Positions 1 to 64,000 of a stretch of DNA of 64,000 nt are shown here, piece after piece. This DNA comes from Crambe crambe (lineage: Eukaryota; Porifera; Demospongiae; Poecilosclerida; Crambeidae), in assembly GCA_963924555.1 (NCBI GenBank), contig OZ004581.1:4937338-5001337 (forward strand). The letters are read 5' to 3'. Every line of letters begins with the position of its first letter. Within the stretch, counting starts at the first letter, position 1. The notes beneath the pieces were generated by a model. That model worked only from the letters and a program-made list of their open reading frames with translations. It was not told the origin of the DNA and made no database searches. Both the position numbers and the translations under genes were made by a program.

Positions 1-272
1 ATGGAGTTGGCAGCTAAGCTATCTCCAGAAAATGGGTGTGGCAAGCCACATCACAATTTTAATTACAATTTTTGGCCTCACTTTTTGATAAACAAACATG
101 TCATGTTGTCACCCAGGTGAAGGGTCTGGCTCACGAGACTAAGCATGTATGGTCAGTTCATTGGTAGTCTTATTATATATAATCAAACATTCAATCACGC
201 TATTGTACATAGCTAGCTATAGGAAGTTTAGGTTAGTCAATGGCTACATGAGAGGGAGCATTCATTTCCTTG
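1..272. repeat. Dispersed repeat fragment next to the oxygenase gene
   Basis: Non-coding. The stretch from a 'gggtgtggcaa' word to 'gataaacaaacatgtcat' recurs in diverged form at about 58885-59000. The 'gataaacaaacatgt' word also occurs near 5511, 11793 and 59107. No protein is recognisable. Confidence 0.5.
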
Positions 273-1482
273 TCACATTCCTTGAGCTCGATTGCTCCAT
301 TCAGGTACATGAACCAAAATGGCAGCTGCCATGTAGCAGGTATCAGTACTCATCTCATTGCCATAGTGAGGTGATACATAGGCTGGCAACTTTGGTTCAA
401 ACTTCTGACACCATGTGATGTCACTGGCACTCTCAAAACCTTCTTCCTCAAAAAACATCTGCCAGTTTTGCTCCTGTGAATCATGTGCTATGGGATCATA
501 CCCAGTCACCCACCACCAGGACTGGTCAGAGTAGCTGAAACCACGCTTATTATAATAAAGGTTTTTATCATCGTCACTTAAAATAGGGCTCACTTCTATA
601 TAAAGCCCAAGTGATTTTGCAGCCAACAGCACAGTGCGATCAGATCCCTTCAGCAGGCTAGTTTCTGATTTTCCAACCTCCTCTTCAAAAACGTACGCAT
701 GCTGACAGGCAAAGCCCAGGACTCCTCCTTCACGCAGAAAGTGTGGATGCTCAAGAGCTGATTTGAGATTGTTGTAGAATGGAGAGGTGGTGACATCTAC
801 TGCTGGATAACATGAAGCATAATGGTAGAGGTTATAGGTCGAAGTAATGCGATACCCTTCAGTCACTGGAAGAATCTTGTGTTCCACATCACTGTAGAAA
901 GCTGCCCACTGAATGGGCTCCTTAGCAGATGAAGACCAGTCATATACAACCACCTGTTGCTTGTTGTGTCTAGTGACCAGTGCTCCTCCAGTAAACTGAG
1001 ATGGCAGGCACACGACCAGACTGCCAAACATGTTCCCAGCACGTGGTGTATCTATGTGAGACTTGAAACACCCAGTTGGTCCTGTGTAGATATTCATCTT
1101 GTACAGTTCAGCACAGATATTGTGAACATCTGGAACCAAGGTCACACGTATTTCTCCTAAAATACCACTCTCAGAAAGCTGAAATGAAGAAAGGAACTTT
1201 TTGGGCTCAAGTGCATATGCATCCCTGTAGTTCTTATCAGTAATAGTTTCTTTTCCTTTCCCAAAATTTGCAAAGGTAGAAGATACGAGTATTTGCTGAA
1301 GATCGGCATCTGTCAGACCAGGGAAAGTAACTTGTTTCCACAACCCATTTTTTGTTATGATACACAAGCTGTACTTCAGAAGGTGTGGATATAGTGCCTC
1401 CACAAGTGAACCTTTCTGTAGCGATATCACCTAAAGACTTTACAATGGCAGATGCTGCCAAAGTTTCCATCATTTCAGCCAT
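273..1482 (-). CDS. 2OG-Fe(II) oxygenase (prolyl-hydroxylase-like) gene with one frameshift
   Basis: The main frame (385 aa) carries the metal-binding facial triad of Fe(II)/2-oxoglutarate dioxygenases: 'SHID' gives H125 and D127, 'VEHKILPV' gives the distal H184, and 'GYRIT' gives R194 for 2-oxoglutarate. This is the large invertebrate/fungal Fe2OG family with a long C-terminal extension; substrates are unknown. The true start is probably the ATG at 1482 in another frame, opening 'MAEMMETLAAS...FTCGGTIS', a typical N-terminus of this family. The switch between frames happens within or next to the six-T run at 1348-1353 (six A on the coding strand), so one base appears lost or gained there. 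I see no intron. The C-terminus ends normally at 273. Either a very recent pseudogene or a homopolymer sequencing error; the long intact remainder favours a working gene. Confidence 0.75.
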
Positions 1483-2047
1483 CTATAGCCAAGTACTTTT
1501 TTCCTTCCCGAAATTGTAGTATTTCCACAGATAAGCTTAGCTGACTCACAAATCACCTACAGATCCAAAATTTGGCAGTCTTCAAGATACAACCTTCACA
1601 TAGATCGGGATAAAATCAACTAAAATTGCAGAACTCATGTCTCTTATTTACCTGACCTAGCTAGTGAATTACTAGCTAGTGATCATACAATGTTATCTTC
1701 TAATATCCATGAAGAAATAATTCTGAAGGCAATTTTTGGATAGGGCTCAGGGCAAATCTGAGGCCCAGATGGAAGAGCCCACAACTAATTGCTAGGGGTA
1801 GGGTAGCTTAGGTGGCTGGGCTAGCCCTCATGTCATAGTAAAGAGTACATGTCAGAGTGTTAGTATATCTTATGAACAATAATTGCATGATGACAGGGAA
1901 TGCCACTACTAAGTTTCTTCCTTACTTCAGCATGCTCACAGGCTCCATAGTTAGGGAGGGAGAGGTGAGTGCCCAGGTTCTTTGTGATGAAAGGAGGGAA
2001 TAGGGAGTATCATGAGGAATGAGCTTGGGAATTCAAGGTGTTTTGTT

Positions 2048-2084
<37 letters not shown>

Positions 2085-2640
2085 TTGCTTCCAACAATAC
2101 CACAGGTTATTGGGACCTCATCTTTTCTTTGTTATCCCCTAAGGTCACCTCACCCCATTCTAACACCACTAGGCAAACTGACTCACTTTTGCTTTGACCT
2201 CAAGAATGCTTCCTTTTGTATTCACTGTATGCACTATGTTCAATTTTCCATGGATTTTTCATACAATAATTTATCACTTAGATGTGCTATGAACATGAAA
2301 AAAGCATGTACAAACCAGAAAAGACCTGCACAAAACCCACAGCACTAATTGTCTCGTGGTTAGTGTGCTTGCACTACCTTAATTGAGCATCTTTTTCATA
2401 TAAGAATTGGCAAGACTAAACATTGTGGCTAGAGTACCAGCAGGAACTTACATACCTTAAGGCTACTATTATTGGTGCACGGGTACTAATTTTAGCTTTT
2501 TGCTTTAATGAGGTGTAAAACTTGAACTGAATGGAGATATATAGCAAAATAAAACCAGCTGGCCTGAAATCACTAGATTAGTACCCGTTAATGATAGCAG
2601 CCTTAAAGTATAATATATATCTAGTCCTAGCCCCACCCAT
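1483..2640. other. Intergenic, no gene seen
   Basis: AT-rich DNA upstream of the oxygenase start. It holds a (TTG)n microsatellite at about 2045-2085 and no ORF with coding character. The reading frames across the microsatellite give only runs of L or V. Confidence 0.6.
2045..2085. repeat. (TTG)n microsatellite
   Basis: About twelve uninterrupted trinucleotide units, visible directly. Confidence 0.95.
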
Positions 2641-3010
2641 AAACATAGTATTAGTATAGTTTGCTGGTACTCTGTTACTTATTGAGTATCTAAGAGTGTC
2701 TGCCATCAGCCCAGCCAAACAAGTGACTATCAGTTAGTACTAATTTCATATATAGTACTCTAGATATTCTATTACTTATTGAAACTACTGCAAGAGTGTT
2801 CACCATCAAACAAGTGACCCAGCCTTTTGTCATTTGTAGAGAGGTTGTCCTCTTTGGGGTATAATGGTGTAATGAGGCGACCACTAATGTTTGTGGACCA
2901 TAGTGCAGTGTGGGTATTGTCCCTATGGATGTAATGAGGTGATACGTAGCATGCGTAGAATTTGTGTATCGGAGATGGTGAGGTACGGTTAAATAGTGTG
3001 GCTGCACTTA
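2641..3010. repeat. Dispersed repeat shared with 54.5-55.4 kb
   Basis: The words around 'tactctgttacttattgag', 'cagcccagccaa', 'caagtgactatcagttag', 'cagccttttgtcatttgtag' and 'ataatgaggcgaccactaatg' recur in the same order, split and diverged, at about 54516-54605 and 55258-55400. Non-coding. Confidence 0.6.
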
Positions 3011-3283
3011 GTCATGGATAGATAATGGTCTTGGGAGGTTTGCAAGTATGGTTGAGTGGAGTCAGTACAACATGGATTCATTCCACCATGAGCACTAGGA
3101 CATAAACTATAAACTACATCATGATAAATAAACTGTCATTCCACTTAAATTAACTGTGCATGTGGATCAACCATGTGGATTCTTAAGTTCTGACTCAGAG
3201 GAATAGTAAAGTGCATAAGGTTTACGACTAATGGATTACTGATTATGATTAGGTATCATAGTGAAGATTATGTTTATTAAAGG

Positions 3284-3540
3284 AAAAAAAATTATGCTAA
3301 ATAAAAAGGCCATGTAGGGTTACTCTGTACTTTAACAGTTTCTGTCAACAAAAATCAAAATAATATAATAATCCCTACATCACTGCCCTCCCACCAAGCT
3401 GCTTTAATTGTTCATGTCAGTATAAAAGTGTTCTGCTTGGTTTTAGGCAGTGATATAGGGATTATTACATTTTTGTTGACAGAAACTGTTAAAGTACTGA
3501 CTAGCCCTACATGGCCTTTTTATTTAGCATAAAATTTTTT
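3284..3540. mobile_element. Foldback MITE with about 95-bp arms
   Basis: The left arm (from 3284, containing 'ggccatgtaggg') and the right arm (ending at 3540, containing 'ccctacatggcc') are reverse complements over most of their length. They include the inner motifs 'aacagtttctgtcaac' and 'taatccctacatcactgcc'. Only a short spacer lies between. A solo end of the same family is seen at about 40890-40930. No ORF, so a non-autonomous element. Confidence 0.8.
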
Positions 3541-3755
3541 CGTTTGTTTAATTGTTTTCAAGTAATTATTAGCTGGTTGGCACACGCGTAAGTGCACGTG
3601 ATAGTGACAGATGCACACGCATGACAAATGATGTTGTTTGATACGAGTGATTATTTTGAAGGGAAACTGGATATAATGATGGTAAAAGTATATTGTGTGG
3701 TTATAACTGCACAAGTTGATATGAATTTCATTGTCGTATGTGAAAGGATCATGGA

Positions 3756-3989
3756 GTTACAGCCATCAAAGAAGAGGAAGAAGAAGAAGATGATGATGAT
3801 GATGATGATGAACGGAATTTTAGATTTAGGCGGCAGCTGGTGCCGATCGTTGACGCTGTTCTGGAGGAGTTCGAGCGATCATATCATCATCTTCTGCATT
3901 ATTTTCCAACCTGTAGCAAGAATAGAAGAGATACAGAGAGTCTAGTTTGTATTGTTCTAATGAGAGAAGCCATGCCCATTCCATACTAA
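3756..3989 (+). other. Weak acidic ORF, possible exon
   Basis: One frame reads VTAIK, then six or seven E, seven D, then 'ERNFRFRRQLVPIVDAV' and 'LEEFERSYHHLLHYF', and stops at 3987-3989. The second half looks like a real amphipathic protein. The acidic tract comes from (GAA)n(GAT)n, so chance coding cannot be excluded. There is no start codon in this frame just upstream. Function not recognised. Nothing else is seen from 3541 to 4600. Confidence 0.2.
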
Positions 3990-4602
3990 CCCTACATAGA
4001 GAGTGAGGTTGGGTATGTATCATAGTGAAAACAGCATCACACAGTTAATATCATGCACTTTATCATGATGTCTTTCAATGGTCTGGTGTTGCGATAACAG
4101 CTGAGAATTATTACAAGACTATGTGAGAAGCTAGTTTTCCCTATATTATGTGGGCACACACATTCAGAACCACTACTCATAGACCTCCATCATACTGTCT
4201 GCCACTTACATCAGGTTGTTTTGATATGAGGCTGCATGCAGTACTCAGGCCATCCCTACATAATGCTAAATTATTTCTTGCCCAACTTGCTGACACTTGT
4301 GTCACAACTTGTAAAGATCACCCAACAGCCTGCAGGACTACCAGGGATCTACCCATCATGGAGCTAAAGTATTGTCTGGACGGAGTGAGTGTGTCTGCAT
4401 AGTCATGCCAGAGTTCAGGGAGCATCTTAAGGCATATACATAGTGGCTACTATTCCCTATGCCTCATGTCTTATCGCTATGCAACTGCAACTGCATTGCA
4501 CTGCAACTGCATGAATATCATTATCTCACCACAGTGTGAACCACAGTGTACACCACAGGCATGTACAGCTGGTAGAGAGCCAACTAGCTCACCACAGCTG
4601 CT

Positions 4603-4852
4603 ATGGAGAAACTATCTAGTGCAGCAAATGAAGTAGCCTCGAACCCAGCCTCTTTTTTCCTTTTTTTGGGAGAGGCTGGGTTCGAGGCTACAAATGAAGA
4701 TGCCCTGAAGTTGGGCTATCCATCACTAAGGCCTGAACAGTTGGAAGTGGCAATCCAATTTTATCTGGCAGGGATGTTTTTGCTGTGCTCCCAACTGGAT
4801 TTGGGAAGAGCTTGTGTTTTGCTGTCCTCCCTTTAGCTTTTGATAAACTTAG
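4603..4852 (+). pseudogene. RecQ-like helicase fragment
   Basis: After an N-terminal stretch, 'LKLGYPSLRPEQLEVAIQF' is followed, in another frame, by 'GRDVFAVLPTGFGKSLCF' and 'AVLPLAFDKL'. This is the start of a RecQ-family DEAD/H helicase domain, with Walker A GxGKS-type 'TGFGKS'. A one-base shift near 4765 separates the two halves. Everything after motif I is missing, so the piece cannot encode a helicase. Its 5' part contains a perfect hairpin (listed separately). Probably a captured fragment or a decayed transposon-borne helicase. Confidence 0.6.
4633..4691. repeat. Perfect 21-bp-arm hairpin
   Basis: Positions 4633-4653 are an exact reverse complement of 4671-4691, around a T-rich 17-nt loop. 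The arm contains 'GGGTTCGAGGC', which resembles a tRNA B-box/T-loop, but no tRNA cloverleaf can be built around it. Confidence 0.9.
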
Positions 4853-5024
4853 CTACTTCTTTTCCAACCGTAGGCTAGCAGATATACATCTTTGCACCGC
4901 AGCTGTTGCTTTCCATATAACCACGTGTCGTTTTTATTACTTACCGCAATTACGCAGTATGACGACAAGCTGACCATAATAGAAATTCCAATCTGACAAC
5001 TCGCAGTATTGTATGTTACACCGA

Positions 5025-5232
5025 TTTTCACCTCACTTTGAATGTGCCCCGGGAAGCGTATGATTTGTTTTTTCGGGCAGTTTCAATAAACATTAAACGG
5101 CACGTACAAAGCATAACCTTCCAAAATCTCACGGGAAGTTTATGCTTTGTGGGTTCCATTGATCCCCATTGGAACAGCCTTGAAAAAAACAAACCATACG
5201 CTTCCCGGAGCACGTTCAAAGTGAAGTGAAAA
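5025..5232. mobile_element. Foldback MITE of about 208 bp
   Basis: The ends 'ttttcacctcactttgaa' and 'ttcaaagtgaagtgaaaa' are inverted. The arms continue inward through 'cgggaagcgtatg' / 'catacgcttcccgg', and a second inner arm pair flanks the centre ('caaagcataa' / 'ttatgctttg'). The antisense ORFs across it are products of this symmetry, not genes. Confidence 0.8.
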
Positions 5233-5739
5233 TGGGTGTACCAGACTCTCCCCTCACGCTTCTCGGGGTGTGGCTGGCTACACCAGACTAAGACTTATCA
5301 TCATTACAAGAACTTACAACTACATAGCACAAACAGGACATGAAACAAACCACAGGATGACCACATTACCACAGGATGAATGTAAAATGACCTGTGAAAT
5401 GATCTTAGGCAGGACCACATACCTCATAATTAGGAGCACTTCTATGTACTAATGAGATGATAATTATGAGGACTTTCTTGTGTTTTATGTAGGAGGGGTT
5501 CCTGTGGATTGATAAACAAACATGTAGTTACATTGCCTTATATGGATGCAAACGTTGGATGCAGGTGGGGATTTTTGATCTGAACCCACCCCCAACCCCT
5601 CAGTGAACATAATACTTGGAGCCTGACATGTACCAGTGGAGATAATATTGTTAACTTCATCCCTTACCTGTATGACTTAATCTACCTGTAAGCAGGTAGA
5701 TATACATACATTAGGTATCTACCTACCTCATGTATGAGC

Positions 5740-5815
5740 AGTAAAAAAAACAACAAAAAAACAAACAAACAAACAAAAACAAAAAAAAAACGAAAAAAAA
5801 CAAAAAACAACTGAA
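5740..5815. repeat. A-rich low-complexity tract
   Basis: Runs of A broken by single C or G. The second copy at about 12025-12090 differs in run lengths, as expected for a slippage-prone tract. Confidence 0.9.
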
Positions 5816-8178
5816 CCTTTGAGCTACATATAATTATTTATTACATAAATTACATACTTATTGTATTGTTGTTATTATTTAAAAAATTATTGATTGATTG
5901 TATTAATTGATTATTGATTCAGGGTGAGACTGGTCTATCTAAATAAAATTAGGAGGGCAATAACAACTCTATTGCCTAGAGGTTTTCCCTGGCACTGGTT
6001 CTGCCTGATAGGTGTGTGGGGAGATTACCTTAAATGTGGTGTGGATCGAGGTAATGGTCAGACAGCTAATTTGTGTGGTAGCTACAATTATTTGTAAGGG
6101 CTGTCTCTGTGTGAAGGTTTGAGTGAGTTTTAAGATGAGTCATGCAGTCTTGAGATAGTCCACCACTGCAAGAAGGCTTGGTGAAATCACTTTAGAAGAT
6201 ACTAGGTGGAGGGAAACCATATAATATCCTGGACAGGTGTGGTAGAGATGTCATAATTATTGGGCCTCCTGCACAGATCTAGAATCTCCCTAATGAAAAT
6301 GATTATTATTATTTTTAAATCATTTCTGGTGCATTCTGAACCATCTGTGGGCTTGGGGAGGGAGTGAACGCAGATTCATTAATTTTAATTGTAGGCTAAT
6401 AAGATTATTTAATTGTGCATCCATGGGTGTCATACATCCTCTTAGTGGTTTGGATTGATGTTGCAGTGGTAGTGGACTGGTATAAAGATCACAGGAGAGT
6501 ATAGCTATGTGGTAAGGCTAAGATCATGAGATTCTGTAAAATAAGATACTCTACCTGTGAAATGATCTTAGGCAGGACCACATACCTCATAATTAGGAGC
6601 ACTTCTATGTACTATTATATATGAGGACGTTCTTGTGTTTTTATGTAGGAGTTCCTGTGGAGTGTAGGGGTTCCTGTGGAGAGCTGGTTCATTAAATCCT
6701 CATTCCTGCGATCACCATTATAGTGACTAGTGGCATGATACTTGTTAATACTACCCTCATAAGGGAAGGAGGTTGGATGCATCTGCATGTTGAACATAAC
6801 CACACTAGCTAATTACAATTTGACACTTCTGACTCGACTACTGGGAGGGGCTCCATGAGGCCCAATGTGGCATGCCAATATGGCATGCCAGTTACTTGCT
6901 GGCTTGCAAGGATAGATAACTAGCTGGTATTTAGCTATATAATAATAATTAGTGATACCGGGCTATTTTTAAAAATACTATGAAACTATAAATTCATTTC
7001 TTAAAAATATTAAGCTCTTTTTCCTCAGCCAGATAAACTTTATCCGATAGAAATCCATCCAGTAGAAGCAGAGATACGTAACATTTTACAATTGAAATTG
7101 TACAGGAAAATTTTACTTTCTTTTAATTAAGAAAACGGCACCTTTCCAAAGTAGGTTAAAGGTCATAATGGCTAATAGTACTGCAATCTTTTGCTCGTAT
7201 CTTAGGATCTACTAGATGGATTTTCTTCAAACAAAGTTCATATGGAAGAGTAAGAAAATGACTATAGAACTAAGGGTAAATTTTAAAAAATGGGCCATGT
7301 AGTCTGGACTACACCAGACTAGTAGGAACAGTTGTACAATTCTTGTCCTAGAGTCTGTCTCTATTTTGAATGTACACAACATTAACAAAGTTAGGAACTT
7401 CAGTAGGCCTACCCTCCCCATGTAAAACGTGTTTTTGATTGCTCATTTCAAATTTACTGTATTACGGCTTTGCTATATTTTAGAATTTGTGGCATTAAGT
7501 CTGCAATTTATGCTGCCAAGCTTTGCAGTGGATGTTCAAAGTCATGTACAGGATTTGGGAGCTTTCAGACTGCAGCATTACTCCACAGCCAGAACTGATT
7601 TGTGTTGTTCAGAGATTGATTCAGAATTCAAACATTTTTCATCACTTTTATTTTACATTAAAATATGTACTATGGGGGTGAGGGGGATTAGGCTATTCAC
7701 CTGAGGCGGCACAGATTCAAATTTAGCGGGAAAGGGTTGAGGTCATGAACTTTGACCCATCAGTTATATAAGTTGAATGCCTTATCCTTCTTGCGTGCCT
7801 TCTTTTCCGCTTGATACAAGAAAGTATCCAAAGTACCAGGATCAGTTTTTGATGCAGTTTCCAAAAAATATGGTTTCATGACCTGTTCAAGTGTTATATC
7901 ATAAGAAAATCGAAATTTAAATATGTTTTTGAACATCAAATCTAAATTTAGCACTCTATCTAAAAGAAATTGTCACAGTTAGATTCTCTAGAATATTAGG
8001 ATTCTGTTGATATGTTTTTTTCCTGGATTTCTTTGGATCTGGACCTTCGCAGCCAGGTTATATCTTGGTCACTTTTGGTGCCGTCCTGCAGTACCCCGTA
8101 GCATCCGGTATCACTTATTGGCGAGCGAGCGAAGCGAGCGAAGCCCCACACTAATTGGTCAAAATGGAAAATTGCGAT

Positions 8179-8345
8179 ACAGGGGTTTTCAGGTTGGTTG
8201 ACCAGTAGAATTTGCACATGTGCAAGATAAATTCAAGCGAGCATAATATACTGTCATATAAATGCAATGATCTTAAATTTTACGAGCACGAATTTAATTC
8301 TGCACAGTCGGCAAATTTTGTGTCAACCAACCTGAAAACCCCTGT
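8179..8345. repeat. Foldback with 23-bp perfect arms
   Basis: 'acaggggttttcaggttgg...' at 8179-8201 is the exact reverse complement of 8323-8345. An NRF1-like palindrome (tgcgcatgcgct) lies just outside at 8377-8388. Non-coding; probably a MITE end pair. Confidence 0.75.
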
Positions 8346-8480
8346 ATTTATTATGTTACACGTACGTCACTCAAAATGCGCATGCGCTTACACATGCGCA
8401 TGAAATAGCTACTAAGCAACGTCATAATAAGCAATCATTTTCCTTAAGCTTGAAGTTGAAACACTATTGTAGCGAGTATT

Positions 8481-8857
8481 ATGGAACCCAGAGAACCAGA
8501 AAACAAGCGAAGGAGGGTCCCAGAACACCCTCTGGAAACTGACCAGCAAAGAAGAGCAAGACCTCATGAAAGAAATGAAAGAGACAGAGCTAGAAGGAGA
8601 ACAGAGTCAAAGGAACAGAGAAAAATAAGACTAGCAAAGAAATGCGACAGATAGAGCCAGGAGGAGGGAATGTGCAGAGTCAGCAGAAGATAATGCTGCA
8701 AGAGCAGAGCAAATGAGAGCCAGAAGGAGAGCAGAGTCAGCAGAACACAGAGCTGCCAGATTAGAGCAAATGAGGCCTCATTATTTGAGAGACTAGCTAC
8801 TGAGTCTGAACAGGAGTGGTAGCCTGGTTTCAGGGAATGCACCAAGTCAGTTAACAA
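8481..8857 (+). pseudogene. Arginine/glutamate-rich ORF relic (Helitron-type accessory motif)
   Basis: Opens with an ATG at 8481 ('MEPREPENKRRRVPEHP') and stops at 8652-8654. One base shift later the same protein continues with repeats such as 'ARRRAESAEHRAARLEQMR'. Short repeats of this RRRAESAE..AARLEQ kind are common at the N-terminus of Helitron-associated proteins and in other multicopy animal ORFs. That link comes from memory of the pattern and is tentative. No helicase or Rep domain follows. Confidence 0.4.
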
Positions 8858-9160
8858 CCTGAATAGCTAGAATCGAAAGTCACTGTTGGGGCTATATAAT
8901 CATAAGTGAGGAAGGAGCACATTGAAATGACCACTGGCTGCTTGCTTGCCCAACTAATGCTATACGAGCATCTCTAGTAATATATTGAATTGACTCTGGA
9001 GATAATAATGGTAAATAAACAAGAGTTTGTGAACTACACCATCTTTGTGCAAACCTGCACCATAGGACCAGGGCCTTACAGTGATGAAGAGATGGCTAGA
9101 TGAGGTAAAAAGGGTTAGTTACAGCTGTTCCTGTCACTATTAATATTACGTCATTTCCTC

Positions 9161-9766
9161 ATGCAATCGATTATAAATTGCCTGCCCCGTGCAGCAAAAA
9201 TAATTGCTGTACGCAGACAATCGCCGGATCCACTACGGACTGCAATGGCTACTGTGGCTGATAAATACCTGAAGAGTGGGAAATGGACCGACCGTATGAA
9301 ATCAGTATTTGCGTTAGCGGACGTAGATAAGAAGGGCTTTATAACAGCAGATTATTACAAAGTGTGGATAGAAAAAATTAACGAGATAATTAAGCCAGAT
9401 CCTTCTTTGATAGCTGCACTTGAAAAGGTATCTCAAGAGTACGTCACTGAAATAGGACTGACCCCTGGAGTCCAGTTTACTGAAGATCAATATCTGGAAG
9501 CAATTGCCAAATTCGCAGCCAAAGATAGAGACAAAGGTGAAGACTCAATGCTATACAAAGGCACGAATGCTTTTTACGATGTGGTTGATAAAAATCATGA
9601 TGGCACGATTACACAAGATGAGTACAAGCTATTGTGCAAGGTTTGGGGGTGTCCTGAAGAAGTTGCACCTGCCATATTTGACTCTATTGATAAGAATCAC
9701 AATGGAAAATTGGAGAGGAAGGAATTGCTTGCTTATGAAATGGATTATACCTATAAGATGGACTGA
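9161..9766 (+). CDS. EF-hand calcium-binding protein, sarcoplasmic type (copy 1)
   Basis: A single-exon 201-aa protein. Two canonical EF-hand loops lie near the C-terminus: 'DKNHDGTITQDE' and 'DKNHNGKLERKE'. An N-terminal degenerate loop, 'DVDKKGFITADY', lacks the usual Glu at position 12. The four-helix-pair layout and length (about 180-200 aa) fit the sarcoplasmic calcium-binding/calexcitin/luciferin-binding group: cytosolic calcium buffers or sensors, sometimes ligand-binding. The first 28 residues (MQSIINCLPRAAKIIAVRRQ...) are basic with no acidic residue until D23. They could be a mitochondrial presequence, or translation may start at the internal ATG of 'MATVADKYL'. A CRE-like 'TTACGTCA' sits about 12 bp before the first ATG in both copies. 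It lies in a duplicated unit with copy 2. Confidence 0.9.
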   Translation: MQSIINCLPRAAKIIAVRRQSPDPLRTAMATVADKYLKSGKWTDRMKSVFALADVDKKGFITADYYKVWIEKINEIIKPDPSLIAALEKVSQEYVTEIGLTPGVQFTEDQYLEAIAKFAAKDRDKGEDSMLYKGTNAFYDVVDKNHDGTITQDEYKLLCKVWGCPEEVAPAIFDSIDKNHNGKLERKELLAYEMDYTYKMD

Positions 9767-9988
9767 ATAAGACAAGAACAATAATTATAGCTATTAATGA
9801 CCGGAAATGTATATTTAGCTAATTAGATCATCGTGGAAGCGCATGCGCAGATTAAACATGACTACCGTATAGAAAGACTTCTGGAATCAAAGCAGTAGGT
9901 AACTAAGCAGTAACACACTCCTCTGGAACACCCTTGAAGATGTAACATTGTAATTCTTCCAACTATGACCTGGGTGTGGCTGATTTAT

Positions 9989-10048
9989 CATAGATTGTAT
10001 AAACTACGTAACCGGGATTGGAAACGCCCCATAGCAACAAAACAACCT
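9989..10048. mobile_element. Truncated left end of a P-like non-autonomous element
   Basis: 'catagattgtataaactacg' and then 'gggattggaaac' match the left end of the full element at 14249-15363. Here the sequence jumps from 'aacaacc' almost directly to the right flank ('ggtacaattcg'), so the body has been deleted. Confidence 0.65.
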
Positions 10049-10568
10049 GCGTGGTACAATTCGTGTTGCGGTGCGCGGAAGAGCTGAAAAAGCCTAACCT
10101 GGAGGAATCGACCTCTCGAAGTTCAGAAGTAAGTCTATAGTAACTTCACCACCTTACTCGTGAAAAAAGCGAATTTTTTGCTGCTAGGACACCCATACCA
10201 GCCTGTTTTAGCCTGTTTGGCTTTGTGTGTACCTGTATCTCCTTACATGAAAGAATAAATTTGCAACTTGCAGTTTCAGAGTTTAGTATACACTCTACAT
10301 CATGCTCTTATACCTAAATTGTTGTGAACTTTACATGTATTCAAGAGTTTCAGCCAATAGTTCACATTTGCTGGGTGTGTCTTTGCGTTGTTTTTTTTGA
10401 AAAAGTGAAGTTTCTAGTGACCCCAATTTATATTCATAACAAGTAGTTATTCCTTCATGCCCTCCACCTATGCTTTCCAAATGTGTGCATTCCCTTGCCG
10501 AGAAAAAGCTCAATGATTAGAGTACATTAATTTTTAATATAAACGGATGGCCAAAGCAGAATTTTGAT

Positions 10569-10837
10569 TGGCTAAACTCAGCATGCACACTTGCCCCACA
10601 ATGCTTGCATTTCCTAGACTCTAATAATTAAGGTGGTGCTTTAATATTCTTCATGGTATGTCTTTAGCTAAATAGAACAGACAAGCAGGGATAGTTGTGT
10701 ATAAAGTTCATCAACAAGAGAGACCTCACCCCCTCCTAGATTCAATAACCACACCCATAATTTATTACCCATGGCCACCTAACTAGATGCCTTTACCTTG
10801 AACTTGGTTTCTAGTACCCTTTAGTTGAGAATTTCAA
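10569..10837. repeat. Module of a multi-copy non-coding repeat
   Basis: 'ctaataattaaggtg', 'gctttaatattcttcatgg', 'caagagagacctcacc' and 'cacacccataatttattac' recur in the same order at about 19745-19930 and 57008-57200, and partly at 61210. No ORF. Confidence 0.75.
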
Positions 10838-11374
10838 TTGAACTCTCAGGGCCATGCTGGCGAAGCACAGCCGTCCATTTGTAACAACTCTTATTTACAT
10901 ATCGGACCAAACCTCATGAATCCACCAAGGAGTCCATTCTTTCTGGTTTATGGCAGGGATGCTAGGTTGCCAACGGAGAGCACACCCCCATCTCATTATT
11001 TGGTGGATAGTGAAGATTATAAGGTTGAATTGGCAGGAGGACTTGCTAGATTGCACGGTCGGAGGTTGAGAGGGCTCAGCAGAGGCAGAAGAAGCAGTAT
11101 TATAAGAGGGCGAAGTCAGTAGTGTATCAGAAGGGAGATTGGGTGATGGTTTTTATGCCGCCGGAGTCTACGGCATGGGCCTTATCGGGTATTGGAGGTG
11201 CAGACAAACTGTCTTCGAGTTCGACCGGTGGACAGACCCCATGAAGAGGCCATCTTAGTCAGTATGGATCGAGTAGTCAAATTTGCTGACGAATTGCCCA
11301 ATGTATCCTGGAGAGGAAAGAAACAAACCTGGAGGCATGGCCAAAAATCCAAGTATTCACTGCGTAACATTTGA
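10838..11374 (+). pseudogene. Ty3/Gypsy pol relic: integrase C-terminus
   Basis: 'SPFFLVYGRDARLPTE' is the typical integrase-core exit motif. A downstream frame gives 'YQKGDWVMVFMPPEST', and another gives 'LRVRPVDRPHEEAILVSMDR', the chromodomain-like/GPY-type tail of Gypsy integrases. At least two frameshifts and stops break the chain. No reverse transcriptase, RNase H or LTR is nearby. An old fragment of a retrotransposon lying between the two duplication units. Confidence 0.75.
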
Positions 11375-11564
11375 GATATTCACACAGGATTCAGGAACAG
11401 TACAGCTAATCATTACTAGTTGTATCACATTTATTATGTTGTTCCCGAGGCCATGAACGTGCTTAGGGGATGTAATACTGATTGTGTAATAGAATCTCAT
11501 GATCTTAGTACATATGTAACGAGGCTGGCTGCCTCGTCAAACGTTGAGTCTTAGATTTTGGCAT
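11375..11564. other. Short spacer before duplication unit 2
   Basis: Non-coding and unremarkable. The shared sequence resumes at 'agacttatca' near 11565. Confidence 0.6.
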
Positions 11565-13402
11565 AGACTTATCATTACAAGAACTTACAACTACATAGCA
11601 CAAAACAGGACATGAAACAAACCACAGGATGACCACATTACCACAGAATGAATGACTTGAATTGTAAAATGACCTGTGAAATGATCTTAGGCAGGACCAC
11701 ATACCTCATAATTAGGAGCACTTCTATGTACTAATGAGATGATAATTATGAGGACTTTCTTGTGTTTTATGTAGGAGGGGTTCCTGTGGATTGATAAACA
11801 AACATGTAGTTACATTGCCTTATATGGATGCAAACGTTGGATGCAGGTGGGGATTTTCGATCTGAACCCACCCCCAACCCCTCAGTGAACATAATACTTG
11901 GAGCCTGACATGTACCAGTGGAGATAATATTGTTAACTTCATCCCTTACCTGTATGACTTAATCTACCTGTAAGCAGGTAGATATACATACATTAGGTAT
12001 CTACCTACCTCATGCATGAGCAGTAAAAAAAACAACAAAAAACAAACAAACAAACAAAAACAAAAAAAAACGAAAAAAAAAAAAAACTGAACCTTTGAGC
12101 TACATATAATTATTTATTACATAAATTACATACTTATTGTATTATTGTTATTATTTAAAAAATTATTGATTGATTGTATTAATTGATTATTGATTCAGGG
12201 TGAGACTGGTCTATCTAAATAAAATTAGGAGGGCAGTAACAACTCTATTGCCTAGAGGTTTTCCCTGGCACTGGTTCTGCCTGATAGGTGTGTGGGGAGA
12301 TTACCTTAAATGTGGTGTGGAGGTAATGGTCAGACAGCTAATTTGTGTGGTAGCTACAATTATATTTGTAAGGGCTGTCTCTGTGTGAAGGTTTGAGTGA
12401 GTTTTAAGATGAGTCATGCAGTCCTTGAGATAGTCCACCACTGCAAGAAGGCTTGGTGGAATCACTTTAGAAGATACTAGGTGGAGGGAAACCAAATAAT
12501 ATCCTGGACAGGTGTGGTAGAGATGTCATAATTATTGGGCCTCCTGCACAGATCTAGAATCTCCCTAATGAAAATGATTATTATTTTTTTAATAAATCAT
12601 TTCTGGTGCATTCTGAACCATCGGGAGGGAGTGACCGCAGATTCATTAATTTTAATTGTAGGCTAATAAGATTATTTAATTGTGCATCCATGGGTGTCAT
12701 ACATCCTCTTTGTGGTTTGGATTGATGTTGCATTGGTAGTGGACTGGTATAAAGATCACAGGAGAGTATAGCTATGTGGTAAGGCTAAGATCACGAGATT
12801 CTGTAAAATAAGATACTCTACCTGTGAAATGATCTTAGGCAGGACCACATACCTCATAATTAGGAGCACTTCTATGTACTATTATATATGAGGACGTTCT
12901 TGTGTTTTTATGTAGGAGTTCCTGTGGAGTGTAGGGGTTCCTGTGGAGAGCTGGTTCATTAAATCCTCATTCCTGCGATCACCATTATAGTGACTAGTGG
13001 CATAATACTTGTTAATACTACCCTCATAAGGGAAGGAGGTTGGATGCATCATCTTATAGCTGCATGTTGAACATAACCACACTAGCTAATTACAATTTGA
13101 CACTTCTGACTCGACTACTGGAGATATGGGAGGGGCTCCATGAGGCCCAATGTGGCATGCCAATATGGCATGCCAGTTACTTGCTGGCTTGCAAGGATAG
13201 ATAACTAGCTGGTATTTAGCTATAAATTGAATTGACTCTGGAGATAATAATGGTAAATAAACAAGAGTTTGTGAACTACACCATCTTTGTGCAAACCTGC
13301 ACCATAGGACCAGGGCCTTACAGTGATGAAGAGATGGCTAGATGAGGTAAAAAGGGTTAGTTACAGCTGTTCCTGTCACTATTAATATTACGTCATTTCC
13401 TC

Positions 13403-14011
13403 ATGCAATCGATTATAAATTGCCTGCCCCGTGCAGCAAAAATAATTGCTGTACGCAGACAATCGCCGGATCCACTACGGACTGCAATGGCTACTGCGGC
13501 TGATAAATACCTGAAGAGTAGTGGGAAATGGACCGACCGTATGAAATCATTATTTGCGTTAGCGGACGTAGATAAGAAGGGCTTTATAACAGCAGATTAT
13601 TACAAAGTGTGGATAGAAAAAATTAACGAGATAATTAAGCCAGATCCTTCTTTGATAGCTGCACTTGAAAAGGTATCTCAAGAGTACGTCACTGAAATAG
13701 GACTGACCCCTGGAGTCCAGTTTACTGAAGATCAATATCTGGAAGCAATTGCCAAATTCGCAGCCAAAGATAGAGACAAAGGTGATGACTCAATGGTATA
13801 CAAAGTCAACAGTGCTTTTTACGACGTGGTTGATAAGAATCATGATGGCACGATTACACAAGATGAGTACAAGCTATTGTGTAAGATTTGGGGGTGTCCT
13901 GAAGAAGTTGCAGCTGCCATATTTGACTCTATTGATAAGAATCACAATGGAAAATTGGAGAGGAAGGAATTGCTTGCTTATGTAATGGATTATACCTATA
14001 AGATGGACTGA
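13403..14011 (+). CDS. EF-hand calcium-binding protein, sarcoplasmic type (copy 2)
   Basis: A 202-aa single-exon paralogue or allele of the gene at 9161. It has one extra Ser codon ('KSSGKW' against 'KSGKW') and a few substitutions (for example GEDSMLYKGTNAF to GDDSMVYKVNSAF, and EMDYTYKMD to VMDYTYKMD). Both canonical EF loops and the degenerate first loop are unchanged, so calcium binding should be the same. The reading frame is open throughout and most of the differences leave the protein unchanged or swap similar residues, which suggests a recent duplication under constraint or an allelic pair. The upstream 'TTACGTCA' motif and the downstream NRF1-like palindrome (14084-14094) are conserved. 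Confidence 0.9.
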   Translation: MQSIINCLPRAAKIIAVRRQSPDPLRTAMATAADKYLKSSGKWTDRMKSLFALADVDKKGFITADYYKVWIEKINEIIKPDPSLIAALEKVSQEYVTEIGLTPGVQFTEDQYLEAIAKFAAKDRDKGDDSMVYKVNSAFYDVVDKNHDGTITQDEYKLLCKIWGCPEEVAAAIFDSIDKNHNGKLERKELLAYVMDYTYKMD

Positions 14012-14248
14012 ATAAGACAAGAACAATAATTATAGCTATTAATGACCGGAAATGTATATTTAGCTAATTAGATCATCGTGGAAGCGCATGCGCAGATTAA
14101 ACATGACTACCGTATAGAAAGACTTCTGGAATCAAAGCAGTAGGTAACTAAGCAGTGACACACTCCTCTGGAACACCCTTGAAGATGTAACATTGTAATT
14201 CTTCCAACTATGACCTGGGTGTGGCTGATTTAGAGGTCGATATTTAAT

Positions 14249-15363
14249 CATAGATTGTATAGACTACGTAACCGGGATTGGAAACGCCCCATAGCAACAA
14301 AACAACCAACTAACAACCGAGGCGCGTTGACAGCTGAATGACATAGCACTTTTGTCAAAGTTGCTGTTCTGACAAGATCCGTGAGGTAAGACTTATGCCA
14401 ATGATACTATAATACACTAGGGCATAGATTTACTGTATGAAATAAATTTCAGCTCAGATTTTCAAGTTTATTCCTACAAATACTACTGTAGTGGTTAATG
14501 GGACTGTAATCCCTCTCACGCTTGATGGAATCAATTGCTGTTGCCCATTTTCTGATCAAAAGGCATGTAAACTTTAGCTACATGGAATAGTAATGTTAGT
14601 TTTTGTATTAGCTGACATATATTGTCTCTAGCATTTGCAAGTGGTGTTAAAACTGTAATCCCTCTCCCAAGAAATAGATTAACAATATTGAAACTGTATT
14701 AGTTATTTCAGGGAAAGGATAGAACAGTAAATGGAATTGGTGCATTCGTTTTCTATACAATAGTCATCCTATGGAGATGGCAAGCTTACTATATTTCCCC
14801 CCTAATATCCATAGGGTCCACAGGACAGCTGACTGAGCCGAATTCTTGAGGTGGATGGTGTCAAAACCCAACAGCCAAAAGCTGGAAGTATTGCAATAAT
14901 GTTGATATGGGAGAACTGAGCAGAAACTGGCGGATAACTTTGGGGCAAAATTATCTAGCTATAATAATAATGAATTTATGTCTAATTTTAATACCAAAAG
15001 TCATTCTGGCCTTTCCTTCAAATCAATCACATAAAATTAATGTATAATGAGCAATGATAGGTACTCATAGTTATAATTACAAGGAAAAAAGTTATGAATA
15101 ATTAATAACTTCCTTCCTCAGACTCTCCAACTTCAACTCTCTGACTCTTCACTTCTTCAATACCTTCCCCTTAGCTTACTTGTACTATTCTGTGAGCTGT
15201 AGGGGCAGAATATCACTTTAACTGCCTTGAAAGGAGTGAATATTGATCTCTTTTCACAACGATTAATATAATTAATGCTGCATGCGCGTGCGCATCTGTC
15301 AACGCGCCACGGTTGTGCAGTTCATTGGGCGTTTCCAATCCCGTAAAACCTCTTATATCTATG
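14249..15363. mobile_element. Non-autonomous P-like element, 1.1 kb
   Basis: The left end begins CATAGATTGTATAGACTACG and continues with 'GGGATTGGAAACGCCC'. The right end, reverse-complemented, begins CATAGATATAAG and also reaches 'GGGATTGGAAACGCCC'. These termini share the CATAGAT start and the inner GGATTGGAAAC block with the autonomous P element at 32428-37556. Comparison with unit 1 supports the right boundary. No ORF with coding character is seen inside. A clean target duplication is not obvious. Confidence 0.7.
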
Positions 15364-15904
15364 GTACAATTCGTGTTGCGGTGCGCGGAAGAGCTGAAAA
15401 AGCCTAACGTGGAGGAATCGACCTCTCGAAGTTCAGAAGTAAGTCCATAGTAACTTCACCACCTTACTCGTGAAAAAAGCGAATTTTTTGCTGCTAGGAC
15501 ACCCATACCAGCCTGTTTTAGCCTGTTTGGCTTTGTGTGTACCTGTATCTCCTTACATGAAAGAATAAATTTGCAACTTACAGTTTCAGAGTTTAGTATA
15601 CACTCTACTTCATGCCCTCATACCTAAATTGTTGTGAACTTTACATGTATTCAAGAGTTTCAGCCAATAGTTCACATTTGCTGGGTGTGTCTTTGCGTAC
15701 CTTTTTTGAAAAAGTGAAGTTTCTAGTGACCCCAATTTATATTCATAACAAGTAGTTATTCCTTCATGCCCTCCACCTATGCTTTCCAAATGTGTGCATT
15801 CCCTTGCCGAGAAAAAGCTCAATGATTAGAGTACATTAATTTTTAATATAAACGGATGGCCAAAGCAGAATTTTGATGACTATAGCCAGTAAGCCGGTAT
15901 GTCG

Positions 15905-16371
15905 ATCTTATTATCCTTATTTATAAAGAAAGTCAATTTTAGAACTCGTTTTTTTCTTATGTTAGCAAATGAATTTTTGGTTTTTGAACATTCTCCTCTC
16001 TTCTTTGTAAATGTAATAATTCACTGTAACCTTCTGAGAACCTGTAGAGTAAGGGTAGAGGAGAAAGAAGAGTTTTTAGTTTATACAGTCTTATGACCTT
16101 TGACCTGCCATCCCTACTTAGAGAGTGCTAGCGCACTCTCTGATTATTATATAAAGAAAAAGAACCAATTTTAGACATCATTTTTTTCTTGTTAGCAAAT
16201 GAATTTTTGGTTTTGGAACATTCTCCTCTCTTCTTTGTAGATGTAATAATTCACTGTAGCCTTCTGAGAACCTGTAGAGTAAGGGTAGAAGAGAAAGAAG
16301 AGTTTTTAGTTTATACAGTCTTATGACCTTTGACCCGCCATCCCTACTTAGAGAGTGCTAGCGCACTCTCT
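15905..16371 (+). repeat. Two direct 230-bp repeats, each ending in a 22-bp palindrome
   Basis: The block with 'gcaaatgaatttttgg', 'acattctcctctcttctttg' and 'ttatgacctttgacc' occurs twice at a 230-bp period. Each copy closes with the perfect palindrome 'agagagtgctagcgcactct' plus ct (16120-16141 and 16350-16371). Copies differ at few positions, so this is a recent tandem duplication. Non-coding. Confidence 0.85.
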
Positions 16372-17220
16372 GATTATAGCCTGACTCTCTACTATAATTA
16401 TTAGCTATTCATCGACTCACAATGAAGCCAAAACCAGTAACTATAGCTACTATGCATAATGGCAAACATGCTATTTTTCCCCCTCTCCAGATGAAATCAT
16501 TGAAAATGTCTCTAGCAGTAGGGACTGGCACATTATGCTTTTTTGCTTCCCTATTATTCTATTCTTTAATTCCAGCTGTATATAAAGTCATTATTCTTTT
16601 TTTACTGACCTATTATTCTTTGATTATGCTTGTACCTGATGTCATATGTATTTAAAGACTACATAAATAGCTAAGTTTGGTCAAGCTAGTGTAGGCACAC
16701 ATGATAAATACATTCAAGATCAACCATGAAGTTCACTTTCGATACTCATAGCCTATTATGCCAGCATTATGCTTCCTGCTTTGATAGACCTATTATTCCC
16801 AAAACTATGCTGGCAGAATGTGCCAGTACCTATCTAGCAGCTCAAAGAGATGCTAGGAGGCGGGCACAAGATTGGCACGCAAAAGCTGGGGTAATAATCA
16901 TCTTGCATGAGGTATAAAATACATCTTTATACAATACATTCATGATAGTTCATTACATTGACCAAACATCAGAACTTCGAAGATCAGAAATGCCAAGGAG
17001 TGCAGAGAACACGACACTGGATAAAAGAGTTTAGTTTATATGCATCTGATCGTTTGAGTTGGCTAGACAGATGCTGTCATTAACTGTGCCCAAATTCTCA
17101 GTATACCCTCATATTGGTGGATTTCAGGAGACATCTCTTGGTGAAATACTAATGTTCATATTGAAAGGGGGAATTCATACAGATTTATAGAATGTATCTG
17201 AAAATCATTTGAGTTGGAAA
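16372..17220. other. AT-rich intergenic stretch
   Basis: No convincing gene. A 77-aa frame at 16422-16655 would be hydrophobic, but the region is made of diverged 'cctattattct' / 'attatgct' words and is more likely repeat DNA. The 63-aa frame at 16726-16917 has no recognisable domain. Confidence 0.5.
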
Positions 17221-17370
17221 ATGTCCTGGGGGACATTATTCACTGAGGGGGGACATTATTCACCGGTGAAAATTGTCTGGGGGGGGGACATTATTCACTA
17301 GTGAATATTGTCCGGGGGGACATTATTCACTGGTGATTTTTGTCCGGGGGACATTTCATAGGGGGGACTA
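17221..17370 (+). repeat. Tandem repeat of a GGGGGGACATTATTCAC unit
   Basis: Four or five variants of 'ggggacattattcac' followed by 'tggtga' or 'tagtga' and 'attgtc(c/t)gg' lie head to tail, each with a G-run of four to eight bases. G-runs spaced this way could form G-quadruplexes; that is inference. Confidence 0.8.
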
Positions 17371-17401
17371 AATACACTATGACACCGGAATTGCTAATGG
17401 T

Positions 17402-17903
17402 ATAGCGCTCTATTTTCGAGGCACTAATATTTCGAGGATAGCTATTTCGAAATTATTTCACGGAATAATATTCGAGGATCATTAAATTATAAACTCCGCC
17501 TATAAAATGAATATAGCACGCGCACATAGTAGCATGCTTTTGCAGCATTTAGTGTGGAGTCGATGGTTCGTGTGTTTATCAAAAGTGTTAGGAAAGAACT
17601 GCTGTGTAGAAATGACCCGTTGCTGTGGCCTTGTAGCACCGTGGGCCATGACGTTCTGCTGCTGAAGAAAAGCTTTAGCGCGGTAGAAACTTTCTGCTTC
17701 TATAGAAGAGGACTGTACGCATTGTGCACGCGCGTACATAACACGTGGTAGGTAAAAATATTCGAGGGCACAATTTTCGTGTTTTGAGCAAAATCCGCGA
17801 AAGCCTCGAAAATAAAGTGCCTCGAAAATAAAGTGCCTCGAAAATAAAGTGCCTCGAAAATAAAGTGCCTCGAAAATAAAGTGCCTCGAAAATAAAGCGC
17901 TAT
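17402..17903. mobile_element. 502-bp MITE with internal 16-bp tandem repeats
   Basis: Ends ATAGCGCT...AGCGCTAT are inverted, extending to 'ctattttcgaggcac' / 'gtgcctcgaaaataaag', and are flanked by the direct repeat ATGGT (17397-17401 and 17904-17908). Six exact copies of a 16-bp unit, 'cctcgaaaataaagtg', lie just inside the right end (17803-17898), so the right terminal repeat has been amplified. ORFs here are by-products of the repeat. Confidence 0.8.
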
Positions 17904-18401
17904 ATGGTATGTCACTTGCTTGACGGTTGACGATCAGTGTTTCAAGATTCCCTAAAACCGCAGTACCGGTGTCACGTAAATTTAGGGACCCCATAAATTT
18001 GGGGACCCCCGATCCCAAAATTATCGTAAAATTAGGGACCCCATGCATGCTCACCGCGCGCCTATTCACATTCACGCGCATACCATGCGCGCGGGATTGG
18101 GGCGCATGCGCCGTAAGTAAAGCAAAAAGCTCGCAAAATCCTGATGCTCAGGGAAGGTTTACCTTTGACCAATTAATATATAACTACATTAGCGATGGTA
18201 TATATCCAGAAGGCTTTGAAAAGGGTGACAAACTAGCCCTAAGAAAAAGGTGTAAGTTTTTCATAATGATGGAGGCTGATCTCTACTATATTGGTGGACA
18301 AAGTGAGTTAACTGGATAAATACCAATTGTAGATGCGCAATAGTTGCATGCAATCTTCTCTAGCTATCTATGAGCCCTTAGGCTTATATTGGATCATCCC
18401 T

Positions 18402-18681
<280 letters not shown>

Positions 18682-19324
18682 CTTCAATAAAGTCGGCCCA
18701 ACTTGAATTGGTGCACAACTAACATTTCCATAGCCCTATGCTATAGATTGATGGTTAGTTCGTGCAATCATTTCATTACTTTGTATCATTACACCTTTTA
18801 TGCTGTGTGTGCTTTCGTCGTAACAGGTTTTTTCAAGATTTTCCATTTATGCATTACGTAATGGGGTAGTGGTTATTGGTTTTGTGCATGTCTTTTCTTG
18901 CTTTTCATGTTTTTTCTTGTTTAGTTTTTTTGTATAGGACTGGTGAGAATTTATGTTATAGCTGTAGTCAGTGAGATTCAGTATATTCTTTACAAATTAA
19001 AATTTAGTAGCTATACTTTCAAACTCCTGCTCCGGGTCCTCTACATCCTATGAGGGTTTATACCTTGCCATATGTGTAGGGCTATAGGAGATTATTATGA
19101 CTGTATTTGAGTAGGTAAGGCAAAGTCTCGAGCTAAGCCCAGGCTTGTGGCTGAAGATACTGAAAAGCGAAGATGAATTATTGCAACTATTCATGATGAT
19201 AGCCACTTGGGTATCTACCGAACCAATGATCTAATCTGTAAAAATAAGGATATTTCAACCTATGTAAGTATTTGCATAATAGCTATTGTAACTACTAGGT
19301 AATTAATTCATTTGTATTAAAAAA

Positions 19325-19558
19325 TGTGATAGTACTTGAGAAAAGGGGTCTTATCGCGCAAAAATTCAAAACGGAGTTATTGGTATCATTCTAAAGCTCT
19401 TAAACTGGAGATGTACATGGCTTTTAAATCATAATTATTTATACACAATTGAATTTTACATCTCATGTACATTTTATATGTAGCTTGTAAACTTTACAAG
19501 CGTTTAACAGCTTTTAATGTTTTGCACGATAAGATCCCTTTTCTCAAGTACTATCACA
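19325..19558. mobile_element. MITE inside an intron
   Basis: 'tgtgatagtacttgagaaaa' at the left and its reverse complement at 19558 form roughly 33-bp terminal repeats extending to 'ggtcttatcg' / 'cgataagatc'. It lies wholly within intron 2 of the integrase pseudogene, so splicing would remove it. Confidence 0.8.
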
Positions 19559-19743
19559 AATTTCCTCAGGTTGGAACATGTGATCAATGTCAACCTAATA
19601 ATAAAAAGCTGAAAAAAGCTTCAGGTTCTCTTCATCCGATTCCAGTTCCTTCAAAATTATGGTGTCAAGTAGGAATGGATCTTATTGGCCCCCTTCCCAA
19701 GACATCAAGGGGAAACAAGTATATTGTAACATTAACAGACTAG

Positions 19744-22240
19744 ACAGGTGCTTTAATATTCTTCATGGTATGTCTTTAAATAGAACAGACAAGTAGGGAT
19801 AGTTGTGTATAAAGTTCATCACAAGAGAGACCTCACCCCCTCCTAGATTCAATAACCACACCCATAATTTATTACCCATGGCCACCTAACTAGATGCCTT
19901 TACCTTGAACATGGTTTCTATTACCCTTTACCCAATCTGATCAGAGTGGGTGCATATTATATTAAATTTTTATGGGAGGGGGGAGAGGGGGTTAAATGGA
20001 AGTATGATTTTTAGAAATTTTTTCAATACAGTCTTAGATTCATTCCACTGTATTTAGCAGTTGTCCTTTAATAGTGACATCTTTGAGAAGTGACTTTTTC
20101 TGTAGTTGCCCTTCCTGTATTATAGACCTCTCGATGTGTATTAATAATATCATGTTAATTCTCACAATTAAAGTGCTTCTTTAATGCACATCAATCAGTT
20201 TGAATGATAAGACTGGATTTCTTTCAGGATGCAGGGTTGATGATTTAGTGTGGGATCAGAATATGTGAGAACCCAATGTGTCTTGTAGTTTCAGGATTAG
20301 ATTTGAAATGAGATTCAATGCAAGGACTTATTTACAATGACAGTATGTTATTTCCAGTCCATTCCCTCAATTGGACACAATTTCAAAACTCTACACCTAA
20401 TGTCATGAATATTCAAATCTATAATTTGGCATGTCACATCACATGTGAATTCTGACAATTGCGGAGGGTTTCCTTATCTGACACAATTTCAATGATTAGA
20501 TAATCATGTGCAGATGTACATACATGATGAGAGTGTTACTGCATGTCCTGCAATATCTGGTTGAAGCTGTACACTAATCAGAGGTTAATAATATGCCTCC
20601 ACAACCTACAAACATTATCTATCAAGCAGAAGTCATACCACCCAGAAGGGTAGAGCATATACATGGGAGGACTTATGAAGAAATATCCTGCAGTCAGTGA
20701 TAAAAACCCTAGCAATAAATTAATGTGAATGAATTGCCCACCCCCTGTAAATGGGTGATATATAAAGTAGTAGAATCATAGGCTCCCTGTCAGGTGAACT
20801 CTAAAGGGTCTGTGTTCCTTAGTAGGAGTCCAATCTACATCTTCACAGCTGCTTGATGGGAGATGACCAGACACCAATATCCTGGTGTGGTAACGAATTT
20901 TGATAAGCCCAATCTGCAGTCTGACCATAGAGTATACTTATCTCAGATGTTGGTGTGGATCTACATAATTATAGGAACTTGCATTACTTCACTTATTGCT
21001 CTTGGAGCATGGACACTGAAGTGAAAAACACAGTATGTGAAGATTGCATTACTTCGCTTAATGCTTATTGAGCATGCATGGATAACTGAACAGTATGCAA
21101 AGGTTGCATTAATAACTTTCGTCATTGAGAGATTGAGTGTTAATTGAGACTTTGAAATGAGCAGTGGTCCCTGAGATAGTCAAGACACTTCTACCAATGG
21201 ACAGTGACTGACTATTAGGAGACCTCTACAAATATTACTTCAATCACATAGACTGGCTTTCTAGGAACTGGTAGAGATAATGGAGGTAAACCAATATCCT
21301 GGTGTGGTAGAGATAAGTACTCTGAGTGGGAATAATATGGTCAGATTTTGGACTGTGTATGGCTGGTCAAGGATGGGCAAGGAGGTCCTAGTGCCAATAA
21401 CAGGAACTATTTCTTACACTTCATAATAATGACATCATTCTAAGGAGGTCATTGCAACCATGCAGTATTCTCTCTTTCTCTGTATTGAGATGTATTCAGT
21501 CACCTCATTAGAGTGCACATTCCACAAAAAGGGAGTTCCTGTACCCAATCCCTCTGCTTTCTCCTTTGCTTTCTGTACCTTCTTGTCCAGCTTGTCTACA
21601 AGAGTATAAATACATTATACATCAACTTCTTGCTTAATGCATGTAAAAACTATGCAGTTATCATGATATTGAGGTTTGCCTGCATCTTCTTCATCCATTC
21701 TTCCCTGTGTGTCAGCTCATTCTGTAGCAATACCAGCAAAATATATGTGTAATCATGCACCTTATCTGATATCACTTGTGGCTTTAAGGAAAGTGGGGAG
21801 GGGAAAATGTAATTAAATTTACTAAGTAATAATTATTATAATGGATTCCACTGGAGATGGAAATGTGTGCTACCCATAATTTCAAGAAGGTAAGAATTTG
21901 ATATGCACTCAATTAGATACTCTGTTTTCAAATAAACTCTATCCCTGATCCTGATCCTGCTGTTAAGAGATAAACTTCTAACCACCTTGTTGAAGAGTGT
22001 TTAGTTGGGTGAGAATATTGACTAGCTATATAGCTGATCTGTGTATTAGTTTGGCTGAAAAACATGATTCAAAATGAAGTAGCTATCATGATAGACACCT
22101 ATGTATTAACACTTAGAAAATCTCTCTTAGATATGATGTATCATCAGAGCCTGCAGCTTTCTACGTAGGTATCTTATTTCAAACAGCCACCCCCATAGTG
22201 ATACCTACCACCCCCTCACATTGTAAGGTATTTGTAAGGG
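19744..22240. repeat. Long copy of the non-coding mosaic repeat
   Basis: No gene. Modules 'ctttaatattcttcatgg', 'agtgacatctttgagaag', 'gatgatttagtgtgggatc', 'gattagataatcatgtgc' and 'ctggtgtggtagagataag' recur, in similar order, at 57-58.5, 61.2-62.2 and 63.2-64 kb, and partly in inverted orientation at 60.8-61.1 kb. The insertion cuts off the integrase pseudogene at 19743. Confidence 0.75.
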
Positions 22241-22435
22241 TTCTCAAAGTCGAACGCATGCGCATAAAAATTAATGATAATTATTTATTCTCCACGATTG
22301 ACACGTCTTTAACCGGTCTGAGAGCCTGATCAACTAAATAGTAAAAAGGAAAGGAGGAGTAATCTCCCACGGGTAAGATCTAGCTTACGTATTAAAAGGT
22401 CTTCTGGTTTAGATCTCAGTTGCCTTTTCAGGAGG

Positions 22436-22684
22436 ATGCTGAAGTCGCAACTGGCAGACCTGTGGAAGTCTCGGGTCCAGCACCTGAGGCAGTATTACTG
22501 TTTTCATGGGCACAAGCCAAAGCAGAGAAGCTCCCCGGCTATTTCTCGCCATGTCTGGTTCATTCCTCTGATATTGACCTTATGGTGGTTATTGATAGCT
22601 GTCATCTTTCTATACACTCTCAAGATGGAGCATTTATTGAGTGCAGGTGTGAATTACAATCTAGTTTTAGCTATAATCAGCTAG
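22436..22684 (+). CDS. Possible small single-pass membrane protein or first exon
   Basis: An 82-aa frame starting 'MLKSQLADLWKSRVQHLRQ', basic, then one strong membrane segment, 'FIPLILTLWWLLIAVIFLYT'. It could be a type II membrane protein start. A good acceptor ('ttgccttttcag') lies just before the ATG, so this may be an internal or second exon. A competing 97-aa frame covers the same bases. Product not recognised. The stretch from about 22240 to 22400 upstream shows only an NRF1-like 'gcatgcgc' word. Confidence 0.3.
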   Translation: MLKSQLADLWKSRVQHLRQYYCFHGHKPKQRSSPAISRHVWFIPLILTLWWLLIAVIFLYTLKMEHLLSAGVNYNLVLAIIS

Positions 22685-22691
22685 CTAGCTG

Positions 22692-24215
22692 TAAGGTACC
22701 TAAAGTGGGGTGATTCCGAACAGCAGGATAATTCTGAATGGGTGTCTTGATTCGGTGGAATGGACTAGTGGAATGGAATAGTGGAATGGAATACTGGAAT
22801 GGTGGAATGGTCTAAAACTTAAAGGCTTATTTCATCATGATCGTCCAGCGCGTTCAACTTTGGAGACTTCAGTGGCTTGCTCGATTTGCATGCTAGCCCT
22901 GTTCCCTGGCACGTACATCCATGCACTTTGCAGGCGGATCGAAAAAGGTACGCGTGGGAGGAAGAGAAGAAGAAGAAGAAGAAGAAGAAGAAGAAAAATA
23001 AAGCACGTGGCATTTGGTTGTTGTGTGAAGTTTGGTAACAGTTAGGCTAATCATGGTGTATCTATGGGCTGATCATAGCTTGACTCTTAAATCTGTGATT
23101 GCTAGCAACAATTGTACCAATTCAGATGCATCAGTGTGATGCAGTTAAAGGTGGATATAGCAGCTTTGTGTTAAATATAACCATGAAAAAATTGCTTTTG
23201 CAGAGGGTTGGAGTGCACAACACAAGAGATGTGATTATGTTGATCACCTATAGTTCCCTGAGGATGTTTGCTGAGTAATGAAAATACATATCTACATATC
23301 ACTTGAAGGTAGCTAATAGGCATGCAGCTCTTGAGTATTGTATCTGTCATATGCTGAATCCCACATCCACATTCCATATTACCATCTGGTCAGACTGATA
23401 CTGTAGCTATAAACTAATATTACTCAACATTTCTAGATATATAGCTACTCAAAAAAATGATGCCAGCATTATTTATCTGGGATCTTACAAGTTCTATATT
23501 AGGTTTCAGTAATAACAATCACTTAATTAGCTATCATACATGTTTGTTAGCATTGAAGAAATGAATTATAGGTTAACTGGGCCTAATAGCTAGCTAGCTA
23601 CTAGCTAGATCAATAGTATTGGTAGTATTCTAGTCCAGTATTCCATTCCACTGTTCCCAATCCATGGCCCTACTAGCTACCTTCAAGTGATATGTAGATA
23701 TGTTACTCAGCAAACATCCATAGTAGTAGTCAACATTATCAACATGATCACGTCTCCTCTTGTGCACTGTATTTCATTCCACTGTTCCCAATCCATGGGC
23801 CTATAGCTACTAGCTACCTTCAAGTGATATGTAGATGAATTACTCAGCAAACATCCATAGTAGTAACAGGTGATCAACATGATCATGTCTCCTCTTGTGC
23901 ACTCCAACCCTCTGCAAAAGCAATTTTTTTCATGGTTATGTTTAACACAAAGCTGCTACATCCACTTTTAACTGCTGATATATGCTATAGATTCCTGCAT
24001 CTGAATTGGTACAATTGTTGCACAGATTTAATACCCATGCAATAATAGAACATGGAAGCCAAAGTCGGAACATGTGTTTTAATAATCTAAATCTTAGATT
24101 CCCATTCCACCAATCTAGACAATAATGTGCTGGATGATCTTGATAAGGTATGCCCTCTGAAGCATTCCACCATTCCAGTATTCCATTCCACTATTCGCGT
24201 AAGCAGCCTACTATC
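22692..24215. mobile_element. Composite foldback element with GGAAT-rich subrepeats
   Basis: The left end 'taaggtacctaaagtggggt' resembles the ends at 25211 and (inverted) 37924. Next come 'tggaatgga' repeats (22755-22815). Then 23098-23240 ('aattgtaccaattcagatgc', 'gcttttgcagagggttggag') is repeated inverted at 23890-24030. A roughly 130-bp block (23643-23770) is duplicated in tandem at 23772-23895. The right side ends near 'cctactatcgacc'. A short relative lies at 37735-37924. No coding region. Confidence 0.6.
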
Positions 24216-24313
24216 GACCGGCAGGTATTATCGACCGCTGCAGCACCTATTATCGACTACTTAGTATACGGAAAGTCTACGGTAGTAAACAAACGTAAAC
24301 GGAGACTAAGAAA

Positions 24314-24965
24314 ATGGCTGCATTAAGAAATGTATGGGGAAAACTCACAAGCTGTGGAGAGAAAACAGAACTTCAACAGCAAGTATTTATCAACTGCAGT
24401 ATGAAAGTAAGTTACTAGCTCACGTTACCCATCCCCATGGCCCCGGAAGGTCGTTTATAAGCTACGAAAGCTATCGACTTAAGTCGAATTTGGTGCTTGT
24501 TTAGTGAGGACTGTAGGATAGATTATGACTGGACTCTGTATGAATATGAAACAAAGACCAATGAAGACTGTGTCCAAAGAGTATCACCTCAATCCAGCAG
24601 AAAGGAGAGCTTCTACAGCAGTTCCATTTCACTGTTAAATTGTGAAGCAGTTTATGATAGAAACGCTTCATTCATTTTTTATAAAATTTGTTATGATGAT
24701 ATATTTCATAGCATAGAAGTATCTTTTTAAGGGCCCTGACATGTAGTGGAGCAAAACTGAAAGAAAGAATGAAACGGACGATGCAGTCAATTCGCCAATG
24801 TAATTTTTCGCGTAGGTGTATTTTATTATGACGTAATTATTGCGGTACTTGTAAGCGTGTTTCTCGACAGCTGAAACTGGCAGAGTGCTCGCCTCAGATC
24901 TTTGTTCTCCGGAGGAGTTTGTGTTAGATATCGCGTACAGAGCACCTGTGATATCCATACTTGGG
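24314..24965 (+). CDS. Possible multi-exon gene, unknown product
   Basis: A start ATG in a good context ('gaaaATGGctgc') opens a 31-codon exon, 'MAALRNVWGKLTSCGEKTE...', with a clean donor (gtaagt) at 24407. A second open stretch, about 24512-24730, reads 'DCRIDYDWTLYEYETKTNED'. A third, about 24870-24962, follows an acceptor 'tttctcgacag' and reads 'ETGRVLASDLCSPEEFVLD'. The exact joining is not proven and no family is recognised. Upstream 'ctattatcgacc' repeats may belong to the neighbouring element rather than to a promoter. Confidence 0.3.
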
Positions 24966-25210
24966 GTAACAAGTAAGAAAACTACTGTACCAGACTAACC
25001 TGGCTTTATAGGGCTAGCACTCCACTCCACGTGATAATAAATTGGCACAGCATGACCGAGTAGATCATGCCTATTTATCGTCATAAAGAACTGGAACAAC
25101 ACAGAACTTGGATATATTATGTAGTAAGTATTATTTAAGAAAAATGCTTAGTTTCAAACCAAAATGTATGTCAGAAAAAATTTCCTGACAAGGTTTGTAG
25201 GCAGAGTACA

Positions 25211-25780
25211 TAAGGTAGGCGGGGGTATCTCCGGACATCGGGTAACTTCGGACTTTCAACTTTTTTTCAGAAACTACAAAGATTGAGAGGCAGTCTTTAT
25301 ACCTGCAGTAACTATAACTGCTACTTGTTTAAATGCATGCTTAGCTAAACTCTTCTTCCACCGTTCTGGACTGCATCGTGCCCCGAAATCTATAATCGTC
25401 GAACTGAAACTTTACGTCACGATCTTGTGCATTTCAAGCAGGCCTGGTTGAACATCAAGAGAGCGCAGGAAAAAAGTGCATGTGTATCAGATAAACCAAA
25501 GTCATCTCTCTCTAAAATATTTCATGTTGGGTTGCTAGCTAGCTCTATCAGAGATTTCTACCAGTAGTGTCCGGAGTTACCCCAAACCGCGATTTTATAC
25601 TAGCTATGAATTTTGCCCGATAAGTTCACAAGAGTAAGTACTAAAATAATAACGCTTGGGGCCTTGATAGATGGAGAGTTCAGCTTCTTTTTGAACTTTA
25701 CTGCTCGATCATAGCTGCTTCCATTCCAAAGTTATCCTTCCCAATTGAAAGTTTGTCCGGAGTTACCCCCGCCTACCTTA
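25211..25780. mobile_element. 570-bp MITE with ends TAAGGTAGGCGGGGGTA
   Basis: The left end 'taaggtaggcgggggtatct' and the right end 'agttacccccgcctacctta' are inverted with one mismatch, extending to 'ccggac' / 'gtccgg'. The interior has no ORF. The terminal TAAGGTA motif is shared with the elements at 22692 and 37924, so these may use the same transposase. Confidence 0.8.
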
Positions 25781-26645
25781 GTATATTAAAGAGTTTGAAG
25801 GGAGAAATGTATAATGTGAGTGGTAGAGGGCAGTTACAGTTCAAAACTGTCGTCACTGTTATAATCACAGTCACAAGAATCTCCAAAAACATCTTCCATT
25901 ATGAGATTAGTGTCACTGTCATTTTCAGTTGGCTCAATCTCTTCCCTTTCCAGATCTTCCATGTGGCTGGCTTGTAATGGCAGATTTGAACAATGCTGAC
26001 ACGAACAGCCTTCAGAGCAGTGGTTTCCTTTCTTTCTGCATCCACAGTGAGTTGTTCGGCAACCAGCTTTACATTTGCACCCTTTTGTTAGCAACAAAAC
26101 CCTTTGCTCGATTTGTTTGATGTTATCATCACTATCCCAATCTATGGCAAGTACTCCGTCATTAATCTTCCATCCATGTGATGAGATCTCATGTAATTGG
26201 ATAATGCTCTGATCAGCTTGTCCCCACATGTCTAACACCCAGCATGACCTCTTCCAATGACGTAGTAGTGCATCTACTGAGGGAATCATGTCATTTTCTG
26301 CACTTATTCGATCCCATACAGTTTGTCGGATGTCCTCCAACCACTTGTTGTGTGTATCCAAGGGAGATTCGTCAGTTTGAAAGCTCTGGAAGTGTGATTC
26401 AGGTGAGTTGGTATTGAATCCTGTGGCATTCTTTTTATAATATACGGTGCCAATCAGCCTGAGGAAAGCCAAGAAACCTCGTGTATGTCCTTCATTTGAG
26501 ATTGAAGTATCAGAGAGTGACTCGTGTGTGTATGTTGTTTTACCAGTGATAAATGCTGCATGTTGAAAAAAGTTTCTCATGAATGTGGCCTTTCCAATTC
26601 CTGAAAAAAATGATGTGTAATCACAGCCAGTAACTACAAACAGTA

Positions 26646-27216
26646 CCGTAAATCTGGAAATTTTCGCTGTTAAAAATAATTCGCGGTTGGCTCAAACAAC
26701 GAAAATTAAACACGTGAAATATTTTCTACAACGGATTATTAAAATATTGAAAATATATACGGTAGGAAGCACATTGCATTGCGTACTAGTCTCTAGCTCT
26801 CCAAGTATTTGAAGGTCTTCCAGATCCCCCTGTTCCTTCTCGGGCTATTGCTCGAGCGAATTGTGAAGTAGAGACAGAGTTAGTTAGTTCGAGATAGTCT
26901 TTCGATCACGTCCTACAATCGTACCTGATTTCTTCACTGCCACCGTGTACCTGTCCTTTTCATTCGTTGGCTCCCTCACACTCTAGCGTTTCACCTAGAC
27001 TGGCATCCCACATGTCACGGTACACATGGTAGCCACGAACACAGCAAGTGATCTGGAACTCTGCGCTAGCACTTACCGCCATTTTTCTCCAGCTGGATTT
27101 AGTAGCGAAATTTTCATTGTTGAAAATAATTCGCGGGTGATTCAAAAAACGAATAATAAACGCATCGAAAAAATAAAACACGAAGATATTTTACGCGAAA
27201 ATTTCCAGATTTACGG
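26646..27216. mobile_element. TA-flanked MITE inside the giant gene
   Basis: Ends CCGTAAATCTGGAAATTTTC and its reverse complement are flanked by TA on both sides, a Tc1/mariner-type target. It separates 'ATLSKVIQ' from 'LFVVTGCDYTSFF' in the host reading frame, so the insertion came after that gene was formed. Confidence 0.8.
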
Positions 27217-29984
27217 TACTTGAATGACTTTTGAAAGTGTGGCTGGTTCAATGCTGGCTAGGTTAGGGTCATTTTTCAAAGCGGTTACAAGATGTTTCAT
27301 GTGTACAAAGTGCAGTTCTTTGGATAGAATGCTGCTGATTTGCACTAAGATCTCCTTTTCTTGATTGCACTGAAGTGGCAGACCAATCATGTACACATGA
27401 CTGTATCAATATTTGATTGCAATTTGTTTTCCTTGCATGTAGCCATACTCTGGTATCAGCTTCCTCGGCGTTATTGGAAAACTTAGGATCTGGTTGTGGA
27501 GTGCATGTACTGCCACCTTCTACAAACCATGCTGTATCGGACAGAGGTTCAGCAAATGCTCCAGCCACATAGAACCTTTGATTTTGTACAAGGTAAGGGT
27601 AAAGATGTTTCATCATATTCTGGGCCAAAAAGCACGTTAGATGTCTTTTGCATTGACGGCAGTGCAATACATTTTCTCTCCACTTACGACATGGAAGTTG
27701 TGAGTCTGCTTGAATTGCCTCACAAACGTGCTCAGGTGCTATTGGTGATGCTTCATCACGTTTTTTTTGCTCAAAGTATTTTGGGGTAGCCTTCAACCGT
27801 CCTGGGTTATCAAATATTAAGTGAACCTCAGTGATGCCCCTAGTAAAGTGTGGGATGATATATCTTTGTGACAAAAATCGTCCATAGTCACCAAATGTAG
27901 TGAGGCTTCCAAGAGGAGCTGTGTTTATCATAAACATCCCTTCCACTATGCAGCATTGTGGCTGCCATCCTTGTGGGTATTGTGAGAGAAAAACTTTTTG
28001 TGGAGCATTTTTGTACTGTTTTTCTAAGGCTTTGGTCATGTAATGCTTTTGACCTTTCAGTGGGATCCCTTGATGGTCTGATATTGCCAGTGGTAATGCA
28101 ATCAATTGTTCCCCTGCTGTTTGTATAGGATTCCCTGTACGCATGGACCATTTCAGTTTTTTTCGTAAACAGGACATTAAAATTTTTCTGTCCTTTTCTA
28201 GCTGAGAGACCCGTTTCTTTCCTACTTTTTTCGTAGAAAAGGTTAGCAATTGCTTTTTTCTCATGGGAGCTGTTGAGCTGGGTTCTCTTAGAATGTAGAA
28301 GGATATTCTGGAATGAAATTCATTCTGTCCAATCACCCGAAAATTGAGCAGATCTGAGGTTTGCTGAGCAGTAGCAGATATTTTGGTGAAAGGGTTCATC
28401 AGACCTCTGTTAGTAGGTGGTACTTCAAACAGTGAATGTTTTTTTATGGCTGTGATCTGTGCTTTGATGTTCTCTTCTCTTTTATAATCTCTGCTGTTTG
28501 TGGTTAAATACCAGTTGTGTGTCTGTGGATGAACTATTTCCTTGTCTGGAAATAGCTGTTGATCCAAATTTTCAAGAGTCTTAGTTCTCGATGGCAGATA
28601 GTTGACAAATCTATTGATGTAATCATGAGATGGCTGTACAATTGATGTTTTACATGATTTATTAATCAGCATCTCATGAGCTTCATCGATGGCAACTGAA
28701 TGCCATGATCTTCCCCCAATACTCACCACAAAAGCACCTTGTCGAAACATAGTGAGAATGGATTGTGGCATGCAAAGTAAATCTGCTAGGTGTTGGGATA
28801 TAAGTTTAGTGTAATTGTGGTGATCAAATGCCGTAAAAGTGGCAGCCATTTGTTTGATGCTGGCTACCCTCAGTGACCAATCTCCACTCCTGATGGCAAG
28901 GAAGAGCCCTATGTATGCCATGAGATCCTGAAAAACACACTGCACCCAAAATCGCCATGTTTCATCTTTCTTAGCAAGTTTTTGGATGAAAGCTTTAAAC
29001 TTCTTAAAGTTTTCTGATGTCACATGATGTATTACATCTGGCGATTCTGGATGGGACAGTTTATTGGCAATAAGGGTAAGAGGGTGGGTGTGAACTTCTG
29101 ACTGCTTCTCCAAGAAAACTGTAATCATAGCCCTATAGAGAGCCTCCCATACCTCCAAGAGAAAACAATGGGTCCTTTTAAATTGCCCACAGACTTGAAT
29201 GGACGCAACAGGGTATCCTGCAGCTTTAGCTAGATCCTTGAAACCTGCATCGAAATATGGTTTCATGAGAGCTTTTTGAAAGTTCATAAGCATATGCCAA
29301 TCTCCAGGCATTGGAATTACCCAATCAAGCTCTTTTCCATATTCACTTTTTAGAGCTTGGAAGATTTCGTACAGCTTTTGATCCCCCGTGAGTACTAGAT
29401 ATTCCTTTTTTTTGTTCAGAATGAACTTCGTGTAAAGATCATGCAGGAGTTCAATGATGGTATCTTTGTTGTCAGACTGTGCGTCAATGACTTCCAGATA
29501 TGTTACCTCAGACTTTTTGGTATGTGTCACCCTTTTCAAGTCAAAATAGGTTTGAATGTTAATAAATACTTGTCTTGAACTGGGGTCAGCCGTATCATTA
29601 ACAGCCATTTTTTGTAACATGTAGCTAAACAATTCTTGAATTTCTGCTACAGTATCAATCTCTGTCTGACTTGTTGCAAAGTCAACTAGTGACTTGGTAT
29701 TGATGGGTGCAAGTTGCTGGGTAGTAGGTGCTGAAAGCATTGGTACCAAATTTTTTGTACCATGATTGATGTATTCTTTCCTTCTCTCTACTCCAGTACG
29801 TCCTCTGCACCATGCTTTTGTTGCTGTGATCGTATGAGGTATGTTGGAGAAAGCATTGGTGATCCTCTCTCTGGTCTTTTTCGTGACAAGATATCTGCTG
29901 TATTTGAGGTAGGTGATACTGGACTGATTTGGAGCAATGATGGGACTGAAACTGGAACAGGCTGTTGGAGTGTTGGTGTGACTG

Positions 29985-30178
29985 ATGTTGGACTGGTGGC
30001 CATGGGTTGGAATTCGAGTGTTGGTGTGACTGACGTTGGACTGATGGCCATGGGTTGGAGTTCGAGTGTTGGTGTGACTGACATTGGACTGGTGGCCATG
30101 GGTTGGAGTTCGAGTGTTGATGTGACTGATGTTGGACTGGTGGCCATGGGTTGGAGTTCAAGTGTTGGTGTTACTGAT
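29985..30178 (-). repeat. 48-bp coding minisatellite
   Basis: Four to five head-to-tail copies encode 'SVTPTLELQPMATSPT' (16 residues) with few changes. Both strands stay open across it because the period is a multiple of three, which explains the shadow ORF on the plus strand. Confidence 0.9.
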
Positions 30179-31807
30179 GGATTTGCAGCCAGTTGCAACT
30201 GTGTGTGAAATTGAGCAGGTAAGAGTTCGAGTCCAGGCAGGGGTTGTACCAGTTGTACAGTGGTTCCATGCCAGCTGCTTTTATGATTATTGCATACTTG
30301 GGAAAATTTATGTAAAAAATCGATGTTGTCTGCTGATACTATGATAAAGGAACTGGAACTGAATTGATCAGTACAAGGAAGACCCAAACTCTCTATTTTA
30401 GTTTGTCTGAATCTGGATAAGGTGTCTTTTGAGGCGCATAAGCCTAGTCTGTTTAAGATTTTTATTAAGTGAGCTGATCCCCCATGGCTCTCCACAACAT
30501 CAGTAATCAGTGTATGCATAGGTAGAGAACAACGATCATCTGTGCTGAAAAGGATTGCAGAAAGCAAAAAAAAGTTTCTTACTGTTTTAGTGTTGGATTC
30601 ATTTTTAGATGTACCAATTCTATCTCTTGTGGATCTGGTTAAAGCACAGATAGCTTTCCACAGTTCTGGATTGAGCTGATCAATGATAGAGTGGATATCT
30701 AGCTTTCATATTTACTTAAAAAATATGAACTTTTTGCTATAAATTTTTGACACTGATCATGAACCAAATCATTCAAGTGATCAAGTACTTCACTACTTGA
30801 TTCATTAGCACTTGATTTCACTGGATTTTCTGGATCCTCAACAGGTGTGGGTTTACTCTGACCAAGCTTCCATAGGGTTTGCTGTAACATTGGTGCGAGG
30901 TCAGATGTTTGCCTATAAAGTAAGGTGCCGTACTTTCTGACACTGCAGAAGTATTTGAGATGATGCTCCAGCTCACTTAGCAGGTTACAAAATACCCACA
31001 TAGCTGTCATGTGTGTACTTTCACCCACTAGGCCACTTTTTACCAATAGTTCACTACAGTATTTTTTGAAAAGTTGGTGTACTGTCGGTAATAGCATTAC
31101 TTTTCTGTGCAGTAGTTCCTGTCCAACGTAAAGTATAGTTTTATCCATGGCCAAGTTGGTCACTTGTTGTAGTGATGTGGGAGAGATGGTATGTGTTCTG
31201 CACCTAACTTTTTCAATTAGTGATTGGAGCTCGCTGTCTAGGCTTGCTTTGTTGTCACCCTTAATGATGGTTAATTGGGATTTATAACAAGTGAAACAAA
31301 CCCTATCTGTGTCAGATATGTGACCGTCAAAACCAGTAGTCGTTCGTAAATGATGTTCAATAATTGCAGGGTTTGGGGAAAGTCTGGATTTCATATTCTT
31401 AAGAGAGGTGTTACAGGTGGGACAGTTGGTGTTTGGTTGTACTTGTACGTTTTTGTAAAGTTGATGGTAATGATGTTTACAAAGGGGGGTTGGAATGGGA
31501 AGAAACCACATTCCTCTACTGCTAAGCTCATTCTATTTGCATCAGCCATGTTGCTAGAAGCAAATACATCGTTTGTACAACACCTAATACAGCATTCATT
31601 ATTAATCCTTTGTTTTTCCCACCTAGGATGATAGGTGGAATTGGTGAGAACTCGTCCGACATCTCTGCATGGCCGGCATATGTGGTTGTCCCCTGTGATG
31701 CCCTTCTCAGCTACAAACTCACATGCCTTGATGTTCTTCCATGTTTTCACACGAGACATATGGTCATGGGGGGTATTACACAATGCACAATCTGTGGCTT
31801 TTGACAT

Positions 31808-32427
31808 GATCTGTATAATATATTTTTTATCAACTCAATGCTACTTCCTTCCTCATAACTAATACACCTTTAGCAAATAGCTATCTACAGTGTTCTACAC
31901 TTTGTTTATATTGTAACTACATGCATGAGTAATTAAGTACCTGCACCGATGTGGTAAAACACTACCTCACTTTGCGGTTCGTTATATCTGTTGTGATAAG
32001 TGGGAACAGCTGCAAATTTGCTATGTAGGAAGCAGCTGCATATATGTACTATGAACTGTGTTCCGATGTGACGGCTGTTGTCAGAAAAAATTTCCTGACG
32101 AGTTTTATGCAGGTACTTAAAAGCGAGGTACCGAGAGTAGAGCTAAATATTTGTTAAACCTAAAGAGAGTATGTTTTGGGATTTATTGCAATAAAGAAAG
32201 GAATGATTAAAAATCATATTAAGTGAAGAAAAAAGTCTTTATACTTCAAGAATACAGCACTAGAAGCTTGCTAAAAAGTCCAAAATTTTGCAGATAATTT
32301 CTGGGGCGCTTTATGATCACTTCCTGTGAAAATAAATTTGTATTGCGCCCTACGGACTTCCGGTACGTTGGCGATTTGACTGGATGATTGATATGATTTT
32401 CAACGGGTGGTCGAAAGTAGGTACCGG
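31808..32427. other. Intergenic, one small foldback
   Basis: No gene. 31933-32120 is bounded by 'ttaagtacctgca' and its reverse complement and may be a small MITE. It contains 'gtcagaaaaaatttcctgac', which also occurs in the same orientation at about 25171. Confidence 0.5.
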
Positions 32428-32912
32428 CATAGATATACTAGACTACGTACACAGGATTGGAAACAGGGCATGCGCGCGTAGAATTTATAGACCATCCGTG
32501 TATGTACCTGGCGAACGGGGAAAAACTTGTAGAGAAGTGAGAAAAGAGGGCGAAAGGTGAGATATTTAGCGTAATAATATTATGATTATAAAGTAAAATG
32601 CCAGGTAACTTATTCTTGTAGTATTTTATCATGTAAATAAGAGTCTATTGACTGGTTGCTATGGAGTAGAAATATTTCAGTCTCGTAGGTAGGTGACTAA
32701 ATAGTTTTGTGGAACTCTACGTCCTAAAACAAAGGCCTAAATGCCTCATTTTTGGTGAAAAATGGAAGGTACTGGTACACCATATGTACTTAGCTATGTA
32801 GTTTTGTGCATATAATAATACTCTTGTGTAAATGGCTATTAGACTGGAAATGGTATGCCAACGAACAAGTTCTCACTGAGCTTCTCTTTTAAAACTAAAA
32901 TTAGAGTGAGGA

Positions 32913-35900
32913 ATGGGACGTAAAAAGTTCCTCTTGGTAGTGAGAAAGAACAGGAGCAGAAGAGCAAACCCATATCCACTTGTTATCTCAATCCCCAAAG
33001 CAAGGCTTCCAGCACCAGATTTGTCATCCCTGGATAACCGATTACAGTCATCCACTATTGGAAATTCATGGAGAGTCACAACTGGTTTTGATGAAGAGGG
33101 CAGAAAGATTGTTCTCTATTGCCTTGAGATGTCTCGTGAATCGCCTATTATACGATCTTCAATCACAATAAGACAAAATTTTACCTGGCAACTGAGTGTT
33201 TTTAGCATTATCATTACACCTCGACTCTGTCATGCATTGATTGGCACCCCTGATTGCCTAGATTCTGTGGATAAAGTAATACAGATGATATCATTGATCG
33301 AAAAGTGCAAAATATGTCAGGGCAATGCTGATGATAAGTTTATTGAAGTGGCCAAACGTCGGGATGGTATTTTCAAGAGTCATAGTGGTAAGGCATGCAT
33401 GCATGCATGCACAACATTTCTACCATAATATATTACTATGTACCAACAGGAATGAACATTACTGCACATATAGACTCTACAGCATTCACTTATCCCACCA
33501 TCAGGCACAATGAGTGTGAAGTTTTGCTGCATGGTGAAAGGAGATATGATAGGTGCCAACAATGCTCCAACTACAGAAGCAGCTCTCTGTATACATTCAG
33601 CCAAAGACTATTGGCCCTGAGCAATGACCGTTTGGATCCAAGTAGCCATGCCAACTACACTTCCTTGACCACTAGAGAGAAAGATGTACGAATGAGAAAT
33701 CTTCAACGTTCAGTTAGACAGTGTGAGAAACAAGTACAGTATTGGAAGGAGAAGCTTGAAGAGGCGATAGAGACCAGAAGTATTTCTGATGATACTCTGT
33801 CCGAAGATTTACATACCATAATGACCACTGAGAATAGCAGCATTATGGATCAATTTCCAGAAGGTTCATTTGCCAGGTTATTTTGGCAACAGCAATTTGA
33901 AGCAGCATCCAGGAAGACCAAGGAGATGAAGAGGGGAATGCACTGGGATCCTCTGATGGTGAAATGGTGCATATATTTGCGCCATAAATCAAGCGGAGCA
34001 TACGAACTTCTTCGCAATAGTGGATGTGTCTTGCTACCATCCCAGCGCACATTACGTGACTACACCCACTATGTGAAGGCAACAGTGGGTTTTTCAAATG
34101 AAGTTGATGTACAGCTTGCTGCTGCAGCGAAGCTGGACTCCTGCAAAGAATATGAAAAATGTGTTGTGATGCTAATGGATGAGATGTACATCAGAGAGGA
34201 GTTGGTGTATGATAAACACAATGGATCTCTCATCGGTTTTGTTAACCTAGGTGATATCAATGACCATTTGCTCGCCTTTGAGCGTTCTATAGCTGATAAT
34301 GCACCTGCCGAATCCCTTGCTACTACAATGATGGTTTTCATGGTTCAAGGACTCCTTTCATCCCTGAGCTTTCCATATGCACAGTTTCCTTGCTACAAGA
34401 TCACTGGGCAGCGTCTTTTTGATCCATTCTGGAAAGCTATTTATCGTTTAGAGAGAATGGGATTCAAGGTAATACAAAATAATATGTTATGAAATAGCAT
34501 GGCAGTGCATGCACGTGCATGTGTGACATGATAAAAATTTATAGCTAGAAAAAATGTTGAGTAATGTCACACTTTATGCAGGTTCTTGGAGTAACATTTG
34601 ATGGTGCCTCAGTGAACCGCAGACTAATCAAGATTCACAAACCCAAGGAAAGTTTGCTGTACAAGGTTTCCAATCCATACGCATCAGATGGCAGAGATCT
34701 ACTCTTTTTCTCAGATCCGCCACATCTGATAAAAACAACTCGCAACTGTTGGGCATCGAAGACAAGACAACTGTGGGTATGTTTATCAAGTACCATAATT
34801 ATCATGTTGTGATAGACTGACATAATTATTAGTATTTTTATGTAATCATTATTATTGTCTATTATAATTTACTCCAGACTACTTAAGTCATTGTATTATG
34901 TCAGTTGTGGAGTTGATGTCTATTCAAGAGTTACGTACTACACATGTGGATGATAATAGTTTTAACATTGTTTCAGAATAATGGCAAGTTTATATTATGG
35001 GAGCACCTTACTGCATTGTATGAAAAAGATCGTCTTAACAGTCAGTTATCCTTGGTACCCAAGCTTCGTTATGAGCATATCCACTTAACTGGTTTTTCAA
35101 AGATGAGAGTGGATTTGGCAGCACAGGTACCTACAGCTATATGAATCCGCATAATAACTATTGCTGGAGTGTATTATAGGTTCTGAGTGAGACTGTCCAT
35201 AAGGCTCTTCTTTTAGCCAACAAAACTGACCAAGAAGAAACCACTCGTTTTGTGCTAGCATTTGACCGGTTTTTTGACTGTTTAAATGTTAGTAACTTTA
35301 CAAATGGCAAGTATAAGAGAAAAGTATTTCAGCAGCCATATCGTTCAGCAAAGGATTTTCGCTTAAAGGTGTTAATGATAATTATTGCAGAAACTGCAAT
35401 GACCGAATTTTTTTACTGCATGCAGTTTTTGGAATCTGAGTTCTTGCCGTATTTAGATGCATGGGAGGATTCGGTGAAGAATCGTCAGGGAGAATTTGGA
35501 GATGGTGAACGTAAAAGAATGCTTTTGAGCTCAGAAACTTTGCTGGGAATCAGAATTACTAGTGAGTATTATAATTTCAATCATTAATATCAACTATAAT
35601 ATTATGCAGCTCATTCTTTTATCGAACTGGTTCGCTACCTATTCAGTCTTCCTGATGTGAAAGTTTTCCTGAGCCAGAAGATCTGCCAAGACCCAGTTGA
35701 GAATTTCTTCAGTTGCCAGCGACAACGTGGAGGAACAAATGAGAATCCAACTGTGGCTGAATTTTGCAAGAATACACAAGCTTTACGTGTAATCAGCAAC
35801 TTTTGTCGGTCATCAGTGCATGGTAATTGTCGTGGCAATAACAGCCGCACCTTGATTAGTGAGGAAGAAGGCTTGCCAATACCTAAAAGGAGGCGCCTAG

Positions 35901-35920
35901 CTACTAAAAAAAACCAATAA
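32913..35920 (+). CDS. P-element-like (THAP9-type) transposase, seven exons, one frameshift
   Basis: The exon model is 32913-33387, 33450-34468, 34582-34776, 34977-35126, 35180-35368, 35426-35561 and 35609-35920. All introns are GT-AG and 48-200 bp, giving about 824 aa. The catalytic acids of the P superfamily RNase H-like fold are visible: D402 in 'VVMLMDEMYI', D505 in 'GVTFDGASVN' and E752 in 'DPVENFFSCQRQRGG'. The conserved 'DPPHLIKTTRN' is also present. Residues about 205-245 have the paired charge and L spacing of a coiled coil. The usual N-terminal THAP zinc finger (C2CH) is absent; the start 'MGRKKFLLVVRKNRSRR' is basic instead, and an upstream exon could have been missed. One extra base at about 35640 ('ctacctaattcag') shifts the last exon, so this copy is probably inactive unless it is a sequencing error. 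Confidence 0.85.
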
Positions 35921-36014
35921 CTTGCTTCACATATAGCTAAACTGCATTGTATTTCACTTTATTCTGGTTCATATGACATAAAATCAGACTGATAATACCG
36001 GTAATACAATAGTT

Positions 36015-37001
36015 CTAAGCACACTCATCAACGGAATCTGATGTTGACCCCAAAAGTGTTTTCCTTATCCCCTTTGATTTTTGAACTTTCTTTTTGGTAG
36101 CATTCTTATACATCTCCATCCATGTGCTGGCATATGCAAAGCCACGAACAGTTATCCAGTGATCTATTATTAAAGATAAGAGTGTTGAGCTTTCCTTTTC
36201 CCCCCAATTCTCTGATACCAGTTCCCAGTAATATTCTATATCAACATTGGATTGTAACTTCTTTGATAGCACATCTTTTAAGTTGAACCTGTCAGCAGGT
36301 TGCTTGGTATTCGAAGCAATGTAGGCTTTGACTTCTAATTCCATATTATAAAGGAGCATGAACATGTTGTTTGAAACATGATTAAGTCCTCCTCTATCCC
36401 GTAATTTAACCCAATCACTTGATTCATCATAAGGTTCATCATCATCTTCAAGTAGATCAAGTATGCAAACTAGAATATCCTTCTTCATCAGCAGGGAAGA
36501 ATGCTTTATTTTTTTTTCTATGGCCCTTAGTAAATAGCCCGCAATAAACCGGAGTGAATTTTCTTCCTCATAACTAAGGGTTTCCTGAGTTTCTGCACAT
36601 GCTTCCTTTTCTTTTATAGGAAATTTTTCTTTTAGAGCCATCTCAAAAATATAATCGGTTATATATTGGTAAAAAATGGGATCAGCATCATTACAATTAA
36701 TACTCATTACTAAAAACTCTTCCCATAATGATTTAAATGATTTGGAACAGCGCTCTTGATGAAATGTCCCCCATATTTTCTCCAAACACTTAGCATGGGA
36801 GACTTTCCTCCTACAGGATGATGTAATGCAACCATTGAGCCTTTTTAATAGCTCAAAAGTGAAAGATGTCATGGTTGATAAATTCGCAGCATCAACACAC
36901 CATGATAATAATTTCTTTGCTGTCTCCACTGATTTAGTTCCGGAAATGGATGGAAAATTAAACCCGTCATCATCAAGCAGTGCCTGAACTGCTGTTATCA
37001 A
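36015..37001 (-). CDS. 328-aa cargo ORF inside the P element, convergent to the transposase
   Basis: The frame is uninterrupted and continues open upstream to about 37050 ('YQLDIFYITEQNDRLITAV'). An acceptor 'tttatatcacag' lies there, so a further 5' exon is likely. The protein is helical and charged, with 'SLRFIAGYLLRAIEKK', 'DRGGLNHVSNNMFMLLYNME' and a C-terminal 'ITVRGFAYASTWMEMYK' followed by a lysine-rich tail. The IAGY and RGGL phrases resemble uncharacterised ORFs that accompany animal DNA transposons, but I cannot name a family. Only 94 bp separate its stop from that of the transposase. Position, orientation and open frame suggest an accessory protein maintained with the element. Confidence 0.65.
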   Translation of the reverse strand: MITAVQALLDDDGFNFPSISGTKSVETAKKLLSWCVDAANLSTMTSFTFELLKRLNGCITSSCRRKVSHAKCLEKIWGTFHQERCSKSFKSLWEEFLVMSINCNDADPIFYQYITDYIFEMALKEKFPIKEKEACAETQETLSYEEENSLRFIAGYLLRAIEKKIKHSSLLMKKDILVCILDLLEDDDEPYDESSDWVKLRDRGGLNHVSNNMFMLLYNMELEVKAYIASNTKQPADRFNLKDVLSKKLQSNVDIEYYWELVSENWGEKESSTLLSLIIDHWITVRGFAYASTWMEMYKNATKKKVQKSKGIRKTLLGSTSDSVDECA

Positions 37002-37563
37002 TCGATCATTTTGTTCTGTGATATAAAAAATGTCCAGTTGATAGGAATACTTGCTTTAATAGGCTATCATATACCTTTTCTCTCTTCACTAGGTAACTTT
37101 TCCAACACAAGACAGCGGGCCATTGGTAAATTTGAAGATAATGCACCTAATTTTTTACAGGCACCTTTAAAAAGTGCATATGTACATATAAATAACCACT
37201 ATCTCATATATGAATAGTAAAAAAGTAGCAATTGTTCTATTACCTAGGCTCCAGAGTTCCACAAAGTCTATCAATTACTAAACATCAATGTTCACTTGCA
37301 AATTTTGACCTCCTACACTTCAGTAACTAGCCCTTTAAAATGCTAACATTATTTAGCACTGTATTAACTCGCTTTTTACATGCTCCAAACTTACCAATTG
37401 GCCATAATTATGCAGAAATTCAACGCTCTTCCTCACCTACACATTTGTTTATCGCAATTTTAGCGCGAACAGCTGCCTACACGGATTGTCAGTATTGTCG
37501 TTATGGGCGCACGTGACCTGTTTCCAATCCTGTGTACGTAGTCTAGTATATCTATGGTACCGG

Positions 37564-38265
37564 TCGCCGATAAATGTTTTTTTTTGTTGACGTAGTAGAT
37601 TCAGCATAGCAAAATTTCTATCCAATTGTGAGAAAAATAATGGATATGACGTTATAGAGGAGGAGATTATCTTTCTTATGGTTGTTGTTTGAGACTTTGG
37701 CGACCATCGGTGAGGGAGATATGGTGCCAGGTGCGAAGTACTGGTCGATAGTAGGCAGCTTACGCTCCATTCCACCGAATCAAGACACCCATTCTGAATG
37801 TACTGAGACTTCTGAGCTCAACAAAATAGAAGTCATAAGCCTGTGGATTTTTGAAGAGCTTGAGGTGTTTTGAAAATATTTGAACTGTTCAGAATCACCC
37901 CATCTACCTTGCTCTACCTTACCATAGAGTAGCATACAAAGATGTGCATATGCCTGTTGATAGCTATTTGAAGCTGAATTGTTGTGCTCTAAGTTTTGAC
38001 TTATTATCCAGCTGATATTCTATTAAATAATGTGCGACAGTAGAAAACTGGCGAACAGTATTCATTTTAAGTGAATAGAGTTTAGTGCACATATTATGCA
38101 CGCGCAGGGCGCTACTAATCCGGGATATGCGCATGCGCAGTGCAAATATTTAAATTACAAATCAAAAAATATATATATTTAAAGGGATTAACTAACTTCA
38201 TAAATTTACATTTCGATTGCAGGCTCTGTACCCACATTCAAAACCTAAATCATCAAGGGGGGAAG
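37564..38265. other. Host flank, MITE relic and 5' region of the tetraspan gene
   Basis: 37735-37924 is an inverted short relative of the element at 22692: it shares 'ccattccaccgaatcaagac' and ends at '...ctacctta'. The remainder is the likely promoter/5'UTR of the next gene, with an acceptor-like 'tttcgattgcag' at 38220 that could splice a non-coding first exon. Confidence 0.5.
38128..38139. promoter_or_regulatory. NRF1-like palindrome upstream of the tetraspan gene
   Basis: TGCGCATGCGCA, the consensus of the animal NRF1 factor, 127 bp before the ATG. The identical 12-mer precedes other sequence at 53951-53962, just after the death-domain gene. Function inferred from the motif only. Confidence 0.4.
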
Positions 38266-39013
38266 ATGGAATCTAAAGAAACACAGCAACAAGGCTCTGT
38301 TTTCAGCTACTGGCAGGGAAGAGTGGAAATGACCACCAGGATCCTTGCAATAGCATTGGTATGTTATTATCTAGATCCTAGCTGATAATCTGGAGCCTTT
38401 TTAGCTCATTAATTAATTAGCTAGTCTTTATTTTGTTATACTGTCACTTATAATTATTTATCTCACTGACAGGGATCTATTCCAGCTCTGATATCTGCTG
38501 CAATTATTGCGGGAGTATTTGGATCTAGGGGATTTATCGCTGTTGGACTAGTAGGAGCTGGTTTGGCATTGGTGATTGGGATGAGTGCACTTGGTATTAT
38601 ACTGCAAGGAATAATTATCATTCTGCGATTGACCCGTTGCATCTCAACCCACAACTTCCGTAAAATTTTCAGTACTGTAAGTTGTAACTACAGTAAGTTG
38701 TAACTACAGTACTGACTAGCTATGCATAGCTGGTTGCATGTACTATTCTCTCTTCTGCAGTCAGCTACAATCAGCATCATCCTGGCTCTTGGTTTCCTAG
38801 CTGGGGGCATACTCTGTGCATTTAATGGTCATATTTCAGAATTTGCAAGCAGTGCTGTAAGTTTTTGCTGCAAGATTATAAATTATGTCATTGGATCTCC
38901 TACATGCATACAACATATGACAGGCATTCAGCTTCATTTCAGTGTTGCTGTATGGATTCCTTGCTGCCTGGGAATTTTGCTATGTTGGTGGACGTTTTGA
39001 CATCGACATCTAA
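38266..39013 (+). CDS. Small four-pass membrane protein (MARVEL/tetraspan-like), four exons
   Basis: The model is 38266-38358, 38473-38676, 38761-38856 and 38924-39013. All introns are phase 0, GT-AG and 67-114 bp, giving 160 aa with no lesion. Four membrane segments follow a short cytosolic N-terminus (MESKETQQQGSVFSYWQGR): approximately 'TTRILAIALGSIPALISAA', 'FIAVGLVGAGLALVIGMSAL' to 'GIILQGIIIIL', 'TISIILALGFLAGGILCAF' and 'FSFISVLLYGFLAAWEFCYV'. Length and topology fit MARVEL, CMTM or other small tetraspan families acting at the plasma membrane or in vesicles. No family signature fixes the choice. This is the clearest intact multi-exon host gene in the window. Confidence 0.8.
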
Positions 39014-39291
39014 CTTTTAACTATACCTTAGTATCAGTTTTTAGGTACCTTATTTTTTTAGCTATATAAATTTTTTCACATCTGTGTGTGTGTGCACTTT
39101 TGTAACTTGTGAAGATGACTATGGTCATCAGATGATCTATGACACTATATTATTATTAAAGGGGGTCCAGGGGGTGACCAACTACACATATGGAGACTAA
39201 CATGCATGACTACAGTGCAACAGTGATTTATGCACAACACACGTTGGTATATGTGCATGCAGGCTGTATTGCAAACCCTCAGGGCCTGTAG

Positions 39292-39429
39292 CTACACCAT
39301 AAAAAGAAATGTGTAAAATAACTTTTTATTTTATTTTTATTTTTAGGTTCTTAGGTTATCTGAGATCCAATTTGCAACTCAGATAACCTAAAAATGGGTC
39401 GTTTGTACACATTTGTTTTTATAGTGTAG
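39292..39429. mobile_element. 138-bp foldback MITE
   Basis: Ends 'ctacaccataaaaa' and 'tttttatagtgtag' are inverted. A second pair, 'aggttatctgag' / 'ctcagataacct', sits inside, giving a nested stem. Confidence 0.75.
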
Positions 39430-39639
39430 CAGTTGTGTGTGAGGACTATAATCATGGGCAGACGGGGAATTCTTGTGGAAACTAATAATAACACTGTCCA
39501 GTCAGAAAGATGAGTTGTAGATTTAGCTAGACCACAGGATTTAGTCTGTTATAGTGTGCCCTTTTGGCGTAGTCTCGCGGGCAAGGGTCGGCTACTTTTG
39601 GCAATGGCTTCTGTGATAGCCTTGTCGGAAGATCCTGTC

Positions 39640-39990
39640 ATGACATAAATGGTCCTACCAATATTTTGTCCTAGGACCAAATATTTCTGACATAATTTGT
39701 CCTAAGACCAAATATTTCTGATATATTTTTTTGTCCTAGGACAAAATATGCTTGTCTCTGGGACACAATAATTATGACAAACATATTTTGTCCTACCATG
39801 TCATATTTTGTCTCCTATAGCTGGGACAAAATATAGCAACATAGCTACTTAGTCCTTCCAGAGAGAATGATTCAATCTCTATAGTTAATGGATAGAATAA
39901 TCATAAAACATAAAACACAGCACTAGGACCAAATATTTCTGACATATTCTGTCCTAGGACAAATATTTCTTGTCTCTGGGACATATGGCA
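39640..39990. repeat. Cluster of TTTTGTCCTAGGACAAAAT-type palindromes
   Basis: At least six variants of 'ttgtccta', 'ggaccaaatatttctga' and 'tgtctctgggaca' alternate in both orientations. Non-coding. The surrounding 39014-39291 and 39430-39640 show no gene. Confidence 0.7.
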
Positions 39991-40043
39991 CTCCCAATAA
40001 TATCACAAATTAAATACAGCATTATTCATCCATAGCAAAGTTA

Positions 40044-40719
40044 TCAGTCATGATGAACAGTTAGAAAAAATGTACACACTCCACATGGTACCAATTGCAT
40101 GCAGCCACTGCATTCCACCATGTGACCTTTTTCTATCTGCCTACAGAAGCAGAACACTGGAACCACCTGAAGACAATTGCTCTTCACTGGCCTCCTTTTT
40201 GTGCTAGGAAAAGGAGTGATTGCTCTGTTGTCCAAGCACTTAAGGAGGTGACTTCTTAAACTTTCTTGGGTATAACGCAATGATGAAGGGCTATCACCAG
40301 AATAAAGTGACTCAGCAAAAGCGACAGCGAAAAGACCACAGTCATCTGAACTTGAACTGGTTGAAAATTAAGAGTAAACTGCTTTTCATCTGAACATATT
40401 AATGCAGCAATCTGCTCTATAGCTTTCCTTGGAAATACACCGGTCCAGGAGGGTTTACTGTCATATACACTGATCTCATTTAGTGTCTGAGACATAGCAT
40501 TAGAGATAGTTATCCATCTATATCTCTGACATTAATAATCCGTATGAATTTCCCTCTCTCAATCAGGATCCAATCGCATCTTCTTTTTGGGGGATAATTT
40601 AGGGATTGAACCTCAACTATACACGTATGAATCTGGGCATAGGATGTGAACGAAATGATCACAGCTTGTGCATGCATACTTACCCAAACTTTGCTTTTTC
40701 TCATAGAGCTCCAGATCAA
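40044..40719 (-). pseudogene. Ulp1-like protease plus PHD-finger gene, broken
   Basis: On the minus strand the pieces run in order. 'RIINVRDIDGWITISN' and 'LNEISVYDSKPSWTG' come first. 'DDCGLFAVAFAESLYSGD', with the nucleophile-type Cys of C48 (Ulp1) proteases, is next. Then come 'SLRSHLLKCLDNRAITPFP' and a C-terminal PHD finger: 'FCFCRQIEKGHMVECSGC' followed, after a one-base shift, by 'WYHVECVHFF'. Shifts occur near 40358 and 40100. Where active Ulp1 enzymes have His before Trp, this copy reads DGW, so the catalytic His seems lost. Such Ulp1-PHD proteins are common multicopy, transposon-linked genes in invertebrates; origin here is inferred. Confidence 0.55.
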
Positions 40720-42422
40720 GATATCTTTATATCTTTCTAATTATAATGGATGAAAGTATATGCATGTATTATAATAATTATTACAGTCCATGCAGACATG
40801 CATGACTACTAACCTTGTTATGACTCTAAATTGCCAGCTTTGGCATATACATTATATTAGTAGTCATACACTACAGGCATATATACATTACTAACCCTAC
40901 ATGCTTTTTATTTAACATAATTTTTTTTCCTTTCACTTGTAGTATGTATATATCAGTAGCTAGTCAAGGATTCTGCTATAACTAATGGAAACCTTTCTTT
41001 GATGTTTCCTCTACACACACATGCTTCAACTAGAATTGAATTCTTATTAGAAATGATCATCTGAACATCTTATTATCTAAGACTCAGTTAATATGTGACA
41101 TTGTCCATGTCCCACTTGATAACTATCAACCTCCTCCTCAGGACATTTTTAAGAACAAAATTGAAGTCAGGTATGGTACAAGTTATCAGCCTTGGTAGGT
41201 AATAATACAACACAACTCTAATAGAGAGAGCCTGTAGGCTAGAGTGTTCTCAGTCTGTAATGTACCAAATGGATTCTCTCCAACATGTTAGATGAATGAA
41301 GAGACAATTAGTGACAGAAATACAACAAATACTAGTTGAGGAGTGGACATGATACCATTACTACCATGCACACCACACTTGCCATGAAAAACAGTCATGA
41401 TTACACTCACAACATTCATCACCCACTACAATTGACACTTCCGGCTACCATGGCAAATAATCCCAATGAATTCATCATCACAAAACATTCATGCATTGTT
41501 AGTAATTAACTGTCGTCTTATCTGATTTCCTATGACACTCCAACTGAAAAAATAAAACTGTCGTTATAAAGTGGAGACACAAGTCTGAACAACAACAACT
41601 AGAGAACCTGATGGTAGTGCAATCATAAAATCAATGAATGCACATGTATATAATTATGTATAAGGGTCTCAGTGAGGTGGAGGGAACTTCACACCACCAT
41701 TATGAATGTACTTAGCATCGAATGATCAAATGTACAGTTTCTCCCTTCACCTACCAGAACACATCTCTACTGGTACATGTCAGGCTCAAAGGAAACATAC
41801 ATTTCAAGAGATAAAGAACCCCCACCCTTTTTGAAGTGTCTGTACGTGAACAAGCCACGCTGCATGGGTCAGTTCCAGTGGTACCACATGATGTAATATA
41901 TCCATATAAGGCAATGCAATACATGTTTATCTATAGTGAGGAATTGAGGATGTCACCGCAGGCATGCACTAGGAGATGAGGGAGGGAGGGAGGGGCTCCA
42001 TCTGAAGAGGGGAGGGAGAGAAGAGAAAGGGGAAGGGGTTGAAGATCTAAATTTCATTGACCCCATTGGTGGACATATCTGGACTATAAACTACAGTGAG
42101 GGAAAACTGTTTCATATCAGAAACATCTGTCAAATTTGCCATACATCACAATCTACAAGTCATGTACAAGTCTACAAGTTCTCATTCTATTACAAGCATA
42201 GTTAACTATGCCATTCTTACTCTCTTTATTCCATTCCCATTTGTAGGATATAAAGAGAGAATCCCTTCCAATACGGGCAGCATTAAATAGAGCTGTAGTT
42301 TAGCACCAGTATTAAATGTATCAGAAACGTGACTAGGACACACTACCAAGGACACATTAACTCCGTCCTCGTCCTGAGGTATAACCCCATCAACACTAAA
42401 TTCTAGCTATTACTATACTATA
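40720..42422. repeat. Intergenic; includes inverted copy of the 58-59.6 kb repeat
   Basis: No gene. 40890-40930 is a solo end of the MITE at 3284. From about 41220 to 41970 the sequence is a diverged reverse complement of modules at 58366-58430 and 59500-59640 (for example 'ccaaatggattctctcc' against 'ggagagaatccatttgg', and 'gatcaaatgtacagtttctc'). Confidence 0.6.
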
Positions 42423-42869
42423 TGAATGCAAAAAATTTCTTCGAAATAAAAATGTGAAGTAGGGATGCTATTATAACTGCAGCTTCATTATGAAAACCAA
42501 GTACTGCAGCATTGAAGCAGTATGGCCCAAAAATCTAGCTGGAATATGTATTATAACTGCATGCAACTTGCCAAGAGAGTGAACTTAGTGAAGTGACCCT
42601 TACCCATCATCAAGTACAAGATACTATTCCTACTTCACTCCCATGATCAAGGGCCAAGGGAGTGAAGTAGGAATAGTATCTCGTACTTGATGATGGGTAA
42701 GGGTCACTTCACTAAGTTCACTCTCTTGCATGCAGTTATAATACATATTCCAGCTAGATTTTTGGGCCATACTGCTTCGATGCTGCAGTACTTGTTTTTC
42801 ATAATGAAGCTGCAGTTATAATAGCATCCCTACTTCACATTTTTATTTCGAAGAAATTTTTTGCATTCA
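42423..42869. repeat. Near-perfect 447-bp hairpin with arms of about 215 bp
   Basis: 'tgaatgcaaaaaatttcttc' at 42423 and its reverse complement ending at 42869 open two arms that match almost base for base to the centre near 42646 ('catgatcaagggcca'). A transcript through it would fold into long double-stranded RNA. A short relative ('ctattcctacttcactccc') lies at about 62360. No ORF. Confidence 0.9.
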
Positions 42870-42894
42870 CTTGTGATACTAGGTATGACCATTA

Positions 42895-43246
42895 CTTTAA
42901 CATGCAAATTAATTCATAGGTGTCATCTGACTTCTTCATCATTGGAACTGGACTAAGGACGCACTGACCTATGATACCAAGTATGACCTGTCCTCTATAT
43001 CATCTCCAAACTTATCCTGGTTTCTATTGACTCATTTCTATTTCATAGATGTCATCTGACTCCGTCATCATTGGAACTAGACTAAGGACACACTGATCTA
43101 TGATACCAAGTATGACCTCTATATCCAAACTTATCCTGGTTTCTATTAACTCATTTCTATTTCATAGGTGTCATCTGACTCCATCATTGGAACTGGACTA
43201 AGGACACACTGATCAAGTATGACCTCTATATATCATCTCCAACATG
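42895..43246 (+). repeat. Threefold tandem repeat of about 120-130 bp
   Basis: Three successive copies of a unit with 'ggtgtcatctgactcc', 'cattggaactggactaagg', 'acactgatctatgatacc' and 'aagtatgacctctatat'. Copies differ by small indels. Non-coding. Confidence 0.85.
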
Positions 43247-46200
43247 TTAGTCCCCAATCAATGAGTGAACACCATTGATTAGCACATTGGGATGTGGACA
43301 CTTTGATGTATTAGGGTATGTGATATGGTCATGTGGTTGGAGATGTGTAAACCACGCTATCATGTGGTCTCATTAGTGGCCAGCAGTGCAGCAGAGAGAA
43401 TAGCTATGTCTGATGTCCCAACAAGCAGTGATTCCCCACAGGTAAAATCTCAGTGTTGTAACCTAGCATATCATATTGCTATCATATTAGGGGAAAAAGA
43501 GACCGAGGAAGTCTACAAATGAAGCTAGGATGTCATTATCCAAGGTAGTTCCTCTCTTAGCTGCTATACCTGCAACATAATCAAGTAGTTATAATCATGA
43601 AAGTATAGGTCCTTATTTCACTATGCAAAGTACAAACTGGTTCTTCTATTGTTTAGGCAACAACTGTACATGAGGTAATTTTCAAGGAGGCAAGGAAATC
43701 TTCAGAGTCCTTGTATGACCATAGCTCCCATTTACTTAAAAAAAGTAAGAAAAACTGAAACTCGCAAATCCACAGTACGTGAACAGTCTCGACATAAATT
43801 AAAGGTACAGTACAAATAGTGCAGCCATGCTGGCACAATTTCATGTATCATTAAATTTCAGCATGAGTCTGGGTTTGATCTACATGGCCTAGGAATGCCT
43901 CCTGACTCAGACCCACATCAGGATTTAAACCCCTCTTCTTCAGATCTGACTCCAGCCACGGTAGCCATGCATAGCTAATTATTTCTACATATTTAAAGTA
44001 TCACTATTCTATAAGATAATACAGTAGTTGATGAAGTCCACACATATATTCACATATTGAAACAGTTTAAGGCATTTGTGCCTTGCAGCAACACATTTCG
44101 GCATTTTGTTATGCAAGATTTGAATTTGGAGACTCTGAATCTTAAGGTTATTAGCTATCAAATTGGCTCATTAGCTCATTTTAACGTATTGTTCTTAATA
44201 GCAACACAAATACGAGTTTGTCTCCAGACGAGCTACCATTTTTGAAGATGGAGTGAATTGGGTGTATTGGTGTTCCTGTGATTCTTCACGAGCCTTGTTG
44301 ATGTCTAGCCTCAGCCATCAAGTTGGAAGCAGCTACTCTGAGCTTTGCGATTTCAGGGGTGAATGCTTACATATAGCTGCTTCCAAGTACATTATTGAAG
44401 AGTTGGATGCAGTTCATATGATATATCCTAGTTTGGACTTTGCTGGTAAGTTTATTAATTTTGTGACTTGTACATCCATCATCATTTCATACAGACCATA
44501 CCTACTCTACTCCACCTTTCGAGAACCTCCAGATATATGAAGGGGCATTGAACCAGCTCTCTCAATCGATGTAGATGGTAACTTTGGTGTGATCTGCCTA
44601 AGACGTCAAGGAATATTTTGTACAAAGTGTAGGCACCCTACTAGTTGTATGCATGTTACTCATCTGCAAGAATGCATCAAGGAACTGAAGTCACAAGAAG
44701 AGCTAATCCCTCAACTTCAGCAGTTCACCAGTTTTATCAATGATTCTGAAGTACCGGATTGCAAAGTCCCATCCATAAAAAAAAACCTACAGTACTACCT
44801 ATTCCCTACAATTTACCACCAAATTTAAGGGAATGCCTCAGACAGGATCATTCACGTCAGTTCAATATGTATGATGGCGTTGCCAATTTGATTCCAGCTG
44901 CTACATCCACCTGTTCACAGTGTGGTGCTCATAATAGCTGGACTACTCCCTGTATTCTGGTGACACTACTATGCTGCTATCAAGCAAAAGGTTTGTGCAA
45001 TAATTTTGGATTTGGGGTGACCACTCACCCCCATTCCTACACTTTTGTTATAATAATATTGTTGCATTTTGATGGTGTAGGACTTTCCTACATAGTCAAT
45101 GTCCTACTCTCTATGCCTGTGGCACTAATGCATCTTATTATAGTTTATCTACGAAATTGCACCACTGATGGCTGTCTCAGCCAACTTTGTTATGATGGTC
45201 AGGAGGATTGTATTCTAAACATGGGATTGTTCCTAATTGCATATGAAGTCTTAAGGAATCACATGTATCATTTTTTTTCATGGAAGGTAAAGCTACAACT
45301 ATTATTATAGCAATTACTGAATGTGTGTACATCATTATACGTAGGACTACAATGTTCACTGAGTATACTATTCTCCAAAAGATGCATGGTGATGTTGAGG
45401 ATCAGCTGGTCCTTAATGCTTTTAAATACAATCACTTTCGTTATGCGTGGTATTCTTTCATCAGCCTACTGGATATAGATTATCCAGAAGGATTTCGTTG
45501 TGAAATATGAGGTAACAGTCCAAGTACAGTGATTATGGATGGCACTTCTCTCTCTTTTAGGCGTGCTCTAGACTCGTGGAAGTCATTTATAGGTCCTGTG
45601 CCTAAACATGATCTGAAACAAGGCAGATAAGTCAATCAATGCTAATAGTGTGACCATAAAATTAGTGTGTATCATATTACACTAGGTTCAATGAAAGGGT
45701 TTATATCTCTGACAGGAAACTCAGGACTCTGTTTAAGGACTTCTGTAGCAAGGGAATAACAGCTGAGCATTTTTTCGAGATAAATGGACTTTTATCCATC
45801 CATGCGCCATCCCTCTTACCTCTTATGCAATTTTTGAAAGAGCTCATAAATACTTCACATCCTATTATTCGGTGTCCACAAGAATGGTCAAAACTGATCA
45901 GTGCTCTTGCCTATCAGTCGCCTGTATGTGCTTTGGTACATCCAAATGATCAGCTATTCAATCTTTTAAAGAAGATAGGCGAAGATAACTTCACCTCGGA
46001 TCCATTAAGCATGGAAATTCTGCAGCGAGAGGTACCCATTTTATTTGAAGTTTTGGGAACCGTCAGTCATCTGCTAAAGTAAGCTATATCATCATTGATC
46101 ACTTCATTGATTGAAAAAGCAAAGGCCCCCTTTCATTATTCAAAGAGTGAATCTGTAGAGACAGCCAACCAATGGTAGATCAATTTCAAGAGCTATCATA

Positions 46201-46406
46201 CTTCCCACATCTACTTTCTGTTCAGACCCGTGGTGTATACGAAGCTGATAAACATCTTCACAAGGCAACAGGATGCACTAAGCACAGTAGTGGACATCCT
46301 TCATTGTTACCAGGGCTGTTCACTTTGTTTTGCCCCCACGGTGAGCAAGAAGTATATTATTTGAAACACTGAATGATAATAATTACTATGTATTATTTAG
46401 GAATAT

Positions 46407-48244
46407 CAGGTGCGTAGCCAGGATTTTATCATAGGGGGTGCTAGCAAGAAAAGAAATATCCGCGCGCTTACGCTCGGAAAATTTTTATCCAGCCACGCCC
46501 ACTTTCCCACTAAACCGCGCCCACTTGATGCGACCTTTGAACTAATAGTAGCGATGTCAGACTTTTTTTTTATTTTTTAAATTTTGCCTTGATTTTTATG
46601 CAGCTGTGTTCTTTGGTTCCTACACAACACATTAGTGCAAGAATCATACCAATACCTTGTTCCTAAGGAGAGTTATGCAAAAATAAAGATATCAATGTCA
46701 TAGATTTCCTGTACAGAATTTACACAGCAAACTCCATATAAACAATGGTACTGTAATATGATAGTATACCTAAGATACCACAAAGATATTAGAAGACCAT
46801 AACTCCTTTTTGGTGTACAATCAGGATACAAGATTTGGAGGGATGAACTATTACATTTCACTGAGTAGATAGCCAGCATATAACCACACCCACTTCCTGT
46901 TTAACAGGAAATAACACATTATATTTCACTATTAGTCAAAATCTCATTACACAAACTGAACATACACTTCCAGATACAAAAGGAAGACACAAATGAACAG
47001 ACAGTTTCAATTCACGACGGTTTCTAATTGACTGGCAGACTCACTTCCATTGTGGGAAGAAACAGAACGGGATATAGTCTTCCGGCTTGGAATGGCAGGA
47101 AAAAATGGCTCCTGAAATAATTCTTCTATTTCATTATGCCGTTTATTGCGAGATAGTTCAGATCTCTTTTTTTGCAATCTAGAAATAGAAACTCGAACGG
47201 TTGCTAATGGTGGTAGTGCTTCACACGATAATTGTTCTAACCATTCATAAAATATGTTCCAAGAGTATTCATTTTTTTTCCTGTAAATATTTAGTTCATA
47301 TGCTACACCCTTACTCACAGGCTTGGTTAACTTTGGCTGGTTGGCTGCTACCAAATCTTCTTCACAAATACCAGCCTGCCTGCAGTGAACTCCTAGGTCT
47401 AATCGTGTGGCCATTGTATCCTATGCCAAAATATTTGAACTATTATAACATACTAGCAATTTGCACAATGATCGTTTTAAATTAATGCACACTAATGTCA
47501 TGCAATAGCAGTTTAAAATCCGCGCATTTCCGCTGAGTTTTACTGCCTTATCTACAGTTGATTGATTAGTACCTAGCACTAGAGTAATATAACTACCTGT
47601 AACATTGTTGTACAAAACTCACCTTAGGCTAGCAACAAATAATAAGGTTTGGTTTCTCTCTTAGACTTCGACTTCTGCGTTTTAGAACACAAAACTGACC
47701 TCAGATTTGAAATCAGCGCCCCCACTTTCCCTGGGACAAATTGAATCCACTTACTTTATCGCGTTGGTCGTGACTTGGATCAAAACTTCGCTGAGGTAAG
47801 CGGTGCCACCACTCTAATTAACGCACTACGTACGCAAATATTCGTATTTGTTTTGTATGGCTTTTTCTTTGAAACATGATTCTACCGCAATTATCTTAAA
47901 AACCGCTTAACCAATAATTCAAACAACTTTAATCATGAAGTAGAGAGTGCAATTCAGGACAATTTAAGTTGGTATTATTGCTTTTGGCGATCCAATTTGT
48001 CAATATATGGAAGTAGTTAGGTCTGAAATCGCTACTAATAGTAGCTAGCTAGCTATAGCGTTAGCAGAAGTAGTTAGCAAGAGTAGTTTTTACAGTTTAG
48101 CTTAATTTGAGCTTGGTGGATCTGGGAGAAAATTATTAAGTAAGTACGTAGATCGTCTGTTAATAATTAGGTAGCTATTACACATCCGGCGCAGCTCAAA
48201 GGGGGTGCTCGAGCCCCCTGAGCCCCTCCCTGGCTACGCGCCTG
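46407..48244. mobile_element. 1838-bp DNA transposon nested in a KDZ exon
   Basis: Ends CAGGTGCGTAGCCAGG and CCTGGCTACGCGCCTG are inverted and flanked by the direct repeat AATAT (46402-46406 and 48245-48249). Removing it rejoins the KDZ exon in frame right after the acceptor at 46400, so boundaries are precise. Inside is one ORF on the minus strand (47007-47414). 'GCGTAGCCAGG' ends are common in invertebrate genomes; the superfamily is not assigned here. Confidence 0.85.
47007..47414 (-). CDS. 135-aa ORF in the nested transposon, unknown
   Basis: The frame is intact from MATRLDLGVHC to a stop at 47007. It is basic and helical, with 'YSWNIFYEWLEQLSCEALPP' and 'RVSISRLQKKRSELSRNKRH' (possible helix-turn-helix or coiled coil). 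No catalytic motif is visible, so this is not a transposase by itself; it may be a DNA-binding or first exon of one, or a cargo exon. Codon pattern and lack of stops suggest real coding. Donor-like sequence downstream was not established. Confidence 0.4.
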   Translation of the reverse strand: MATRLDLGVHCRQAGICEEDLVAANQPKLTKPVSKGVAYELNIYRKKNEYSWNIFYEWLEQLSCEALPPLATVRVSISRLQKKRSELSRNKRHNEIEELFQEPFFPAIPSRKTISRSVSSHNGSESASQLETVVN

Positions 48245-48722
48245 AATATGTTTTGGATTCCAAGTCATGAGACTACAAGAATCTCCTAATGTACCATTTT
48301 TGACACTGTATACAAGGTTATTACATGGTAATGTTAATGACAGTTGTTTTTTGTTTTTATTTTTTAAGTTTTTTGCTCATGTGATAGCTCCAGCCATGGT
48401 CATTTATGATAATGCATGCAATTTGCACTCATATTGCCTGAACCGTGAACCAGATTTTTTTAGGACCACTTGGTTTTTGGTTGACAGATTCCATTGGCAC
48501 AATCACACATGTGAGTAAATGATGCAGTGATGGCTACAACATGGCTGCTTATCCACAGCTAGCATCTATGAACAGTGAGGTCGTTGAACAAGCCAATTCT
48601 TTAATACAGAAAATAAAAGGCTCCGTATCATATATGACTGCTCAGAATTTTATTAATCATGTAAAGTTATTTTGTTGGTATCACAACAAACAAAAAAATA
48701 TGAGTATGTAATAACAACACCA

Positions 48723-50006
48723 TTAATTTTTTAGCCATTTGAATACTTTGACAGAAGATGATGAATGATCACCATAATCGTATAATAATTCATTTCCAAC
48801 TGGAATGTTTTCAGATGCAAATATACAGATGTAAGGTCTGGTCTCTGATGACACCAACCTCACTGTGAGGTTAGGCTTGGATTTGGAATGATTGATGAGT
48901 CGACCCATCCAATTACTTTCCTCAGTACTGTAGCATCTATGCTGTTTGTCATGATTATGATGATATGATCTCGGCAACAACTTTATAGTCTTACCACATC
49001 TTCTTTCGGCCATACTGAAAGTAGAACATGAAGTTCCCCTTTTCTTCTTTAGCGTATTTACTTTCCCTAAGTTTTGCCTCATCATTACTTATCAACTCCC
49101 CACTATATTCACAAATGAAGTCTCCTTGCTGGAAGGGATGGTCTGTGTAAACAGCCCGGCCTTTCTCATTCGTAATGACCTTAGAAAAACAATAAATAAG
49201 TAAACTGAGAGAGGGTGGAAAGGGGGAGGCTATAGAGTATTTATTGATCACCTTCAATCCTTCATCTACAGATTTTTGAATCTTGCGAATAATATCCTTG
49301 GTTTCAATATCCTGTATGGTCCAATTTAGTTACTGCACTTGATCAGTCTACATACATACCTTCTTCAATGAAGAACAAATCCGTTGTCTGCCATAGTAAC
49401 AGAAAGTATAAGTACCATACTACGTGTGTAGCTAAGTCAGTAACCACTCTATTGTATGTACATACCTTTTATATTTGCCTGACATTTCATGGCATTTGGC
49501 AAGGATATCCCTCCTGATTTGTATGGAGGAAAATTTTTGCATTAAAATTGCTTTCGATTGGAGGTCATCCAGAACATGCTGTATAGGAATGGTATATTTT
49601 ATTATTAAGGATTGTAGATTGTTATTAGTACCTCCAAAAGCAAATTCATGTTATGAATAACATGAATCCCACAATCCACTGAGTTACTCTGTTTGCAGAC
49701 CTGTGTTTATAAATATGTGTAAATAGGAAATTAGACATTTCTTTCTAAAAACCTTGAGAGGAATTGGAATCAACTTATTATTGATGATACTCAAAGTAGC
49801 AAGAAAATGCTCAATTCCAGCAACAGCCATACTGGAATAAGGACTGAGGTTGTTCGTCATTGAGTCCAGGACGTAAGCTCTTCATAGGAATGAGATTAAA
49901 AATAGCATAGTCTGAGGCAGTAACATACGTACTTATTTGTTGCTGGTACCACGGCCACTAGTATCCAATGCCAGGCAGTACTGTAGTAGGATATTGCAGT
50001 GAGTTG
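48723..50006 (-). CDS. Ulp1-like protease fused to KMT5A-like SET domain, at least eight exons
   Basis: Exons on the minus strand: 50006-49933, 49879-49753, 49700-49632, 49578-49466, 49387-49360, 49311-49252, 49179-48995 and 48941-48723, joined by GT-AG introns of 48-78 bp whose phases agree. The first three hold a C48/Ulp1-type core: His in 'TAWHWILVAVVPATN', Asp in 'AYVLDSMTNN', Cys in 'NSVDCGIHVIHNMN'. A helical linker follows ('LQSKAILMQKFSSIQIRRD'). Then comes a SET domain closest to H4K20 methyltransferase KMT5A: 'GRAVYTDHPFQQGDFICEYS', 'CIDAT', 'GRLINHSKSKPN', 'NELLYDYGDHS' and the terminal 'WLKN'. The only lesion seen is five extra bases after 'CIDAT' near 48925. The 5' part is missing from this model; an open stretch at 50225-50031 may belong but does not join in frame. 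It would deconjugate SUMO-type modifiers and methylate lysines (inference from families). Confidence 0.65.
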
Positions 50007-50257
50007 CTAGAACAAGAATAGAGTGTGCACTCACCTTGCTTTGCAAACAAAAAGAATGAGCGGCTTTTTAAGTTTGAACCTTTGTCCATTAACTCTATGG
50101 TGTGCTCCAGTTAAGATGTCCCTGCTACCCTTTGGATACCTCTTAATGACCTCAAATGTCAGTGGACTTGAAGTAGCCACAGTTGACGATGTTGGCAATA
50201 TGTGTCTGCAGTTATTTATGCACACATTATGTCAGGCTTTACACCACAAGATATATA

Positions 50258-51035
50258 AAGGGGGGTTCCCTGGCTCCAAAACTTGCCACTTTACAAATGT
50301 ATTAGCGTAACTCCGCCCACTTTTACTTCCTGTCTTAGCCCTTCCCTTCCTCCATACCAATGTCCGTATAACCCAGATAAAAGATTCATTGCTTAGTTTC
50401 ATCCTATAGCTAAGTCGATGTCAAATTAGAAGCCTTTATCAACTATTTTTAATTAATATTTTTTTAACGACCACTTGTGAAGCTACTATACTATGGGAGT
50501 AGCTGTATACCCTAAAGGGTTAAAAATTTGCTTCTTGGGACAATGATAACTTAATTTAAAAAATTTTTAAAATTATACTTAAGATATCATTTGAATCTTC
50601 TTTAGAAGCTCTACAAAATGTGGCTCTCTATTTCAAACTATAGGCACTGTAATCCACGTTAAATGACCTAAAGTACTGAAAGGTACTTTGAAACATTAGT
50701 GAATCACTTGAAAGATGATTTAAAACTTTTGTGTGTGTTGCTATGGAAAAAGGAAAGCCACATTTTGTAGTCCTTCTACATAATTAGTACTGTGTAAAGT
50801 GATGAAATTTTACCACAATTTTATCCTGAGTTATTACTGTCCCTAACAGTGGTCTTCATTTTTGCTTGAACGCAATATTTTGGGGCTTCAATTCTTAAGC
50901 CACACCCACTTTTTGGTTCATAAGTACTCCAACTATCATTGAAATAGCATACTTAATTTCATGCGAATACACATTACGGTAAATGAGTAATCCAACATTT
51001 TTTAGTGCAAAATTTTTAGCCAGGGAACCCCCCTT
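50258..51035. mobile_element. 778-bp MITE with ends AAGGGGGGTTCCCTGGCT
   Basis: Exact 18-bp terminal inverted repeats. The interior is AT-rich without an ORF. It lies between the Ulp1-SET gene and the hAT-like relic, and may have displaced upstream exons of the former. Target duplication not resolved. Confidence 0.8.
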
Positions 51036-51049
51036 AAAACACTTTACCG

Positions 51050-51420
51050 CACATAGAGTTCAATTGCTGCGTCAGAAATCCCATTCCAGGAGTAGATTGA
51101 TTGGATATCAGTGAAGGTAATCAATAGAAATAGTTATAGAAAGCTGATGGCGAATCAAAAAATCTTTAATAACAGTGGTAATAGCTTCTGCATCTGTCTT
51201 AGGTAAGTTGATCAATTCAAGAGTATCTTCGATTCATGGATAGCAAATGTTTCATCTTCCCATCTAAGTGATATACAGAGCTGTTCTTTGTTGCTTATAT
51301 CAGTTGCTTCATCTGCAATCAAAGCATATATTATGTAAGCTGCATGAATATCTTCTAAAAGTTGTAATAGTTCAACCAATCATTTCATTCACAATGATGG
51401 TAAGACCTTACTATTAATTT
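51050..51420 (-). pseudogene. hAT / ZMYM1-like transposase fragment
   Basis: The minus strand reads 'YALIADEATDISNKEQLCIS' and 'LRWEDETFAIHESKILLN', then, after a stop or shift, 'TDAEAITTVIKDFLI' and 'RHQLS'. This is the catalytic-Asp region (DEATD-S-KEQL...LRWVD) of the DUF4371/ZMYM1 branch of hAT transposases. Only this block survives. Relic; no terminal repeats recognised. Confidence 0.65.
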
Positions 51421-53240
51421 TATCTTCCATAATGGGATACTATTGATTGTCCATAAAGTTGAAGGTTTGGACGTCAACCTTTCCACATCATATTCACAGT
51501 GAGTGATTGGACACACTTGTTAGTGGAGTAATAATGTGATCTCCAAGGACACTTGCAGAATATTCTTACTTGTTGCAGGCATCATGACATGCATGGCCTC
51601 TAGGAGTCCACTTACCCTGAAAAATTGTTGGTTAAGAATTTAGAGAGGACATGGAGAATGTGGTTATGAAATCCTTCGTATGTGTACTGAGCATATGCAC
51701 TTGTCCCATGATCCTTGCATTCCCCTAGCTAGTACAGGGGGTTTTGCATCACAAAATTTTTATGCGAGCTGTGTATGCTCAAAGTTGCTGATTGGATACT
51801 GGGTACAATATCTTTAAGTTTCGAACCAACTTATAGGAGGGCCTACGTACACGTTCTAACTGCTGTTTCAGCAGTATTATTCTGTCTGGTAGTAAGGTGA
51901 ATTTATGAGCATGCACAGCTCGTTTTCAAATTTGTGGCTCAAAGACGCTGTACATCTCACATACAGTATTGAGGGGACTCTATCGCAGATATGCCCACCA
52001 TTTTTTGGAGTGCCTGCACCTCTCCATTATATGCATGGACACGTTCCAGTGCTATATCCATGCAATACCCACAATGACATGTTTGTTTATCAACAATAGG
52101 GGTTCTTGATCCCCCAAATGTATCTTTCAAGCCTGACACATACCAGTAGAGAAGAATGCTGGTCATTGGACTTGTTATTTGCCATGGAAGCCTTTAAAGT
52201 GGGTGGAGCTGTCAGTACAGTTACAGTGTGTCATTAATACACTTGAAAGAAACTTTGTTTAAATGGAGAATGTGTGGCATGATAATGTCTCAAAATTGTA
52301 TAAAAATAAATTAAAAATAGTTATCTCTAAATTCTAAAATAATTAAGTACTCAACATGAATTAGCAGTTTGACTTAGTTTAGTTATTTCTTTCTTTTCAC
52401 TGTTGCAATTCAATGTCTTAAGTTTGCATCTAGATCTAAGCCTGCTGTTGTTATTTGGATTCCAATCTTTGTACCACAATCCGGATGTACCAATCAAAAA
52501 GTAAGTTAGCTGGTGCTTCTTTTCCACTTCTCATACCATATTTGTGGACAGAGATTACTACCAGTGTGGCAAACAGCAGAGAGACCTCTCTCCACATGAT
52601 GGACTGTCTATACAATATCAAAGATACACAACCAGTGGAAATGCAGAGTCAGCATATGGTATGGTTCAGGAAGGTTTCCTTGACCTATTATCATAACTGA
52701 AACTGCTGAGCGTCCTACTATTTTTTTTTCCATGTAGCCCATGAATGGTAATGGAGATATATCACTAGACTTTGCCCAACATATCAGTTATGTGAGTTGT
52801 TTCTTGCAGCAGTCATCTAACAAACTACCGGGCAAAAGTGAAAAGAATTATTAGCTACATAATGGGGTGATATCAGTTCATTTCTTCATTATTTATATAA
52901 CATTATCTCCAATCAATAGTAGAAAAAATGACTGAGAAAAATTTTTTTGTGGGGGGATGCCCCAAATAAAACCCTATTAGCTATATTATATCATAGCAGT
53001 CAGCTTTGGGATGAAGATGCAACTATTGAAAGCTTACAACTAATCAAACACTTTGACCCTGAAATTGGTGAGCACAGAGAAATCGAAATCCTGGACAACT
53101 TGGGAAGAAGATAACCGAGCTTGTAGGAATCCCACCTTATCGCATCAAATCCAAAAGTCAGAAGTTGATTGCTTACAAGATGTGATTGGAGAAAGGCTGG
53201 ACAGTGCTCCCCAAATGCCACACTTTAAATGCTCAAAGAA
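51421..53240. other. Intergenic repeats, possible upstream exons of the death-domain gene
   Basis: 51900-52160 is a mosaic-repeat module (with 'tgtttgtttatcaacaa' and 'ccttatatgg'-type words). 52160-52215 contains one unit of the 'tgccatggtaacctttaaag' repeat found in tandem at 60056. From about 53000, frames such as 'LWDEDATIESLQLIKHFDPE' and 'GIPPYRIKSKSQKLIAYKM' look like coding remnants but cannot be joined without lesions. Confidence 0.4.
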
Positions 53241-53927
53241 ATGGAGAGGCTTATACAATTTACTGAAGGATGGCCGGCAGGAATATTGGCAGCAGATTTA
53301 GAAGCAGCTCTTAATGCTGAGAAATATTCCATCCGTGGAAATTATGATGAAGGTATGTAGCTACCAGCATTTTATGCTATTGCTAGTACCACTACATACA
53401 GATTCAGAAGTACTGCAGTCATCTACATCACTATCCAGCCATGCATATCCTCCAACTGCTCCTACTTCACAATCTGAAGGTAAGTTCAACTTTGCCTAAT
53501 AGCTAGCACAGCTACTTTTGCTATTCTTAAAGTTGCTTGTCCTATAAAGTGATAGCTAGTTGTAATCATATCCCTTATCTTGCATTTTGTGGTTCCTTGT
53601 CTTCATTCCACAGTGTCTTGCCCACCTCCAACCATGATGGACATCCTGTGTTTCCCCTTACAAGACTCTAAAGTGAACTTGGCTCGAGAGATTGGGATAA
53701 AGCACTTTGAATTTGGAACATTACTTCTTGAGGATGAAACTGGTGCCCATATCAGTGCCCTAGAACTCCAACTTCAAACGAATGCTCAAAGTATCAACCG
53801 CCATATTTTTCAAGAGTGGTTTAGTGGGGGTGGGAGACAACCTGTGTCCTGGGAGACTCTGATTTCTGTGCTGGAAGATATTGGATTAGACCAACTTGCT
53901 GAATCTATTAGAGATGCCAAATTGTAG
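53241..53927 (+). CDS. Death-domain protein, three exons
   Basis: The model is 53241-53352, 53402-53479 and 53614-53927, with phases 1 and 1, short GT-AG introns and 167 aa. Exon 1 reads 'MERLIQFTEGWPAGILAADL'. Exon 2 is a Ser/Pro-rich linker ('SSTSLSSHAYPPTAPTSQS'). Exon 3 holds a death domain: 'LCFPLQDSKVNLAREIGIKH' opens helix 1-2, and 'EWFSGGGRQPVSWETLISVL' plus 'EDIGLDQLAESIRD' form the conserved W..L....L.....L..I end. Adaptor-type role in cell-death or innate signalling is inferred from the domain. The protein is short and the start may lie upstream, since coding-like frames occur from 53000. Confidence 0.7.
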
Positions 53928-53940
53928 AATTACAATGTTG

Positions 53941-56900
53941 TTACCCTTTTTGCGCATGCGCATTGTATTCGAAGGGTGGGGCTGACTGGTGGTGGGCATT
54001 ATTTTCATCAGCTGACCCGAGGCACTCTGTTTTGGAGAGTACAGCTTGCTTGTGGAATATCTCAGCGAGCTGCATATTCAGAGGGAAGTGTTCTGGAGGA
54101 ATCATCAGATTCTGTGAGCAAGAAACTCTTTGCCCTTTATACGTTAGATCATCCAGTGATCCATGGAGTAAATTGTCTTGACAGAGTGAGTATCTGGGAA
54201 GAACACTTCTGATGATCATGCATTCCATGTCACACTGACCCATTTATATTATGGTGTGGCTAGAGTACTGGCAGGAAGTTACATATTATAAAATGCAGGG
54301 GCGAAGGAGCCAACTTTGAGTTGGTGGGAGTCAACTTGGGTCTAGGGTGAGATCACATAATTTAGTGCATTCTGGAGGAGTTTTGAATTATCATTATAGC
54401 ATAATTAATAGAGCTACTACAGTTGGGGAGGGGGAGGTTGGGTTCCCCTCCTCATGGAGCCTCCCCTGAAACACAGTACTAGCCTCACGAATCACCCTTT
54501 ACGATGTATAGTCTGCCAGTACTCTGTTATACTTATTGAGACTACCTCGATACCTGGAAGAGTGTCCACCATCAGCCCAGCCAAGCAAGTGACTATCAGT
54601 TAGGTCACTGACTCTTGATTGAAGGTGGGAAAGAAATCTGATCATGTATCTGGGCAGAACACTGGCCCCTTGCCATACTAACCCATTGAGTTCTCTCTCC
54701 CTTGATAGGTTTCCTGCACCATCTGAATGCCTGGGAACTTCCTCCCTGATGAACAAGTTGTGGGTTATTAGGAGTTGCTGGAGGAGCTGGAGAGAGATCT
54801 CTGTGAGATGACTGGTCAGAATTTGTTCACATCAGTCAAACAGGTATGTGCAATGCATTGACTCTCTCCATCCCCATCAGTATCTGATAGGTATAATTGG
54901 TACATCTTCTTATTGCTCCTCTCCCTCCCTCCCTCTATATATTGTCCCATCTCACTTTGTCCCTAGCATGGATAGTGCTGAAGGGGAGTTTGTAGACCTG
55001 AGCACCTCATGGCCCACTATTAGACATTGTATCCCACCCTTTACCCACTCTATCAGCCTGTTGAGGAGTCAATCCATCAAGTTCAGAGAGGTCCTCACTT
55101 CACTGATGGGATGGTGTCCTTTAATTTGTTGTGGGTTTTACTGTGTCCTTAATTAATTATTTCAGTTCCTTTTGTGAACCTTCTCAATTCTTTGTTCACT
55201 CTTTCTCTCCTGCACCATAATTACAATGGAACCTCCCAATAATGGACACACTTGGGACCCAGCCTTTTGTCATTTGTAGAGAGACTCAGAGGTTGTAGAT
55301 ATAATGAGGCAATCACTAATGTGCACTTCATTCTAGGTGTGTGGACCTTAGTGCAGTGTAGGTATGGATGTAATGAGGTGACCACTAACCTATCCACACA
55401 CAGGCATGGAATTGCAAGTGAAACATTGTTCATCAGTTCCTTGTCCACAGTTATAACTACATACGTACCTGCTGGACAAGTCCATGGAATGAGACTTTAC
55501 ATGCATTAGCTATTATCACGAGTGGGTGTGTGTGTTATTCATAATAAGGAAATCCACAAATTTTTATAAAATTAATATTCAGTCTGCATGGATCTACTTG
55601 GCATCACATGTCAAGACTTGTTATTCTGTAAATTTCTTGGCCATATTCAACAACAAAAATATCACATGAAAATTATTACCTTGTACAAAATAGTGTACAA
55701 GCTAATTACAAGTAAGCTGTAACAATTAGCATTAAACTTGAATTATTATTTTGAGATGATCTTTCCAAATGTTTGTGTTAGGAGTTGATGTAGTTATCCT
55801 ATGCTGTCCAACAGGCTCACTTGTAAAGGTCTTCTCTAAAACAGCCACTTTACTAATCTTTGAAGTTCAAGAAATTCAAATCATGTAGTATTTTAGGGTA
55901 TAAGCTGTAACAGCGAAAATAAAAACTTGAATTATAATCTTTTTTGAGATGATCTTTCCAAAATGTTTGTCATTGGACTTCATGTAGTCTTTAAAGGTCT
56001 TCTCTAAAACAGCCACTTTACTGATCTTTGAAATTCAGAAATTCAAATCATGTTTCCACTCAATTATTTTAGGGTAAAGAATCTTGCATGACCAATCAAA
56101 ATTCAGGATCTCTTCTTTCTAGCCCTGCTCTGGAATCTATGCCCTCAGGTACAATCCCTTACTGCACTTATGATTAGGCCTTGGCAGGTTATGTCTACCT
56201 ACATTATGTTTGTACACAGGTCCCTCAGTAAGTAGGTCTTGCTGTTAATGAATGGGGCCAGCTGGCTTTATTATTATTTTATCTCATTCTAATGTTGCAG
56301 TTTCTCTTAAACTCAGCATGCACACTTCCCCCACAATGCTTGCATTTCCCTAATGTACAGCAGATATGTCCTGCACTTCTCCATTGCAGCCATATGCCTG
56401 GAGTGCTACCACATGATACAACGCATCCATATAAGGCAATGCAATACCCACAATGACATAACCATTTGTTTATCAACAAGAGGGATTGTTGATCCAATCA
56501 CGGATATGTAGTTCTGTTATGACTCTAGCAGTCCCTCCACCTTGATTCCTGAAACCCTCGTACCTCTTGATACACTTGATGATGTATAGTGGATCATTAA
56601 TACACTTGAAAGAACAATGTGTGGCATGATTGTATGTGTGTCATCATGAAAATTATTATCTCAAAGTACTCAACATGTATAGTAGCAACTTGACTTATTT
56701 TAGTTGTCATTTCTTCCTCTTGACAGTCAGTGTAGCACTCAAAGGATTATGGTGAGTTATTTTTTCTGTCACTGTAGAAGGCACTTGAAGGTCGTGTGCT
56801 GACTCAAATGAAGCACCATCAACATCACCAAGAAAAATAAAGTTAATCCTCTTTTTATCTTTCCTAAGAGGCTTCTTTTCAAGTAGGTCTTGCTTTAATG

Positions 56901-58340
56901 AATGGGGCCAGCTGGCTTTATTATTATGGGTATTATTTATTTTCATGACTAAACTCAACATGCACACTCGCCCCACAATGCTTGCATTTCCCTATTAATA
57001 TTTTATAGACTCTAATAATTAAGGTGCTGCTTTAATATTCTTCATGGTATCTCTTTAAATAGAACAGACAAGTAGGGATAATTGTGTATGAAGTTCATCA
57101 ACAAGAGAGTCCTCACCCCTTACTCAATAACCACACCCATAATTTATTACCCACCGGGAGATAGAGGTGCAAACCCTTTACCTTGAACTTGGTTTCTATT
57201 ACCCTTTACCCAATCAGGTCGGAGTGAGTGCAGTGTATGTGGTAGTATATTAAATTTTCATGGGAGGGGGTTAAATGGAAGTACGAGTCTTTTGTTTTTA
57301 GAAATTTTTCACTACACAGTCTTAGATTCATTCCACTGCATTTAGCAGTTGTCCTTAATAGTGACATCTTTGAGAAGTGACTTTTTCTGTAGTTGCCCTT
57401 CCTGTATTATAGACCTCTCTATGTGTATTAAAGTGCCCTCTTTAATTTTCTAATAACAGTTTGAATGATAAGACTGGATTTCTTTCAGGATACAGGGTTG
57501 ATGATTTAGTGTGGGATCAGAATGTGTGAGAACTTGTAGTTCCAGGATTATATTTCATACATTTGAAATGAGGTTCAATGCAAGGACTATTGGACATTTT
57601 CCAGTCCATTCCTTCATTTTCCCCTTATCTGACACAATTTCGAAATGCTACAATGATTAGATAATCATGTGCAGATGTACATACATGATGATGTCCTGCA
57701 ATGTGTTTCTGCTTCTGGTTGAAGCTGTACACTAATCATGAGGTATAAATTCTTCTACTCTAAATGTGGAAAGTGTTCTGCAAAGAAAACTCCAGTGATA
57801 CCTAGCTGATTAAATTCTAGCTTGTGAGGATCATTGTGAGACTAGCTACCAGTGATCCACCCATCTGATTACGGAATATTGTCTTGACAGAGTGAGTGTG
57901 TCTGGGAGCATTCTTTTCCATTTGCTGGCCACATCCATAATACGCTGACCTATTATTTCTCTCCCTTGATAGGGTTACTGCACCATTTGAATGCCTGGGA
58001 ACTATTCCCATTATTATATGTCTCTGTGGGTCTAATAGTAAGAGTTGCCGGAAAGAGCTTCATACAGGTAAATGTGCATCATGGAAGGACTTTCTGTACT
58101 CTTGGTCCCTCCACCTCCCTCCCTTATTTCCATAAACTTGATGATGTCTTATCTTTGCATGGTTAGTTATGCCATGAATTCATATCACCAGTTTCAGGAG
58201 TTAATAAAAGCAGGTGTGGGTTCAGAAGAGGTTAGCAGTAGGATCTGTTGTGCAGATCATGTGGCCCTTTACGTTGTACTACTGATGATCGAGCGCTGTG
58301 TTATATAAATAGTGTATCTACCCTTTACCCAATCATGGTG
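53941..58340. repeat. Mosaic non-coding repeats, no confirmed gene
   Basis: An NRF1-like palindrome (53951-53962) is followed by a 78-aa frame (53976-54212) without known domain. 54516-55400 repeats modules of 2641-3010. 55750-56060 contains a tandemly doubled block ('ttgagatgatctttccaaa', 'aaaacagccactttac'). 56945-57700 repeats the modules of 10569-10837 and 19744-20550. Confidence 0.6.
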
Positions 58341-59188
58341 GTGCAGTGAATGTATGCTGGAGAGAATCCATTTGGTACACTACAGACTGAGAGCACTCTA
58401 ACCTTTCAACCCTTGCAGGCTCTCTCTCATAAGAGTTGTTGATCTCTGTTTATGCTATTTGCTCCCATTATAATAATCTGCTCTAATTTCACCAACAGCA
58501 GAGAGCTGATCACTCACTCTATGAGCTGAAAATTATTAAATTTTGGTTAGGAATTTAGAGAGTTATGGCTGTTATATTGAACGGTCAAGGGATCAAGTGA
58601 ATGCCATGGACATAGACATACTGAGCTATTCAAATCAGCAATTATGTCCTGAGGAGGAGGCTGATAGTTGTCAACAGAAAGTGGAACATGGACAACGTGT
58701 GATGAAATCCTCTGGCATGGATGATAAAACCATCAATTTTTTTTAGAATGTGTTGGTGAGTGAAGCATTTGAGTACCCTGTGCTCAGGCTATGAGTCTTT
58801 AGGAAACAATCATGTATACTTGAAATAAACAGCTACCCAGATTACTGATAAATATTCCAATCATGCTGTAGTGTTTCATGGAGATGGCTATAAAGGGGTG
58901 TGGCAAACTACATCACCAAAAACAGTAGAAAATAGTTTTACAGGTAATTAATTTGTTGCCCTCATCTTTGATAAACAAACATGTCATATTGTCACTAGTG
59001 TCTTTGTGTTTAGATGTCCACCAATGCGCTCAGGTCCTCAACACCTCCCCTCCCCTTCCCAAATGGCACCCCACACTCCTTCGTCTCTTGCAGCACCCTC
59101 ACTGTTGATAAACAAACCTGTAGTGTGGGTATTGCATTGCCTTATATGGCAGAAGAACATAAATTTACCTGGGTGGGGAGCCAACCCC

Positions 59189-59190
<2 letters not shown>

Positions 59191-59220
<30 letters not shown>
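59191..59220. repeat. Poly-C tract, 30 bp
   Basis: Pure C run. Similar poly-G runs lie at about 60499-60514 and 61499-61519, with another poly-C at 62761-62780, all inside mosaic repeat copies. Confidence 0.95.
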
Positions 59221-60055
59221 ATTGCACCATGTGTACCAACAATAGTTGTGATTAAATTTAAAAACAAGACTCGAAAATGTTGAAAATGTTTCACTTTGCA
59301 CATGCAGTCATGTATAATTGTCTCCTGTACAATGACATAAATAGTTGAATGAAATTTTGGGGGGCCAAAACCATAAGTCTAAAAATCTGGGGTGGGGGGC
59401 ATGGCCTCTGGCCCCCCTGGTTCCTCCGCCTATGTACATCATGTGGTACCATTGGAACTATCCAAGCTGTGTCCATGCAAATTATGGCTGCAATGGAGAG
59501 CTGGCAGGCACTTCAAAAAGGGTAGGGGTTCTTTATCTCTTTAAATGTATGTTTCCTTTGAGTCTGACATGTACCAGTAGAGATGTGTGAAGGGAGAAAC
59601 TGTACATTTGATCATTTGATGCTAATGGTATGAAGTTCTGTTATAACCCCTCCACCTCCCTGAGACCCTCTGTACCTGTCAATACTTCCATCAGCTTCTT
59701 GATATGTAGCAGTAGAGAGGCATGCTGGTAGGTGGAGTGAACTCCTGCTCTTATGATGGTCAGTGGCTCCCCTGCAGACCAGATGTTAGTGTTCCAATCC
59801 CCAGCTGGTGGATATGAACTCTCACATGACCCCACATAATGGTAGACATGTAGTGATGTGAAGACTCCAGCAATCCCTCCATCTAAACCCCTTGTACTTT
59901 GATCTCTTCTTCCTCCCTTTTCCCTTATACACACATGAATGATGTTGTTGTGGTTCAGGTCTGCATGTTCATCCACTATATACAAAAATTCCACTTTTAG
60001 CAGTGGTTTTATTTTTAGTGGAATAGCAAACAGCTCAGAGAATGTGTAAAAGTGG

Positions 60056-60250
60056 ATGATGTCTCAGATATTTGCCATGGTAACCTTAAAGTGGGTGGAA
60101 GTGTCAGTTTTAGTGGGTGGATATTTGCCATGGTAACCTTAAAGTGGGTGGAAGTGTCAGTTTTAGTAGGTGGTTATTGTGTATTCATTGACTTGATATT
60201 TGCCATGGTAACCTTAAAGTGGGTGAAAGTGTCAGTTGTAGTGGGTGGTT
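60056..60250 (+). repeat. Three tandem copies of a TTGCCATGGTAACCTTAAAG unit
   Basis: The unit 'tttgccatggtaaccttaaa' plus 'gtgggtggaagtgtcag' occurs three times within 195 bp. A diverged single unit is at about 52170. The 67-aa frame across it is repeat-derived. Confidence 0.85.
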
Positions 60251-60934
60251 ATTGAGTGTAATCGCAGCAGTATTTTCATGGCAAGTGTATCTGATCTGTG
60301 TGTGTGGTAGGTGCATGTCTCAGTAATGGTATCATCCACCCCTCCACTAGCATTTGTTGTGCTTCACTGTCTCTTACTGATTCATCTAACATGCTGGAGA
60401 GAATCCATTTGGCACACTAAATGCATGAAAGCATTCAAGCCTTTGGCTGTTCAAGTGTTGTATTAGCATAGAGACTATGCCTACCAATGTTGATAATGGA
60501 GGGGGGGGGGGGGGCAATTTATTCACTAGTAGTTGCCTAGTAACTTTAGGGATTTTCCCTGGGGAATCACTGACTGCACTGAACAGCAATTTTTAAGGTT
60601 GCAGGAGGACCAATACTACCAGGATGTTTCCACATATTGTGCTCCCAATATGTATATGCTCTACCCTTCTGGGTGGATAGATGATGTTTTTCTGTAGTGG
60701 GGGGCACATTTGGGTCTTAGCAGGTGAATTCTTAAGGGCCTAGCTGTTATAACATGAGTTTCTTAGCTGGAGTCCAATCTGCCTGGTGAGAGATGACCAT
60801 TATGCAAAGCACTGTACACAGTCTGAAGTCTGACCATATTCCCACTCAGAGTACTTGTCAATACCAGACCAGGATATTGGTTTACCTCCATTATCTCCTC
60901 ATCAGACACCTGTTCCAGTTTATGTGATTGAAGT

Positions 60935-60960
60935 AAAACACACACACACACACACACACC
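60935..60960. repeat. (CA)n microsatellite
   Basis: About eleven CA units inside the inverted mosaic module. Confidence 0.9.
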
Positions 60961-63900
60961 TACCTTATTATTTGTAGAGGTCAACAGTCACTGTCCATTG
61001 GTGGAAGTGTCTGGACTATCTCAGGGACCATTGCTCATTTCAAAGTCTTAACACTCAATTAGTTGTCCATGCTCCATAAGAAGTAATGCAACCATCACAT
61101 ACATAAGGGAGAAACTGTACATTTGATCATTTGATGCTAAGTATAATAGTGGATATGTAGTGGTGTGAAGTTCTGTTAGAACCCCTCCACCTCCCTGAGA
61201 CCCTCTGTAGATTCAATAACCACACCCATAATTTATTACTCACCTAACTAGCCCAGGAGATTCAGGTGCAAACCCATTAATGAGGTTCAATGCAAGGAGT
61301 TAATTGCAATGACAGTCTCTTATTGGATATTTTCTAGTTTATTCCTTCATTTTCCCCTTATCTGACACAATTTCAAAACTCTACAATGATTAGATAATCA
61401 TGTGCAGATGTACATACATGATGAGAGTGTTACTGCATGTCCTGCAATGTACTTCTGATTCTGGTTGAAGCTGTACACTAGATTCTACTACTCTGTATGG
61501 GGGGGGGGGGGGGGGGGGGATTTATTCACTTGTTGCCTAGTAACGTTAGGGGTTTTCCCTTGGGAATCACTGACTGCACTGAACAGCAATTGTTGCAGGA
61601 GGACCAATACTACCAGGATGTTTCCCATATTGTCCTCCCAATCATGTATATGCACCTTCTGGGTAGTATGACTTCTGCTGGATAGATGATGATTGTCTGT
61701 TGTGGGGGCACGTTCGGGTCTGTCCGGTGAACTATAAAGGGTTTGTTATAATATGAGTTCCTTAGCTGTCCAATCTACATCTTCACAGCTCCCTGATAAG
61801 CCTGTGAGGAGATGACCATTATGGAGGTCTCGTGTGGTAGTTTGAAATGAGCAATGGATGAGAAACTGTGGAGAGATAATGTCCTGGTGTGATAGAGATA
61901 AGTACTCTGAGTGGGAATATGGTCAGACTTAATTTAGACTGTGTATATGGCCCTTGAATGAGAGTTTGAGCTAGTCAAGGCTTGGAAAATGGGCAAGGAG
62001 GACATAGGTGTCCTAGTGCCAATAACAGGAACTATTTAATAATGGTATGGTCTCGTTGAAAGGAGGTCATTGCAATAATTGAACACTTTCTCAGAGTGTC
62101 TGTATTGAGATGTGGTTACTCTATTCAATCACCTCATTAGAGAACATCATCCAACAAGTGAGTTCCTGTACCCAATGTGTTTGTTTCCAACAATTTAACT
62201 CTGCAAGCAAAATTAATGATGTACAGTAAATTGGGAAATATTTTTTCGTAGTTACAGGTTGCTTGTAATTAGATAAAGAGAAGTATGTACAGTTCAAAAA
62301 AGTTCAGCAACAAGGGAGTGAACTTCAGTCAAGTAACCTCATATTACCAAACTACGAGCTAACTATTCCTACTTCACTCCCATGACAGGCCAAGATGATA
62401 TAAAGATTATCATACTTTTTGCACATGCATATTGGCTGGCCTGTGGTGTGCATTATTTACATCACAACTTTTGATAGCTTATCGAATCCTAGCTTGTAAA
62501 GATCATCGTGAGACTAGCTACCAGTGATCATGGGGCTGAAGACATTAGCCTTGTCCACTTCCAATGATAAGTGTGAATTCATCTTGCTTGCTACTTACTT
62601 GTTACATGTAACAGTATTATCATGCTAATTGGCTTGTCAAAAGTGTGCGTGTGTGTGGGGGGGGGGCAGTGCCCCCCTTGCCCCCCTAGTTCTCTACCAC
62701 TGGTTTAATGGGAGAAGAATGCATGATCATCATAAGTGCTCTCTCCAAACACACTCACCTCCCCCCCCCCCCCCCCCCCCCTTTTTGGTAGCCGTCTCTA
62801 CCCCTTTAAACTGCATCCCATTTATATCTTTCTCCCTTGATAGGGTTCCTGTACCATCTGGATGCCTAGGAACTACCCCCATACATCTTTATGGTTAGTA
62901 TGAGTTGCTGGAAGAGTTGGAAAGAGCTTCAAACAGGTAAATCAAAGGATTATCTGTACTCTTGGTCCCTCCCTATTTCCATAATTGCTAGTTGGTTGTG
63001 CAGTTCGGGAGGGGGGGAGTTAATAAGTGCAGGTCAGTGGGAGGTTAACAGTAGGATTTATTATTGCACTGTGGCAGTGTGCCTTGTACCTACCATGATT
63101 CTACTAGTGTGTCTACCCAACCTTTTACCCAATCATGGTGGTGAGGATAGCAGTAGTGTGAAGATTAAAATATGATTTGTATACTCTATTGTCTACTCCA
63201 TTGTGTTTAGCAGTTGGTGGCAACATTGATGAGTGGTAAACCTTTACCCAATCAGTGTGTGCAGTGTAGCTTGGGAATTGAGGGGGTGGGTTAAATTGAA
63301 GTATGAGTTTTCTATGAATTTATAGTCTTATATAGATTTATTCCACTGCATTTAGCAGTTGTCCTTAATAGTGACATCTTTGAGAAGTGACTTTTTCTGT
63401 AGTTGCCCTTCCTGTATTATAGACCTCTCTATGTGTATTAACTCTTAGTGCTCTCTTTAATTTTTCTATTAACAGTTTGAATGATAAGACTGGATTTCCA
63501 GGGTTGATGATTTAGTGTGGGATCAGAATGTGTGAGAACCCAATGTGTCTTGTAGTTCCAGGAGGCTTAATTGCAATGACAGTCTGTTATCTTCCAGTCC
63601 ATTCCTTCTTATCTGACACAATTTCAATGATTAGATAATCATGTGCAGATGTACTGCATGTCCTGCAATGTGCTTCTGGTTGAAGCTGTACACTAATCTA
63701 GGGGTTTTAGCTGGGAAATCACAAACTGCATGGAACAGCAGTTCTTAAGGTTGCAGGAGGGGCCATATTGTCCTCCCAATCATGTATATGCTCTACCCTT
63801 CTGGGATAGATGATGTTTATCTGTTGTAGGGGTCATATTGTAGTCTTAGCCCTCCCTGTCAGGTAAACTCTTTATAACATGAGTTCCTTAGCTGGAGTCC

Positions 63901-64000
63901 AACCTACATCTTCAGAGCTGCCTGATGAGCCTGCCATTATCTTGGCTGTGGTAGAGGTAAGTAGGTTGTGTGATCAGATTGCTGTGGTCTTGCAACATTA

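Follow-up and report, generated by a model that had tools for sequence, protein, structure and literature searches.

A Ulp1-SET gene beside a KDZ transposase in the sponge Crambe crambe, best read as the relic of a transposon carrying chromatin-modifying enzymes

Does a sponge genome encode a protein in which a Ulp1-type protease is joined to a KMT5A-type SET methyltransferase and, if so, does the gene belong to the host or to a mobile element? The question is raised by a stretch of Crambe crambe DNA of 64,000 nucleotides (hereafter the window, C1:4937338-5001337). A reading made from the letters alone (the sequence-only reading) had placed such a fusion at 48723..50006, assembled from phase-compatible exons, and had tentatively linked it to a mobile element on account of an adjacent transposase. 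Here, the window was compared with the genome (143 Mb in 119 contigs searched), with protein databases and with the literature. Contigs are numbered with C and compared loci with L.

On the minus strand, from 50205 to 48723, a nine-exon model encodes a SET domain downstream of a Ulp1-type peptidase core (Table 1). All eight introns are GT-AG introns, and exons 1 to 8 are open in a single frame that runs through the Ulp1-SET junction up to the first half of the SET domain. In the joined model, PF02902 is matched with E 2.5e-8 and 34.4 bits (curated cut-off 20.7; 35.6 bits in a longer composite model) and PF00856 with E 1.2e-19. The best PDB match of the SET part is SETD8/KMT5A (E 2.9e-31), with an alignment that begins at residue 188 of the 336-residue model, and the 14 best PDB sequences are all named KMT5A/SETD8/SET8 or H4K20. 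The translation contains a His in WHW, an Asp in VLDSM, a Cys in VDCGIH and a Gln six residues ahead of this Cys, which we take to be the catalytic residues of the peptidase; the SET part carries GRLINHS and ELLYDYGD. Roughly 45 residues separate the Ulp1 Cys exon from the start of the KMT5A match. Exon 5 resembles by eye a short stretch in L048 and L055 (no match at E 0.05). The peptidase is thus of the Ulp1 type and the SET domain of the KMT5A type, with putative specificities, by family resemblance, for SUMO and H4K20, respectively.

Table 1. Positions of the KDZ transposase, the Ulp1-SET gene and associated features in the window, and of the parts of the fullest copy (L041, own numbering)
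Feature	Position	Strand	Basis and remarks
Left subterminal repeat block, diverged units	42874..43245		Matches left side of L041 in several registers
KDZ transposase N-terminal exons	44241..44871	+	tblastn: 81-90% identity to L040, 47-83% to L041; no Pfam match over cut-off
KDZ transposase middle exon	45687..46079	+	tblastn; counterparts in L040, L041, L055; no Pfam match
KDZ transposase, start of catalytic region	46196..46342	+	PF18758 once joined with 48246-48711
Foreign element inside transposase, 6-base direct repeat on both sides	46407..48243		Absent from L039, L040, L041, whose matches abut
KDZ transposase C-terminal exons (DNACNLHSYCLNREPDFF, DRFHWHNHT)	48246..48711	+	PF18758; tblastn
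Exon 9: SET second half (NHS, ELLYDYGD)	48723..48941	-	Copy alignment; frame-shifting insertion relative to L040
Exon 8: SET first half	48995..49179	-	PF00856, PDB SETD8/KMT5A; GT-AG
Exon 7: KMT5A-type region ahead of SET	49252..49311	-	PDB alignment
Exon 6: linker	49360..49387	-	Also found in L039, L040, L041
Exon 5: stretch past Ulp1 core (..QIR..)	49466..49578	-	Translation
Exon 4: Ulp1 Gln and Cys motifs (QSNSVDCGIH)	49632..49700	-	PF02902
Exon 3: Ulp1 Asp motif (VLDSM)	49753..49879	-	PF02902; flanking introns placed as in L055
Exon 2: Ulp1 His motif (WHW)	49933..49980	-	PF02902
Exon 1: Ulp1 middle part	50035..50205	-	Inside PF02902 match of longer composite model
Foreign element with inverted ends, in intron of Ulp1-SET gene	50260..51033		In L039, absent from L040 and L041
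First Ulp1 exon remaining in window copy (WNGISDAAIELY)	51047..51121	-	tblastn; also in L039, L040, L041
Parts of L041	OTU within 9595-8966; PHD 8803-8631; Ulp1 8515-7879; SET 7600-7289	Same strand	Stops and gaps present

The last exon of the window copy is out of frame at the usual acceptor because of a short insertion, which is shared with L039 and absent from L040 in the copy alignment, L041 being deleted at that place. When the acceptor position common to L040, L051, L052, L043 and L044 is used, the window frame stops early in this exon, and C-[IV]-D-A-T and the remaining SET motifs lie in different frames; in the SET exons of L040, CxDAT, GRLINHS and ELLYDYGD all stand in one frame. A nearby substitute acceptor restores the window frame but loses three residues of C-[IV]-D-A-T. 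The two domains, with their motifs, lie where the sequence-only reading had put them, on the minus strand and far above chance (PF02902, PF00856, PDB). The phase compatibility that it had described holds for exons 1 to 8, and for exon 9 only via the substitute acceptor. Its boundaries proved too narrow, as Ulp1 exons reach 50205 and the first one lies at 51121-51047.

The gene stands tail-to-tail with a KDZ (Kyakuja-Dileera-Zisupton) transposase, the transposase on the plus strand and the Ulp1-SET gene on the minus strand being convergent. The joined C-terminal pieces of the transposase match PF18758 with E 1.6e-9 and 38.3 bits (cut-off 26.6). A genome-wide PF18758 profile search gave 54 matches, which include other KDZ loci and not the window element. 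In the left subterminal block, a motif recurs at 42950, 43079 and 43195, with a spacing of 116-129 bases; Tandem Repeats Finder reported nothing in 42000-52500 of the window, although this block repeats with divergence. For the window family, the left block was found, and terminal repeats and a target-site duplication were not. Directly left of the block lies a near-perfect inverted repeat (42423-42869, 144-base arms, 99%) that forms a foldback. A weak inverted pair (76%) at 41753-41822 and 52099-52163 encloses the KDZ locus; its right arm recurs at 99% in L039, neither arm is present in the other loci (56 loci), and the pair is not attributed to element ends.

A genome-wide search for the fusion returned at least 45 matches, from which four close loci with both domains were read: the window, C1:5760714, C6:4070089 and C17:6707789. 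These are spread over three contigs, a transposase adjoins each of them, and the order Ulp1-SET is kept at the three loci beyond the window. A distant Ulp1-SET locus lies at C19:3285750 (L052). L039 shares 99% identity with the window over 4.3 kb and, as this identity extends into the flank, may have arisen by segmental duplication rather than by an independent insertion. In L040, a PHD exon is located upstream of Ulp1 (PF00628, 24.8 bits with a cut-off of 24; 27.6 bits in the longer composite model). The fullest copy is L041, which displays an OTU-like part, PHD, Ulp1 and SET in order on one strand; one of its transposase pieces is inverted. We call the first part OTU-like because it stays below the Pfam cut-off (PF02338, 17.3-20 bits against 23.3) and yet matches OTUD1 as a three-row profile (E 4.3e-6).

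All four close copies (window, L039, L040 and L041) are broken. The window copy is truncated upstream and contains two inserted elements. Its match to L040 and L041 stops at 51125, the OTU and PHD exons known from other copies were not found in it, and the element in its Ulp1-SET intron has inverted arms at 50258-50286 and 51007-51035. In L040, a deletion shifts the frame of one Ulp1 exon and the exon 7 acceptor is missing, and deletions in L041 take out the Ulp1 His and Cys motifs and much of the SET domain. Differences were counted between copies in exons and introns, respectively, with the boundaries of exons 2 and 3 misplaced by at most 4 bases: 28/982 and 16/500 sites for window and L040, 27/982 and 18/500 for L039 and L040, 21/693 and 11/447 for window and L041, 23/665 and 14/422 for L040 and L041, and 11/1015 and 2/525 for window and L039. 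Divergence in exons is not lower than in introns, so the four copies give no sign of present constraint. The window feature is best interpreted as what remains of a transposon that carried chromatin-modifying enzymes. The protease-methyltransferase pair of the sequence-only reading is real in that both domains are joined, but it is the tail of an OTU-PHD-Ulp1-SET gene of which the window holds a broken relic. Its assignment to a mobile element is borne out by the convergent KDZ transposase alongside and by three more loci with both genes, and the genome-wide search for copies that it had proposed did find the fusion again at three close loci.

Among 16 regions examined, KDZ pieces related to those of the window are present in seven (L039, L040, L041, L048, L051, L052 and L053). 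With the window, this makes eight loci showing both SET and transposase, and the two are convergent in all eight; the transposase piece of L052 comprises 30 residues only, about 2.5 kb off. Three decayed copies form a second, diverged family, with OTU, an Ulp1 remnant and SET in L048, OTU, PHD and SET in L051, and an Ulp1 remnant and SET in L053. In both copies of this family that show the stretch, the Ulp1 Cys is replaced by Tyr (L048 4912-4983, L053 4706-4768), so those copies could not desumoylate. This shared loss speaks against a need for desumoylation in the L048 family, though both copies are decayed. The SET domain of this family reads ELLF in L051 instead of ELLY, a change expected, from work on KMT5A, to affect how many methyl groups are added. 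In L052, a stretch with the His and Asp motifs matches Ulp1 by tblastn (E 3e-5) and is followed by SET; a Ulp1 Cys exon was not found in this locus and Pfam does not report Ulp1 there. Between its transposase piece and its Ulp1-SET gene, L052 contains an inverted repeat of ~600 bases (2822-4431, 76%), part of which resembles L040 6497-6664.

The third family (L055 and L056, the latter a sequence of 2,200 bases only) has the composition OTU-PHD-Ulp1, with PF00628 at 10.7 bits, below the cut-off; SET was not found in L055. Among the matches listed, the L055-type gene occupies at least seven places on C18 and C10, plus partial matches elsewhere. At four of the seven places, of which L055 is the one that was read, a transposase match starts 4.4-5.4 kb away. 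In L055, the transposase and the OTU-PHD-Ulp1 gene are divergent, not convergent. One OTU exon of L055 (3102-3272) runs against the direction of the other exons, and in L056 it has the sense orientation. Both genes are enclosed by inverted subterminal arrays in L048 (4207-4493 and 8767-9998) and in L055 (513-1650 and 9201-9660); an inverted-repeat scan of L040, L041, L051, L052, L053 and the window gave no such arrays around both genes.

Capture of a host KMT5A gene as genomic DNA is the probable source of the SET part. It is suggested by an intron within the Cys codon of C-[IV]-D-A-T, whose place and phase, judged by eye, agree between L040, L051, L052, L044 and L043, the last being a KMT5A-like gene that may be the host's own. 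In a first tree (20 of 50 database proteins), the SET rows of L052/L054 and of the L048 type group with L043 and L044; in a second (18 of 50; P0003, P0009, P0041, P0047, P0049 and P0050 taken out, P0008, P0010, P0030 and P0032 brought in), they do not. Forcing the window, L052/L054 and L048-type rows into one clade is not rejected (AU p 0.30). The SET domains of L040, which represents the window family, and the L048 type are 41% identical over 139 sites, on which ground the split between them looks old.

Among the other SET and Ulp1 loci of the genome, L042 is a lone Ulp1 exon, L047 a further SET gene and L054 a piece of SET. L044, L045, L046, L049 and L050 represent a multi-copy gene in which short Cys-His clusters precede a KMT5A-type SET domain; L050 shows the SET end only, and L045 is assigned by matches equal to those of L044, not by reading. 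The Pfam matches of these zinc-finger-like clusters are below cut-off, and L044 and L045 lie near where contigs C8 and C16 begin. Beside L042-L047, L049, L050 and L054, tblastn found no KDZ pieces at E 0.01. Elsewhere in the window, minus-strand frames at 25834-31532 match DUF6589 (E 2.3e-17) and show a CXC-type cysteine cluster below cut-off; they are possibly another mobile element. A plus-strand frame at 33392-34492 is another transposase, its RNase H domain being TNP-like (PF21787, E 1.6e-17). Two near-identical frames at 9119-9766 and 13361-14011, a duplication, have by eye the look of EF-hand calcium-binding proteins. Rfam reported nothing in the window at gathering scores.

In searches of 5.8 billion proteins, which depend on short shared words and may miss distant relatives, no protein of OTU-PHD-Ulp1-SET or Ulp1-SET build was found. 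Each of the 50 database matches listed for a composite query of 461 residues has PF00856, and many of those that bear a name are annotated as KMT5A or H4K20 methyltransferases; PF02902 occurs in none of the 50 according to precomputed domains. Ten of them were rescanned, with SET as the sole domain above cut-off. A PHD-Ulp1 query yielded none of 973 candidates at E 0.01 and an OTU-PHD-Ulp1 query none of 5032 at E 0.001. One database protein, P0049 of Hydra vulgaris, combines SET with a Psq-type helix-turn-helix match below cut-off and is perhaps another link of a KMT5A-like SET domain to mobile elements.

The window feature is very probably what is left of the second gene of a KDZ-type DNA transposon, in a defective copy. 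That the fusion is an artefact of splicing or assembly, which the out-of-frame last exon of the window might suggest, is scarcely credible: L040 carries this exon free of the insertion, and the domain order recurs in other families. The catalytic residues named by the sequence-only reading are present, as they would be in a domesticated host gene fusing a desumoylase and a methyltransferase. Such a gene is nevertheless highly improbable given copies on three contigs, each with a transposase alongside, four broken close copies with exons that diverge like introns, and a likely host KMT5A elsewhere (L043). We rejected host gene identity on the copies with transposase and their decay. Two separate neighbours that look like one gene, the Ulp1 gene belonging to the transposon and the KMT5A gene being captured, would agree with the L055 family, in which an OTU-PHD-Ulp1 gene occurs without SET being found. 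The like divergence of exons and introns lends no support to any present coding unit, and the single transcription unit is deduced from strand, order, phase and shared introns. Against two genes stand the same order and strand in the window family, L052, L048 and L053, as well as GT-AG introns and exons 1 to 8 in phase across a junction of roughly 45 residues; we regard this arrangement as improbable.

The explanation as a whole, namely a defective KDZ cargo gene whose intact form acted on chromatin, appears likely. The OTU, PHD, Ulp1 and SET exons would have made one protein, judging from their strand, order, phase and shared introns. This protein would enter the nucleus and bind histone tails via its PHD domain, OTU and Ulp1 would strip ubiquitin and SUMO from chromatin or repair proteins, and SET would methylate H4K20 or another lysine, with the outcome that copies of the element stay expressed and able to transpose. 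As the mode of action, anti-silencing, which the sequence-only reading had also suggested, is plausible and is put forward tentatively. It is a reasonable proposal because SUMO promotes silent chromatin in animals, as it does in yeast and plants according to the section of PMC8131101 drawn on here. More doubtful is the full account, in which a KDZ lineage evolved a single protein that unites two different isopeptidases with a histone reader and an H4K20-type methyltransferase of captured origin, and that shields the element from SUMO- and ubiquitin-dependent silencing. H4K20me1 also has repression-linked functions, with which anti-silencing fits less well. The accessory protein might, instead of relieving silencing, serve transposition itself, by removing ubiquitin and SUMO from repair factors where the element is excised or inserted and by marking nucleosomes for repair; we hold this to be rather unlikely. 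H4K20 methylation is linked to repair and replication, which counts for such a role, as does the position of the gene beside transposase pieces in all eight SET-bearing loci showing both. A repair-related role has also been suggested for the Ulp1 and OTU domains of Ginger transposons, in the part of PMC2836005 consulted for this comparison. Nothing observed separates the transposition role from anti-silencing, and PHD and SET point to chromatin rather than to a particular step. If the reading as a chromatin-directed cargo gene is true, a transposon with deconjugating enzymes, a histone reader and a captured histone methyltransferase would offer a test, set by nature, of the marks on which silencing depends. 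It would also exemplify the uptake of a host epigenetic gene, intron included, by a transposon, and families with and without SET in one genome would permit a direct comparison.

Transposon-borne OTU, Ulp1, PHD and SET domains have each been published before, and the combination OTU-PHD-Ulp1-SET was not found in the literature searched; among the best-ranked open-access titles, with Repbase and subscription literature outside this scope, neither a Ulp1-SET nor an OTU-PHD-Ulp1 fusion appeared. The peptidase shares its His-Asp-Gln-Cys set and family PF02902 with the Ulp1/SENP proteases but is here part of a multi-domain transposon protein. The SET part is like KMT5A (SET8, SETD8, PR-Set7) in its best PDB match and in the intron in common with the KMT5A-like L043, and differs in not being a stand-alone enzyme. 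A DYFPVRRS-type motif before SET, present in L043 and in seven of the ten database matches read, was not seen in the window gene. The C-terminal parts of Ginger1 transposases contain PHD and either OTU or Ulp1, never both in the passages concerned (PMC2836005). In the sponge element, OTU, Ulp1 and PHD modules likewise travel with a DNA transposon, but OTU and Ulp1 occur together, in a separate gene, with SET added in some families. SET histone methyltransferase genes are carried by HarbingerS and MuDR transposon families, named for Phytophthora in the excerpt of PMC12730594 cited here. A SET gene on a DNA transposon is thus shared with them, whereas the transposase superfamily is another one here; that excerpt leaves the SET type and any fusion unstated. 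Fungal KDZ transposons carry TET/JBP dioxygenase genes, according to the same excerpt (PMC12730594). They have in common with the sponge element a KDZ transposase accompanied by a second gene for an epigenetic enzyme, and differ from it in their cargo, which in Crambe crambe is an OTU-PHD-Ulp1-SET gene.
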